Assembly (NCBI GenBank): GCA_033182465.1
Contig: CP137330.1
Span: forward strand, 620,001-684,000
Reading direction: 5' to 3'
Length of the DNA stretch: 64,000 bases
DNA from: Sanghuangporus weigelae
Taxonomy: Eukaryota; Basidiomycota; Agaricomycetes; Hymenochaetales; Hymenochaetaceae
The notes beneath the pieces were generated by a model. The model had not been told where the DNA came from and searched no databases. It saw only the letters and a list, made by a program, of their open reading frames with translations. This document shows positions 1-64,000 of this stretch, one piece after another. A program made the position numbers and the translations under genes. Every line of letters starts with the position of its first letter. Positions within the stretch are counted from its first letter, which is position 1.

Positions 1-569
1 ACCCCTCGAACTGCGAACCCGATAACTTGGAGAATGATTGGATGGTATAGACCGGAGTTGCACACACCATGTCCAGCATCTACGATACAGGCAAACCTTT
101 ATTTACCGAGAGATGCGAACCTGGAAACCAAGCAATTACAACTCCTTATACAACGAAGGATATGGCGCTACATTCGAGATATACGATACGAAGGCAAAGC
201 ATGGCTAGTCACCAGAACCCAGCAGAACCCACCAGCAGAGCTTATGCAGTTCATGATATGCCTTGGACCATACTCTACACCGACCCGACACCTTAACACT
301 GACGTGCGAGTTATGCTTACCCTCGCTGGACCTCGAGATGAATTCCGAAGAATCACATACCGAGCAGCCTACATCGCTCCAAGAGCAAAGATGCCACTCA
401 ATGACGGCAATGACATCGTTATGGAGTACTGACAGCGGAGCATTCCATATCGGAGCACCACCTCTATTGTCTCAGTCAGCAACTCCAAAGAATTCTGTCA
501 TAGTGGAGACGACCTTACAAAGATTGGAGCAAAGTGGAGCGAAGCGCAGCAGGATGACAAAGGAACAGA
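1..569. other. Unassigned sequence left of the LTR
   Basis: No gene is recognised here. Positions 34-432 (+) stay open for 132 codons and are rich in Arg and Pro, and a second frame is open over 69-296. Neither shows a retrotransposon integrase, reverse transcriptase or other domain that I can name. The last bases before the LTR are purine-rich (about 551-569), as expected for a polypurine tract, so this may be the degenerate 3' end of an element's internal region. That is inference. Confidence 0.3.
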
Positions 570-952
570 TGTAATGGTGGAGGAAAGTGGAGTAAAGTGG
601 AGACAGGATGAGTAAGAAATAGGACGGAAAATGGAATATCTGGGAGCATAAATAGTTGTAGGATTAGGCCCTCATTTCCCCATCTTTCGATCCTCTTAAC
701 ACACTGGTGTAAAGCTTGCCCTACAGCGAGCTATTACTGTGTGCTTTGTACTATCACGCCTCTTGGAAATCCCAATCTGCTTTACTATTACCTCGTATCT
801 GAAAACATCCATAACTCGGACCGCGACTAGGAAGGCTAGTAAGGGACCGCGTGGTACAGCCAGACGTGGGTAGATAAGATCACCTCTGCACAACACACCG
901 CTGCTTAGGCAAAAGGATTGAACCGGTGTAACCCCGGGCCTACTCCCTAACA
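570..952 (+). mobile_element. Probable LTR of a Ty3/gypsy-like retrotransposon (solo or 3' LTR)
   Basis: A 383-base block begins TGTAATGG and ends CTAACA, giving the TG...CA ends of an LTR. It contains a TATA-like cataaatag near 646 and is preceded by a purine-rich stretch. It lies directly upstream of a tRNA gene, a common setting for LTR elements. No second LTR copy or full pol gene is in the window, so it is either a solo LTR or the right end of an element running off the left edge. No target duplication could be confirmed. Confidence 0.5.
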
Positions 953-1016
953 ATAATAACTGTAAAGCTGCTTCCGAGCGACCAGCTAGAAAAAAAGACC
1001 TCTTACAACGTAAGAT

Positions 1017-1104
1017 TGATTCGGGCCGGGATCGAACCGGCGATCGCCTGTGAACACTAACTTCAGATGTAAGACAGGCGTCATAACCACTAGACCACCG
1101 AACC
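1017..1104 (-). tRNA. tRNA-Val (anticodon UAC) with a short intron
   Basis: Read on the minus strand, the acceptor stem pairs GGTTCGG with CCGAATC and is followed by discriminator A. The T arm is GCCGG-TTCGATC-CCGGC and the anticodon stem is CCTGT/ACAGG. The anticodon loop becomes CTTACAC (anticodon TAC) once a 15-base intron, starting one base 3' of the anticodon, is removed. That is the canonical place for eukaryotic nuclear tRNA introns. The mature length is 73 nt, as expected. It reads GUA and probably GUG valine codons. Confidence 0.9.
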
Positions 1105-1331
1105 TAATTTCAATTTTGGTTTAGTAAATTTATATACCCTTCTAGCTCAAAGCAGAAGCGCACGTGATAATTTGCCGATGATCGACGATTGGATTTGCTA
1201 ACTCTCGTCAGATGCCTTCTTACTGGGCTCATCACTCTGTTGCTCGAGTTTGTCTTCGTTTCCTCCCACCAGGTATTCGTGGAGTGCGAAACGCTCGTCC
1301 CGGTCTTTTGCATCTCAGGCTTTATCAAACG

Positions 1332-4300
1332 ATGACTGCCTTTGAATCGCAAGCAGTCGACACGTCCAATAGGTTGTCTGCCCTCAGGAAGATACTGGCT
1401 AATAGCACACCACCAATCGATGCTTTCGTAATTCCGAGCGAAGATGCCCGTGCGTATATTTTCTTTCAGAGGTTTGGGATGGCTTTTTCATAGATCTTGC
1501 TTCGATCAGACTTCAGCGAGTTCCCTTCGCACAGTGATGAACGCAGGGCCTTTATATCTGGATTCGATGGTTCAGCTGGTAAATCGCTCATAACTTATCC
1601 ATGAGTGATACTAAACGAAACATATAGGCTGTGCCGTTGTGACTCAGACGGATGCCTATCTGTTTACAGATGGCCGATACTTCTTACAAGCGTCAAAACA
1701 GCTAGATAAGTAAGTACAGTGGTCATGTGCTTTTCGCTCTGCTTGTTAACGCATCTTAGGAACTGGACATTGATGAAAACAGGTTTACCAGGTAAAAGAA
1801 AATCTCCACATGTCGCTTCCGCACACAACTAAACCGGAGACAGGCATACCTACATGGCAAGAATTCCTTTCAGAAGTAAGTAGCGACCCGTTTGCGCGCG
1901 AATCCCAAGCAAGACCATGAACAAACACGGTTGACGTTTGAGTCCTGTCTCCTTGGTGTCGTATAATGCAATTTTTGAAATAACGGAGAGGTGTTGCCGT
2001 TAATCGCAACAGCGCAATTCGTACCATTTGTCTCTACGGTCGATTTAATTTGGCTAGTCTCGTACTAACGCGAACCTATCTTAGAAACTCGATAAAGGGA
2101 AGAAAATTGGGATAGATCCGTGCCTCATATCAGCGTGTCAGTACCATGCTGATCCTTCCTGGAGACTCAATAACTCTTACTATTCGTATTCAGCCGATGC
2201 TCAGTCGTTGAAGTCCTCTCTAGAACAGAGAGAATCTGAACTTGTCCCGCTCATCAAGAATCCCGTGGACGAAGTGTGGGGTTCGCAAAGACCAGCACGC
2301 GTCAAAAACAAGGTGTTTCCGTTAGAAGTAAAATACTCCGGTAGGACAACAATCAATCGTAATGTGCATATGATGCTTATAGGAAATTTAATTAGGTCGA
2401 TCGTCGAAAGAAAAGATTACCTCTCTGAGAGAGGAGATGGAGAAGAAGAAGGTGGCTGGAATGGTTGTGAATATGCTCGATGAGGTTGCTTGGCTTTTCG
2501 ACCTTCGTGGTTCGGATGTCGACTTCAACCCAGGTAAGTCGGGTTGCTTATTCTGTGGCATCGGACGTTTCATTCAACTCCCGCAGTCTTCTATGCCTAC
2601 GCTGTCCTTGCCTTTGACAGGACCGTGCTCTTCATCGATGATACACAGGTTGACGACGATGTTCGAACTCATCTTGGTGATTCCGTCGAAATTCAACCAT
2701 ATGAGTTCATTTTTGGCTACTTGAAGAATCTTACCGGCGCTCTAGGTCTGAGTAAAGACAAGGTATGCTTGGTCATGATCCCATAGATAACTGCCGGGCA
2801 CATCAATTTGTATTTCAGCGTTTGTTGCTCGGTCAAAACGCAAGTCTTGCGATCGCTAACTCGATAGGATTCGTGCGTCAATTATTTGATTCGGACTTCC
2901 GATTCTCAAGATGAAGTAATAGGATAATGCTCACATCGCTCCATCACCCGTCGCGGCTGCTAAAGCTGTGAAAAACGAGACGGAACTCACGGGATTCCGC
3001 GAATGCCACATTCGCGATGGCTCAGCTCTAGTACGCTACCTCGCGTGGTTAGAAGACCAATTGAATGCTGGCGCGGAGTTAAATGAAAGCCAAGTAGCGG
3101 ACAAGCTTGAAGAGTATCGCTCGTGAGTAGATTTTTTCTGCGCCGGTTTCGGAGAAATGAATTCTTTTCTTGGCAGGCAATTGCTTCATTTCAAGGGCTT
3201 GTCGTTCCCGACTATAAGCGCTGCAGGCTCCAATGCAGGTCTGTGCAATATTTATAACATACATGACTAGCTATGAGCACTCACCTAACGCATTCATCTA
3301 GCGATCATCCACTATTTACCAGAAAGATCAACTTGCGCAACGGTCAGGAAAGAGGAGGTAAGTGTTTTGATCTTCTTCAGTAAACATACTCACTCAAAAA
3401 ATAATCAGGTCTACTTGTGCGATTCTGGAGGTAATTCGGCTCTGTATGATCGTTTTGAAAGGACCCTCAGTAGTTAATTTTTATTTCAGCCCAGTTCATT
3501 GATGGCACGACAGACGTAACGCGGACATGGGTAAATACTTGAGATTATTAACATTTCATTTCTATCAGCCTAATTTACAACATTCAGCATTTCGGATCTC
3601 CGTCGGACGAAGAGAAGCGGGCGTACACGCGTGTCTTGCAGGGCCACATTGCGATCGATACGCTGGTCTTTCCTAATGGTACAACAGGTGAGTAAAGCCT
3701 GTATTGAAATGCAAAACCGGTTGATTTGACCTAGATATCAAGGATATGTGATGTTCGTCCATAGTCTTTTGGAAATTTCATTGATGATGGATGGACTGAT
3801 ATGATGTAGTGATTCCATGGCTCGAAGGCCTCTATGGCAAGATGGGCTCAGTACGTGATCATCTGGTAGAGATCGCCTTGCTTTCTGATCCCTATATCCC
3901 CTGCTCTTCTGTGTGTCAGATTTCAGGTACGTCATGGCATCATGCACTATATCGACGACCGTCTGAGACTATATAAGACATGGTACCGGGCACGGTGTAG
4001 GACATTTCCTGAACGTCCATGAAGGCCCACACGGCATTGGGATGCGCATCAGTGTGTGCTTAAAAACAACACCATCTCTAAAGTCTACTGACAGGCAATT
4101 TAGCCTACAACAATACTCCGTTGAAGTCTGGCATGACCGTCACAAATGGTGAATTCCATATCACGCTTTCTTATACTCACACCGAATAACACTGGTCTGA
4201 AGAGCCTGGATACTACAAGGATGGATATTTCGGCATCCGCATCGAGAACGTGCTCCTGGTCCGCGAAGCACAGACCCCGAACAATTTCGACGATAAAGGC

Positions 4301-4564
4301 TACTTATGCTTCGAGAATGTCACCATGGTACGTCCTTATCGTTCCACGAAGTCAGCCACACCTTACTGACCGACTCAACTGCCACTTCGGTGACATCCAC
4401 AGTGTCCCATTCAAACGAAGCTGATCGCACAAGATCTGCTTACTCCCTCCGAACGGGCATGGGTGAATAAATATCACGAGACGGTGCTGGAGAAGCTCAA
4501 TTCGCACCTCGCCAATGACGCCCGTGCCCTTGAATGGCTCAAGCGGGAATGCGCCCCGATATGA
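1332..4564 (+). CDS. Xaa-Pro aminopeptidase (aminopeptidase P, M24B)
   Basis: Cytosolic-type dimetal peptidase that removes an N-terminal residue preceding proline. The gene has about a dozen or more short introns. The N-terminal exon (from 1332) reads [20 protein letters not shown] and then [10 protein letters not shown], the creatinase-like N domain. The catalytic pita-bread domain shows LCDSGAQ...TTDVTRTW (two metal Asp), [16 protein letters not shown] (metal His, about 3970-4030) and two Glu contexts (IRIEN, FENVT) near 4220-4325. The protein ends RECAPI at a TGA (4562-4564). The frame is open upstream to another ATG at 1212, adding 40 residues rich in Arg and lacking Asp/Glu, which could be a mitochondrial presequence (see findings). 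I take 1332 as the main start because the usual family N-terminus begins there. Family length is about 610 residues, and the exons add up to roughly that. Confidence 0.9.
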
Positions 4565-4959
4565 ATGATTGTTTTTTGGGCTCCCTGGATAGCTTAACGG
4601 ATCGATGCTGCCTCTAGTTCTCGCTTTTCTCGTTGGACGCTTGCCTTTTTAAGCTTGTGCGTATCGAAAAGATGCGCGTGGACCCGCCAAGTCTTTAGAC
4701 CCGCGGTCTCGCGGCATCGCATATTTTTAGGAAAGCTAATCATTGGAAATATACATGTACGTCTTGGACGCGTCTATGTCTACACATACGGTTGCTTCTG
4801 AGTTTTTATCAATCCATACGTGTAAGTTAAAGTGAGACGTTATTGTAATCCTCTTGTGCGTACTCCAGCACCGATGTTAGATAAGTATAAGTGCTGAAAG
4901 ATAAATTGTCGTAAGAACGCAATGCCGATGCCAGACCAGCACCATATCTTGTTCGTAGA
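4565..4959. other. Convergent 3' intergenic region
   Basis: This gap lies between the stop codons of the aminopeptidase (+) and the F-box gene (-). It should hold both 3' untranslated regions. I see no open frame with protein-like composition, no repeat and no RNA gene. Confidence 0.6.
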
Positions 4960-7820
4960 TCAAGTATACATCGAGAAGACGCACATCTGCGACATCCTCT
5001 CAATTTGCTCCGGGTTTTCCGCATTCTCCTAAAGTCAGAAAACCACGTCAGTCAGTCGATCATCAACAGCCGGCAGTTAAAAGGAAATAGAAAAAAAAAA
5101 ATTAAACCAAGTCGGAGGAACAAACATGCCATACTCGAAATGATACTAACCAAATACCCTATAATTCTCTCTTCATCCATCAGAACGCCTGAAAACAGCG
5201 CTTCGCATCCCTCAAGCATGTATTCGACACACGGTAGTCCGCCTGCAAGGTCCCCGTCTTGATAATAGCGCACTTTCGTAGTGGACGTGGTATCGCGGAT
5301 CCGGATGGAGACGAGCTTGAGAGGATGTGAAAAGGAAGGGGTTGTAAAAAGAACATCGGAACTTTGTGGAGGTAGCGGGGGAGATGATGAAGATGATGTA
5401 GCGTCAGAAACATTCTGCTCCGAGTCCTCTTCGGTGTGACTAGGACTGGCTATTGTATTCGCAGTGACCGACGACGCGGGAGGAATACCAGGGCCAGACT
5501 GATTAGCGTCCAAAGTCGAAGAGGCACTAGGAGGGGGCAACTGAGGAACAGCAGGCGACGATCCAGGCTCAGGCTCAGGCTCGTCGAAACCATCTAACGG
5601 ATGGTATTCGGTAGGGTTGCCATCGCCAGCCTCATCTGCATCCACAGCTTGCAGCAAACCTCCCGACCTGAGATGGACTTCCATTTCATCTATGGCAGGA
5701 GGTGGTCCTGGCGTCGGCATCGGTGTCTGTGACAGACCTATATTGCCTATTGGCCAATCCCTGTCTGTACCAAGGCCAAACTCGTCTTCGTCCTCCGAAT
5801 CGTCCTCGCGCTCGCCGTCCAAGCTGTCTACGTGAATCTCTATGTCATTCCCTCCTTCGAGGTCGTTTAGATCCAGGGCCTTTCCCTTCCCTTTCTTCGC
5901 CGTTCGCTCATCATCTCTTTGCCGCACGGCCTTCGCCATCGTGCGCTTCACCTCAAACGGATTGTAATCCCTCACAACGACAACACTCTTCCACCACGTA
6001 TTGTCTGGACCAGGCACGAGCGACATGAATACCTGCCTCTGTCCAGCAGTCGTTGTCACCCACCCAACATAGTCATCTTCCAGACGCCATCTAGTCGCCT
6101 TAGGTCCCCATTCCTTCCATTGCACGTCATCTGCTCCGGTTAATATGTTTCCAGATGTCATATTTCCTTCACCTGTTCCCGTATTCTCGAGGACATGTTT
6201 CCCGCATGCGTTCAGGACAGGAAGTGCGAGAGAGGTGAGTGCAGAGCGATGAACGATAAGGTTGAGCGCGGGGCCGTAGGGTACCGCTGCGTCTGAGTGC
6301 TTGATGACAAATTTGAACGAAATGATGGCTCGAAGTGGGTCAGCGGTAATGTCGTAACCCGCTGTACCCCATCTTCTCATGCTCGCCGACGATCGGCGGT
6401 CTTGAGTCAATCCTTCAGTTTCGGCCGTCGATGCATTCGAATGCGGATTCAGAGGGTCAAATGTAGAAGCAGTAGGGTTCGGGTCCCCACGACATACCGC
6501 ACTGCGCAACTTGAAGTTATTCGTCATTTCAGGTAGACGGAGTCTACGGAGCAATACGACACTGTCAGCGCCACCTGCGTGTCCACCTTCAGAAGCGAAG
6601 ATATGCAGAAGGTCCAACGTGTTCTCCACAAGGTTTGGTAAGACGAACAACGAGGGAGTGACGAATGCTATAGCGAAGTAGGTCGGGGTCTCATACGATT
6701 GATGCTAGATGAGGAATAATAAACGAACGCCAGCATCAGTTCGTTCTGGTCCGATAACGAAGAAGAATCAAATTTAAACGAAAAGCGAGAACTCACATGA
6801 ACGATCCTTCCCGTTTGCCAGTTGATGACGAAGAGATCTTCGATCAAGGATCGATGCAAGACCGATCGAGGAAAGGTTAGCAACACAACGATATACATTC
6901 CAGATACTTCGATGATCGGAGAAGGCCTCGCATAGGCAGTTGGCTTCCTTGCCAGTTTGATAGTCGGCTCTTTTGCCAACGGATGTGGGGACTGTGTACT
7001 GAATTGGTATAGGTTGAGTTTTATCTCTTGCATCCTGAACACGGTGTTTGAGTAAATGCATCTCGAAGTGTACGAAAAGTGCTTACGCAGGTATATTCAA
7101 CATTTCTTCCCCTTGGTCTGGCAAACTGTAAGAAACTGACACGACGAGGTCGTGCTCCCTCAAAGCTAATCCAAAGTCCGCCACAATCCCGTCGAGAGAA
7201 AGCTCCTTCCATGGCACGTCTGTCCTCGGTGGCTCAAAGTTTTCTTCTACATTCCTAACAGCATTTTCGTTCTCGGCGTCAGCTATATTGTCCTCATCGC
7301 CTTGGTCTCCTGGTTGTCCTTGGGCATCTCCACTTCCATCCAGAATCCCCTCCCTCCGAGAAACTTCCCTCAACTCAACATACCTCAACAAATTCTCCAT
7401 CCTGAACTCCGCAAATCCAAACACACCTCCACTCAAATCATACACGCTTACTTCCATTTCGCGCTCCAACGGTATCTTCTTCGCGTTCCTAGTCAAGTCA
7501 AGTGAACGCCAGTTGTGTTCGCGCATTCGCAGGTATGCGAGCTTTTCTGATATGCTCGGTGATGATGTGGCCGCGGTACTGGGGGCCTCATTAGGTTTGC
7601 CATTTGACTCTCCGGCTGCATAACGTGTACTACGAGGCGCATCGAGTGATTCATCCAAGCACCCTGCCAAATCCAGCTCAGCAATATACTGCAACCGACT
7701 TGACGTTTTATAGAAGTTATTCGTGTATTTATTGACGAAGGCGAAAGCAAGGATATCTGTACCATTGAGATACGAGAGAGCAGCGAGCAGAATTTCCTCT
7801 GGCAGAGAGAGCAGAGGCAT
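4960..7820 (-). CDS. F-box protein (SCF ubiquitin-ligase substrate adaptor), basidiomycete type
   Basis: The N-terminus LPEEILLAALSYL...DILAFAFVNKYTNNFY is an F-box, the segment that binds Skp1 in SCF ubiquitin ligases. Four exons fit frame and splice signals: 7087-7820, 6797-7034, 5151-6704 and 4960-5028, giving about 864 residues. The middle contains propeller-like strands (LFVINWQTGRIVH, SYETPTYFAIAFVTPSL). The C-terminal third is acidic and Ser/Pro-rich, followed by a conserved-looking tail across the last intron (GYL|ENAENPEQIERMSQ). Its start is only 142 bases from the eIF3g start on the other strand, so the two probably share a promoter. The substrate is unknown. The F-box call is firm; the fold of the rest is inferred. 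Confidence 0.8.
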
Positions 7821-7962
7821 TTTATCAGGTCAAGAAAGGCGGAATTGACCCAACATAACTATAAGCGTGACAGCGTGTGATTGTAATTCGTGTCACACGC
7901 GATCTCAAATTTCGTTCCGTTCGCCGAACCTCCTCATATCAATCTAACACGCAAGTGAATTG
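7821..7962. promoter_or_regulatory. Bidirectional promoter between F-box gene and eIF3g
   Basis: The 142 bases between the two divergent start codons must hold both 5' leaders and core promoters. No clear TATA box is visible, which fits housekeeping expression. Confidence 0.5.
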
Positions 7963-9301
7963 ATGGCTCTGAAAACGTATGCTCCATTTTCACAGCAATT
8001 TCTCATTCTATATTGCTTATCTTCTAATATACAGTGAAGAAAAGATAAAGTGGGGGGACGAATTCGACGAGCCGGGTATGTCTAATCCGTCCGCATACAT
8101 CGTGTGTTTGAAGTGCACGGGTCTGATACTCTCGTCATTATGCAGAAGAGCCGCGTCTCCCAAAGCCTGAAGAGACCGTCGACGAAAATGGAGTGATAAC
8201 TGTTGTGGAGTATAGCGTAAACGATGACGGGAAGAAGATCAAAGTTCGTTCGTCCCCGTCAGCAGTTCTCAAGATCATTTCAGTAATTTGTTTTCTTCGT
8301 ATTCACAAAAATCGATGATTACAACAGATTACGAAGCGTATAAGACGCACAGTCCAAAAAGCCGTCGTTCAGCATGCAGTGGCGGAGCGAAAGAACTGGG
8401 CCAAGTTCGGGCAGGAGAAGGGTAAGAAAGCTGGTCCGGACCGCGCAACGACGACCGTCGGTGAGAACGTCGTACTCAAGTTATCACCTGGCAACAAGGT
8501 ACGTGCAAGCAACTCCTTTCGCCGCACGATTTATTCACCGCTGGTGATCGACAGTCTTCGGAACCCGAACCAGCGCAGGAAGACTCGGTCAGAGCGGCGC
8601 TGCAAAAGGCGGGTGTGTCCGGCGTACGGTGTAGGATATGCAAACGCGATCACTTCACCGCGAGGTGTCCGTTCAAGGACACTCTGTCGGGTCTGGAGGC
8701 GCTCTCACCTGCTGGTGTCGGTGCGTTCTCGCTCTCATCGTTCTTATCCCTTTCCATTTACTTATCTAAATTTTCTTGCAATCCTCTCACTTAGAAACCC
8801 CACCAGTAGACGAAGAGGCAGCTCCCGCTGCCACACCGCCCACAGCACCGACCTCAGGCAAATACGTCCCTCCCTCCATGCGCGCCGGCGCCAGCCGCGG
8901 AGCAGGCGAAACCATGGGCCGACCAGGAGCCAATCGGGACGAACTCCCAACATTACGCGTCACCAACGTCTCCGAAGACACCACCGACCAAGATCTTCGC
9001 GACTTATTCAGCACCTTTGGGCGAGTCATCCGTGTATACATCGGTCGAGATCGCGAAACGGGCCAAGGGAAAGGTTTCGCGTTTGTGAGCTTTGAAGATC
9101 GAGCTTGTGCAGAAGTGGCGATTCAGAGAGTGAATGGGAGGGGGTACGATAACTTGATTTTAAGTGTCGGGTGGTCACGTAAGTGTGGCTTTACTCTTTC
9201 TTTTTCTTTTCGACGCTTCGGACCTCGATTTGCTCATATTTGCTTATTTTCGCTAATGACTTTGTTTTGATTTTACAGAACCGAGAGAAGCGCGTCCCTA
9301 G
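7963..9301 (+). CDS. TIF35: Translation initiation factor eIF3 subunit G
   Basis: RNA-binding subunit of eIF3, acting in the cytosol in scanning and reinitiation. Exon 1 is only 14 coding bases (MALKT); exon 2 gives the WGDEFDEP region. A zinc knuckle reads CRICKRDHFTARCPFKD (about 8630-8680). After a Pro/Ala-rich linker ending KYVPPSMRAG, one RRM follows, with RNP2-like LRVTNVSEDT and RNP1 GKGFAFVSFE (about 8950-9170). The last intron splits the codon before QPREARP-stop, the usual eIF3g C-terminus. All five introns are short and keep frame. The length of about 290 residues fits the fungal family. Confidence 0.95.
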
Positions 9302-10673
9302 ACGTCCTATTGCTTACTGACATGAACGACTTGCATACTGTGATTGATTCAATCATTCATGTAACGTGTTGTGTACGTCTGACATCCGTCCAATTACGCG
9401 ACTCCTTTTCCCCAACCCTGTGTTTCCCCGGGATTGAATTACAGTATGTGCGTACCGAGGTGAGTCTTATAGAGATATTCTGACAATCATTGCGCATCAA
9501 TTTCATCTGCATCTCAAAAGTCTAGAGGCATTCTTTTCAGCAAAAGCTCGCCATGCTCCTTCTGGATGAATCCTAAGCATTCAAAAAAGCTCTCGCGCCT
9601 AATTGACTTGCTTCTATTGATTTGACTCGGGCCGCAAATGTTACTTATGCGCTGTGTGAAAGACAGGGGATCTACGTGAAAAAAAAAGGTTCAAGACGTC
9701 GGATTACAGGTTTCTACATCTACACATAGCCAAATCGTATACACCTCACATTTGCGCAGAGATATGCTTAGTGTCTTTGTCGCCTATTCGTCCCGCCCGT
9801 CAGTTTTCAGAGCGCCATGAATGGAGTCTTTTGGTCTTGCGGACTTCGTTGGCTGTGCAGGACCGCAAGGATTGGTTGAGAGACTCGTCCAAGCACACCG
9901 CGAACTCGAATTCATCAATTCGCTACGACAAGCTCGATCACTTATTCGTGTGTTTGTCATCTGAGTAGAACGCGGACTGCAGAGGTAAGAAAGGACGTTG
10001 AGAGGAGTTTCATCTGGGAGAGATATGTAGCAGAAGTATCTTCCTCGTCCTCGGCTTCGTTTTTGCCCTTTACCTGTGCCCCTTGCCCCTCACTCCCGAC
10101 GGACCTAGAGGAGAGGACAAGAAGATTCCGAACGTCAAGACAAGACATCTAGAGCACTTCTATCGCCCAAGATCTGTTCCTTGGCGAGTGACTCACGAAC
10201 GCCGAGCATCAATTTTCCATGTCGAATCGCTGTTTGAGCGGGGACGGCAGACGGATTTATTGGGGAGATATGATTGGCCCAGACGGCTAGGTACGGCAAG
10301 TTACAAGACCTGAAAGAGGGAAACATAACGGCTTTTTCTGAGGGAGAGACGAGTGCTTTGTCTCAATCCTCCCGGCGTTCCGTCACTTGTGTGGTTAGTC
10401 AGCCAACTGGTAAATCGAAAGAAAGTCTTGAATGTCCGTGCTGAAGATAAGTACCTTACCGCAGAATAAAACGAGGCCAGTAAGTTACCTCCGGTCAGAT
10501 GCCAAGAGATGAAAGTCCGTCGGGTACGGGGACGATCAATTTGCTCACGTGCGCGGAGATAATGCGCCCAACTTAACGCTGCTCTCTCACTAACTTACTT
10601 CCTCTTCATCCCTTGCTCTTCCTCTCCCTCCTCCCTTTCCTCTCCTTTCTCTCCCGCAAACCAAAACAAAGTC
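9302..10673. other. Intergenic region with unassigned small open frames
   Basis: No recognised gene lies between eIF3g and the DUF1275 gene. A 47-codon plus-strand frame with ATG at 9821 (stop 9962-9964) reads MESFGLADFVG...ERLVQAHRELEFINSL and looks helix-forming. Another plus frame is open from 10002 to 10313 and includes a hydrophobic stretch (IFLVLGFVFALYL). They may be exons of a short unrecognised gene or chance. The last 100 bases are pyrimidine-rich with CAAACCAAAACAAA, the leader of the next gene. Confidence 0.4.
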
Positions 10674-11696
10674 ATGGCGGACGCAGCTGCTCAATCTCAA
10701 TCTCTTCCCGGACCTGCCACTGCTCCCACCGCAGCTCGAGCATCCGGGTCGGACATTGAGAGCCTCGAAGTATCTGGTAAAGATAGCAGGAAGAGTGTAG
10801 ATGCTAGGGGACTCGGGAATGCAACGTCGTGGAGAGAATACCTCATGCAGAACGTCGACCCTTTGCAATCCACTTCCCCTCTGGCTAGCTTCTGTTTCAT
10901 GACCGGCTTCATGTGCGTTTCTATCATACCCAGTCCGAGCTGAGGATTATCGTACCAACGAAACTTTTTTTCGCAGTGACGCGATTTCGTTCAGTGCTGT
11001 ATTCGTATGGTGTGGGTTCCAGACTGGCAATACCGTCCAGGTGCATAATGTTTCTCACTATCTTTCGACTATCAATTAACAAACACTTCCCTCTAGCTGG
11101 CGCTAGCAATCGCCCGCCTCTTCTCCCCAGGGAACACCGACTTCTCCTTCCAAATGGCCGACCGACAAGCCCTCGTCTCGCTGCTCACCTTCCTCGGCGG
11201 GGCCTCCCTCGGGCGCATCGGGGACAAACTCGGGTCCAACACGCGCCTCTGGCTCTTCCTCGGCACGTTCATCCAGGCGCTCTTCACCATGGGCGCGGCG
11301 GTGACGGTCTGGCAGGGCGGGCAGGGCAGCATCGCGGGGCACCGCGGCGAGCCGGCGTGGACGAACGCGCTCTCCTTCGTGGCGCTCGGGTTCGCCTCCG
11401 CCTCGATCGGGCTGCAGGGTATCATGGGCAAGCGCGTGAACAGCCAGTTCGCCACCACCGTCGTCCTCACCACCGTCTGGTGCGAGCTCCTCGCCGACCC
11501 GAAGTTGTTCCGGAAGGGGTTCGTGATTACTAGGGATCACAAGTTCCTTGCTGTCTTCGCTCTGTTCCTGGGTGGGTTTGTCGGGAGGGCGATTCTGGAC
11601 CAGGTTGGGAGTGCTGGTGCGTTTGGAGTGGGCACGGGGATAAGGGTGTTAATCGCCCTTGGATGGTTGTTCGTTCCTGCGAAGAAGGAGAAGTAG
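10674..11696 (+). CDS. DUF1275 (YoaK-like) multi-pass membrane protein
   Basis: Three exons (10674-10912, 10977-11040, 11097-11696) give about 300 residues. A disordered Ser/Ala-rich N-terminus precedes SWREYLMQNVDPLQS and then several hydrophobic segments: SFCFMTGFIDAISFSAVFVW, FQTGNTVQLALAIARL, ALVSLLTFLGGASLGRIGD, LWLFLGTFIQALFTMGAA and a C-terminal pair ending ALGWLFVPAKKEK. The phrase GNTVQ after the second helix and the six-helix pattern are typical of DUF1275. Function is unknown in the family; a transporter-like role has been suggested from topology only. The third exon is clearly more GC-rich than its neighbours. Start chosen at the first ATG after a pyrimidine-rich leader. Confidence 0.85.
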
Positions 11697-12390
11697 ATTA
11701 GAGAGAGTGCTGGGAGGTTCATCATTTTAACGTTGTTTGATGAGCAGGGGAACGATGAAACGATAGACATCATTGTGCACAATATTTCGATTTTCTCTTA
11801 TTTTCTTGTTGTACTGCAAACTTGGGCTTTATAGACTACATAATTCCTCACACATAGGATGATTCCGATTTCGAATGACATACCGTGCGTGTACGTGTAC
11901 TCCAAGTATCATGTTCTTGCATGTTCTTACAATTCTCAGAGTTAAAAACCTCCACACGTACTTGTTAGAATGAGATGGATAACTTCATTAAACGGTTTGG
12001 ATTCCTCCCTCCGCGCGTGATCGACGAGGCTTCAATGGCATTGCCATATCTGGTGCGTCGATCAACGCTAATCGTTTCCCAACCCAACACGTCGAAATAA
12101 TCTCCACTCCAAGACACTTTACGGTGTTAAAACGGATGATGTTGCTGTTCTTTATGTAAGGAATATAGGCACTAGTCTAACACTAATATTGTAATTTATC
12201 GTGTTCAATTTATTGGAAAATAATGAATATTATTTATTCGAGTGACGTGTTTCCCACGGCGCGCCGCGTCTCATTTCACGCTCACGTTCTTCATTCACAT
12301 TGCTCGTTCCTCCCACCTGCAAACAAAGACAGCCAACTGGGATTTTAACTCAACAAAAAGTCGGGAGCTGGGATCCAGACTCCAGCAAAC
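11697..12390. other. Intergenic region, AT-rich towards the right
   Basis: Holds the 3' end of the DUF1275 transcript and the promoter of the CHAPs gene. The stretch 12170-12240 is AT-rich. No gene, RNA or repeat is apparent. Confidence 0.5.
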
Positions 12391-15375
12391 ATGGCCGACG
12401 CCTTGTTCAAGGATATCCCGGAGCTCTTCGAGGTCAGTTCATTCGGATTGCTACTTGCTCGTTTGCTGGCTGGACTGGAACGTGATGAAATGCTGATTTT
12501 ATTTTATTTTGTTTTTCTCGTTCTCGTTCGTGTAGAATGAGCTAGGCGAAGTCCTTATGGCGCGCACGGAATCCCTCGGTGAGCGCGCTCTTTCTTGTAC
12601 TATTGGAGTCTGTCCTGGGCTGACTGACGTGCTCGTGCTTGCGTGCATTTGTTCTGGTCTTGTGTGTGTTGCTAAGCTACGTTCCGCGAGCTTGGTCCTC
12701 CGGATCTATGCCACGTTGTGAAGAGCTCGGGGAGGAGTGGGCAGAAAGATGTGAGTGCCCCCTCTTGTCTTCTCGTTTTCAGCAGTTTCTCATTCGCAAC
12801 TTATGTTGGGATACTCACCTTTCTCCCTCTACTCAGGTCGGCTCATACCACTTCGTGTCGGGAGTCGACGCGTCCTCCTCCGCCTCCCTCGCAGCCTACA
12901 TCAACTCGCTCACCTACTCCATCGACGACAACTCGACGTGGTTCAGCAAGAGCACGGCGTGGAAAGTTAGGAGTGGGTGCTATTGGTGCGTGCCAACCAC
13001 TCCGCTCCTGCTCAAAGAGAGAAAGGAAAGTTTGTTGTTGACATGGAAATTCTCTGGATATACGTGCAGCTGTTTCAATGCCTTCTCGCGCGTGGACGTA
13101 CGTGTGGACGTCAAGATACCCGGCGGAGTGTTGGCGTATGTGATTGATCTTCGAGGCGAACGGTACGTCGTCATATTTATCTCTTTCTCAGCTCTGAATG
13201 GACCCTTCGCAAATATCTTACTATTTTTTGTTTGTACAGACATGACACGACACCCGAAATCTGGCTAGAAACTTATCTCTCTGCCATCCTTCGCGCAATA
13301 TTGTACGGCGACGACCCGACGTACTGGCTCGAGGCGTACAGGCGACTAGACCCCATCACGACGCGGGAGGGTGAGATTCGATTCTTGGAAGCCGCCGAAC
13401 AGCTCTTCCCGCAAGGTCCGCTCCTCGTCTCTCATTTACCTCCTGAGAAACTAATGCTATTGGCGACTAGGTTGGCAGGTCGGCTCGGACCCAGAAATCC
13501 AAGTCGCGAGCGTCGTTTCGAACCATTTGACGGCGGGAATCATGAAATTCTTCGGCGACAGCTTCCGATACCAGCAGGCGGCAAACCTGTTTGAGAAGGT
13601 GTCTGTTTACGAACCTGATGTCGCTTCCTTATTAGCGCGGAGTTATATCGGCATGAGTGCGTTCTGTTTAGTTTCGACATTTTACCTGGAAGTATACTTA
13701 ATGAGATTGGTCCAGACGAAGAAGTGAAAGGTGTCCAGATTATGGCGAACGCGCTTCATGACAATCCTCAATCTTACACCCTATTACACGCCCAATGCGA
13801 TTTCTTGCGCTCGAAGGGCAAGTATGAATGGGCGCTCAAACTCGCTCGACAAGCTGTGAACTGCGCGCCTAGCGAGTTCGTAACGTGGGAGAAGCTAACG
13901 ATGGTGTACACTGAACTTGAACAATACGATTCGGTGCGTTACGGATTTTCAGCTAATAGCGTGATAAAATTGATGGAAAATGGTTTTAAAAGGCCCTCTT
14001 AACGTTAAATTCCTGCCCAATGTTTACTTACAACGGGCGAGACATGCACCGACCAATCACGCCTGCGCGGATCAACCTCCCCTACAAACCCACCATCGCC
14101 GAGATCCTACCAGAAAGACGCAAGACAGAGGATGACGAGGCCGATACGGCGCTCCAGCGTCTTCCGGCACCAGGATTGAAGGGCACATGGGCCCGCGCTT
14201 ACGCGTTACTAACGAAGCTGGTGAGCAAAATAGGATGGGATGAGTTGCTGAGGATCCGCAGCACGGTGTTCGTGATGGAGGAGGAATATAGGATGCAAAA
14301 GGCGCAGACGGAGGTGAAGACGCAGTTGTCGAGAAGCGGTGCGGCGATACATGAAGATGGGACTATTGCGCCTGTGCCTAAGTCGGGCGGTGCTGACGAT
14401 GATGCGTCGACGCGTGGGGTTCGGTCACCTGTATCAGATGGAGCCGACGAGGATGAGAAGGAGAATGAGAATGAGAACGGTGATAGTGGGAGTCCAGGGG
14501 AGGATGATGATGCGGACGAGAAGGACAAGTCAGTCTTGAACGTGAACCAGATCCCGATGATCCGAGTGTCGACCGAATCAGACCGCGAGCGCGAGGCCGT
14601 TGATACCGAAGAGATGAACGGCGACGAGAAGAAGGTCCAGGCGCAGAGCAACGGGAACAAGGACTCCTCGTCGGGACTCGAACGACCCATGCAGGCTGCG
14701 AGCGGGGAAAAAGAAGACAACTCCGCCGAAAGCAACAACCTCGCTTCTTCCTCCTCGTCCGCCGGGGGCGCGACAACAGCAGACGGCTTCTCCTTCAGCA
14801 ACAAGCGCCTCTGCGAGCGATGGCTCGACAATCTCTTCATGGTCCTCTACGAGGACCTCCGCATCTGGACGATCTTCCGCGCCGAGGTCGCGCACTTCAA
14901 GACTCAGCACGTCGCGTACCGCAAGACGTCGTTAGAGTGGGAGATCCTCGGCGAGCTGGGTGCGAGGCTGCATCATCGTGAAGAAGCGAAGGAGTGCTTC
15001 CAGAGATGTTTGGAGGGGACGAGGTATTCCGTCAAGCCGTGGCTCAAGCTCATGGAGATGTACGCGGAGGAAGGTGACCTGACGAGGACGCTGCAGACTG
15101 CGATTCGCGTGGCGGCGTATCAGCATAACGAATACGCCGAACTCGCAGTACGTCCTTACTATTTTCTCTCATTCACGCTTGCTGATACCATCCATCGCGA
15201 AACATAGTACCCGACCTCAATCGCACACCAGTTCTTCAAACTCGGCCGGACGCACGGGCACGCCAAGATCTCATACACACTCCTCAGCATGAACCTCCCC
15301 GACCAGATCCTAAAAGTGATGGAGAGCTACCTGAACTACGGACAGGTCTTCCAGGTCGAGGGGTATGACTTCTAA
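12391..15375 (+). CDS. CHAPs family protein (Chs5p-Arf1p-binding, exomer subunit; Bch1/Bud7/Chs6-like)
   Basis: Cargo adaptor of the exomer coat at the trans-Golgi network, which in yeast exports chitin synthase and other membrane proteins. Starts MADALFKDIPELFE and is cut by many short introns. Family signatures seen in order: FRELGPPDLCHVV, SYHFVSGVDASS, YSIDDNSTWFSKSTAWK, VRVDVKIPGGVLAYVIDL, TPEIWLETYLSAILRA, TPR-like helices (NPQSYTLLHAQCDFL, WALKLARQAVNCAPSEF), then TYNGRDMHRPITPARI. A long acidic, Ser-rich insertion (about 14300-14790) precedes the conserved C-terminal half (LCERWLDNLFMVLYEDL, HHREEAKECFQRCLEG, AHQFFKLGRTHGHAKISYTL). Ends VEGYDF at TAA 15373-15375. The insertion is likely disordered; its acidic repeats make spurious antisense frames. 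Confidence 0.9.
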
Positions 15376-15976
15376 TAGCTCAACTCCCTTTCTCTCCGCC
15401 TTTTTTTCTGTTTCATTAGTAGTTAAAAAAGAGCAAAAGCTCTTATGTATCTGACTCTAGGCTAGGTCGGATAGCTGAGCGTTTGTGATGGATGCCCTTT
15501 CGTTGGTGGTGTATGTATGCCTTACTTGTTTTTCTTATTCAAGTTATTGACCTTTCCTACTTCTGCTTTCTTTGAATCTGATATATTCCTTTGTTCTCGT
15601 CTCCTCTGGTCGTTTATGATGTTGAGTATTCTTTATTTTATTGCGCGACAAGTTAGACCTTCAGGTACCGTGTCCGTATATGAAGTTGGCTGCGACATAT
15701 GCGATGCTGTGAGGTTGCCAATGAAGAATTACCTGATGAATCCGCGCTTTATTGTCCGCATTAGCTGCCAAATCGAAGCTCACTTTCGAAATAAATTTAA
15801 GACATGGTCATTTCATCGCATTACAGGGCAGGAGGGGGTAACAAAGAAGGGTATGTGAGACATTCGTAAACAAGGAGACATTGGCGGCGAAGAATAAGGC
15901 AAAGACAAAATGTCCGTTCTACGATTCAAGCTGTTAATATGGGAATAGCGCTGGTGCCGGCAAAGAATAATCCCTC
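15376..15976. other. Convergent 3' intergenic region
   Basis: Lies between the stop codons of the CHAPs gene (+) and the coiled-coil gene (-). It is T-rich on the plus strand just after the CHAPs stop, consistent with a 3' untranslated region. A 113-codon open frame at 15517-15858 has no recognisable domain and is probably chance. Confidence 0.5.
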
Positions 15977-17026
15977 CTATGCGACCTCAGTCGCTTGCGA
16001 TTTTAAATATGGGGAGTCATCGGTAGTGAGGAGCGATGAATCTCGTTTGGGTCTGTGATAACTGCCTGCTGGCGCAGGGGACGATTTTCCAGCAGCTCGC
16101 GTTGGTGCAGACGGCGGGGAATCCGGCGAGTTTTGCTCCTGATCGTACTCGCGGAGGAGATCGAGCTCATAGTCGTATTCCCTCCCCGTTTGCTGGTCTT
16201 GGCGAGGTCTTGACTGGCCTCGGGTCCGTTGCTCTCGGGCCTGCTGCTCCAGGAATTGCTGGCGCGCATACTTGCTGGGCTGTGTGGAGATACGCCCAGA
16301 CTTCCTCGTGTCGTCGAGCTCACGCAACTTTGCGCGCTCGCGAGCGTACTCCCCCGCATTACGGGCATTGTAGCTCGACGGTCGCTGGGCTTGTCGAGGA
16401 TCGGGCTGAGACCACCCCCTCGGCCGCCCATGTTTTTGCTCTTCCTGCGCGAGTCGCTCCTTCCGGCGGACGTTATCCGCAGCAGCACGGCGTAAATTGC
16501 TCTGCCTGACAAGATCCTCCTTCCTCCTCCTCTCTTCCTCCCGTGTCTCTTCCTCAAGTGTAACCTCCTCTTCTTCCTTGTCCAGGATGTGCTGCGGCGT
16601 CGGCCGGCCCGGGGTGAATCCCAGCGCGGCAATGTCTGGGTTTGCCGTGGCCGAGGCGAATGCATTCCGAAGGCGCCTGGTAAATGTGGTCTTTTTCTCT
16701 TTCTGGGGCATGATAACGTAGCCCCATGGTAGCGTGCCGTGCTCGCCGTTAGGAGCCGTCGCAGGTTGGGGAAGACCCGAGCCGGTGTAAGCATCAAGAG
16801 TGGCAGCCCGCGGCCGTCCTGGCCCAGGTAAAGGCATGCGTCGATTGTTCAGCCCATCTTCGTCGTTCCTAAAGCCAAAGTCATAGTCCCCGCCGCCAGC
16901 AACGCGGACGCTACGGCTCCTTTGCCGAGATTGTGGAGGGCCACCAGATTCACGAGACGATGAAGGCTTGCCACTTCCATAAGCACTAGAGCGGTTTCCA
17001 GAGCGACGAGAAGTAGAGCCAGACAT
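15977..17026 (-). CDS. Hypothetical charged coiled-coil protein, single exon
   Basis: An intronless 349-residue frame, not recognised as a known family. The N-terminus is Ser/Arg/Gly-rich (MSGSTSRRSGNRSS...) and low complexity. A more ordered stretch LPWGYVIMPQKEKKTTFTRR and RLRNAFASA follows near residues 100-125. Residues about 150-215 form a strongly charged Glu/Arg run (EEEEVTLEEETREEERRRKE) that should make a single helix or coiled coil. The C-terminal third is Arg/Gln/Ser-rich. Codon-level coherence over 1 kb without stops, and a clean ATG followed by a leader region, support a real gene. Location and partners cannot be told from the sequence. Confidence 0.65.
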   Translation of the reverse strand: MSGSTSRRSGNRSSAYGSGKPSSSRESGGPPQSRQRSRSVRVAGGGDYDFGFRNDEDGLNNRRMPLPGPGRPRAATLDAYTGSGLPQPATAPNGEHGTLPWGYVIMPQKEKKTTFTRRLRNAFASATANPDIAALGFTPGRPTPQHILDKEEEEVTLEEETREEERRRKEDLVRQSNLRRAAADNVRRKERLAQEEQKHGRPRGWSQPDPRQAQRPSSYNARNAGEYARERAKLRELDDTRKSGRISTQPSKYARQQFLEQQAREQRTRGQSRPRQDQQTGREYDYELDLLREYDQEQNSPDSPPSAPTRAAGKSSPAPAGSYHRPKRDSSLLTTDDSPYLKSQATEVA

Positions 17027-17774
17027 TGTTTAGGTCAGAAAAGTAGTGCTTTTCTGACGATGATGATGGGGTATGAGAGTCGAGTTTGAGTATGATTCTG
17101 AGTAGACAACAGGACGTTGAATGTTATCCGTGAGTCAATACACAGCCCAGTGTTTCACGAAGCCGCAGAACAATAAAGACAAGTATTTCTTGCCTTATCT
17201 CATCATAGTTCTGATCGTTCAAGGTCAAGGAAGACGATGCATTTGAACTGAAAGTCTGAGACGAGGCGGTGCTTCTTAAGTCATGGAATGGATGTTTAAG
17301 ACAAGCTCGGTACGGAAGGTGAACACATATTATATTATATAATACGAGACTCTTCGAATCATTACATAATGAAAAGTAAAGCAAGCTTTCCCGATTATTC
17401 ATGCATGCAAAAAGCAGTGAAAACATCGGAGCATCGTATCCTGACCAAAGTAATCAAGTGATAGTCTATGCAAGGTCTGAATCGAAGATACCGGAGATTT
17501 CAAGATAGCTACGCGCAGTCGCATTTGCATAACAAATTATGTAAAGCACATTACATACATTTATAGACACTGACTTAGGTTATTCTACTCGGGATGCGCT
17601 ATCCAAATCTCGCAGAAGCAGAAATGGTCACTTGAGATCTTTATCTCGAAAAATAATAAAGATAATTAAAAAATCGAATATACATCCAGTTGTCTTATAA
17701 ATAGGATATTTGAGGGCATTGTCCAGGATAGCATCATATTATCGTTATCGGTCGAAGAAGTCCATCAAGGAGTG
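17027..17774. other. Intergenic region between two minus-strand genes
   Basis: Holds the promoter of the coiled-coil gene (left end) and the 3' region of the laccase gene (right end). It includes an AT-rich stretch around 17330-17345. No gene or repeat seen. Confidence 0.5.
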
Positions 17775-20344
17775 TCAGTTAGAAAGATTAGTATCCGGAT
17801 TATTGGCCTCATATTCAGGGCAAAGTGCCTCCCAGTCAGCTGGATGCAAAAATTAGTAAGTGGCACTGCGTGACGTGAAAATGTTGTATACTGACCATTG
17901 ACAGGATTCTCAGAGGCAATATTTCCAGTGTCTTCGGCAAATACTACGGCGAGACCGCTGAAGAAGACCACTTTAGTCCGGAGTAACTAGTACATAATTA
18001 CAACACTTACGCCTCGAGATGCCAGTCAATATGGCAATGCATGAACCATGGTCCAGCATTGTCGGTTACAAAGCGGATTGTGACATTATCGGCGTTCGTT
18101 CCGATGTTGACGACATCACGACGAACTGGGTTCGCGTAATTATACTCCGTGGAACCAGCGACTCGCACAACGTCAAACGAATGGCCATGAAGATGTATAG
18201 GATGCTAGAATCGGGTTAGCAATGCGGAACCTAACCGATATGTTCTGTCATGCTTACTGGGAAGCCGCCAGGGAGAGATAGTTCAATGCTGCTGTTTCCG
18301 GGTAGGCTATAGACTGAGCCAGGAGGAAGAAGGTTGGTTGGATCTGTAGTTCCGCTCAGGATTTGAAGGAGAACCGGAACGCTGTATAATAAGCAGAAGT
18401 CAGGATCCATAGTAAGGTCGTAGGGAAGATAAAACGCACGAGGGGGAGTGGTACACTACGCCATTGACCTTGTGTTCGCCGGTCGTAAGATCAATGCCGA
18501 TCGGTAAGTTCAGCGCATAGTCAACGCCACCGATTTCAGGCTCTCCAGGCTAAAATAAAGTCATTAATGCTATTAATCTTCGATCGCATGTTTCGGTGTT
18601 ACTCACGGCTCCCGGGTTCACAAGCGGGTGGAGGTCGGCTTCGTTGAGTATACTTGCTTCTAAATTCCGGATTGTTGCTGGGTCAGTGTCGAGAGCATCA
18701 TCATAACGCAAGATGGCCGAATTTGTCCCGTTAGTGAAACCCGTCGTACCGGCAGACGGGTTAGCTCGGATCCCTAAAAGGAATATAATTGGTTAAAGTA
18801 ATTTGTGTGGATCTTCTTCTGAACTCACAATAATTAGCGACCGATTGGTTCGCATTGACGACAACAGAATAACGCTGTCCGGGGTAAATCTCGAGCGAGT
18901 CAACTATCAACAGTTGCATGAGCATCATTCCGGGAAGGATGGTTTTCGGCACGTACCGGTGACAGGCTCAGTTTCGATACCGTCGGCCTCGATTACAGTC
19001 AAGGAATGTCCGTCGATAGAGAACGTGTATCTAAGAACGTTTGATCAGTTGCGAGAGATCACAAGCTAAGATACCTATACTTACGTTGGGAAGCAACTCA
19101 TGCTGATAAGACGGAATCGATAGCTAAGAGGAGGATGCACTCAGCACAATGCATATTGTATATCTGTCTCAACATACCGCGATCCTTGAGTGACGTTTAC
19201 AACGGCCAAAGGCTCTGTTCCGTCTCCATTGGCGTTCCTTCCGAGTCCGTTGATGATTGTTGTATCCGGAACTCTTCGAGGGTATGTCAGCTCTGGGACA
19301 GACAAGTGCGTCATTAGGCAAGAAGACTTACGGATCTACGTTACCCTGAAAGAGCAAACAAGTAAATTTGAACATGAGCCAACGTGCCAACAAACTCTTC
19401 AGTAAAGATCATACCGGGTTGGGGAAGAGAGTAGGGGAAGGATTCTTGAAAGAAGCAAAATAAGTACTACTTAACTCTCTACTTAACACAATGAAAGGAC
19501 ATACCCGATACCAGTCTCCAATGGTAATTACGGTGCTTTCGTCGTCGACATCATAGAGACCCGCATGCGGATCATTCGGGTCATAGAGTACCAACGGGCC
19601 GCTAGACCGAAGCATCTGAGTACATCATGACGCTCTTTACTTGAGAGAACATCACGAACCGTAATCCGTCGCAGTACTGACTGGAAAGGTGAGAGTGGTA
19701 CCAATATGTCCCAGATTGTCCGGGAGTGCTGAAGTTATACCTGGAGAAGACTCAGTATTCCGCCTTAGGACATATGCCGACAGTCGCTTACAAGAACGAG
19801 TTTCCAGGAATAATAGGACACTATCAACCGGATTAGTCTACATAACAACGACTTCTGATTCTGTTGCTCACTTGAGAAACGAAGGCGGCCCCGTCCATTT
19901 CCGTAGTACCTGTGTAAAGAAAAGTTAACCGAGTTGAATGTTCACGACGACTTCAATACGAACGAACCCTTCTGCAATAACCCATGCCAGTGCTGAGCGA
20001 ATTGTGAGCCTTTGGTGTATATGAGAATATTCTGATGGCTTACAATGGAAGTAGCACGATGCATGGAAGCGTCGGTTAGGTTGTCTATAACGTTAATCTG
20101 AAGATTATCGCCCATATTCGCGGATATCAGAGGGCCAGGGAATTGTCCATCTGCTACCACAGCACTACAGCAAAGATAAGTTAATGATGTTGAAGCAGTG
20201 ACGAGTGACTACTTACGATCGAGTCGCACCATCTGGAGCAAGGTTTGCATTTCCAATGGTCAAGTCTCTCGACACAACGGCGGAAAGAGACAAATGTGCG
20301 AGAGACAGTAAGAGGAAGGAGTGTAGCGCAAGTCCATTAAACAT
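17775..20344 (-). CDS. Laccase (secreted multicopper oxidase, p-diphenol:O2 oxidoreductase)
   Basis: Oxidises phenols and reduces O2 to water using four coppers; secreted and used in lignin or pigment chemistry. About 15 exons. Starts [20 protein letters not shown], a signal peptide, then [17 protein letters not shown]. All four copper signatures are present: L1 HWHGLLQKG (near 19980), L2 [16 protein letters not shown] (near 19690), L3 [11 protein letters not shown] (near 18190) and L4 [15 protein letters not shown] (near 18025). L3 has Ile where most laccases have Phe. The residue ten after the L4 Cys is Leu, the so-called class 2 axial position. The C-terminus reads [21 protein letters not shown] with TGA at 17775-17777. 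Very small exons (for example about ten residues, [10 protein letters not shown]) are as in other agaricomycete laccases. No break or missing ligand seen. Confidence 0.93.
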
Positions 20345-23300
20345 TATGAATTATGAGTGAAGGGCTAAGAAAGAAGCCAACGAGAGAATTGCGGTTCACA
20401 GACTGCTTGACGGTCTCGTTCTCCCGGAGCCCTTTTATACGCGTCAAAGCCACCATCTCAAAGAATTGCCCATAATCCAGAATTAGCGAACACAGCTCAT
20501 CAGTCGCACGAAGGAACTGGCGCTCAATTACAAAAGTGGCTGTTGAGCGTTCCATAGCCTAGGCATAGCTTACCCGTTCCTCTTACGTTTTCCAGCGGGA
20601 ACGAAGGCGGTTAATCTAATGGAACAGAGCCACATGTTCTCAGGGCAGCGGCGGAACTGATGCCGTGGGAAGGTGCCCGTCGCGCGTCAGGAGCGCTCAA
20701 TCGCGTGTAGACAGCCCCGCGAGACTAGCAAGTATTTGGTGATGCTTGGCTTGATTCATTGGGAGATACATGCTCAATATTAAGTACATACCGGGCTTGT
20801 ACAGACCGCAGACGTCGTTCCGAGCTCTGTGGCATCATGAAAGTCTTGGCTAGAACTGTTGCTGCTGATTGTGCGCTCTCTACGAAATGACTCGATACAT
20901 CGTTCTGGTAATGCTCCGACGTGCCGCAGCCTGCAGTTTCACTCCCGCGCTAGCCAAGAGACATTCTGCCGCGATGTGGCCGTCAAAGGCACTGCCTTCA
21001 TTGGACTGATCGGTTTTGTGCAATTCCGTTAAGCAGTACTAGTTGTGAGAGAACCGAACGGATGTAAATCGCCGTGCCTGATCTGTTGAGGCTTAAGTTC
21101 GCTCGGAACCGCTGCGATCCTATCCTGCACCAGGTCCTAACAGGTCCTAACCCACCGTGAGAACGAGCTCATCGCGACAGAAAGTAGCCAAGAAAAGAAG
21201 TACTCACGTCCTGAAATTTGAACAACGACTCCATTGACCCTACAGTATAAGTGCGCTCGCATCAAGAACGAGCTGTGAAGAACGCTTCACGGGATTGATG
21301 AATTTACGAGACTATGCGCAATTCTGGGCGTGTGAGAGTGGACCTAAGCCTCGTGGGAAGGGGGGAAAGCCAAAACGATTATTCATCACTGTTAGAACTT
21401 TCAAGAGACCATGAAAGCAGATAACTCCGTGCTGTTTCTGATTGCTTGAGGGTCAGGAAAGCCGGAATAAGAAAACAACCGTACAGCGTCGGAATCAAGA
21501 AATGCAAGACAAAGGCGATGCCGTCGATGACAATGGGCGTCGAGATGAACCACCGCGGAAATAGATGCAATGCGTGATCATCGGTTAGATCGGAGATGCT
21601 ATTCTTACCATATTTAGGCAGCCTGTCGATCTTTGTCCAGTGGGTTCGAACTCTGCTCTGCTTCGACTTTACTGGTGCTCTTTCCTACAAAGTTTCAGTA
21701 GCGCCTTGACCGAAAGTTGAAGTCCACTCAGCTGGCTCTATTACTGTAATGTCGCCACTATGGTCCGAAGAGCTCGCGTCGCCGGAACTTTTTAGTGTTG
21801 ATCATTTGGTTTGGACCGGGCTTGAAACGGGAACGGGTGGGAGGCGGAGGGAGGCAGTGGAGAGACGTTCTGCTTTCCGATGTCCTAGCAGTACCTTTGA
21901 CTGCACATGCCGTTGACCGTGACATTGACGCTATGCTTCACTTCTGATGATCAGAATGGCGATGAGAGCAAGTCTCGTTGCTTGTGTACGGATGCTAACT
22001 TGCGGACGGGATGGATGTTGCTGATACAGGATAGTTCGTCTGCCTGGTGTTCTAATTGTTTATCGAGCAAGTTTGCTTCATATATGGAGTCAAGTAATTT
22101 CGTTGGTTATCTGCAGACAGGCGCGCAGTGGATAGTTGCCTCTGCTTCTGTCTTCGTCTTCGTTTTTGTGTTTCAGTTTGCTGTGCCGGAGTCTATCTCT
22201 GACCGTCGTTTTGTTTGAGCAATAATTCGCTCCGCTTGAGTTGCAAACGTCGACGGACCTTTTTATCTCTTACTGGGTGTTCTCTTGAACCTTGTTACTA
22301 GTGCTCGGTCTCGCACAAATGGAATTTTTGCTGCCCTCCCGCCTCCCTCTCCTCCTTAACAGGACTCGTGAGGGCTCAATTATATCTGCCTTTCCTACCT
22401 CTTTTGATCATAATTTGCTGCTCGTCAACGTTCTTTTCGGTCCATCTGACTCTACCGCTTGTTTGAGACGCGACGAGGCCGCTCTATGACGTGCGTTTGA
22501 ATTTTCCTGAATCTGAGACACGGCAATTCTTCTCTATCCCTTTAAACAGATCTGCAACCGCCGCCCTATTTCAGCGGCTAAACGATACTCAAGGAAATCT
22601 TTCTTATCGGTGGCTCAAGCATTCTTTTCGAGTCGAGAAAGCGGATTCTACATCTGTACTTTTTCATTATCATTATCGACCGCAGTGCTCGTCTGCGGCT
22701 CGCAAACTGCAGGACGATTCCGAATTGCTTCCATCCTAAACGCATCAAACTCAGGATCAGGAAGCACTGGAGCACTCTAAAAGTCCTGGTCAATCGTAAC
22801 CTGTATTCATTGATCGCGGCATGGATAAATATTCACGATCTCTAGTCTTGCTTACGGCTCAGATGTTAGACGAAGCATCCTCTAGCAATGTTCGAGCTTC
22901 ACTCACTAATCTAATGAATTGAGGGTAGGATTACTTTCACCTAGTGGCGTTTTGGATGATATTTTGTAGTGAACCGGTTCCATTGTATGCTATCAAGTAG
23001 AAAAAGCGGGATTGTTGATTTAGCGGCTAGAAAAGGGGGGCGGAAGATAGCATCCTGAGACGGTATTGGGCGGTGTTTGAAGGTTCTTATGCGAAGGAAA
23101 TCCGGATAGCTGTAAAGAAAGTCACCTCGGAATAAGTGGTCAGTAATCAAGTACCAACAAAAGAAGTCGAATCAAATGATATGCTACATATATGACTATC
23201 TGGATATATACACGCGAAGAAACTGCGAAGGTGATTACTTGGACGAACAAATGCGGACGTCTGGCATCTCGTCAACAAATAGAAATCAAGAATGCGAGAG

Positions 23301-23962
23301 AATCACAAGTATAAGTTATACGTAGAAAAGCATATGTAGAAAGCATAGGTATGATATGGGAATAGAGACGAGAAGGATGGAATAATGGATGGAATAGATG
23401 TATGAGCTAGCGGAATGGATACGTCAAATAGATAGATGCATATCACGAAGGAAGAGGGGATCGAAGAACGGAGAATCAGCGCGCGAAGGGCATGGGCATA
23501 GGCGTCGCCGAGGAGGGAATAAGAATAATTTACTACGGTATACTGGTAGCGATCAGGTCAGGAGGTGGAAAATGGTGTGTAAGAAGTCAAGAAAGCAAGT
23601 CAAGGAGTCAAGGAGGCAAGTCAGAAGTCGGAGACTACAAGATTACGAGAAAGAAAAGTGTATTGGGTTCTGCTTTCTGCGTTTGTTAGATGGAAGGCAA
23701 GACAAGCGGAGGGAGACTCGGCGGAAACGTGGAGAATCGACAGCAGAATAAGAGAATGAAGAGAATACCAAAAGACGAGAGGATGGAGGAGAGTCAAGAT
23801 TATACAGTACAGAACAAGAAAGAGCAGAAGGTCGTAGAGGGACGCATATAGCTCAAACACGAATGTTTTTACCGCAGCCTTCACGGACAGAAATTTCAAG
23901 TCCTTTAGGACATCCCGGGTTGAGAGAAAACCTCAATACCTCAATGGATCGATGTCTTCGTA
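20345..23962. other. Gene-poor region upstream of laccase
   Basis: About 3.6 kb without a gene I can support. The left end is the laccase promoter. A short direct repeat (aggtcctaac twice) lies at about 21132-21150. Short open frames at 21907-22739 (+) have no domain. At 23540-23640 the plus strand is purine-rich with irregular copies of GTCAAGGAG/GTCAAG, and the right end should hold the 3' untranslated region of the HSP20-like gene. A non-coding transcript is possible but nothing shows it. Confidence 0.45.
20431..20439 (-). promoter_or_regulatory. TATA box of the laccase gene
   Basis: TATAAAAGG on the minus strand, about 90 bases upstream of the laccase ATG at 20344, a usual spacing for fungal core promoters. 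Confidence 0.6.
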
Positions 23963-26686
23963 CTAAGTACCAGAACCAGGTATCGTAGTCGGAGCCGTCG
24001 TCTGCACTCGGAAATTATACTGCATGCCTCCCGTACCTGTGCTTGTATTTCCGCCTCCTGCAGTCGACTGTGATGTAGCACTAGGAGCGGGCGTTGACGC
24101 TTTCGAGGGCGAACGACTGTGACTTCGACTTCCTGCAGGAGTCTGAACTGAGTCACTGTTTTTTGAGTTCGGCTTCGAGCTCGCTCTCGAATCGGGAGTT
24201 GGAGGGGGATCCGTATTGGATGTATGCGCCGCCGTCGCGGGAATATTCGAACTCACCGCCTCAGCTGCAGACTTGAATTTCGTAGTTGTAGGGAGAGTCC
24301 CCGCTCCAGCACCATTCCCATTAATATTGACGCTCTGCTCTCCAGCCGGATACCGGAGGAACAAGATCCCATCCGCCATCGATACTTTGATATCTTCTCG
24401 CTATCAAGCCAATTAAGAAGTCCAAAAAAGAAGAAAAAGAGACAGACAAGGAATTAGTGATGAAGTTTGAGCGTCAAACCAGAGGGTTTAGTAAATAATG
24501 AGAAAGAAAAGTTGATTTGAGATTTGGCGTACGCACCTTCGTCTCCTGCGGGACGATCAAGACGCGTTTAAACTCTCCGCATTTGCGCTCTTTCACAACA
24601 TACCCCGCTTCTTCGTCTCTTTCTTCGTCTCCTCGTTTCTCACCAGGAGAAGGAAACAGAACCCTCCTCATCCGTCCCCTAACGACGAGCATCCTAGCTC
24701 CGTTCCTTGCATCATTGCACAATGCGATGCGGATCCCCGCGCCCGGTACGCCAGGGACCTCGAGCATCGCCGTGAGCGTGTTCGAGGGGATGTCATAGTG
24801 CAGATCCGTGCGAACAAGATAGCGCGGACCTCCAGCGTTGTTGGTATTTCTTGTTGCGATTGGAGGTTGGTGATTTGCAGTAGGTTGAGGACGGGAGTGA
24901 GGCGGCGGAGCTGAGAAGAATCGGGTTGGTCCTCCGTCCGAAGGAGGTTGAGGAGATTCGGAGATGGGTGAGCGTGTAGGGAGCGAGCGGGATGGGCTTT
25001 TTCGTGTCGAGGGACATGGTAATCGTAGCAAGAGCGCAAGATCGAGCGACGCGACAGTGAGTTCAAGTTTCAGTTTCGCTCGCGTTTTTTTCGGAAAGTA
25101 GAAGTCGAAATGAAGACTCACCTCGGCGCGTCAACACCATCCTCTCCTCCATCTATGTTCACATCCGCGTCTTCTCTGTTTCCGCCATTCCCAGCACTGG
25201 TCAAGGTAAACCTAGCCGGACCAGAGACGGTCCTCCTCTGCCTCAACCATGGCGGATATGGATGTCCCGCCTCTCTCGCCGTTGGCTTAACTGATTGTTT
25301 ACCAACACCATTTGGCATATCATCGATGTTGGCATTGTTACTGTTCTTAAGCGCGATTGGTGAAGAAGAAGAGGAAGAGATGTTCGGGCCGACGCGCTGG
25401 TGAGAAGCCGTTGCGAGCGCGTGGATACCGTACCATTGACTTGGCGAGGGGACAGTCACTGCAAATACGGGCGGGATCGACGAACTTGGATTCGAGTTCG
25501 AGCTTGACTTGATCGCTTGCTTCACAGGAGGTTGTTGCTGTCGCTGTTGAATCTGCAGGGTATTCACAGCTGAACTTTCACTTGCACTCGTCACTTGCTT
25601 CTGTTGCTCCTTACGCTTCTTCTGTACTTGCACTTCACTTTCCTCTTGCTGCTGTTGTTTCGCGTTTTGTCTCTGACTCTGGCGATGAGCATGAGCAACG
25701 CCGACCTTCGCCTGTGTCGCCGACTTGGAGCTCGCTTGAGCTTTCGCATTTTGCTGCTGCTGTCGCGTCGCCTGAGCCGCCACGCGGGATTTCCGTTGCG
25801 GACGTTCAACAAGCTGAATCACGCGTGGAGGCTCATACTGGATTTGTCCTTCTTCTTGCTCTTGATCCCCCTCTTGCGCACCATCTTGTATTTGTACTTG
25901 TGGCCCCGAGACACCAAATTCGGATCTTACAGCGACAGGCGATGCCGTCATCGCAGCGCTCGACGCGGGCGTAGGCGGCAAGTTCGAGCAAACCGATCCT
26001 GGGGTCGAGGTCGACCTCGCACCTTCGACCATCTCGAGTGTCGTTATCGGAGGAAGCATGGCCGTCGCATTATTACTATTGTGTTGCTGTGATTGAGCTG
26101 CATGTTCACTTCCGACCCCGTATTCATGTCCATAGACGCCAGCCACACCGGCTGAAGCGACCATGTTCATAGCTGCCGCAAGCTGAGCGTCCGTGAGCCC
26201 TCCAAATACGGATGTCGGGGAGTCCCACGGCGACGAAGCCCCCGGTGATGTCGAGTGTCCAGTAGAAAGGGGCGGTGGTAGAGTAGGAGGGGCGACGAAG
26301 CCTAGAATGGGCGTAGACGTAGACGAAGCTCGGATAGGCAATGTCTGGTGTACCTGTACCTGCGGAGAACCTGTTAATTGAGCAAAATACTCAAGCTGTC
26401 GCTGATGTTGCCGAAGATGAAGTTGTTGAATTTGACTTTGATCGAGTTGCGGAAGTTGCTGGAGTTCACTGGCAAATTGCTGATGCTGATGCTGAACTTG
26501 AGGTTGGTCTTGATGAGTTGGAAGAACTTGTTCTTGACCTTGAGGACAGCCTTGATCTTGAAGATATTGCTCTCGCTCTCCTCGCTGATCTTGATCTTGA
26601 TCTCGCGCTTGAGGCTCTCGCAGGGACAAGTCATAGTCATCTTCATGTCGAGACAAAGAAGCAGACGTGTATTGTCCGTAGTCCAT
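23963..26686 (-). CDS. HSP20/alpha-crystallin-domain protein with long Gln-rich N-terminal region
   Basis: Exon 1 (about 25122-26686) encodes some 520 residues of Gln/Ser/Pro-rich, low-complexity sequence. Exon 2 joins in frame at SPSRSLPTRSPISES and carries an alpha-crystallin-like domain: YLVRTDLHYDIPSNTLTAML, LVVRGRMR, YVVKERKCGEFKRVLIVP, and, across the next intron, EDIKVSMADGILFLRYP. These match the strands of small heat-shock proteins (Y..ER..G.F.R...P and A.M..GvL....P). A Ser/Thr-rich tail ends PGSGT (TAG 23963-23965). Small heat-shock proteins bind unfolded clients; the Gln-rich arm here is far longer than usual and could drive assembly or phase separation, which is inference. The domain is interrupted by an acidic loop (KRGDEERDEEAG). 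The gene could also act in regulation rather than as a classic chaperone. Confidence 0.75.
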
Positions 26687-26757
26687 TGTCTATAAAACAC
26701 TGACGCCGGGAAAGGGGGAAGAAAAAAGACGCGTCGACCTGAAAAAGTCAACCACGC

Positions 26758-26766
26758 CTTTATATA
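26758..26766 (-). promoter_or_regulatory. TATA box of the HSP20-like gene
   Basis: TATATAAAG on the minus strand, 72-80 bases upstream of the ATG at 26686. Confidence 0.6.
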
Positions 26767-26852
26767 CCATTTCGAGTCAGCCCGACGCGTGTCGCGTCAC
26801 GTCACATCGCATTAGTCACATCTCGGTTCCGCGTGGCGTTGATGAATTGATG

Positions 26853-26867
26853 TGACGTCACGCGTTT
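26853..26867. promoter_or_regulatory. CRE-like palindrome TGACGTCA, followed by CGCGTTT
   Basis: The palindrome TGACGTCA is the consensus site for ATF/CREB-type bZIP factors. It sits about 170 bases upstream of the HSP20-like start codon. The same 15 bases recur at 30413-30427 in a duplicated segment. Confidence 0.5.
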
Positions 26868-26970
26868 GTTGCACAAATATTTGCTCTGACTAGCAGAGAC
26901 GATGTGCCCGAATCGACGTCGTGCCACAATCGTTCGTACCATTCAACGAAGGTACGGAGCCCATTCCACT

Positions 26971-27086
26971 CGACTTCGCAAGTTCTCATTCTTTAAGCGC
27001 GTTCACGAGGACTCCCGAGCTCGAGTCGAGTCGGGCGGACTATCCCGCCCAGTCCGTTCATCAAATGGAAACCACCGATTACATTC
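26971..27086 (-). pseudogene. Decayed fragment of the CCDC6-like gene
   Basis: This stretch aligns by eye with 31782-31897 inside the CCDC6-like gene. Shared runs include GTTCA-GAGGACT-CCGA-CTCG, TCGGGCGGAC, the CAGTCC-TTCATC block and GA-ACC-CC-ATT. Small insertions and deletions break the frame. The bases just left of it (about 26930-26966) also resemble the 3' end of that gene (about 30785-30826), so about 950 bases of the source are missing between them. It is a dead duplicate piece, not a gene. Confidence 0.6.
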
Positions 27087-27683
27087 ACGGATGAGGGCTG
27101 ACGATGTCGCAGATGCTCACACTCACCGAGATCAACCGACTTAGATTCTCGTTCCCCTTCAGCCTGTTTAGGAGACCTTCTGACTCCATGACGAAATACC
27201 TAGCCCGTTCAGAACGTTCATTGAGCGGAGGCAGCCGTTTAGATCCATGACTGACGGCTGAAGATATCAGAAGAATCTGCTTCCAGGGATTCCTCTGATG
27301 CGTCTGCTTTGGTTAACTCCCCCTGAAGAGAATGAATTACGGATGCACAGTAGTCTTGCTTCCACGCATAGAATTCATCCCAGACATTGTGATACACAGA
27401 GGACATATGAAACGTCGCAGCTTCACCTCATAACTCCTGGTACTTAGAAGTTGATTTAGAACACATCACAAATACTTGATCAAACGCAACACGTATACTT
27501 TGGACGAGGAAGAATAACCCAACATCCGACTGCAGAATTCCGTCCTCTCTCAACTCGATCACTACCATATTTGCTCGCTCCTGCTACCCCATAGGCATGC
27601 GAATAAAAGTACGATATCGGCGAATCAAACTTGCGCCGAGGTTTGCTCGTCATTCGCACCATTCTGATTCACATCACAATAAG

Positions 27684-29328
27684 TTAAAACTGATTCAGCA
27701 CAAGAACGTCAAAACCCACCTCGCCGAAGTCAATGTCACTAATTTTTGGTGTGTAGTTAGTTCCCCCATTCGCGCCCCTCTCTCCGGCTTCCTTCAGGTT
27801 GATCAAGAGCTGGCCACCCAGGATACAGAGGAGAGTCGGACTTCCTGCGACGTTCAAAATATCCGAAATAGCAGGACTGATATCTATGGTGACTATATCC
27901 ACGATCTTACAGACTGAGCAGAAAATGACTCTGTGGATGGTCAGATACGAAATGACGAAATACACTCGATGCAACTTACAGACTGTAGTATAGGACCTGG
28001 TCCTGGATGAGAATACGAACCAAGCGAAAGCCCTTGAAGCCCGATGACAGCTTCCAATATTCTGTTGCCTTGTAGAGAGCGAGGCATAGGAGAAGTAACC
28101 CGTATGTCATCGGGACCACCCTGCAAACGATTAGAATAGGCTTTCACGTGACATCGCATGCTCACCATGAAACAATGGACAGTATTCGCGGAGGATCCCC
28201 GTTGTACGCGCAGACTGTCACTCCCTCCGCAAGGCGGCCGACAACGACTGAAGAACGTTCAGTTCAGTGAAAGCAGACTCTATGAGCACAGGTCTTACGT
28301 TCTTCAACTAATTTACCATAAATGATAATGCCGATGCAGAGACCGACGTCCAATCCAAGAAGAGTCTTGAGGATGATGGACAGTCTCTTGTCTGCAGAAG
28401 ACTTGGACAAGGCGACTTCTCATAGGAGAGGTATGCTCACCTTGATCCCAGAGCGCTAAGACCCGAATGAGTAGAATATCTGTGTATTACAACTTGTCAT
28501 CGACTGTTTCGGCTGTAGCTCATCAACTTACAGTCAATCAGCACGATAGTGGTTTCATCTATAATGTGTATGAGTACGGCATTCATGCAAGGGATAAGTC
28601 ACGTACTGGCTAAACCTCCGGTCCAAAATGCAAATCGACCTAACTCACAAAGTTACTCGAGAAACAAATCCATGGAGAGAACACGTACAGCTAAGCGACT
28701 GCATTTCAGACGTCATGATACTCGTACTGAACAGCGAGCGCACACACACCTTGTGATGCTCTCTGTGAAACAATTGACTGCAAAATGCGTAAGTTTGAGG
28801 ACCGAACGTTACGTAGGAAATATCAATGTTTACGAGGTATCTCGCAAAGAGCTGCAAGCATCCCGATGTAGCGATTCTATGTCAAGATCAGAAGTAGTCC
28901 AACTCCTCAGAACAATCGTCACTTACAGCGAAGTATATAATGCTGACGGAGCTGCGTGGCTTCGACTTCCACTTTTCATCAGGTTATGAAGGTTGGAGTA
29001 ATTGATGCGACTTACCCAGAAATATTTTATCTAGGGATAGGCGAAGAAAAGTTTAGTGAGTAGGTGAGCTGGAAGGCGGGATTTCCGACGGGAAGCTACC
29101 TCCTGGTCCATCGTGATGACTGCGTAAGATAAAATAAGTGTAGTTACAGCTTACCAGGGACCAACTGGCACAGTACATACTAGAATGATAGATTAAGGCC
29201 GTCGCAAGAGCCAGATTGAAGTACTGGCCAGTAATGAGCTCTGAGACGAATAACGGAACAAGACTTGAATCGATCGGTTCAACATCAGAACGAGCTTTCA
29301 AAGAGTTAGAGATGTTGAGAAAGGACAT
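27684..29328 (-). CDS. DUF6533-family multi-pass membrane protein
   Basis: A many-exon minus-strand gene of the basidiomycete-specific DUF6533 type (about seven membrane helices, function unknown). Exon 1 starts MSFLNISNSLKARSD and runs through QYFNLALATALIYHS. Joined exons then read IITMDQE|IKYFW|WKSKPRSSVSIIYFA|NRYIG, the conserved DUF6533 N-terminal block. Later exons give RFAFWTGG, YILLIRVLALWDQ, DKRLSIILKTLLGLDVGL and the usual C-terminal signature LLINLKEAGERG...GTNYTPKISDIDF, ending LNQF. Some middle exons (28150-28320, 28640-28860) are hard to define by eye and may be damaged, so an intact frame throughout is not proven. Decayed relatives may lie directly upstream. Confidence 0.65.
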
Positions 29329-30767
29329 TGCGGAGACGACTTGAAGTTGGGCGAGATTGATGCAGGTCGCGTTTATATCTGGTTGACACAGATGCCGAGC
29401 ACTGCAATTCAGTGAATGTTTAAGAGTTTCGGGTGTGCGTTATATCCATGGATTGCAATGGTGGAACTATTACCAATGCGGAACAGATCTCAATAAAGTA
29501 CAAAATTTCCTGATCATCAACGGAGTGAAGTACTGCACCAGCAAGATACGACGAGGGCGATCGCCTACCTCTCCGCCTTTGAGTATTTGAGCAAGGATAC
29601 ACTTCACTTACTGACAATACCGGATGAGCATTGCGGCGGGGACAGTTTTTCCGGGCAATAAGCTGATGACCCTGCAGCAACTGAACACCCGTCTACTCGA
29701 TGAATGACACTATAGACAAAGCAGTGACGATCGTCGCATTCCTGTGTTCGCGATCGATTCAAGTTTTCACATTACGGAAAACCATCAGGATCTAGATCTT
29801 CCATCGTTTAGTGTGATTTTGCCAGACCTATCCGAAAGCCACTGTTGCCCGCGCTATCATTTCCAGGAACCGTTTCAGGCGCCACAGAAGATGGGGACAG
29901 AAGATGGGGGGAGAACCATCTAAACATAGCGCTGGAGACGTTGCGGGCTGCTGGTATTATCGAGCGTTATGAACACGATCGATACCCCGTTATTCGTACT
30001 CTTCTCCCTCCATCTTTCCATTACAAACGCGATCGAAAGCGTATATCGGGTACATAACGGAATCTATCATCCTTCTGACAGCCAAATTGTAGAAGATGCC
30101 AAAGAATGCCTCTAAGAATACTACGTCGGTGAGCTCATCAGTCCATACCGTAAGTAGGTGTATGAAACTCGCCACCATTACCATCGTCAGCGATCGATCA
30201 ACAATATCGTAAGAGGTCAATCAACTTTAAACAGTACTGTTCCTTTGAACAGCTTGCATTTGCGTGTTCGATTCTTTGTCCGTCATGACAGCGACGCTGG
30301 GAGACGAGACGAAATAAGGAAAGACGCGTCGCTCACAGTAGGTCATCAATCACACGTCGACGTCGGTCCACGCGGCAATTAATATTGATGAGGATCCGGA
30401 ATTGAATTGGTGTGACGTCACGCGTTTCGTTTACTGAGGCCAGAAGGGAGGCTGAGAGAGAGAGAAGTTATATTGTATAATGTACAGCAAATACAGCTTG
30501 AATACGAAAGCTAGAGCGTCAGATTGAGCTAGTGTCTTTGAGTTAGATCCGAATTGGAAATTGTGAGGACGATAAGATATTCAGCTAGGGAGGATGGTGC
30601 GTTGTAGTGATGCGTTGAGCGAGTTTCTTTGGAGGAGATATATACTTAGATTTGAACGAAATTGGGGTGAGTTGAATGACAAACATTTGGATCTGTTAGC
30701 TCTGATACGCAGAGCTAGCAGAGATGACCTGCTCTCATTCTCTCCTCGCCTCATTGCAGTGCATGCC
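29329..30767. other. Intergenic region with decayed duplicate segments
   Basis: No intact gene seen. At about 29485-29545 the minus strand reads AGAVLHSVDDQEILYFIE, resembling the ALIYHS...DQEIKYFW block of the adjacent DUF6533 gene, so a decayed second copy is possible. The segment 30224-30290 resembles 33424-33490, and 30320-30427 resembles 26777-26867, including the TGACGTCA palindrome. The rest is unassigned. Confidence 0.45.
30413..30427. promoter_or_regulatory. Second copy of the CRE-like palindrome
   Basis: TGACGTCA followed by CGCGTTT, identical over 15 bases to 26853-26867 while the flanks have diverged. No gene start lies close by, so it may be a leftover of the duplication rather than an active site. 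Confidence 0.35.
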
Positions 30768-32602
30768 TCACTCCGACTCGCGTGTATCGTCCAACGAAGG
30801 CACGAATACCATCCCATCGGCATTCCCTAGCCCACTATGCGTGTGAGTATGCGACACCGACGCCGGTGTCCCGCTGGAACTCCCCGCCCGGCTCCGCACA
30901 AGGCTCCCCGTCTCAGCGATCCTCGCTCCTCTTTCAACACTCGTCCTCCGACTCCCTTGTCCCTGCGAATGTGAATGACTATGCGATGGTCCCTGACTGA
31001 ACCTCCTCTCCGACCACTGTCCCTGCGAATGTCTTTGTCCTTGCCCGTGCCCCTGTCCTTGACCCTGCCCCGGGACTGGTCCAGGCGACGGTATATGATG
31101 CGTCAGCACGACCGGTGAGCCCAACGAACTGCTCAAACTCGGCGGAGGGACACTCGGATAACTCAGTCCTATGACCGCCGAGCTCGCTCCCGGAGTACCA
31201 TACGGGGCCGGCGGCGTATCTCTCAAGCTCGCACTGCTGGGCGGAGTGGTGAGGTGCGTTGCCCCGCTCGCGTAGCTCGCAGGTAGCGCGGACAAAACGG
31301 GTGATAAATCTGGTGAAGCAGAGGCTGAGACGGACGCGGAGGTGGATGCGGCAGAGGACACATTGGAGAGTGGGGACTCGGGTATGGACATTGGAGCGGA
31401 TGTTCCTGCTCCCAGTCCGAGTGTTTGTGCGCGTCGCGAGGCGGATGCGGCTGAAGGGCGAGGAATGGGTACGCTATGCGTCGTCGAGGACGGCCGGGCG
31501 AGTGAGGGAAGAGCGACCATCGATGCGGTGGGTGAGTTAGAAGATGTGGATGCTGTGGAAGATCCTCGTCGATGTGTAGGTTGGGAGTAAGCATCCGTGG
31601 CGTTCGAGAGTCCGATTAGGTTGTCGACTGAAATTCCTAACTATCCGCTCATTAGTTTCTCTCACTTATGAAACAAAACAAGAAGAAACAAACATACCCT
31701 CCGCCGATGCTGGATCAATTCCTCCCTATATACCTCATTCAACCTTGTCAACCTCACATACTCACGCTCGACCGTCCCCAGCCGACTCCTCAGATTCTCA
31801 TTCTCCTTCTTCAGTGCGTTCAGGAGGACTTCCGAACTCGGGTCGGGCGGACCTATTCCGTTCAGTCCATTCATCGCCTGGAGACCGCCATTCGCATTGT
31901 TCCCGAGAGTCGCTGTTGCTGATAATCCCGAAGAAGTACCGACACCATGGCCGACAAGACCATCCTCGGAAATAGAACCACTACCCCCATTCCCACTCGA
32001 CCCAGCTCCGTTCACCTGTTGCGGCCCATGCTGCGCCTGTTGATGCTGCTGTTGCTGCTGCTGATGCTGACGAACTCGCAACACCGCAAGCTCCCTTGCA
32101 AGTCGATTCACCCTCGCTTCGTCCTCTTCCTCGTGTACCCTTTCAAGCGTGATCTTTTCTTCTCGGAGCTATTACATTTCGGTTGGTTTGATGGTTTGAG
32201 GGTATGCCAATACATGTCGGTTGTTAAGTCGGTGTCCAATTAATATTGCGCCATTTCGCCAATGATCATTCCCCAAAGAACCAAGAACGCCACCAGCACA
32301 AAATCCCCACGCAGCGATATCCGCAGCATTATCACAACAAAAAAATCAAAGCAGAGCACAAAGTCGTCAGTATACTCTCCTGCATAACAAACAAAGAAAT
32401 AGAAACGCACCTGCTCAAGTTTCCTCGACAGGACGTTAATAATCCTCTCCTCCTCCGCCTCATACGCATTAATGAGCCTCTCCTCGCGTTCTCTCTCGCG
32501 CTTCGTTGTTGGTGGACCGGAGGATGGGGGCGGGAAGCGGGGGCAGGGGAGCGAGGGCGAGCGTGGACGTGAGAGGGCGGGGGAAATTGGGATGGACGAC
32601 AT
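30768..32602 (-). CDS. CCDC6-like (DUF2046) coiled-coil protein
   Basis: Three exons on the minus strand. Exon 1 starts MSSIPISPALSRPRSPS and ends in a coiled coil with INAYEAEEERIINVLSRKLEQ. Exon 2 continues LREEKITLERVHEEEDEARV and NRLARELAVL, then a Gln/Gly-rich linker and a second coiled coil (LLNALKKENENLRSRL, YVRLTRLNEVYREEL). Exon 3 is a long Ser/Pro-rich tail with Gly-Gln and Ser-His repeats, ending DDTRESE. The repeated 'EEE..(I/V)N.L(S/A)R(K/E)L' pattern is that of DUF2046 proteins such as animal CCDC6. Molecular role in fungi is not known to me; it is probably a cytosolic scaffold. A decayed piece of the gene lies at 26971-27086. Confidence 0.65.
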
Positions 32603-33822
32603 TGTTGTTTATTTGTTTTCTTGCTTGGTTTAGGATGAGGTTGAGGTCAAAGATATGCGAAGACGATGAGGAGATGGTGGTGGTCTCGAGGAAAGGATGT
32701 GACGAGATGAATGGAAGGTGGTCGAATGTACGCTACGCCATTCAGAAGAGAAAGAGACAAAAACGATCCGCGTCGGGCGGGCGTCACATCGAGTCACTGG
32801 TCTGTTTTTGGCAAGTGATCGACACTTGTCACACTGGTAGTTTAGTTTTGCATCCCACCACGTCGAAGGGGCGCATCGCTGCTGCAGGGGTGCGCGTAAG
32901 TTGAACGGAGGCAGACATATCAACGGTTGTTGTTTTGGAGGAACCTTGCTCTCGTTAAAGGAAAAGGGGGGGCAGAGGTGGACAACTGGACGGAAGTCAA
33001 GCAAGGCGATTGATTGAAGTAAAGTAAAGAAGAATTCGGCAGTCTCTGGCTAGGGATTTTGTTCAATACCAGCTTCTCCTGCAATCCAAGACACCGGTAA
33101 GCGATAGGAAAACCCTTTTCAATTACCAGGAAGGTTGGAGAGTGTTAATTTCCGCCCTCACCTGTTTCCGCAGCTTCCAGTTCAGTTATGATTGGTATTT
33201 GAAGGATGTATCGCCGTAACTAAAAGCAGTACAACGTGTTCCGCACAACCTTGAATTTCAAGAAGGGAGTGTGAGTGTGGTGGAGGAAGACCGATGCTTC
33301 AGTCGACACGTTGATTACACGACGGCAACCTTGCGTACTTGTCCGCCATTAACGTGTCTAACGGGAATTCACCCAGACCATCGAGTCTATACTTGTTTTA
33401 TGATGCATACAGTCATTTGCAGGTCCTTTAAACAGTATCGTTCCTTTGAACAATCGCATTTCCTCCCTCAACCCTTCTTCCCTCATCACGAAAAAAAAAT
33501 CACTTAAATGTGGGTTATATGTTCCATTGATTGTGCCAATTTCAGAAATTTTGAGCAAGGCGTTCAGTGTATGTAAATAAATCCACGGCTAGGTGAAAGA
33601 GACAGCTGTATCTTTCCAAATACAGGCGAGCCACGTTTATTTATTAATAGCCCTATAAAAATGGACAAGAAAAAATAGTCTATTTTGAGTGGTACTATTA
33701 CGCAGTGCCCGTACAATAATAAATCTCTGCATGTGTATGTATGTAGCTAAATCATGGATGCTTGAATACCAATACCAGTCAATACACTAGATGAGAAATT
33801 GTTGGAAGGTATTTTTTTTGTG
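32603..33822. other. Intergenic region containing a SOD relic and a repeat
   Basis: The left end is the promoter of the CCDC6-like gene. The middle holds a superoxide dismutase relic (listed separately). The part 33424-33490 resembles 30224-30290. The right end is the 3' flank of the helicase gene. No intact gene. Confidence 0.5.
32915..33165 (+). pseudogene. Degenerate relic of the Mn superoxide dismutase gene
   Basis: Aligns by eye with the end of SOD exon 2, intron 2 and the start of exon 3 in the array (for example 42888-43135). Shared runs include CATATCAA, AAGGAAAAGGGGGGCAGAGG, GAATTCGGCAGTCTC and the intron start GGTAAG-GATAGGAAAACCCTTTTCAATT. Substitutions and short deletions destroy the reading frame. 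It lies about 6 kb left of the first array unit. Confidence 0.75.
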
Positions 33823-36240
33823 CTAATTCGGCCAGGACGATCTCCGTCCTCGCTTCTCCCCGTCATACTCGTCTCCGTCCTTCGACCTTCTGCGGTCAGA
33901 GTCGCGGTCGCGGTCGCGGTAGGATCCTGATCCTCCGTCCCGCTCCCTCCTCTCAGGATACGAATACCCCGAATCTCTACCTCTCGGCCTCCTGCTCGAG
34001 TATCCGTCGTCTTCCCCCTCGTTCCCAGATCTTCGCATCTTCGCCTGCTTACTCCCTCTCCCCGACCACCTATTCTGATTCGGAGCCGATCTATTCTTAT
34101 CGCGATGCCCATCGAAGAACCTTCCGCCTGACCTCTGTGCCATCCTATTCCCAGCTCTCTCGGACGGGAACCCGATCTTATTAAGGAATGTTTCGGAGAC
34201 GTGAGGTGGCTCCGAGAGACCGCCGGCGTGGACGGCCCATTCGCGCAACCCTTCGAGAATGGTGTCGCGCGAGGTGCGCAGCTCGTCGTTTTTACTGACA
34301 TAATAACCTAGAAGAGAGCCAAAGGCATCGTGGATATCCTCTTCTTCTACGGCGCTTGAGAGGACTTCGTCGATTTCCTCCTTGATGCCCTTGAGTCGCT
34401 CTGCGACGCGACCGGCGAACAGCGCGTCGCGATGTCTCTGACGCCTGCCAGATAAGCTGGACTTGTGAGTTTCAAGGAATGACTTCGGGTCCGAGTCGTG
34501 CTTCTCGGCGATCTCGTGTACGTGTTCCTCAAAGTCGTGGCTCGTGACGGGTTTGAGCGGGATACCAGATAGCTGATCGCGAATGAAGCCGTGCTCCCAT
34601 GGAAGGAGGACCAAATCCGCGCGTCCTTGGGTACTCCCCTGACGACCTGTGCGTCCAATCCGATGGACGTACTGATCGGACGATGCGGGGATACCAAGCT
34701 GAATCACACGCGTCACGCCGGGGTAATCGACCCCGCGCGCAGACACGTCCGAGGTGATGAGCACACACGCGCCGGACTCATCATGGCGGAACTTATCACT
34801 CGTCCTCGTGCGGCTCTCCATAGACCGCTTCGAATGCAGCTCATACACCACGGTGTCCCGCCCCGCAGGCAGGACCGCACGCGCCAGCTCACGAACCAGT
34901 GTGGAGTACAACTGCGTCAGCTTCGTCGTCGGGAGGAAGATCATCACTTTCGATTTGCCGGGGTTCGTCAGCTGGTCGTGAGCAAGCAGCCTTAGCACGT
35001 GCGGAAGCTGGTCCTTTGCGGAGGACAGGACGGTATGGTATTGCGGGATGTGCGCGTGCACGGGCGAGTCTGTTCCGAGGACAGTGTTGATGTAGACGTG
35101 GTTCTTGCTGAGCGTCTGGCGCGCTATCTGCTGCACGGCTTTGCTTATTGTTGCTGAAAAGATGAAAGTCTGACGTTCTGGAGCGCGCGGCAGCTGAGCA
35201 GTGATGTACTCGATGTCAGGGCGGAAACCAATGTCTAACATCGTGTCCGCCTCGTCGAGAATGAGCTTTTCAAGTTTGAAAATAGAGTCAGTTGACAGTT
35301 GTGTACCTAAAAATAGTGAAAACATACCAATTTAGCTTCCTGAATAGGCTTCAAGAGTTCCGGCTGGGAGTCCATAAGATCACGAAGTCGTCCAGTAGTC
35401 GCAACAACAATATCCCTGCGATTATACTTCCACTCGCGGAGCTGCAGACCCTTACTCTCCCCACCAAGGAACTGATGGATCTTAAACCCATGATGCGTCG
35501 ACAGCCGCTCCGCCTCCACAGCAATCTGCTTCGCCAGCTCACGTGTCGGGCTCAGTATGAGTGCACCCACATGCGATTTAACGAAATTCCGTGTGGCATC
35601 TAGGACTAACCGTCTATCCGCCGCCTTGCCCGCGAGGGCTTTCGCCTTGCTAGCGGCTTCTTCAATAGCCTTGACACGAGACTCGATAGCGGGGACGAGA
35701 AACGCCAGCGTCTTGCCTGTACCCGTTTTCGCGCGCACCATCAGGTCCCTTGGCCCACTCGGCTCCTCGAACGAGCCGTCGTCCCGCTTTTTGAGAGGAT
35801 CGATCAGCTCAGGGAGCATTGACAGCACGGCTTCTTGTACGGAAGTCATATGCGTGTGTCGCATCGGACGAACCGTTATCGCCTCCAGCGTCTCTTTTGA
35901 GACTTTACCGATCAGAGACGAAAACGACTTTGGTTCTTTTTTGGCGGGCTCTTCTGCGACGACCTCGGATGCCGGGATGGGTCTGCTGGCCTCGTCAGCA
36001 TGTGAGGAGACGGGTTGAGTAGCGGTGGCCGTGTCAATTGCAGTTGCAACTGAAGTAAAACGAGGCAGACTCGTTGACAGCTGGCGGACCAAAACTGACG
36101 AGTTGCAAACTATTTAAATATTATTATTATTCAAATGACATTAGAAGATGCTTACGAGCCAGGCGTGGTCGACATATCCTGTGCGTTGCTCGGGATATGC
36201 GCAGAGCGCGCAACCCGTTTGTTGCGAACGGAGCTGCCAT
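33823..36240 (-). CDS. MSS116: Mitochondrial DEAD-box RNA helicase, MSS116-like
   Basis: ATP-dependent RNA chaperone for mitochondrial intron splicing and translation in the MSS116/CYT-19 family. I place the start at 36240: a short first exon, MAAPFATNGLRALRISRATH..., is Arg-rich without acidic residues. It joins in frame across the intron (about 36118-36153) to LVRQLSTSLPRF, a good mitochondrial presequence. Motifs in order: AKTGTGKT (I), PTREL (Ia), TTGRL (Ib), LILDEAD (II, across an intron at about 35265-35325), FSATI (III), ITSDVSARGVDYPGV (V) and HRIGRTGR (VI). A helical extension (ERLKGIKEEIDEVL) and an Arg/Gly/Ser/Asp-rich basic tail (RDRDRDSDRRR) follow, as in MSS116. Stop TAG at 33823-33825. 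Confidence 0.9.
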
Positions 36241-36910
36241 CGTCGCCGATGGTAGAGAAAGAAAAAATCGCAAATCCTAATTTTAGGTTAAGGTGTCGAT
36301 CGCTCAAGGTTGGTAAGACATTCTCACGATTACTTCCTTGATTGGATTATGTTCAGATCGTTTTCTTCTTAAGAATCCCTCAAGTTGGACAACAAATATA
36401 GCTAATGGTTCCACTGGAATTCCAAAGAAGTGTATGTAGTTTGGAACTTATGGAGCCAAGTTTCTCCGATTTTTTTCAGGATTTTTTTATACTGGGGCCA
36501 ATATCCATGGCGGATAGCCACACTTGGCTGGGCCACTGGCAGAACACCAACGTAATGATGTATTGCCATCATAATATCGAACAATGTATCAATCATCATG
36601 ATTTACTATGAATAAAGTCTGCTGTGATGCCACCGATGACAAGTACCAAGGACGATAATCATCACCAACGCAATCGCTAGTGAACAAAAGTTAGTAAAAT
36701 GATAGAAGATATCAGACATTGTCGTCACAGTAACTGTTATCACCAATCCACTTTGCATCGGATAATATTTGGTGCATCCTTGGAAGACCGAAAGCTATCT
36801 GCTATTTCTCCCTCCAAGAATCGAAAGTGATATGTTGATGGTGCATTGACGCGAGACGAAGACAAAACATGTTCCAGGAGCTGCAGCTGCAGCTTGAAGT
36901 TTCGTATCGA
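36241..36910. other. Intergenic region with a piece resembling the SOD-array unit end
   Basis: The helicase promoter is at the left. The segment 36285-36350 resembles the unit ends of the SOD array near 41670-41735 and 45650-45700 (a CGATCG-TC-AG-TTGGTAA-AC-TTCTCACGA-TACTTCC pattern). The remainder (36360-36900) shows no gene. Confidence 0.45.
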
Positions 36911-38236
36911 CTATCTGTTTTCCACCGGCTTCCAGCAGAACGTGTACATATTCTGATTCTTTGCTAACCAAGAATTGATATCTGATGGTTTTCGCAGCAG
37001 TGCTCCGTTCACTACAATGATAATGACTTGTGCATCAACGGGAAGACGTACAAGGACCGTCATGCTGAATGTCCAGACATCCGAAGCTGTTGCATATGTG
37101 TCAGGTGATGGATCAGTTGCTTGAAGGAGTTCTTTCAGCATGAATCGAGGAGTTCAGCGCAGTCTGCCACCGGTAAATGAGCTACTGAAATGCAAGACCT
37201 TGATTCTGCGAGTATGCGAGATGTGCAGAAATCACAAAATACCGAGTGTCCGGAGTCAGAAATGAGAACATTGACCTGGCAAGAGTAGAGTCAGCTGAAA
37301 CGTCCACGAATTCGGCCGTTTGCTGGAAGCGTTACGGGTTTAACAAGAATGAACGACGGGGCTCAAATAGAGGTACAATACAGTAATAGCCTGAGCGAAA
37401 CCCGACTACCTAGTATTTTTAGAGATATATTTGTGGACCTGCAATATAAGCTGATTACCAGTCTCAGCAGGTCGACACTGGGGTGGGCCTTCTAGATACT
37501 GGAGAGTTGTGCCCTTCTCCATCCACCCCGAAACCAAACGAAGGGTAATTGTCACCTTCAAGATAGAACCCCTCTAATGGTAAGTCAGTGAGTTTTGCCC
37601 GGATGAGAGCTCTTTTGTCAGTTTCTGAGAACAAAGTTCAAGGACAGGAGTCGGGCCAATTCTTCATTTTACGGCAGTGACCACGCGTGCTAACTGAAAA
37701 TCCCTACCATCCATCACATGAAGACGCAGTCTCTTCACCAAAACCTTATGCTCTACTCCGTCCGGGTCGATGTAGTAACCGAGCACAATACCACTGTATC
37801 CATCAGGAATCCGACATATGGTGCCAATCCCTTGGACCTTATCTGTGAGGTCCAAATCTGAGTGTCGGACCAGTGGAGTGCGAAGCAACCCCGAGTAGTG
37901 GTTCTCAAGCCGCTCTTTTGACCCTCGAATCTCCTCTTCCCGCTGTCTTGTTTTCGGCTCTAAAATAGGCGGACGAGTCATCCGACCTGTTCGTTGATGG
38001 AGCTCGAGTCGACTACTATCGATTCGGAGTAAGACGAAAACCTTTCTGGCATGTTGGCTTCGTAAATGCGGACGGGAATAACGATCCGCGGAGGGCGGTC
38101 TGACTTGTGGGAGGTTATTGAGCAGCCATGTCCGTTGAAAGTGCGAAGTCGTAGAATACATCAGCGATCTATCGACGCTAAACGCTGGTGGCGATGCCGC
38201 GGAGGTGCTTGCATTGACAATGTACAGCAAAGGCAA
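36911..38236 (-). pseudogene. Decayed tyrosine-kinase-like (TKL) protein kinase gene
   Basis: Kinase pieces occur in the right order on the minus strand. A 190-residue frame (37664-38236) ends in an N-lobe-like DLTDKVQGIG...PDGYSGIVLGYY and KVLVKRLRL (candidate ATP Lys). Next come GDNYPS (37540-37555), SGWMEKGTTLQYLE (about 37490-37530) in a shifted frame, YLSPVVH near 37345-37360, VNVLISDSGHSVFCDFC (37225-37275) where DFG has become DFC, and finally TASDVWTFSMTVL with CWKPVENR (36911-37141). The HxD catalytic loop is not recognisable. The frame change between YPS and SGWME, the stops and the altered DFG argue for a pseudogene. An unusual splice pattern could rescue some breaks, but not the missing catalytic Asp. 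Confidence 0.6.
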
Positions 38237-38595
38237 CTTCTATGCTCTTACGCTGCTCAGTAGACCTTGCCTAGAAAGAAAAATGGGGAAAGGAAATGAA
38301 GCGAAGCATACGAAGCCTTTGTTTTGGCAGAAGTAGTCTCTCACCTTGCCAGTGTTGGTCCTCCTCCAAACTGCTGTTTGTTCACCTTTCAAATTCGCGC
38401 TCGGGCTCGCCGTGACACAGAACCGATCAAGCCTTCAGGAAGCTGACTCCCGCTCTATTGTCCGCGCTGTTTTGTTGCGAGTCGTGAAGGGGCAGTAAGT
38501 ACGTATCTATTCTTTATCGTCGCGATGCGTGTGTAGGGAGCCACTTCAACGAAATTATTAGCAATGAGTCGAAGTTTCTTCCCATAAGTATGGCA
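38237..38595. other. Intergenic region before the SOD array
   Basis: Contains the upstream flank of the kinase pseudogene. No gene, RNA or repeat is recognised. Confidence 0.4.
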
Positions 38596-39000
38596 AGGTC
38601 CAGCTCGGAATTTTGTTCTCACGATCTCTTCCCGATTGGGTTGTAACAATCCCGTCAGAAGTATCGGCCAAGCCAAGTGCTCCGAGCGACATTCGAACCA
38701 GTGGAGCTATCGGTGGACCGCCAAGCGCTTGACATAATTTCTTCTCGGGAATAACACTGTGTCAGGACTATCGAGAATTTTATCGACCACTATCGGAGAC
38801 ACGGAGCAATGTGCAACGAGTAGCGAAACCAGAACGCGGGCGAAAGCTCTTGTCAGATGACTGTAATAACGTGCATTCCGTAGTTAAGTTGCATATTCAC
38901 TGAACGAACTTAAAACTTTGGAAAAGGATAGTTTTCAAATAGTTCCTCACAAAGTCCGAGTCTCGAGGTCGATGCACATGTCGTCTCTCGTCGTGTCTTT

Positions 39001-39815
39001 TCACAATACCGATATGGTCCTTTCATACCGTATCCTCCTCAGTCCTCACTGACCTCATGTACACATGTAATCTGTGGTCCATATATTCTCCCTCAACGAC
39101 CAATGATCTCGTTGTCCATGATGATGTCTACTGTATTACTGACGATAACAACACACGCTCCCACCTCTCCCATACGATTACAATGCTCTCGAACCTTACC
39201 TTACCTTTCAGAGCAGATCATGAAGCTCCACCACACAAAACACCATCAGACATATATATGTTACCGCACTCAACGCAACCGAGGCGGACATGTCAATCAT
39301 TCGCTATTCTGGAAGAATCTTGCTCCCTGTAAGGAAAAGGGGGGCAAAGGCGGTCAACTTGACTCAAACACGTCTTTCGCGAAGGCAATTCAAGAGGAAT
39401 TCGGCAGTCTCCAGACTCTGATTGATAAATTCAACACGGCCACTCTTGCAATCCAGGGATCCGGATGGGGATGGCTGGTAAGTGATAGGAAAAACCCTTT
39501 TCAATTGAGATGTTTGAAGAGTTTTCATTTCCGCTCTCTCAGGGTCTTAACCCGACCACAAAGAAGCTCGAGATTGTGACGACGATGAACCAGGACCCCC
39601 TCCTGACCCTCCTCCCGATCATAGGTATCGATATCTGGGAGCACGCCTTCTACCTCCAGTACCTCAATGTGAAGCCTGATGTATGTTTTCACTTCTCTGT
39701 TATCTTTCGTTGGTGTTCTGATTATAGTTTAGTATCTCAATGCGATCTGGAACGTTATCGACTTTGATGAAGCCGCGAAGCGCTTCGACGCGGCCGTTAC
39801 ACGTCGGCGTTGATG
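39001..39815 (+). pseudogene. Mn superoxide dismutase copy 1 (pseudogene)
   Basis: Same layout as copies 2 and 3 but broken in several ways. The start ATG is ATA (39006-39008). The following intron donor GT is AT. About 70 bases of exon 2 (the [10 protein letters not shown]...LKFNGG part) are missing near 39275. A duplicated CTTAC changes the frame at about 39200. The end of exon 4 is frameshifted after KRFDAAV, so the usual TQGIDAGKV tail is lost. Ligand regions such as [10 protein letters not shown] are still readable. Decay is recent, since much of exons 2 and 3 is identical to the intact copies. Confidence 0.85.
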
Positions 39816-39829
39816 CAGGAAAGGTCTAA

Positions 39830-41863
39830 AGTGGCATAGGTATTGAAAGATCTCGTTAGTGAAAGTAAACAGTTCCCGTTCTTGTAGCTTTGCGCATTTA
39901 AGGATGAAAAGAGACTGAAGAATCGAATAAAGCAATTACCACACGGAAGACTGGGAAATTGAAGATCATGAAGAAGAGTGCCTCAATTTGGATGCTTATA
40001 TACAGCCGCATAGCCGCGCTGGATGTAAGAAGCAAGTGATATAAACGATAGGCCACTGCGAGTTAAGTAAGCATACAACAAGACATGTGAGGAAACTGCA
40101 TATGCACCTGACACGGTTTGGGGTTCGTGACGCTGAAACTCGGGACATGGTTAGGATAGGAGAGGAGTAGAGAAGCAAGAGCGAGGGGAGGCATATCAAC
40201 AGTCAAGGGAATGCGCCAAGAATTTGGAACTTAAACTGGAACTTATCCATATACACAGGTCTTGGACGTCACTTCCTATGCAGCGCAAAAACGCTTACAC
40301 TCCACTACGATATTTGTTCAATATGTGTTATGATGACGACCCGCAACAAAACAGCCAGGATCCATCAGACACCAGACCGTGTTATGAAGAAGTCGGATTC
40401 GCAAAGACATCGGAATCTATTTGTTTTGCGTTGCCTTCCTGTCCGAGGTCGAAAGAAACGGCTGGTGACACGCTTATTTATTATAGAAGGAAATGCTGAT
40501 ATTAATGTGCCGAGATAATTTCGGGAAGACCCGAAATTAAAGACGAGCAAGGACATGTGTCTGTAGGTGTCTGTTTCAGGTGAACTTCTGAGAAGACGAT
40601 GCGTGAATCCAGACTCGCAGATTCAGTCTGAGAAGGGGTCTATGATATCAGAGTAAACGTCGTTTCGTGTTCGTCATGTGTCTATACGGATTAACAGCAA
40701 ACACAATAAGCTATAGAAATCAAAATTAGCCCAATGCCGTATGTAGAAGAAAAGCAAAACGTAACTCATTGTATACTTTTTGGACCAATGAAGACCAACA
40801 AGCTATCACGCCTCTTCTGTCTTCTCCGTGCCCAAATAATCTAATCGAGCCACTCCACAAGAAGCTAATAATCCGATTCGATTCCAGTATCTTCCCATCT
40901 CGCGCTCCCCTTGGGTTCGGTACCTTCCACAGCGCCGAAATCATGGTTTCCTTCTTGTTGCGCATATTTAGCCGATACGTGACGTAAGTTTGTAGGTTGT
41001 GGACGTCTCTGAGCGTAGTAGGACTATTGGTGCGGAGAGTGGCTCGGACGTAAACATCCTCATGTCGAACATGCGGAATGCCAACCGATAATGCCGCAAG
41101 AAGATCTGATGCAGAAAGGTGTACGACGGAGATGAACGGAGCTTCCGCAACTATCTGACCTTGTAGACAGATTCCGACTTCAATGGGCCATATTCGTCTT
41201 GTCGAGTCTAGCGATGTGACATGTGCTTGTTCTGATCCGTGGAAGAGAATACAGCTGCCGTGACATGTGACATATGACTTTGGACACTGATAAGGTGCTT
41301 TTCGTTTTGGTGAATGTCATCGCCGTTTGCTACTCGCCTGCGTTCCTGACTCTTGTTTTCCTCGGCTGAAGGAAGAGTACCCTCGTCAGAAGACGGGATT
41401 GGAGCGGTGAAGTCGACTCGCTGACGGTCACCAGGCTTATCGATGTTATATTCAGCGGATCCATGAAATTAGGTAGTGCAATCAATGTCCAAATTCTTTG
41501 TGCATAAGGGTATCTGTTGTCCTGATGTGAAAAGACACGGATACGACAGCAAGACACTAATTCTTCATTGTTCTTGTCTAGAAATTTACCTTGAATTTTT
41601 GAAACTCGAGGCAATGGGGAATACCATTCCTCCGTGTCGTCTATGTTTTACTCCGAGTCGGTACCTAAAAGTGCGATCGGTCGAGCTTTGTAATGCGTTC
41701 TCACGGCCACTTCCCCGATTGGATTGTATTCTCGCAGTTTCTCTGCGTCCTTCATTCTGGACTTACTGTACAAAAAGGACGTTACTTTTTGTACATTTCG
41801 AAATCCGTTATAACATTATAACTGCGTTCTGGACTTCTATGCGACTTCTGGAACCAAGAGGCC
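39830..41863. other. Spacer of array unit 1
   Basis: No intact gene. It matches the spacers of units 2 and 3 over most of its length, with a deletion near 39930. Short open frames on both strands are not conserved as protein between units. Runs such as 41330-41614 (-) may be remains of an older gene. Confidence 0.5.
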
Positions 41864-42066
41864 GGGCAACCGAACACAGGTAACCTCATTGACTCATTGA
41901 TCACTTGGTCGATATACCATGGTCGAGGTTACACTAGACTGGGCAACTGGATACAGGTAACCTCATCGTCGACATACCATGGACGAGGTTACAAAGCGTT
42001 GGGCAACAGAACACAGGTACCTCATCGATCACTTCGTCTAGTCGTCGACATACCATGGGCGTGGTT
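41864..42066. repeat. Minisatellite at the junction of units 1 and 2
   Basis: Three tandem copies of 60-77 bases (starting about 41864, 41941 and 42001). Each contains GGGCAAC-GA-ACAGGTAACCTC, then CGA-ATACCATGG-CGAGGTTAC. GTAACCTC and GAGGTTAC within one copy are inverted repeats that could form a hairpin, with CCATGG between them. Confidence 0.75.
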
Positions 42067-42545
42067 CGTCAAGGAGGCACCGATCAAGTCATGTGTTCCG
42101 AGCGACACTCAAACTGGTAAAACTGTTGGGACTGTTTGTGCGCCGTAGGGCGCCTGACATGATTTCATCCCGGGAGTAAGACTGCGCTAGGGTCTTTGAG
42201 AATCCTACTAATCACCATGGATCAGATACGGGGCAATGTGCAACAAACAGGAAAACAGAACGGGCGAAAGCTCTTGTCAGGTGACTGTATTAACGTGCAT
42301 CCCGCAGATTTAAGTTGCATATTCTTTGAACTTAGTATGCGCTTTGAAAAAAGATGATTTAGATCAGAAACTCTCTAAGTCGAGCACAGTATAGTTTGGG
42401 TACACTGGAAAGTTACGATAAGCGTGACAGCACGAAAGACATAAAAGGAGCCCGTTTTTCACCCGACGAACTCAGGTTTCCCCTCTCATCTGCCTCTCAT
42501 CGTCTTACTTCTGATTCTTGTCGTCTCTCGTCGTCTCTATTCACA

Positions 42546-43428
42546 ATGACGGTATGGTCCTTTCATACCGTATCATCCTCAGTCCTCACTGACCTCGTCT
42601 ACACATGTAATCCGTCGTGCATGTATTCTCCCTCAATGACCAACGATCTCGTTGTCCATGATGACACTGCTGTACTACTTACGACAACAGCACACTCTCC
42701 CACCTCTTTCATACGACTACAATGCTCTCGAGCCTTACCTCTCAGAGCAGATCATGAAGCTCCACCACACAAAACACCACCAGACATACGTTACCGCACT
42801 CAACGCTGCCGAGGAACAATACGCCAAAGCATCCACTCCGAAGGAGCGAATCGCCCTTCAGGGTGCACTCAAGTTCAACGGAGGCGGACATATCAATCAT
42901 TCGCTATTCTGGAAGAATCTTGCTCCGTCTAAGGAAAAGGGGGGCAGAGGCGGTCAACTCGACTCAAGCACGTCTTTCGCGAAGGCAATTCAAGAGGAAT
43001 TCGGCAGTCTCCAAACTCTGATTGATAAATTCAACACGGCCACTCTTGCAATCCAGGGATCCGGATGGGGATGGCTGGTAAGTGATAGGAAAAACCCTTT
43101 TCAATTGAGATGTTTGAAGAGTTTTCATTTCCGCTCTCTCAGGGTCTTAACCCGACCACAAAGAAGCTCGAGATTGTGACGACGGTGAACCAGGACCCCC
43201 TCCTGACCCTCCTCCCGATCATAGGTATCGATATCTGGGAGCACGCCTTCTACCTCCAGTACCTCAATGTGAAGCCTGATGTATGTTTTCACTTCTCTGT
43301 TATCTCTCGTTGGTATTCTGATTACAGTTTAGTACCTCAATGCGATCTGGAACGTTATCGACTTTGATGAAGCCGCGAAGCGTTTCGACGCGGCTGCTAC
43401 TCAAGGCATTGATGCAGGAAAGGTCTAA
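42546..43428 (+). CDS. Mn superoxide dismutase, cytosolic type (copy 2, intact)
   Basis: Converts superoxide to O2 and H2O2. Exons: 42546-42551, 42691-43077, 43143-43280 and 43333-43428, about 209 residues. The first coding exon is just ATGACG; after a 139-base intron the protein continues [15 protein letters not shown]. This gives the short N-terminus of cytosolic Mn-SODs, without a mitochondrial presequence. Metal ligands are visible in [12 protein letters not shown] (His), [11 protein letters not shown] (His) and [10 protein letters not shown] (Asp and His). Gln in [12 protein letters not shown] is the Mn-type second-sphere residue. Ends [14 protein letters not shown]-like cataaaagg is near 42439-42447. 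A longer in-frame start at 42658, inside the intron, would add [11 protein letters not shown], which is less family-like. Confidence 0.9.
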
Positions 43429-45833
43429 AGAGGCATAGGTATTGAAATGTCTCGTCAATGAAAGTAAATAGCTCTCGTTCATGTAGCTTTGCGCATTTAA
43501 AGTTGAGATGAGATTGAAATATCGAGTAACATGCTGAGGATGCGTGTCCTGGAACGACTGAAAGCAATCTGAGTACAATCTGTCGCCTGTGACCTTTGAA
43601 AAGGATCGATTCACTCTCAAATGCATGAGGCTTTGATCTAAATCATAGGCTATCGGCTACCTGTCTCTCGTTCGTCAGGTCACCGCTGTATGCGTTACAA
43701 AGTACTTCACGAGTCATTACTACGTTCATAAGTATGAGAAAGTAAATTGATACTTACTACTATCAGCGCATGCTCCCGTTTCGGTATAACACCCTTCCAA
43801 ATCTGGCGCGTTGAGTCGGCTGTACCATGCAAGCTGGGAAGAATGGGCTGATGTAGGGTTAATAAAGTCGGGCAAAGTATAGGAACAGATCGTCTTACGC
43901 TCGTTCTAAGACCAGTTCGCAGGACCGACAGAATTGTCAACACACACAAGCCAGGAGGAGGATTTGGAAAATTGAAGACTTTGAAGAAGAGAGTTTCGTG
44001 CCAGATGTAAGGGCTCTGTAAAGAGCCGCGTCGCAGGCTACTTAAACTGCAGAGTCGTGCTGGATATATGTAAAAAAGTAAGTAATACAAACAGTAGTCC
44101 GCTGCCAGTCAAGTAAGGATACAAAGGGATAGATGAGGAGTCTACATCAGCATTGATGCAGTTTGGAAGTTACGATAAGACGAGTCCAAGCGCTGGAACT
44201 CAGCTCAGGAAAGGAAGGGGTAGAAAAGCGATTGCGAGAAGACAAGCAAGCTCAAGGGAATGCGTCAAGGGTTTGGAACTTGAACCAGAAGTCATCCATT
44301 TAGGTCTTGAACGTCAATTCTTATATAGTGCAAAATCGATTGCATTCTACTGCAATACTTCTTCCGACGGCGACCCGCTACAAGACGACCGAGATCCGTT
44401 GAGTACCAGATGGGCCGACAGGTGAGATGGAGAATGGTATTAAAATTTGGATTCTCGAAGACATCGGGATCTCTTTGCTCTGCGTTGCCTTCTCACTCCT
44501 GGTCGAAAGAAACGGCAACTAACACGGTTATTTATTTATAAAAAGAAATACTGATATTAATGTGCTGAGGCAAATTCTGGAAGACCGGGTAGACGAGCAA
44601 CGACATGTGCCTTTGAAGTAAGCTTCTGAGAAGAGGCTGTGTGAATCCAGACTCGCGGATTCAGTCTGAGAAGGGGTCTATGATATCAGGGAAAGCATCG
44701 TTTCGCAGTTGCCATGTGTCTATACGGATAAACGACAAACACAATATACTACATAGGATTGAAAGTCAGCCCGATGTCATATAGAGAAGAAAAGCAGAAC
44801 GTAACTCATGTATACTTTTTGGTCCAACGAAGACCAACAAGTTATCAGGCCTCTTCTGTCTTCTACGTGCCCGCCAAATATCTAATCGAGCTACCCCACA
44901 AGAACTTAATAATCCGATTCGATCCCAATATCTTCCCATCTCTCTTCTCCGTGCCGATACTAGACACGGCTCTCTCCGTGCTGCATATGTCCACTCGCGA
45001 AGTGATATGCGTTTGCAGAATCAGAAAGTGTTGTGAACGTTATCATTCTCGTGTCGAACATGCCGATGGTCCAATCTGCTGGTGATATCTCAAGAAGATG
45101 GCGCGGAAAGGTATGCGAGCGAGATGAACGGAGCTTCTGTGACTACTTGACCTTGTAGACAAGTCTTGATGAGTCTAACGATGCGATGTATGCCCGTTTC
45201 TATCCGCTGAAGAGAAAGCAGCTGCCGCGACACGCGACATATGACTCCCGAACACTGATAAAGGTGCTTTTCATTTTGGTGAAACTGCGTCATCGCCGTT
45301 TGCTACTCCCTGGTGTTTCTGACCCTTATCTTTCTTGGCTGAAGGAAGAGCACGTCGGGATTTGAGCGGTGAAGTCGATTCGCTGACGGTCACCGGGCTT
45401 ATCTATGTCGTTTTCAGCGAATCTATGAGATTAGGAAGCGCAATCTTCTGAATGTCTGTCTGAATTATTTGCATAAGGATATGTGTTGTTCTGCTGTGAA
45501 AAGATGCGGATGAGACGGTGAGATATCAAACCTTCAATACTTTTGTCTGGTACCTTACCTTAGAATTTGAAGCTCGAGGCAATGAGGAATTCCGTTCCTC
45601 CATGTCGTCGATGTTCTACTCTGAAATCGATACTGAGTTGAAGATACGGATTGCGATTGTTCAAGCTTGGTAATACGTTCTCATGACCACTTCCTGCCTA
45701 AGTCACAGGGAATTCTCGCAGTTTCTCTGCATCCTTCGTTCCGGACTTGTTGTACAAGAGTAGTTATAGTATGATAACAGATTTCGAAACGTGCAAAACG
45801 AAACAAAACGTAACGTCTTTCTGAACCAAGAGG
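43429..45833. other. Spacer of array unit 2
   Basis: Contains the 3' flank of SOD copy 2 and unit-specific spacer sequence. On the minus strand near 43770 a short phrase GCYTETGACA corresponds to the better kept relic in unit 3. No intact gene. Confidence 0.5.
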
Positions 45834-46014
45834 CCAGACAACCGAACACAGGTAACCTCATTGATCACCTCGTGGTCACGGTTACAAGACGTCGGGTGAT
45901 CGAACAGAGGTACCTCACTGGGTCGACATACCATGGGCAGGGTTACAAGAGGCTGGGAAACAGAACACAGGTACCTCATCGATCACTCCGTCGACATACC
46001 ATGGGCGTGGTCCT
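45834..46014. repeat. Minisatellite at the junction of units 2 and 3
   Basis: Three tandem copies of about 60 bases (starting near 45834, 45894 and 45954), homologous to the repeat at 41864-42066: GAACA-AGGTA-CCTCA, GTCGACATACCATGGGC and GGTTACAAGA. The inverted GTAACCTC/GAGGTTAC pairing is weaker here (GTACCTC and GGTTAC). Confidence 0.7.
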
Positions 46015-46479
46015 CGTGAAGGAGGCACCGATCAAGTCACGTAATTAGAGCGATACTCAGCTGTTGGGACTGTTTGCGGCGCTTTACATGATTCCAGGAG
46101 TAAAGCTGGGCCGGGGCTATTGAAAATCCCAAGGACCACTATCGGAGACACGGAGCAATGTGTAACAAACAGGGAAGGAAACCAGTGCGCGGGCGAAGGG
46201 TCTTGCCAGGTGACTGCACTAACGTGCATCCCGCAGATTATAGTAAGTTACATATTCATGGAACTTAGTATGCACTCTGAAAAAGGATCGTTTAGATCAC
46301 AAATCCTCTAAGTCGATACACAGTATAGTTTGGGGACACTGGAAAGTTAAGATAAGCGTGACAGCACGAAAGACATAAAAGGAGCCCGTCATTCACCCAA
46401 CGAACTCAGGTTTCCCCTCTCATCTGCCTCTCATCGTCTTACTTCTGATTCTTGTCGTCTCTCTTAGTCTCTATTCACA

Positions 46480-47362
46480 ATGACGGTATGGTCCTTTCAT
46501 ACCGTATCATCCTCAGTCCTCACTGACCTCGTCTACACATGTAATCCGTCGTGCATGTATTCTCCCTCAACGACCAACGATCTCGTTGTCCATGATGATA
46601 CTGCTGTACTACTTACGACAACAGCACACTCTCCCACCTCTTTCATACGACTACAATGCTCTCGAGCCTTACCTCTCAGAGCAGATCATGAAGCTCCACC
46701 ACACAAAACACCATCAGACATACGTTACCGCACTCAACGCCGCCGAGGAACAATACGCCAAAGCGTCCACTCCGAAGGAGCGAATTTCCCTTCAGGGTGC
46801 ACTCAAGTTCAACGGAGGCGGACATATCAACCATTCGCTATTCTGGAAGAATCTTGCTCCCTGTAAGGAAAAGGGGGGCAGAGGCGGTCAACTCGACTCA
46901 AGCACGTCTTTCGCGAAGGCAATTCAAGAGGAATTCGGCAGTCTCCAAACTCTGATTGATAAATTCAACACGGCCACCCTTGCAATCCAGGGATCCGGCT
47001 GGGGATGGCTGGTAAGTGATAGGAAAAACCCTTTTCAATTGGGAAGTTTGAAGAGTTTTCATTTCCGCTCTCGCAGGGTCTTAACCCGACCACAAAGAAG
47101 CTCGAGATTGTGACGACGATGAACCAGGACCCCCTCCTGACCCTCCTCCCGATCATAGGTATCGATATCTGGGAGCATGCGTTCTACCTCCAGTACCTCA
47201 ATGTGAAGCCTGATGTATGTTTTCGCTTCTTCGTTATCTTTTGCTGGTGTTCTGATTACAGTTTAGTATCTCAATGCGATCTGGAACGTTATCGACTTTG
47301 ATGAAGCCGCGAAGCGTTTCGACGCGGCTGCTACTCAAGGCATTGATGCAGGAAAGGTCTAA
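46480..47362 (+). CDS. Mn superoxide dismutase, cytosolic type (copy 3, intact)
   Basis: Exons 46480-46485, 46625-47011, 47077-47214 and 47267-47362, the same structure as copy 2 including the 6-base first coding exon. The proteins differ at only a few visible sites: Ser for Ala after KERI, Cys for Ser in NLAP(C)KEKGG, and Met for Val in VTT(M)NQD. All metal ligands are kept. Introns and the 3' flank are also nearly identical to copy 2, so this is a recent duplication or gene conversion. A TATA-like cataaaagg lies near 46374-46382. Both intact copies are likely expressed from similar promoters. Confidence 0.9.
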
Positions 47363-50030
47363 AGAGGCATAGGTATTGAAATGTCTCGTCAATGAAAGTA
47401 AATAGCTCTCGTTCATGTAGCTTTGCGCATTTAAAGTTGAGATGAGATTGAAGTATCGAGTAGCTTGTTGAGGAGGCATGTCCTGTAACAATTGGAAACA
47501 ATCTGAATACGATCTATTACTTGTGACCTTTGACAATGAAAGATTTAGTCTCGAGTTTCTGAGGTTTTCATAGTTGTTATATCATAATCAAAAGCGTAGG
47601 CCACCGGCTACCTAGCTCTCGTTCGTCCGGTCACTGCTATATGCATTACAAAGTACTTCACGAGTCATTATTATGTTCATTAGCACGAAAGGAACAAATT
47701 GATACTTACTTCCACCACCACTGAATCGCACATGCTCCTGTTTCGGCATAGCACGCTCCCAAATCTGGAATCGTTACATCGAGATCGGATGTACCATGCG
47801 AACAGGAAGAATTACTTGATATAGGATTAATAAAGTCGGGTAAAGTAGAGGAACGGAGTGTCTTACTCCTGTTCTTAGGCCGGTTCTCAGGACCGACGGA
47901 ATTATCAACATACACAAGCCAGGAGGGTCTGGAAAATTGAAGGCCGTGAAGAAGAGAGTTTCGTACTAGATGTAAGGACCTCGTAAACGCCGCGTCGCAG
48001 GCTACCTGAACCACAGAGCCGTACCAGACATATGTAAAAAAGCAAGCAATACAAACAATTAATAGGCCTCTGCCAGTCAAGTGAGGATACAAAGGAATAG
48101 ATGAGGAGTCTGTATCAGCACCTGACGCAGTTTGGGAGTTATAGTAAGACGAGTCTAAGTGCTGGAACTCAGGTTAGGAGTAGAGAAGCGAATGCGAGAG
48201 AAGATATCCAAGCTCAGGGGAATGCGTCAATGATTTGGAATTTGAAACAGAAGTCATCCATTTAGATCTTGGACGTGTATTTTGCAAAAGCGGTTGCATT
48301 CTACTGCAATACTTGTTTCATATTTGTCACGACCACGACGACCCGCTACGAGGCGACCGATATCTATCGAGCACCAGGCCGACAAATGAGACGGAAAATG
48401 TTATGAAAGATCGGATTCTCGAAGACATCGCGATTTCTTTACTTTGTCTTACCCTCTTGTCCTCGATTGAAAGAAATGGCAGTAACACAGTTATTTATTT
48501 ATAGAAAGATACTATTAATGCTCCAAGACCATCTAGGGGACACCCGAAAGATGGCCAAGGACATGTACCTGTTTGAAATGGACTTTCTGAGAAGACGCTG
48601 CGCGAAAGGAACCTTTTGGATTCAATCCGAGAAGGGGTCCGTGATATCGGAGAAAACATCAATCCTTGTTCACCATTAGTCTCCACAGAGCAGTGAAAAA
48701 CACAATATACTAAATAGTTCAATATTAGCTCAATGCCACATGTAGAGGAAGAGCAGAACGTAGTTTATGTATACTTTTAGACCAACCGAGACGGACAAGT
48801 TATCAGGCCTCTTTTGTCTTCTCCGCGCCCGTCAAAATCCAATCCAGCCTCTCCACAGGATGCTATATCTCCTATAGGATCCCAATATATTACCATATCC
48901 AATGTTCGGGATCGGCAACTTCCATGGCGCAGAAAGTGTTGTGGGTATGCCCGCGTGTTGTAGGACTATTGGTGCGGAGATGCTGAGCGAGAAGGGCTTG
49001 GATGTAAACGTCCTCGTATCGAATATGCAGGAAGATGTGCGAGGGTGATGAACGGAGCTTCTGCAACTATTTGACTGCGTAGACAGATTCTCAACTTCGA
49101 CATTCCATACTCGTATCGGCTAGACGAGCGATACGCTATATGCCTATTTCTAATCAGTTGGAGCGTAGACAGATGCAGTATTTGTTTCTTTGATTTTGAG
49201 CACCGACCAGGGTGTTCTTCGCTTTGGCGAAGCTGTGTCATTTTACGTCAGTCACTCACCAGCGTCTCCGACTCTTACCTTGGTCAGCTGACGGAAGAGC
49301 AATATCGCCGGAGGATGAGATGTGAATATCCCAAATCCGATGAGGTTATTCATAATCTCAGTCGGCAGCGAGATATACGCCAGACGAAGAGGATGAAATC
49401 GACTCATGGATGAGGAGTGTGATGGTGGCACGCCAGCGCCTAATCTATCTTCATCTCAACATTTTTGTGAGAAGCGATACGGGCTGAAGAGAAATGATTT
49501 GATCGCTCTTTTATGAGCCTCAGAGAGTGGCCTTCGAAGAACTTCAAGAAGAAATATTTATGAACCTGAAGTTCACGTCGAAATAGGCAGCCTGAAACAG
49601 GCAATGGCACGGCACGTGACCGGCTGCCGCTACAAATGAATATAATTTGCCACCTACGAATACGATTTATCTTAGATTCCGACGATTCCACACATAATGT
49701 ATAGCGACAGCGACGACTCGCATTGTCTTAGATGATTATTTCTCCGAATAGAATGTGCAGTAAATGAGCTTTCATAAAAAGTCGCTTCTCAGATGTCCTG
49801 AGTCCTCTGATTTTACTATTTCCCTTTGTATAACGGTAGACTCGTCTCTGTGACGGTTACTTGGCTTATTGATGGTATTCCAACCATCGAAGTCATAGTG
49901 AGATCTCCTGAATGTCAGATCCTTAGCATAAGGGTTTTGACCTGCGGAAAGACGCGAACGAGCGAGTGAGACATTCATCCTTTATTGTTTCTGTATTTGA
50001 CCTGTGCTTTCGAAGCACGACGCGATAGGG
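47363..50030. other. Spacer of array unit 3, fading into unique sequence
   Basis: Matches the spacers of units 1 and 2 as far as about 50030. It includes the minus-strand relic below. A minus-strand frame at 49772-49978 (QNPYAKDLTFRRSHYDF...) aligns in position with 41330-41614 and 45470-45560, but not as conserved protein. No minisatellite follows this unit. Confidence 0.5.
47640..47960 (-). pseudogene. Possible relic of a small Cys/Trp-containing protein gene inside the SOD unit
   Basis: The minus strand reads SDLDVTIPDLGACYAETGACAIQWWW; then, across a well-formed 60-base intron (GTAAGT...GCAG), NDRTNES and a stop. The Cys...GACAIQWWW pattern recalls the C-terminal part of small secreted fungal proteins related to copper or chitin binding, but I cannot assign a family. 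Upstream parts are not convincing. The same place in unit 2 has GCYTETGACADS with the Trp run lost, and unit 1 has it deleted, so the gene is decaying in the array. Confidence 0.35.
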
Positions 50031-50935
50031 GAACATCGTACATTGTGTTCCTCTGTGTTGAATTGTTGTTGTCTATATTTATTACCAGAGTGGAGTGTTT
50101 CGCTTTTTCTTTGACGCAGAAGTACTCCGGAAGCTTCACCGACGAATTCCAGATCTGGTTAGTGCAGCACTTTGACTGTACGCCGATGGCGCTTTACCCC
50201 GCATACGTGTCAATATTCGACTCCATCTCAGTCGAAACTCGGCTGTAAGAGCGGGCTATTACGATATCCATCGGATTTTTACTATTCGGGACAAGATGAG
50301 GCAGCTGCCAGACTAGTATTGCTGGTATTTGATAATATGACATTGACGATGGATTGTGAAATTGAAGAAGAACGTAGGGCGTAGCGCTGGCTACTTCAGT
50401 GGAACAGCGGCCCCAAGGCGGCGTCGGGATACGGAGATGTGGGACATGTGATTGGCTGGAGAGGACGGACGGAGACAAATGGGGAGCCGATCTGTGACTT
50501 GTTTCCGGATCAGCGCTGGTCCGAAACGACGAACAATTGCGATTTTGATGTGATCGACATCGCCTCTTTTCCTCGTCCGCGCAGGTCCGCGCCCGCTTTC
50601 CATTCATGTCCGTGGACAGCGGCGTGGGGACTCGTCAGGTGCAGCTGATGATCGCCATTTGAGATCCTGCGCTATTCTAAGCCCCTCTATGCTTCTTCCG
50701 TCAATTGGCGCGCGCTCGGCGCGACGGCACATCAGATGCTAGCCTGATGCTAGGTAGGACACTAGATATGCTCTTGGCGTATAAATACCAAGGACCGCCT
50801 CCTCCCCGTCTTCTTGTGCTTGGTCCCACCACCTGTCCTACTCATACCTCTCCATAGTCAGTATACTTCCCCCACAAACACACTCATATCCAGATCAGCC
50901 AGACTAACTGTCGTCCTCCGCAAGTCCAAGTAGAT
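50031..50935. promoter_or_regulatory. Intergenic region and promoter of the DUF2235 gene
   Basis: No gene is seen in 50031-50700. A TATA box TATAAATA is at 50780-50787, about 150 bases before the ATG at 50936, followed by a pyrimidine-rich leader with several CACTC/CCAC runs. Confidence 0.5.
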
Positions 50936-53900
50936 ATGTCATCGGTCTCTAATTCCGCGCCGTACGTCCCTGTCTTCTCGCATCTGAGCGTCTATGATGA
51001 TAACAGTAACACGACTTTTTGGCTCAGCAGCGATGGTCGTAAGCCATCTGTGGGCGCCCCAGCAGGCCTGGAAACTCGTCCCTTTGAAAAACCTCATCCA
51101 CTGCGGATTTCCATGCAATCGGATATCTCTGACCTATCTATCGATTCCTCTCCCTCGAGAAGCTTGAATACTGGATACCATGGACCCATTATACCTCCGA
51201 ACTCAGACAGGAGCTTTCGCCGGCGAACGCTAGTTGTTTGCTTTGACGGTACCGGAGACCAGTAAGCCCGCGCCCTCTCGTATATCCAGGGATCTTTCTT
51301 ATGAATTCTCTTCTGCAAGATTTGACTTGGATAATTCGAACGTGATCAACTTCTTCTCGGTGCTCAAGAAGGGTGACAGGAAGAGGCAGCTAGTCTACTA
51401 CCAGGTATTATATTTCACTGGTTACGTTTTTTTTTCTTTTGGCTAAACCTGTTCTTTAGTCCGGTATCGGGACATATTCAATCCCACAAGTTGCGACTCC
51501 GTTGTTCACTAAAGTCTCAAAGACGCTCGACCTCATGTTCGCAAACAACCTCAATCATCATGTCATGACTGGTTACCAGTTTCTCATGCAAAATTGTGAG
51601 TCCGCGTCTCTTTGCTTTTGGTCTCGAGAAAGACCGCGAAAATGATTGCGGGCGCTGTCACGGCGTACGGCGGTGCCCTTACATGATATTCAAATTCGGA
51701 GCTATTTTTCCGTCTGACGTTGCATTTCTGACTCTTACTCTGCTTGTCTATTTTCTCGCAGATAAATCTGGAGACAAGATATGTATATTCGGCTTCTCGC
51801 GCGGCGCCTACACTGCTCGTGCACTGGCCGGCATGATTCATAAAGTAAGTAATACGTTTCATTTTCAAAATGAACTCCGTTCTCTCGGAGCTACAGCTAG
51901 ATAAGGCGATGTACTAAATTCATGCGTTTTTTTATTGATACTTAGGTCGGCCTCCTTCCTGCTGGGAACGAACAGCAGGTACCATTTGCGTATAAGATGT
52001 TTAAAAACGATACTGAGGTCGGATGGGAGCAAAGTGTGGCGTTCGTGAGTTTTGGCATTTCCGAGCTTGGGAATAATCAAATATATTTATGCCTGAATAC
52101 TTCATACAGAAAAGAACCTTCTGCATAGATGTAGACATCGACTTCGTGGGCGTATGGTACGCGGTCGTCAAGTTTTTACCTCAACTGAGATCTAACCGCT
52201 AGCGTCCATTTTTGTATCATTTCGTAATGCTCCACAGGGATACGGTCGCGTCAGTGGGATTACTGCCTACTACATTACCGTTTACGAAATCCAATACCGC
52301 CATTAAGGTCTTCCGGCATGCGCTCTCGCTAGACGAGCGCCGCGCAAAGTTCCGACCTAGTATCTACGAGCACATTACGGCGGAAGAGGCGAAACGCGGG
52401 GACTTCAAGGTTCCGCCGAATAGGCTTCCTTCAACGACTGTCACCCGCGGTCGGAAGATGCAGAAATCGAAATCGGCTGGTAGAGAAACGACCGAAGTTA
52501 AGGAGATCAAGGAGGAGAGGACGGAATCAAAATCAGGAACTATCGAAAATGGAAAGGTTGTCGAAACAGCTGCGACGAAGGTGATCCGAAGGGACTCTTC
52601 TGCCAAGCGCCGCAGTGGTTCGGGCTCTCGCTCCCGCGCTATCCTCGGCTCGATCAAGCGTCAAGCGCGGACCATATCTGACAACGTGCAAGAGGTGGTC
52701 GAGCGAGTGTCTCTTGATCGCAAGGAGAGCAAACGCAGGGACAAGAACAAAGAAGCCAAAGATGAGAAAGATGCGAAAGAAGAACTCAGTCCGGACAGCG
52801 AACGCGAACAGCTGGAACAGATGTACCTTGATCGCAGTCGTCCAACAGATGTCCTTGAAGTCTGGTTCGCAGGATGCCACTGCGGTGCGTAAGAATCAGA
52901 AGTCGTCATAATCACACTTTACTGACTATCCCTTCTCCGATCCTTGCATATTATGATCAGACGTTGGCGGTGGCTCCGTCCCGAACTCAACGCCCAACAG
53001 TCTTGCGCGGATTCCACTCCGCTGGATGATCAGGGAGTGTTTCCTTGCACGGACGGGTATCCAATTCGAGGCTGAGAGTCTGAAGGCGCTCGGACTGGAC
53101 CCTGCATCTATATACCCGCGAGTGATGAAGACTCCATATACGGAGGAAATGCCACAGTCTGTTCCTGAGCAACAATTCTCGACTCTTTCGAGTCCTCCGA
53201 CACCTGTGACGCCCAGGCCAGCACCCCCGCCGGAACTTGTGAAGCAGTTGTTGGAAGCGGAAGCTGATAAGCGTGCTTCGGAGGAATCTGAATCGACTTC
53301 TAAACAGGAGGTGGCAGTCAAAACCACAAATACGGAGAACACAGCGGGGAATGGAGCTCGAGAAACGGAGAGGGCTGTGACTGTTATTGAGGCGGAGAAC
53401 ATTAACACTAACACTAGCACCGCCGCTTCGCCTGCAGCTGACGCACAAGACAGAGACAACCTCAGCGCTGTTGCTGCTCCGGACATGGACCCGCAGCACA
53501 GTCGACGAAATAACATCTCCTTGGACGCTACACTCGTCAACTTCAGTACGAGTAGCGATAGCCTCGACACCCCTCCTCCCGATGTGAACGTCCAGGGTGC
53601 TTCAGTTGCCTCGTTCAAAACAGAAGACCATCACTCCACATCTGCGTGCGTCCCGCACCTTGAGGGTTATCCCTTCCCTACGAAACACGAACGCGACGAG
53701 TCCCTGCGCCCACCGCCGATCCCTATGCCTGCTGTTTCGTCACTGAAGGCACATGAAGAAGCATTGTTTGCGCTGGAGCGCGAGCAAGATCAATTGGACG
53801 CGAAGTCGAAGATCTACGACCAGCTCAAGGTCGTGAAGTGGTGGTGGATACTTGAGTTCATCCCCTTCCGGGAGCGGATCCAGCGTCGCGACGGGACGTG

Positions 53901-54127
53901 GACGAAGAAGTGGCAGTACGTACAATTTCTTTGCAAGAAACTAACACGGCAATTTGATAATTAACTCTTCTTATTGTGATTTTAGCATGAACCGTGGACG
54001 CGGACGTGTTGTGTCCCAGGACGAGCCTCTCCATGTGCACAGGTCTGTCAAAATGCGCATGGAGGCGAAAGACATCAAGTACAAACCCCGCGTCAAATTC
54101 GAGAAGGATCCTATCTGGGTCGACTAG
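50936..54127 (+). CDS. DUF2235 (Tle1-like alpha/beta hydrolase) protein
   Basis: Start MSSVSNSAPYVPVFSHL; a Ser-rich N-terminus precedes RRTLVVCFDGTGDQ, where this hydrolase fold normally begins. Exons then give FDLDNSNVINFFSVLKKGD, SGIGTYSIPQVATPLF, the nucleophile motif CIFGFSRGAYTARALAGM (G-F-S-R-G, Ser candidate), VGLLPAGNEQQVPFAYKMF, WDTVASVGLLP and GCHCDVGGGSV (Asp/His region). About 130 charged, Ser/Lys/Glu-rich residues are inserted between RAKFRPSIYEHI and DVLEVWFAGCH, and another low-complexity stretch (about 53100-53650) precedes a conserved C-terminus (WWWILEFIPFRERIQRRDG, YKPRVKFEKDPIW). DUF2235 members include bacterial phospholipase effectors; substrates of the fungal proteins are unknown. 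Stop TAG 54125-54127. Confidence 0.85.
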
Positions 54128-55003
54128 AAGCCGGCGAAAACGCCGCATCAGGCTTGCATGCATGCATTTCTGAATCATCACTTTTTCTTCGTATTTCATG
54201 ACTGTCAATGTCACGCATTACTCTAGCTTTTCAGCTAATGGTGCTACGATATTTCCCCATCTGGATGGATGGATTCACTCTTACGACTTCATTTTTGTCG
54301 GAGCTGTGTTATTATTATTATTTTCTTTCCTCTTTGCTTTTCTCCTCCACGACCTTGGTATGATTTCTTGCAACGAACCGGATACTCCTCATTCTTACGA
54401 CTTTTCATTTACTTTCATATGTCTACTTGATATCGTAGTCATGCCTAGCCCATGATGTAGTTATATCTCATCACGACTTTGCGTAATGAATGATAATGTT
54501 TTCTCATGAATCGATGTACTTACACGTCTCTAACTATCACGTAGATCAGCCAATTCGTTGGGCATCTACCAGTACTATGCGCGTTGGCGGAATCAACTGA
54601 CAAACGGGGTGCTCAGTGTAGGGATTTAATTTGTAGCGCTCGCTCTCTCCGTCCCTTTTTATTCATACATAAACCATAATGTGCCTAGAGGAATGACAGC
54701 CCTTTACCCTTTACCAATCACTCTTACATCCGTGTCGGAATATTAGGGAGTATTATTGATTTGATATTGGGAAGGAAAGTAAGCTGAACTCATTACTAAT
54801 ATCACTTTGTCAGCTAATTCCACAAAGCTTGTGTATACGTACGTAAGCACAATTCGATTCGTCGAATTTATAATACCCTTGCGTCACCTGAAGTGATGAT
54901 TAGGGAATAAAAGGTATATATAATACATAGATGTTCGGTGGCAGATCCGCCTCTCACGTCGCTCCTCCAACCAAAGTACTCTAAACAAAAACAAGATACC
55001 GCG
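54128..55003. promoter_or_regulatory. Intergenic region and promoter of the GST gene
   Basis: Holds the 3' flank of the DUF2235 gene and, at 54915-54923, a TATA box (TATATATAA) about 85 bases before the GST start codon. Nothing else is recognised. Confidence 0.5.
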
Positions 55004-55954
55004 ATGGTTGAGCAACTTACTCTCTACACCGCTAAGGTGAGTCGGCCTGGTTTTACAATGTATATGGCCTGTGTAGAACTATAGCTTTGACTAGATCTGT
55101 CCATATGCACAAAGGGTAGGTTCTCAAGACAGTCTAATCTTGCTGTGTTGATCTTGACAGTTCGCAAGACTGAGATAGCGCTCGCTGAGGTCGGTGCGGA
55201 ATTCACGAGATACGAGATTGATCTGCAAAACAAGCCGGAGTGGTACGCTCCTAGGATCAACCCTGCTAGCAAGGTACAAGGCTCTCGCAACGGATTAAAA
55301 ATCAAGTGAAACTTTAAATGCCTTCTTGCAGGTCCCGGCTGTCGCATACGGCGGACCTAAAGTTCCTGCAGACCAACCATCTCCAGAATCAGTCAAGATC
55401 GCAGAGTCGCTCGTCCTGCTCGAGTTCATCGCGGACCTCTACCCCGATTCCAAGCTCTTGCCCAAAGATCCCGTCTTGCGCGCCAAGACGCGCTTCTTCA
55501 TCGACGCTATCAGCACGAAGTTAACCCCTGGGTGGGCGGCCTTCATCATGCGTGGGGAGAGCGCAGACGGATTCTTGAACGGTGCCGAAGCGATTCAGGC
55601 GCTGTTGCCGAACGATAAGACTTTTGCTGTCTCGGATGACTTCACGATCGCTGATGCCGCTATCGCCCCTTTCCTCGGACGTGCTGTCGTATGTCTGAAG
55701 AACGATATCGGCTTTTTTGCTCCCGGCGAAGGAAAGAAGGCCTACGAAGTGCTCAATAGCCCGCGGTTCAGCAAGTTGATCAAATATTACAGGGCCCTCG
55801 AGGCTCGAGATAGCTTCAAGTTGACCTTTGATGAGGTGAAGTGCAAAAACCAATCTGATCCGTTCAGTTGTACTCATATCTGCTACAGGAGCTCATTAAG
55901 GATAGATTTCAGAAGCGTTTGGCGGAAGCCAGAGCACAAAAACGTGCCGCGTGA
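55004..55954 (+). CDS. Glutathione S-transferase, omega-like (Cys-type)
   Basis: Cytosolic thiol transferase using glutathione. Exon 1 reads MVEQLTLYTAK. A 25-base exon (55095-55119) gives ICPYAQRV with the omega-type catalytic Cys. The next exons give EIALAEVGAEFTRYEIDLQNK, PEWYAPRINPASKVPAVAYGG and PSPESVKIAESLVLLEFIAD, the thioredoxin fold with the cis-Pro (KVPAV) and the Glu-Ser glutathione contact (AES). The C-terminal helical domain follows (KTRFFIDAISTKL, DFTIADAAIAPFLGRAV). The last intron leads to ELIKDRFQKRLAEARAQKRAA. To keep frame the donor after the small exon must be GTTCTC rather than the nearer GTAGGT. Length is about 245 residues, right for the class. Confidence 0.88.
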
Positions 55955-56145
55955 AGATAAAGTTCCGAATTTTAAGCTGTAGCTCTGTGTTATGTAAGAA
56001 TTACCATATGCGCGTGAAAGAAACGAATAAAATCGTGGTCACGTACCTGGAAAGGTACCTGCCGGACTTTGAAAAACCTTGATTGAGACTAATATATCTT
56101 CTCCAAATCTTAATGAGCCACCATGAACCTACCCGCTCATACATC

Positions 56146-57509
56146 ATGGACAGCTCTATCTCCAGCGCAGACTGCGAAATGCTTCTAGATGAGTGCGTCT
56201 TCATCCAAATGTTGTTCATGCCTTGCTTATGCACAATGTCAGGAGACCTGTAACGTCAATCCGAGGATTGCGTCGCAATTCCTCGTCGCATGCGGCATTC
56301 ATATTATCGCTCCCGTATGAGACGCTACTGCAGATCGTTGAGATACTGTGCATCGGTAGCATCGAGAAAGAAGGGCGACACAAGATGGACCAGCTCATCA
56401 AACAGCTTTCGAGCGTATGCAGGATATTCCGACAGGTTGTTATAGACACGCCGGAGCTCTGGACAAGAGTCGATAACAGCTATTGTTTCCGTCATGGATT
56501 CGAGGATCGCATAGCGAGGAGCAAGAACAGACCGCTCACGGTGCATCTCACTATGCGAGACGAAATCACTAAGGAGGGGATATACTACGACAAAATTTTC
56601 TCACCGATTCTGTCGTTTCGTGACCGCTGGCGGGATTTTCGTCTCAAATTTGAGACCGCCGACTGGGAGATAGAAGAAGAGGATCTACGTCTGGTGTTCC
56701 CGAACCTAGAAACCCTTTACGTGGACTTCGGTCGACAGAGTACCTTTGAACTGTTCATGAAGTGGAAGTTCCCAAATGTCACGTCCCTCGAATTGATTAA
56801 CGGGAGCGGTCCTTCGCCCGGTTCTTTCCGTCACCTGACAAGCTTCAAGCTCGAGCTCAATGGCGAATTTGCTGATTCGGATGACCATCTTTTTGACGAT
56901 GAGTTATGCGAGTATCTTATGGAGTTCATTGCAACCGCACCTCGACTCGAACAGCTACATCTGAGGTTGGCATATTCTCCCGGACACGTTCGGAAAGAAC
57001 GCCTGCAGAGTCCACACTTCCCATATCTCAAATCATTCTACCTTTCCAACCACGACGTCCGCACCGTTGGGGAAGAGTGGATGCATGGATCAGCGCATCT
57101 TTGTCAGATACTGTCATTGATGACTTTACCTGATCTCGAGGATTTTCACCTCTGTCTCTACCTTGTAACAGAAGCGGAGTTGCTTAACTGGCTGGAGGAG
57201 GCGTCTTCTGCGCTAGAATCGCTTTCGAAGGTGACGTGGTTGACTATAATCGCGGATTTCATCTTCTCCGTCGAGTCTCTAAGAGTGCTCCTCTCTCCGT
57301 TTCTGACTATACGGAAATTGGAACTTGATGTGGCTTGTATGTCGGAGACGTTGAGAAATCTGGAGGATAACCTGGAACTAAATTGTCTCCGGTCACTTGT
57401 TTTATGCGGGACGGACAATGAACTTGCATGGGATTGGGAGTGCAAGTCACAAATCACGAGAGATGCGGCAGAATTAGTCGTTTCTTTTGCACCTATATTT
57501 CCATGGTAA
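56146..57509 (+). CDS. F-box protein with leucine-rich-like C-terminal part
   Basis: Two exons, 56146-56192 and 56243-57509, joined in frame over a 50-base intron: MDSSISSADCEMLLD then ERPVTSIRGLRR, about 437 residues. ILSLPYETLLQIVEILC...LIKQLSSVCRIFRQVVIDTP and ELWTRVD form the F-box and following Trp motif usual in agaricomycete F-box proteins. The rest has leucine-rich strand-turn repeats (NLETLYVDF, NVTSLELIN, LTSFKLELN, LEQLHLRL, YLKSFYLSN). It is likely an SCF ubiquitin-ligase adaptor with an unknown substrate. Starting without the intron, at ATG 56229, is possible but leaves the exon-1 frame unexplained. Confidence 0.8.
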
Positions 57510-57788
57510 AGGTTAACCAGAATCTGTAGCATCAGGTCTTACCGCGTAGCTGAAAGTGATACCATCAAATTACAGAGGAAGAATCTTTCCATCTGTATTG
57601 TGTGTGATTTATGTATGAGTCAAAGGCCGGATGACCTATGTGTGCGGACGAATGTCAGGTAGTCAGAAAGTGAAAGGCAGAAAGAAACGGAATCAACTCG
57701 CGTTATTTGCACTTATTTGGCTTCCATAAATGGGTATCTCCCGTAGGACGCGTGTACTTGAGAAGTGCCTTCGTTGACAACCGCCATC

Positions 57789-59858
57789 ATGAGGATATCT
57801 CGTGCTCTTCTGGTTACGTCGCTCATTGCAGGAGCAGCCAAGGCTGTCCCATATAATGAGCTTGACTTTCAGACCGTGTTTGATGCTCTCAGCTCGTCAG
57901 GGTACTCAGACGTTGTCGAGAAACTGGGTTCTGCTGCGGAGGACGTCATCGATGCGGTGGCGAAGGGTCGCAAAAACGTGCTAGACGGAACGAAGAAGCT
58001 AGCTCAAGAAGCAGAGAAGAAGATCGGGCATTACTGGAAGGATGGAGCGTTGCGCGAGTTCATTGAACAACATGGCGTTTCTTGTGCGTATCACTTGGGG
58101 GCTATTAAGTATACATTGGTGCTAATGTTACATGTCAGACGAGTTGCATAAGAATCCTGAATTCCAGGAATATCAGATGCGTGTGACAGAACCGAAGCTC
58201 TGCGATCCTGGCGTGCAGCAATACTCGGGTTATCTAGATGTAACTGATGGGAAACATTTGTTTTTCTGGTAAGATCGTACTATTCTCGTAATCTATCTAG
58301 AAATGAATCTCGTGCAATCACAGGTTCTTTGAGTCACGGACATCTCCTGAAGACGCGCCTCTTATTCTTTGGTTGAATGGCGGTCCGGGTTGCAGTTCTT
58401 CTACGGGACTCCTCTTTGAACTTGGTCCATGCAGTATCGCCAACGAAGGTCACAACGTCACCTATAATCCGCACAGCTGGAATTCGAATGCAAACATCAT
58501 CTTCCTTGATCAACCTGTCAATGTTGGATATTCTTACTCTGATGACGGATCTTCTGTCAATAATAGTCCTGCGGCGGGAGAAGACGTGTTGGCGTTCCTT
58601 CAGCTGTTCCTCACGCGTTTCCCGAAGTACGCCGATGCTCCCTTCCACATTGTTGCGGAGAGCTACGGTGGCACCTATGCGCCGAACTTCGCGAGCATTA
58701 TTTACAAGCACAACAAGGCCTTGGAATTCACTGGAAAACAGGACAATGTCGTCAAGATCAACTTGGCTTCTGTTATGATTGGGAACGGAATGACGAACCG
58801 TTATATTCAGGACGCGAGCATTCCGACATATGCTTGTGATGGTCCATTCCCCTTGTATGACGACCCAGAAGGACCCGAATGCACGTCTTTGAAGGGTAAG
58901 GTACCGACATGCCAACGAATGACCGATGCCTGCCACAGATTCAACTCCCGTTTCACCTGTGTCCCTGCTACACTCTACTGCAGTGTTGCGTTCTATGGCC
59001 CCATTCAGCGTAAGTGTCCATATTAGCACTCTTCGGGTATCATTTCGGATGTCCCTATTTCAGAGAGCGGGAAGAATCCGTACGACGTACGTAGGACGTG
59101 CAACCCTGAGGAAGATACTTCTCTCTGTTACAAGCAGATGGGCTGGGTCGAAACTTGGATGAACGATGAAGAGAACAAGAAGGCAGTTGGAGCGAACTCA
59201 GCAGTCGAGTTCGCCTCCTGCAACATGCAGATCAACCAAGCATTCACGATGCAAGGAGATAGCATGCACAATTCGGCCCTTCTTCTGACGGACCTCATTA
59301 ATGATGGCGTACGCCTGCTTATTTACGCTGGCAATGCAGATTACATGGTTCGTTCATTTTCATTCGTCCATCCTTTGCTCTTCGACTGACTTCATCTTAT
59401 TTGAATTCAGTGCAACTTCATTGTATGTTCTTCTCATTTTACACATATCATAGATAAATGCTGACCAGCGGTTTGTTGATATAGGGCAATGAAGCTTGGC
59501 TTGAGGAGATGGACAGCAAGTTCCACGATGAATTTGCTGCATTTGAAGCCCAGCCATGGATAACTCTGGACGGTGGAAAGCTCGCTGGCTACGTGCGAAC
59601 TGCCGGCGCTACTGAGCTCACCGCTGGCAATGTCACTTTCGTTACCATATACGACGCAGGGTGTGTATATCTTAAATCTAGAACTCTCTTGTTGGTACTG
59701 ATCTTGACTCGTTCATAGACACATGGTCCCGTATGATCAGCCAGAAGCTGCTTTGGTACGTGTGAAATCTCCTCGCGACCTCTAGTACTCGGTTCTTATA
59801 TCTTTGTGCGCAGGACCTTGTGACAAGGTGGATCTTCGATACACCTCTTGTTAATTGA
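57789..59858 (+). CDS. Serine carboxypeptidase (S10, carboxypeptidase Y-like), secreted or vacuolar
   Basis: Removes C-terminal residues in vacuole or medium. N-terminal signal peptide MRISRALLVTSLIAGAAKA, then a propeptide. The mature part starts near CDPGVQQYSGYLDV. Motifs: LILWLNGGPGCSSSTGLLFE, HIVAESYGGTYAP (catalytic Ser), LLIYAGNADYM|CNFI|GNEAW (catalytic Asp) and AGHMVPYDQPE (catalytic His). The CNFI segment is a separate 12-base exon (59411-59422), and splicing it in restores the usual NGDADxxCN-like core. Ends DLVTRWIFDTPLVN with TGA 59856-59858. All triad residues present. A possible TATA-like ccataaatg is near 57723. Confidence 0.92.
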
Positions 59859-60024
59859 TGTCTAGATTTCTGGATGGAGCTGGTAGCTCTAATGTTAGAT
59901 GACGACAGCTCTCTGAATTGTATATGTTATTTTGTACCATACATACATGCGAACACTGATGAATCCATTTGAATATCACTGTAATCCGCAGGTGTTAATT
60001 AACATTTCGCCCAAAGAATGTGTT

Positions 60025-61423
60025 TCATCCCACAACTATTTCGCTCTGTAATCCATTGCCACTACCGGTAGGATCAATGAACAGAGTTGCTTGTGAACCA
60101 TTCCGGCCCCAGAAACGCTCGCTTTCGAATGACCAATATATCACACCCTGAATGCAATCACCAAGAGCCCGAGCGTAAATCGCAACATCCGTGGGAGTGT
60201 ATATATTGGAGTTTCTGGACTGAGGCTCTGAACTTTCACGCAGCACCTGCCCTTGTAGGATGGAGAATGAGCGCAATCGTTCTGAGCAGAGTTCCTTTGC
60301 GCGAATAATGGCAGACGGGATGGATAAATTTTGTTCGTCTGCGAGGAGTTTGACGACGTTGTGCGCAGGAAGGTTTTGAGGGCTATTTTGACTGAGTGCT
60401 CCGGCACATGCATAGATATCCTGGGGAAATGAAAATCAGCTTAAGAGTAGCTGCTATTACACGAAGGATCTTACCAACGCGTATACAATGATCTCTGCAG
60501 CAGCATCCCTAACGTCTCTCATCAACACCTTTATATAATTTCGCGGAGGCTCTTCGGAAAAAGACCTGAGCCCGTATGCGTATTCAGTTAAGATGAACAA
60601 CGGGGCATGCCAGCCACGTTGTCGTTGCCGAGTTATGCAGTCTTTTGTACTCTGTGAAGACTTAGATCCAACTAGCCCTCCAAGTTGCTCTAGTAGGAGT
60701 TGAAGATAGCCCTGGACGGCTATTCGGAAACGATCATATGCATAGCCTGCTTCAGGAGAGTATTCAAGTCGACGGAGAATGCTTTATTAAAAGCAGTTCA
60801 TTTAAAATTCTTTAGGAGCTGGCAAATGCGAACAAACATACCCACTTTTGCAGTCCCTTGGTAAGTCCAGGATCAGAAATTCCCGTGCAGCCAGGTTCAT
60901 CCTCAGTAAGACGTATGTTCTCTTCAACGCAATTTCTCCCTCCCTCGCCGTCGTAGCTCGCAAGACAGTAATCAAGGAGCCATATCCATGTCAGAAAGTC
61001 GGCACATAGCCTTAACTGGTTATAATCGGACTTTGGAAAACACATTGATGCGAGAAGGCCAATTTTCAGATCCAACGTCTGGCTTTCTTCATCTCCTTCA
61101 AGGCCCGATCGAGCATCTTTGACAATGTCTGCTTTCTTGATTCGAAATGGGGATAACCCAATGTTCTCTGCAGCCCAAGCATCTGATGCTTCAGAAACTA
61201 TTTTGCAGAGAGGATTGATACGGAAGTCGCGAGCAGAATTCGGCAGAGACGCCAGGAGGTCAGAGGGACTGATTTGAAGTGTGTGCGGAGGAGTCCCGCG
61301 ATCAGGGGAGTGAGGAACCCATGACAGGACGTTTCGGAGAGAAGCTATGGCATCTGTAAGGATACTGGCCATAATGAGCGATGCCGATAGGCGAAGAGGA
61401 AGGACTTCAACTTGAAAATTCAT
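60025..61423 (-). CDS. Class-I terpene-cyclase-like protein with degenerate metal-binding motifs
   Basis: Exons 60846-61423, 60475-60781 and 60025-60420 give about 426 residues. Similarity to fungal sesquiterpene-synthase-type proteins is seen in LLASMCFPKSDYNQLRLCADF then LTWIWLLDYCLA (site of the Asp-rich motif), GYAYDRFRIAVQGYLQLLLEQ, RQRQRGWHAPLF, DVRDAAAEIIVYALDIYACAGA (site of the NSE/DTE motif), AHNVVKLLADEQN and a C-terminal YWSFESERFWG. In active enzymes the first motif is D(D/E)xxD; here only the first Asp remains (DYCLA). The second is NDxxSxxxE; here it reads LDIYACAGA, lacking Asn, Ser and Glu. Either it lost cyclase activity or it does something else. First ATG used; MASILTD at 61372 is an alternative. 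Confidence 0.7.
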
Positions 61424-61790
61424 TGAAATGTCGACGCGTCGCCATCACGTGGGCCTCCTTGAAAACAACAGCTCCATTCGTCTCTTTTCGTTTTACGCGA
61501 TTCATTCTCCTTTTATCGATTCGATTCTTGAAGGAACTTGCCACAAAAAGATGGGTAAAAAGATTCAAAACGTTGGAATTTTACATGAACTTGTGACCTC
61601 TCTACATGCGGTGCAATCCTGCCCACGCTTTCGATTATCAGATGCGCGCAGATCAAATCATCGACTGTATATGATCCATCAGTCTGATAATTCAATGCTA
61701 ATAATGCACGGCGCGCCCGGTGCGATGCTCAGGTAGAAAAATCTGCACATATATTCGGAGCGCTCGCATCTCTGTTCTGGTTGTACAAAG
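61424..61790. promoter_or_regulatory. Divergent promoter between cyclase-like gene and FAD oxidase
   Basis: The 367 bases between two divergent start codons must carry both promoters. No clear TATA box is seen on either side, and no repeat. Shared regulation of the pair is possible. Confidence 0.45.
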
Positions 61791-63838
61791 ATGAGGCTGC
61801 AAGGCTTGTTCTTTGCAACTTTGCTGCAGACACTAGGCGCATCGCCAACCGTTGACCAGGGATCAGCCAAAGCATGCCGACTGTTGAATGAGAGCCTTCC
61901 AGAACTCGTATATTTCCCGGGTAAGCTACCTCAAACGCCATGCTTCCTTTAGTGTTGACGAGGTAGTTGACGTATGAATTGATGGACTCGTTTAAAGGTG
62001 CTGCTCAGTATGTAAACGACACTGCTCATTGGGCTATCTCGAGCAAACAAAATGCAACTTGCTCTGTTGAGCCAGAAAGTGCAGACGGTGTCAGCTCCAT
62101 AGTAAGTCTCAAAACAACTGCTATGAATTTCAACAGACGCCCATGCTAACTGTTTTATAGGTGAGAATCATTGGCCGACCAGATATCCGATCGCCATTTG
62201 CTGTAAGTCGCGTTCACGTCCTCCGTACAGACGCCATATTCTGATTGTCGACTAAAAGGTGAAATCCGGTGGTCATGCGTACAATCTTGGCCAAAGCTCG
62301 ACTCCTGGTGTTCAAATATCATTGGCACGGTTTACGAACATCAGCTATGATGCTGAAAGGGGAACAGTGACGATCGGAATGGGCCTGACATGGGCCCAAG
62401 TATACGAATACCTTGAGCCTCTGGGTGTCATGGTAGTAGGTGGTCGAATAAATTCGGTCGGTGCGTTAAGTCTTTCTCGTCTCTCGTGCCAGACAAAGGA
62501 CGAGCCTTTTTGTCTTCTCATTTTCTCTCTTTCTAGGCGTCGGAGGTTTGAGTTTGGGAGGCGGCTATTCATGGAAAACAAACCAATATGGTTTAACGAT
62601 CGATACCATTGTAGCCCATGAACTTGTCTTGCCTACTGGTGAGCAAATGCGCGTTTCGAACACGTCGTATCCGGACCTCTTCTTTGGTCTGAAGGTGCTT
62701 TCAAGGAAGTGCTTCATCCATGTACCGTTCTGACTGGATGATCCCTAGGGAGGGCTAAACAATTTTGGGATAGTCACCGAAATTACATACGAAGCACACC
62801 CACAGACTCTTGTCTACGTGAGTCATTTTTTTTTGTTTCTCCAAGAGTTTCATGGTAACGCATTCCTCAAGGGCGGTTTGACCACATACTCGACAGACAA
62901 TGAGACCATTGCCCTAGTGAATAGCGCAGCGAGTAACTTTTCGCTGAAAATTATCGATCCAAAGGCACAGATGATCGTCAATTATGCCTCAGTTAATGGG
63001 GAAGTTCGTCGCTCGTATAGTCACACTAGTCATTTGCGCTCACATGATCTATAAATTATTTTGCAGTTTGTTGCGCAAACTTTGATCTTTTACGACGGGC
63101 CTACTCCGCTAGCCGGTGTCTACGATGAACTCCTAGCTATTCCCTCGGTCTCGACAAACGTTAGAAAGAGCACCTTCAGGGAATTCATGGCTTCATCCGA
63201 AGGTGCACTGAGCGCTGATGCGTTCGGGTGAGCTTTTCCGTCAGCGACAGCTACCTATGAGTTTACTGGCGGATCATAGCGTTGCACAACACGCGATCCC
63301 GATCACCAAATATACGGTTCCTGTACTTGAAGAAATGATAGCGCAGGTGACTGCATTTGGCCAGAGATTGACCGAGCAGAGCAACGGTTCGTCGATTCTC
63401 GTGGTCGTACAACCTGAACCGTTCTACCAACCCTTTACACGTTCGCGCGGAGGAGCCTACCCGCATTTTCCTGACCACGAGCTGACACCAGCTTGTCCAT
63501 TCATTGTGTATTCCGCAAACGCAAGTGACCCTTTAGGTATGCTACGTGTTCCTGTCTATATCTCTTATGATATTCATCATTATTCTGTAGACGTTCAGCA
63601 AGCTCGTCATGATTATTTTGTGAGCGAGCTAAAGAGCTTCGCCCATTTGATTCAAGCCAAAGCCGTGGACGAAGGAGTGAGCCGATGGGACGACATCTTA
63701 TACCCGAACTACGCACTTGTCGATACTCCTCTTGAACTCGTGTACGGAGAAAATGTGCCGCGTTTGCGAGAAATAGCAGCCAAATACGATCCGGAAAGGC
63801 TGATGACGTTAACTGGTGGATTCCGTTTCCTGGATTAG
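61791..63838 (+). CDS. Secreted FAD-linked oxidase (berberine-bridge-like, PCMH-type FAD domain)
   Basis: Starts MRLQGLFFATLLQTLGASP, a signal peptide. About nine exons. FAD-domain landmarks: SADGVSSI|VRIIGRPDIRSPFA|VKSGGHAYNLGQS (SGGH holds the FAD-linking His in this family), ISLARFTNISYD, GRINSVG|VGGLSLGGGYSWKTNQYGL, IVAHELVLPTGEQM, FFGLK|GGLNNFGIVTEITY. The substrate domain runs to WDDILYPNYALVD...YGENVPRLREIAAKYDPERLM, with the terminal aromatic-rich GGFRFLD. An intron at about 63536-63588 removes a stretch that would otherwise read as protein. The Cys that makes the second FAD bond in bicovalent members is not obvious, so single attachment is likely. The substrate is unknown; the divergent neighbour suggests specialised metabolism. 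Confidence 0.85.
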
Positions 63839-64000
63839 TTGAGGACCTCACAAGTCGAAAATAAGAGTATCTTGTAAGTTACACGTCCTGATTTCTTTTT
63901 CCAGCCGCTCCTATTGAAAATCAGAATTTTAACTTACAGGCTTTTCAGAGAGTGATTCTATGGTTCCTTGAGACGTCCGATATATACCGTGTAATGGGTT
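63839..64000. other. 3' flank of the FAD oxidase at the window edge
   Basis: A short 3' region with no further gene start visible. Confidence 0.5.

What the first reader, a model, noticed from the sequence alone, without database searches (positions are those of the whole stretch)
60025..61423. Terpene-cyclase-like protein lacking most metal-binding residues
The fold markers (RF..., DEQN-like helix, WSFESERFWG) are kept and the three exons are open. Yet the Asp-rich motif reads DYCLA, and the NSE motif position reads LDIYACAGA, with Asn, Ser and Glu replaced by Leu, Ala and Ala. An intact frame with these losses suggests a new role (non-catalytic partner, different chemistry or terpenoid binding) rather than simple decay.
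Basis: partly seen in the sequence, partly recalled or inferred. Interest (0 to 1): 0.75.

Follow-up and report, generated by a model that had tools for sequence, protein, structure and literature searches.

The report
Conserved terpene-synthase look-alike without catalytic residues
A wood-decay mushroom and some of its relatives keep a protein shaped like a terpene-making enzyme but lacking nearly all the residues such enzymes need, which suggests the fold was reused for another job.

Summary
A three-exon minus-strand gene (409 aa from 61372; 426 aa from an upstream ATG at 61423) encodes a class I terpene-synthase fold in which DDxxD reads DYCLA and the NSE triad reads Leu/Ala/Ala; the sensor Arg is Gln. 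Splicing cannot rescue it: 0 of 203 open splice chains restore the NSE motif, and intron 2 sits inside that motif as in 9 of 9 catalytic paralogue models.

The genome matches Sanghuangporus weigelae. Orthologues in three other Sanghuangporus and Fomitiporia mediterranea lack both motifs; two partial homologues, ending before the NSE, lack DDxxD. The seven form one group (100/100). Among 117 other hits read, 117 keep NSE and 116 a DDxxD-type motif in place. No stops, no indels among four Sanghuangporus proteins, and mostly conservative replacements argue against neutral decay, though it evolves about four times faster than a catalytic paralogue.

Best reading: a pseudo-terpene-synthase, disarmed before the Sanghuangporus-Fomitiporia split and kept for a non-catalytic task, most likely binding a terpenoid or prenyl ligand. 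Ligand, partner, expression and dN/dS are untested.

The parts
60025..61372 (-). Coding region of the terpene-synthase-like protein (409 aa, annotated start) including two introns; an upstream in-frame ATG at 61423 would give 426 aa
60846..61372 (-). exon 1 (to 61423 with the upstream ATG); ends in phase 2
60782..60845 (-). intron 1, GTGGGT...ATAAAG, 64 nt, phase 2, at the position shared by 7 of 9 paralogue models
60475..60781 (-). exon 2; its last codon (TTG, Leu) stands where the NSE Asn codon stands in 9 of 9 paralogue models
60421..60474 (-). intron 2, GTAAGA...CCCCAG, 54 nt, phase 0, at the position shared by 9 of 9 paralogue models
60025..60420 (-). exon 3, with stop codon TGA at 60027-60025
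60959..60973 (-). DDxxD position, residues 134-138: DYCLA here and in P0001; NHCLA, DHYLA, NHYLA, EHHLA in the other four full-length members
61070..61081 (-). residues 98-101, QTLD here, ETLD/EMLD in relatives: new acidic stretch just before the helix that precedes the DDxxD helix; D101 is a derived Asp
60607..60627 (-). diphosphate-sensor position, residues 228-234: QRQRGWH instead of RRDTSGC; Q228, R229, G232, W233, H234 identical in the five full-length members
60397..60477 (-). NSE position, residues 278-286 (split by intron 2): L-D-I-Y-A-C-A-G-A instead of N-D-x-x-S-x-x-x-E
60106..60135 (-). C-terminal WSFESERFWG, residues 374-383: Arg of the RY pair kept, Tyr to Phe in Sanghuangporus
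61325..61369 (-). N-terminal helix predicted for P0001 (residues 2-16); similar, moderately amphipathic N-terminal stretch in the seven family members, rare in 113 catalytic rows
61791..63838 (+). divergently transcribed neighbour: FAD-linked (berberine-bridge-type) oxidoreductase, approximate limits, about 420 bp from the focal start
57762..59859 (+). convergent neighbour: serine carboxypeptidase S10, approximate limits

Best explanation
The gene encodes a pseudo-terpene-synthase: a member of the fungal class I sesquiterpene-synthase lineage that lost the metal- and diphosphate-handling residues before Sanghuangporus and Fomitiporia split and has since been kept by selection. Supported by computation: homology, fold, one group in the tree, loss of the motifs in every member that covers them, evolution unlike neutral drift. 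Inferred: it cannot ionise a prenyl diphosphate in the usual Mg-dependent way. Most likely mechanism (inferred, about 0.3 on its own): the helical barrel still encloses a hydrophobic terpenoid or prenyl ligand, so that the protein works as a carrier, sink or sensor for the product of a real synthase, perhaps near membranes through its N-terminal helix and handing it to tailoring oxidases such as its BBE and P450 neighbours. The umbrella claim 'selected, non-catalytic pseudoenzyme', partner subunit included, I put at about 0.7; the figure below is for a pseudoenzyme whose task is not that of a partner subunit, ligand binding being the likeliest.
Against: No direct evidence for a ligand, partner or expression. 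The family evolves faster than the catalytic paralogue in the same pair of genera (path 1.3 against 0.30). Replacements are less conservative than in catalytic controls: -0.14 to -0.30 for P0001 against the other Sanghuangporus at 80-82% identity, against 0.22 to 0.44 for four catalytic pairs at 77-88%; a neutral run can reach the P0001 values (highest -0.18 and 0.10 at the two settings). A second measure, the share of positive-scoring replacements, separates family from neutral runs poorly (0.28-0.30 against means of 0.23, highest 0.31 and 0.33, for Fomitiporia). Invariant residues at lost catalytic-enzyme positions (21 of 46) are near the family average (149 of 392), so the pocket shows no special constraint. 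The 112-row model borrows its fold from catalytic rows; the family-only model has TM 0.41-0.51 (by its own length) to its matches, and Foldseek also scores sequence. The family carries a new acidic stretch, perhaps near the pocket mouth (residues 94-101), that could stand in for metal binding. The BBE and P450 genes need not belong with it.
Confidence: 0.48

Rival explanations
1. Non-catalytic partner subunit: it pairs with one of the catalytic sesquiterpene synthases and changes its stability or product, as the small subunit of plant geranyl diphosphate synthase does for its catalytic partner.
For: The plant small subunit has about 15% identity to other enzymes, lacks DDXXD and is thought to be regulatory (passages of PMC7839719). 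Here several residues identical in the five members have the opposite charge to the catalytic consensus (K to D64, E to K222, D to R328), which would fit a rebuilt surface. Nine catalytic paralogue models exist in the genome.
Against: The precedent is a prenyl diphosphate synthase; fungal terpene synthases are usually active without a second kind of subunit (recalled).
Confidence: 0.2
2. An enzyme with different chemistry or a rebuilt metal site: for example a displaced acidic motif before helix C, or a metal-free reaction in the same pocket.
For: A DExxD-like pattern, DETLD or DEIVD, stands just before helix C in Fomitiporia and both fragments, and S/N-E-T/M-LD in Sanghuangporus; D101 is new (Gly in 104 of 107 catalytic rows) and present in 7 of 7 members. 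By the predicted helices (104-111, 117-139) this stretch should lie at the same end as residues 134-138 (inference). W233, H234 and C283 are also new and identical in the five. Other fungal cyclases use quite different folds (AncA is HAD-like; passages of PMC12001456).
Against: The window's own strain has Q, not E, at 98, and Sanghuangporus lacks the first Asp of the pattern; the stretch is predicted with low confidence. The NSE side and the sensor Arg have no visible substitute.
Confidence: 0.18
3. A relic under relaxed constraint that happens to be still open in the sequenced species.
For: Faster evolution and less conservative replacements than catalytic controls; narrow known range, seven members found.
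Against: Five full-length members without stops; neutral simulation rejects unconstrained drift on stops; persistence in two genera with the frame kept.
Confidence: 0.12
4. A gene-model or splicing artefact hides the motifs.
For: Intron 2 does fall inside the NSE motif; intron 1 uses a GTGGGT donor with a GTATGT four bases downstream. My own gene-model script put a third intron into exon 1 of this gene.
Against: 0 of 203 open chains restore NSE; paralogue models have introns at the same places and still read N|D; four Sanghuangporus proteins (one study's annotation) and the separately annotated Fomitiporia protein agree; the third intron is not in P0001 and skips only a loop upstream of DYCLA.
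Confidence: 0.02

Closest known systems
Basidiomycete class I sesquiterpene synthases (own-genome paralogue on contig C8; Copu9, PDB 7ofl; Cop4, PDB 8gr7)
   Same: Pfam Terpene_syn_C_2, whole fold, intron positions, C-terminal WSFESER(F/Y), invariant R180, R193, R229, D279, N299, R380
   Different: 21-26% identical in the 112-row alignment; DDxxD, NSE and sensor Arg lost; N-terminal helix and a longer loop after the NSE helix gained; C-terminal tail less basic in Sanghuangporus
Non-catalytic small subunit of geranyl diphosphate synthase (plants)
   Same: A relative of a diphosphate-using enzyme that lost DDxxD, with very low identity to its catalytic kin (PMC7839719 passages)
   Different: Prenyltransferase family, not terpene synthase; a heteromer with solved structure, whereas no partner is known here
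AncA-type HAD-like terpene cyclases of Sanghuangporus (ACEPAI_7410, ACEPAI_4311)
   Same: Sesquiterpene cyclases predicted in the same genus (PMC12001456 section 17 and passages)
   Different: HAD-like, different genes; the focal protein matches class I cyclases

Membership tests
Class I terpene synthase, by descent and fold | Terpene-synthase family domain | tested here: met
   PF19086 in 5 of 5 full-length members, 29.8 bits for the window protein and 31.2 for P0001 against cut-off 23.7
Class I terpene synthase, by descent and fold | All-helical class I fold | tested here: met
Class I terpene synthase, by descent and fold | Shared gene structure with catalytic paralogues | tested here: met
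   intron 2 shared with 9 of 9 models, intron 1 with 7 of 9
Catalytically competent class I terpene synthase | Asp-rich DDxxD (or DExxD/DNxxD) motif in place | tested here: not met
   DYCLA; second acidic residue and last Asp lost in 5 of 5 full-length members; an acidic stretch about 36 residues upstream is not at the motif's place
Catalytically competent class I terpene synthase | NSE triad NDxxSxxxE | tested here: not met
   L-DIY-A-CAG-A; N, S, E absent in 5 of 5 full-length members
Catalytically competent class I terpene synthase | Diphosphate-sensor Arg 46 residues before NSE (recalled) | tested here: not met
   Gln in 5 of 5, Arg in 107 of 107 catalytic rows
Catalytically competent class I terpene synthase | C-terminal RY pair | tested here: inconclusive
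   Arg kept in 5 of 5; Tyr to Phe in the four Sanghuangporus, Tyr in Fomitiporia
Catalytically competent class I terpene synthase | Mg-dependent turnover of FPP | not testable with these tools
   needs protein assay
Pseudoenzyme | Conserved loss of catalytic residues with retained fold | tested here: met
Pseudoenzyme | Purifying selection | tested here: inconclusive
   protein-level simulation argues against neutrality; codon-level dN/dS not possible without orthologue DNA
Pseudoenzyme | Demonstrated non-catalytic function | not testable with these tools
   needs experiment
Heteromeric small-subunit-type regulator | Physical pairing with a catalytic homologue | not testable with these tools
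   no complex prediction offered

The most novel reading that the evidence does not exclude
An ancient, selected family of class I terpene-synthase pseudoenzymes in Hymenochaetaceae that works as a metal-free terpenoid carrier or sensor, drawn to membranes by a new N-terminal amphipathic helix and passing its ligand to adjacent oxidases (BBE and P450).
Probability: 0.2. Interest if true: 0.82.

Novelty: new variant of a known kind. Interest (0 to 1): 0.6.

Why it matters
Pseudoenzymes are known in many enzyme families, but in the listings of my literature searches (open-licence papers only) I saw no conserved pseudoenzyme clade among fungal class I terpene synthases. If real, it gives a natural case of the cyclase fold kept without its metal cluster, lets one ask what else that pocket can do, and warns that genome mining which counts Pfam hits may list non-synthases as synthases. 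Four sequenced Sanghuangporus species, and nine catalytic paralogue models in this genome, make the question testable soon.

Tried and rejected
Splice variants: 203 chains keep a long open frame. I kept the one whose two introns match the paralogue positions and phases; none of the 203 gives NDxxSxxxE or a looser (N/D)Dxx(S/T)xxx(E/D). My first exon join was off by one base and was corrected. My gene-model script put a third intron (61123-61079) into exon 1 of the focal gene; I did not adopt it because P0001 reads through that stretch.

Asp motif count: the loose pattern (117 of 117) also matches an acidic loop in 7 of 7 family members. I replaced it by a placed count, 116 of 117 non-family hits. 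That loop made me raise the 'different chemistry' rival from 0.15 to 0.18 and lower the best explanation from 0.50 to 0.48.

Family-only structure was poor; I added catalytic homologues and, because that biases the fold, also searched the poor model.

dN/dS: no DNA of the orthologues could be reached, so I used a protein-level neutral simulation, which ignores indels and selection on codons.

N-terminal helix: best hydrophobic moment 0.37-0.49 in seven members; 4 of 113 catalytic rows reach 0.367 (mean 0.25). But shuffles of the same residues reach it in 2-22% of cases, so membrane binding is only a suggestion.

Cysteines as a possible metal site: eight columns hold Cys in at least four of the five members; three of them (111, 123, 323) are Cys in most catalytic rows too. 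Dropped for want of coordinates.

Comparing weigelae-baumii divergence of focal (82%) and paralogue (98%) was dropped because the records behind P0003 and P0008 may differ in origin and I could not check the names.

NCBIfam matches of P0001 and P0005 lie far below the curated cut-offs, as do those of the catalytic P0009, so they say nothing about product. PMC10563020 (passages) gave nothing useful. A search for the locus tags FOMMEDRAFT_145041, ACEPAI_3055 and ACEPAF_2432 found 0 papers.

Full report
What is there. The minus strand of 61423-60025 holds a three-exon gene. The exons 61423-60846, 60781-60475 and 60420-60025 give an open frame of 426 aa. A protein predicted from another assembly, named S. 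weigelae ACEPAI_3055 (P0001), differs at 4 of 409 residues and starts at the second Met, 61372. I use that numbering. The window is G000:C13:620001-684000 of a 33.9-Mb assembly; the match to P0001 points to Sanghuangporus weigelae.

Is the reading frame right? PF19086 finds 16 exon matches at 10 other places of the same genome; the focal exons are not among them, but the spliced protein passes the cut-off. I built gene models with a script of my own. Nine models keep a D(D/E/N/Q)xxD and an NDxxSxxxE motif (read by eye); the tenth place (C2) gives a fragment that covers neither. Intron 2 of the focal gene lies between the first and second residue of the NSE motif in phase 0, as in 9 of 9 models. 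Intron 1 lies at the shared phase-2 position, as in 7 of 9; the other two differ by a few columns. So the last codon of exon 2, Asn in the nine, is Leu here. None of the 203 open splice chains restores the motif. The script also proposed a third intron in exon 1 of the focal gene, which P0001 does not have. DYCLA lies inside exon 1.

Which residues are lost? On an alignment of 5 family members and 107 of the 117 other hits, 100 columns are at least 95% conserved among the catalytic rows. All five members keep the residue in 27 of these, some keep it in 27, and none keeps it in 46. Among the lost: the last Asp of DDxxD (to Ala), N, S and E of the NSE triad, and the Arg 46 residues before the triad (to Gln), which by recalled convention senses the diphosphate. 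The first Asp of DDxxD varies: D, N, D, N, E in the five, H and Q in two fragments. The Arg of the C-terminal RY pair is kept in all five.

Is it unusual? Of 117 non-family proteins that I could read (one search reports 377 proteins and lists 120, three of them family), 117 keep NDxxSxxxE and 116 keep D(D/E/N)xxD 110-160 residues before it. The first search, with the window protein, found five proteins; a profile of those five added two N-terminal fragments without DDxxD. These searches score only about 8000 candidates that share most words, so more members may exist.

Descent. In a maximum-likelihood tree of 37 rows the seven family rows are one side of a branch with 100/100 support and a stem of 2.4 changes per site; without the fragments the five full-length rows give the same result, stem 2.9. 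The tree is rooted at the midpoint for drawing only, and both runs warn of long branches, so which catalytic lineage is nearest is open. That the motifs were lost, not absent from the start, is inferred from their presence in the catalytic relatives. The Sanghuangporus-Fomitiporia path is about 1.3 for this family and 0.30 for the catalytic C8 orthologues. If orthology is right, the losses predate that split.

Decay or use? The four Sanghuangporus proteins align over 409 residues without an indel at 80-86% identity. Random mutation of the window's coding sequence to 82% identity gives about 4 stops on average (1% and 0% of 300 runs without a stop at ts/tv settings 2 and 4), and to 46% identity about 12 (0 of 600 runs without one). 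Mean BLOSUM62 of replacements is -0.28 to -0.34 against Fomitiporia (600 neutral runs: means -0.80 and -0.75, highest -0.37), 0.14 to 0.37 among the other three Sanghuangporus (neutral about -0.6, highest 0.10), but -0.14 to -0.30 for P0001 against them, which neutral runs can reach. Eight catalytic control pairs give -0.19 to 0.44, so the family is less constrained than enzymes of similar divergence. The share of positive-scoring replacements separates poorly. Columns conserved in catalytic enzymes, the listed catalytic positions left out, are also more conserved in the family (rho 0.25, P 4e-6; for the four Sanghuangporus alone rho 0.12, P 0.03). Of the 46 lost columns, 21 carry one identical new residue in all five, close to the family average (149 of 392). 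Together this argues strongly against unconstrained decay. It does not replace dN/dS.

A late observation. In checking patterns I found that a DExxD-like stretch stands just before helix C: DETLD in Fomitiporia and one fragment, DEIVD in the other, S/N-E-T/M-LD in Sanghuangporus. D101 is new and present in 7 of 7 members. In the predicted fold this end of helix C should lie beside the old DDxxD end of helix D (inference from the helix order). The window's strain has Q at 98 and the stretch is predicted with low confidence, so I treat it as support for the 'different chemistry' rival and nothing more.

Surroundings. About 420 bp away and divergent lies a FAD-binding, berberine-bridge-type oxidoreductase. 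Beyond the window, about 0.8-3 kb into L024, lies a cytochrome P450 (two exons by Pfam; the rest by eye), then a serine hydroxymethyltransferase. On the other side lie a serine carboxypeptidase, an F-box-like protein (just below the Pfam cut-off) and a glutathione S-transferase. BBE and P450 genes are common in terpenoid clusters, but also elsewhere (recalled).

How it may work. Without the Asp-rich motif, the NSE triad and the sensor Arg, the three-Mg mechanism of diphosphate ionisation should fail (established knowledge of class I cyclases; inference for this protein). The barrel is predicted to persist. The title of PDB entry 5imn, an N299A/S303A aristolochene synthase with a bound compound, shows that loss of two NSE residues is compatible with a folded, ligand-binding barrel. 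I therefore favour a terpenoid- or prenyl-binding pseudoenzyme, with a non-catalytic partner subunit of a real synthase as the main rival; the precedent is the plant GPPS small subunit (passages of PMC7839719). The N-terminal stretch is moderately amphipathic in seven of seven members and rarely so in catalytic rows (4 of 113 reach the family's lowest value).

Known work. PMC12001456 (abstract, section 17 and passages read) sequenced four Sanghuangporus genomes and studied the HAD-like cyclase AncA; my term search of its main text found no 'motif', 'DDXXD' or 'NSE'. PMC11122449 (passages) required complete DDXXD and NSE/DTE motifs for its candidates, which would exclude this protein. A search for three of the locus tags found 0 papers. 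I saw no report of this family in the listings; subscription papers are mostly not held.

Noticed in passing
G000:C1:3925107-3973658 (loci L016-L019): Five terpene-synthase genes lie within about 50 kb on contig C1; one model (C1b) lacks a stretch and its C-terminus and may be decaying.
   Followed up: partly
G000:C2:3681491-3681730 (L023): A terpene-synthase fragment that covers neither metal motif, perhaps a real relic and a contrast to the focal gene.
   Followed up: partly
window 38725-49299: Three or more related DNA blocks, up to about 4 kb long, at roughly 67-94% identity, a local duplication array or mobile element.
   Followed up: no
window 52203-53961 (+): Exons of a protein with a Tle1-like (T6SS phospholipase-type catalytic domain) Pfam match.
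   Followed up: no
L024 about 800-3000 (window end plus 0.8-3 kb): A cytochrome P450 gene follows the BBE-type oxidase next to the focal gene; possible small terpenoid cluster.
   Followed up: partly
window 61070-61081, residues 98-101: A DExxD-like acidic stretch in the family, new relative to catalytic enzymes, lies just before helix C; possible displaced metal site.
   Followed up: partly
P0003 and P0008 (S. baumii records): The catalytic C8 protein is 98% identical between this genome and a record named S. baumii, while the focal protein is only 82% identical to another S. baumii protein; a record may be misnamed or the focal gene evolves much faster.
   Followed up: no
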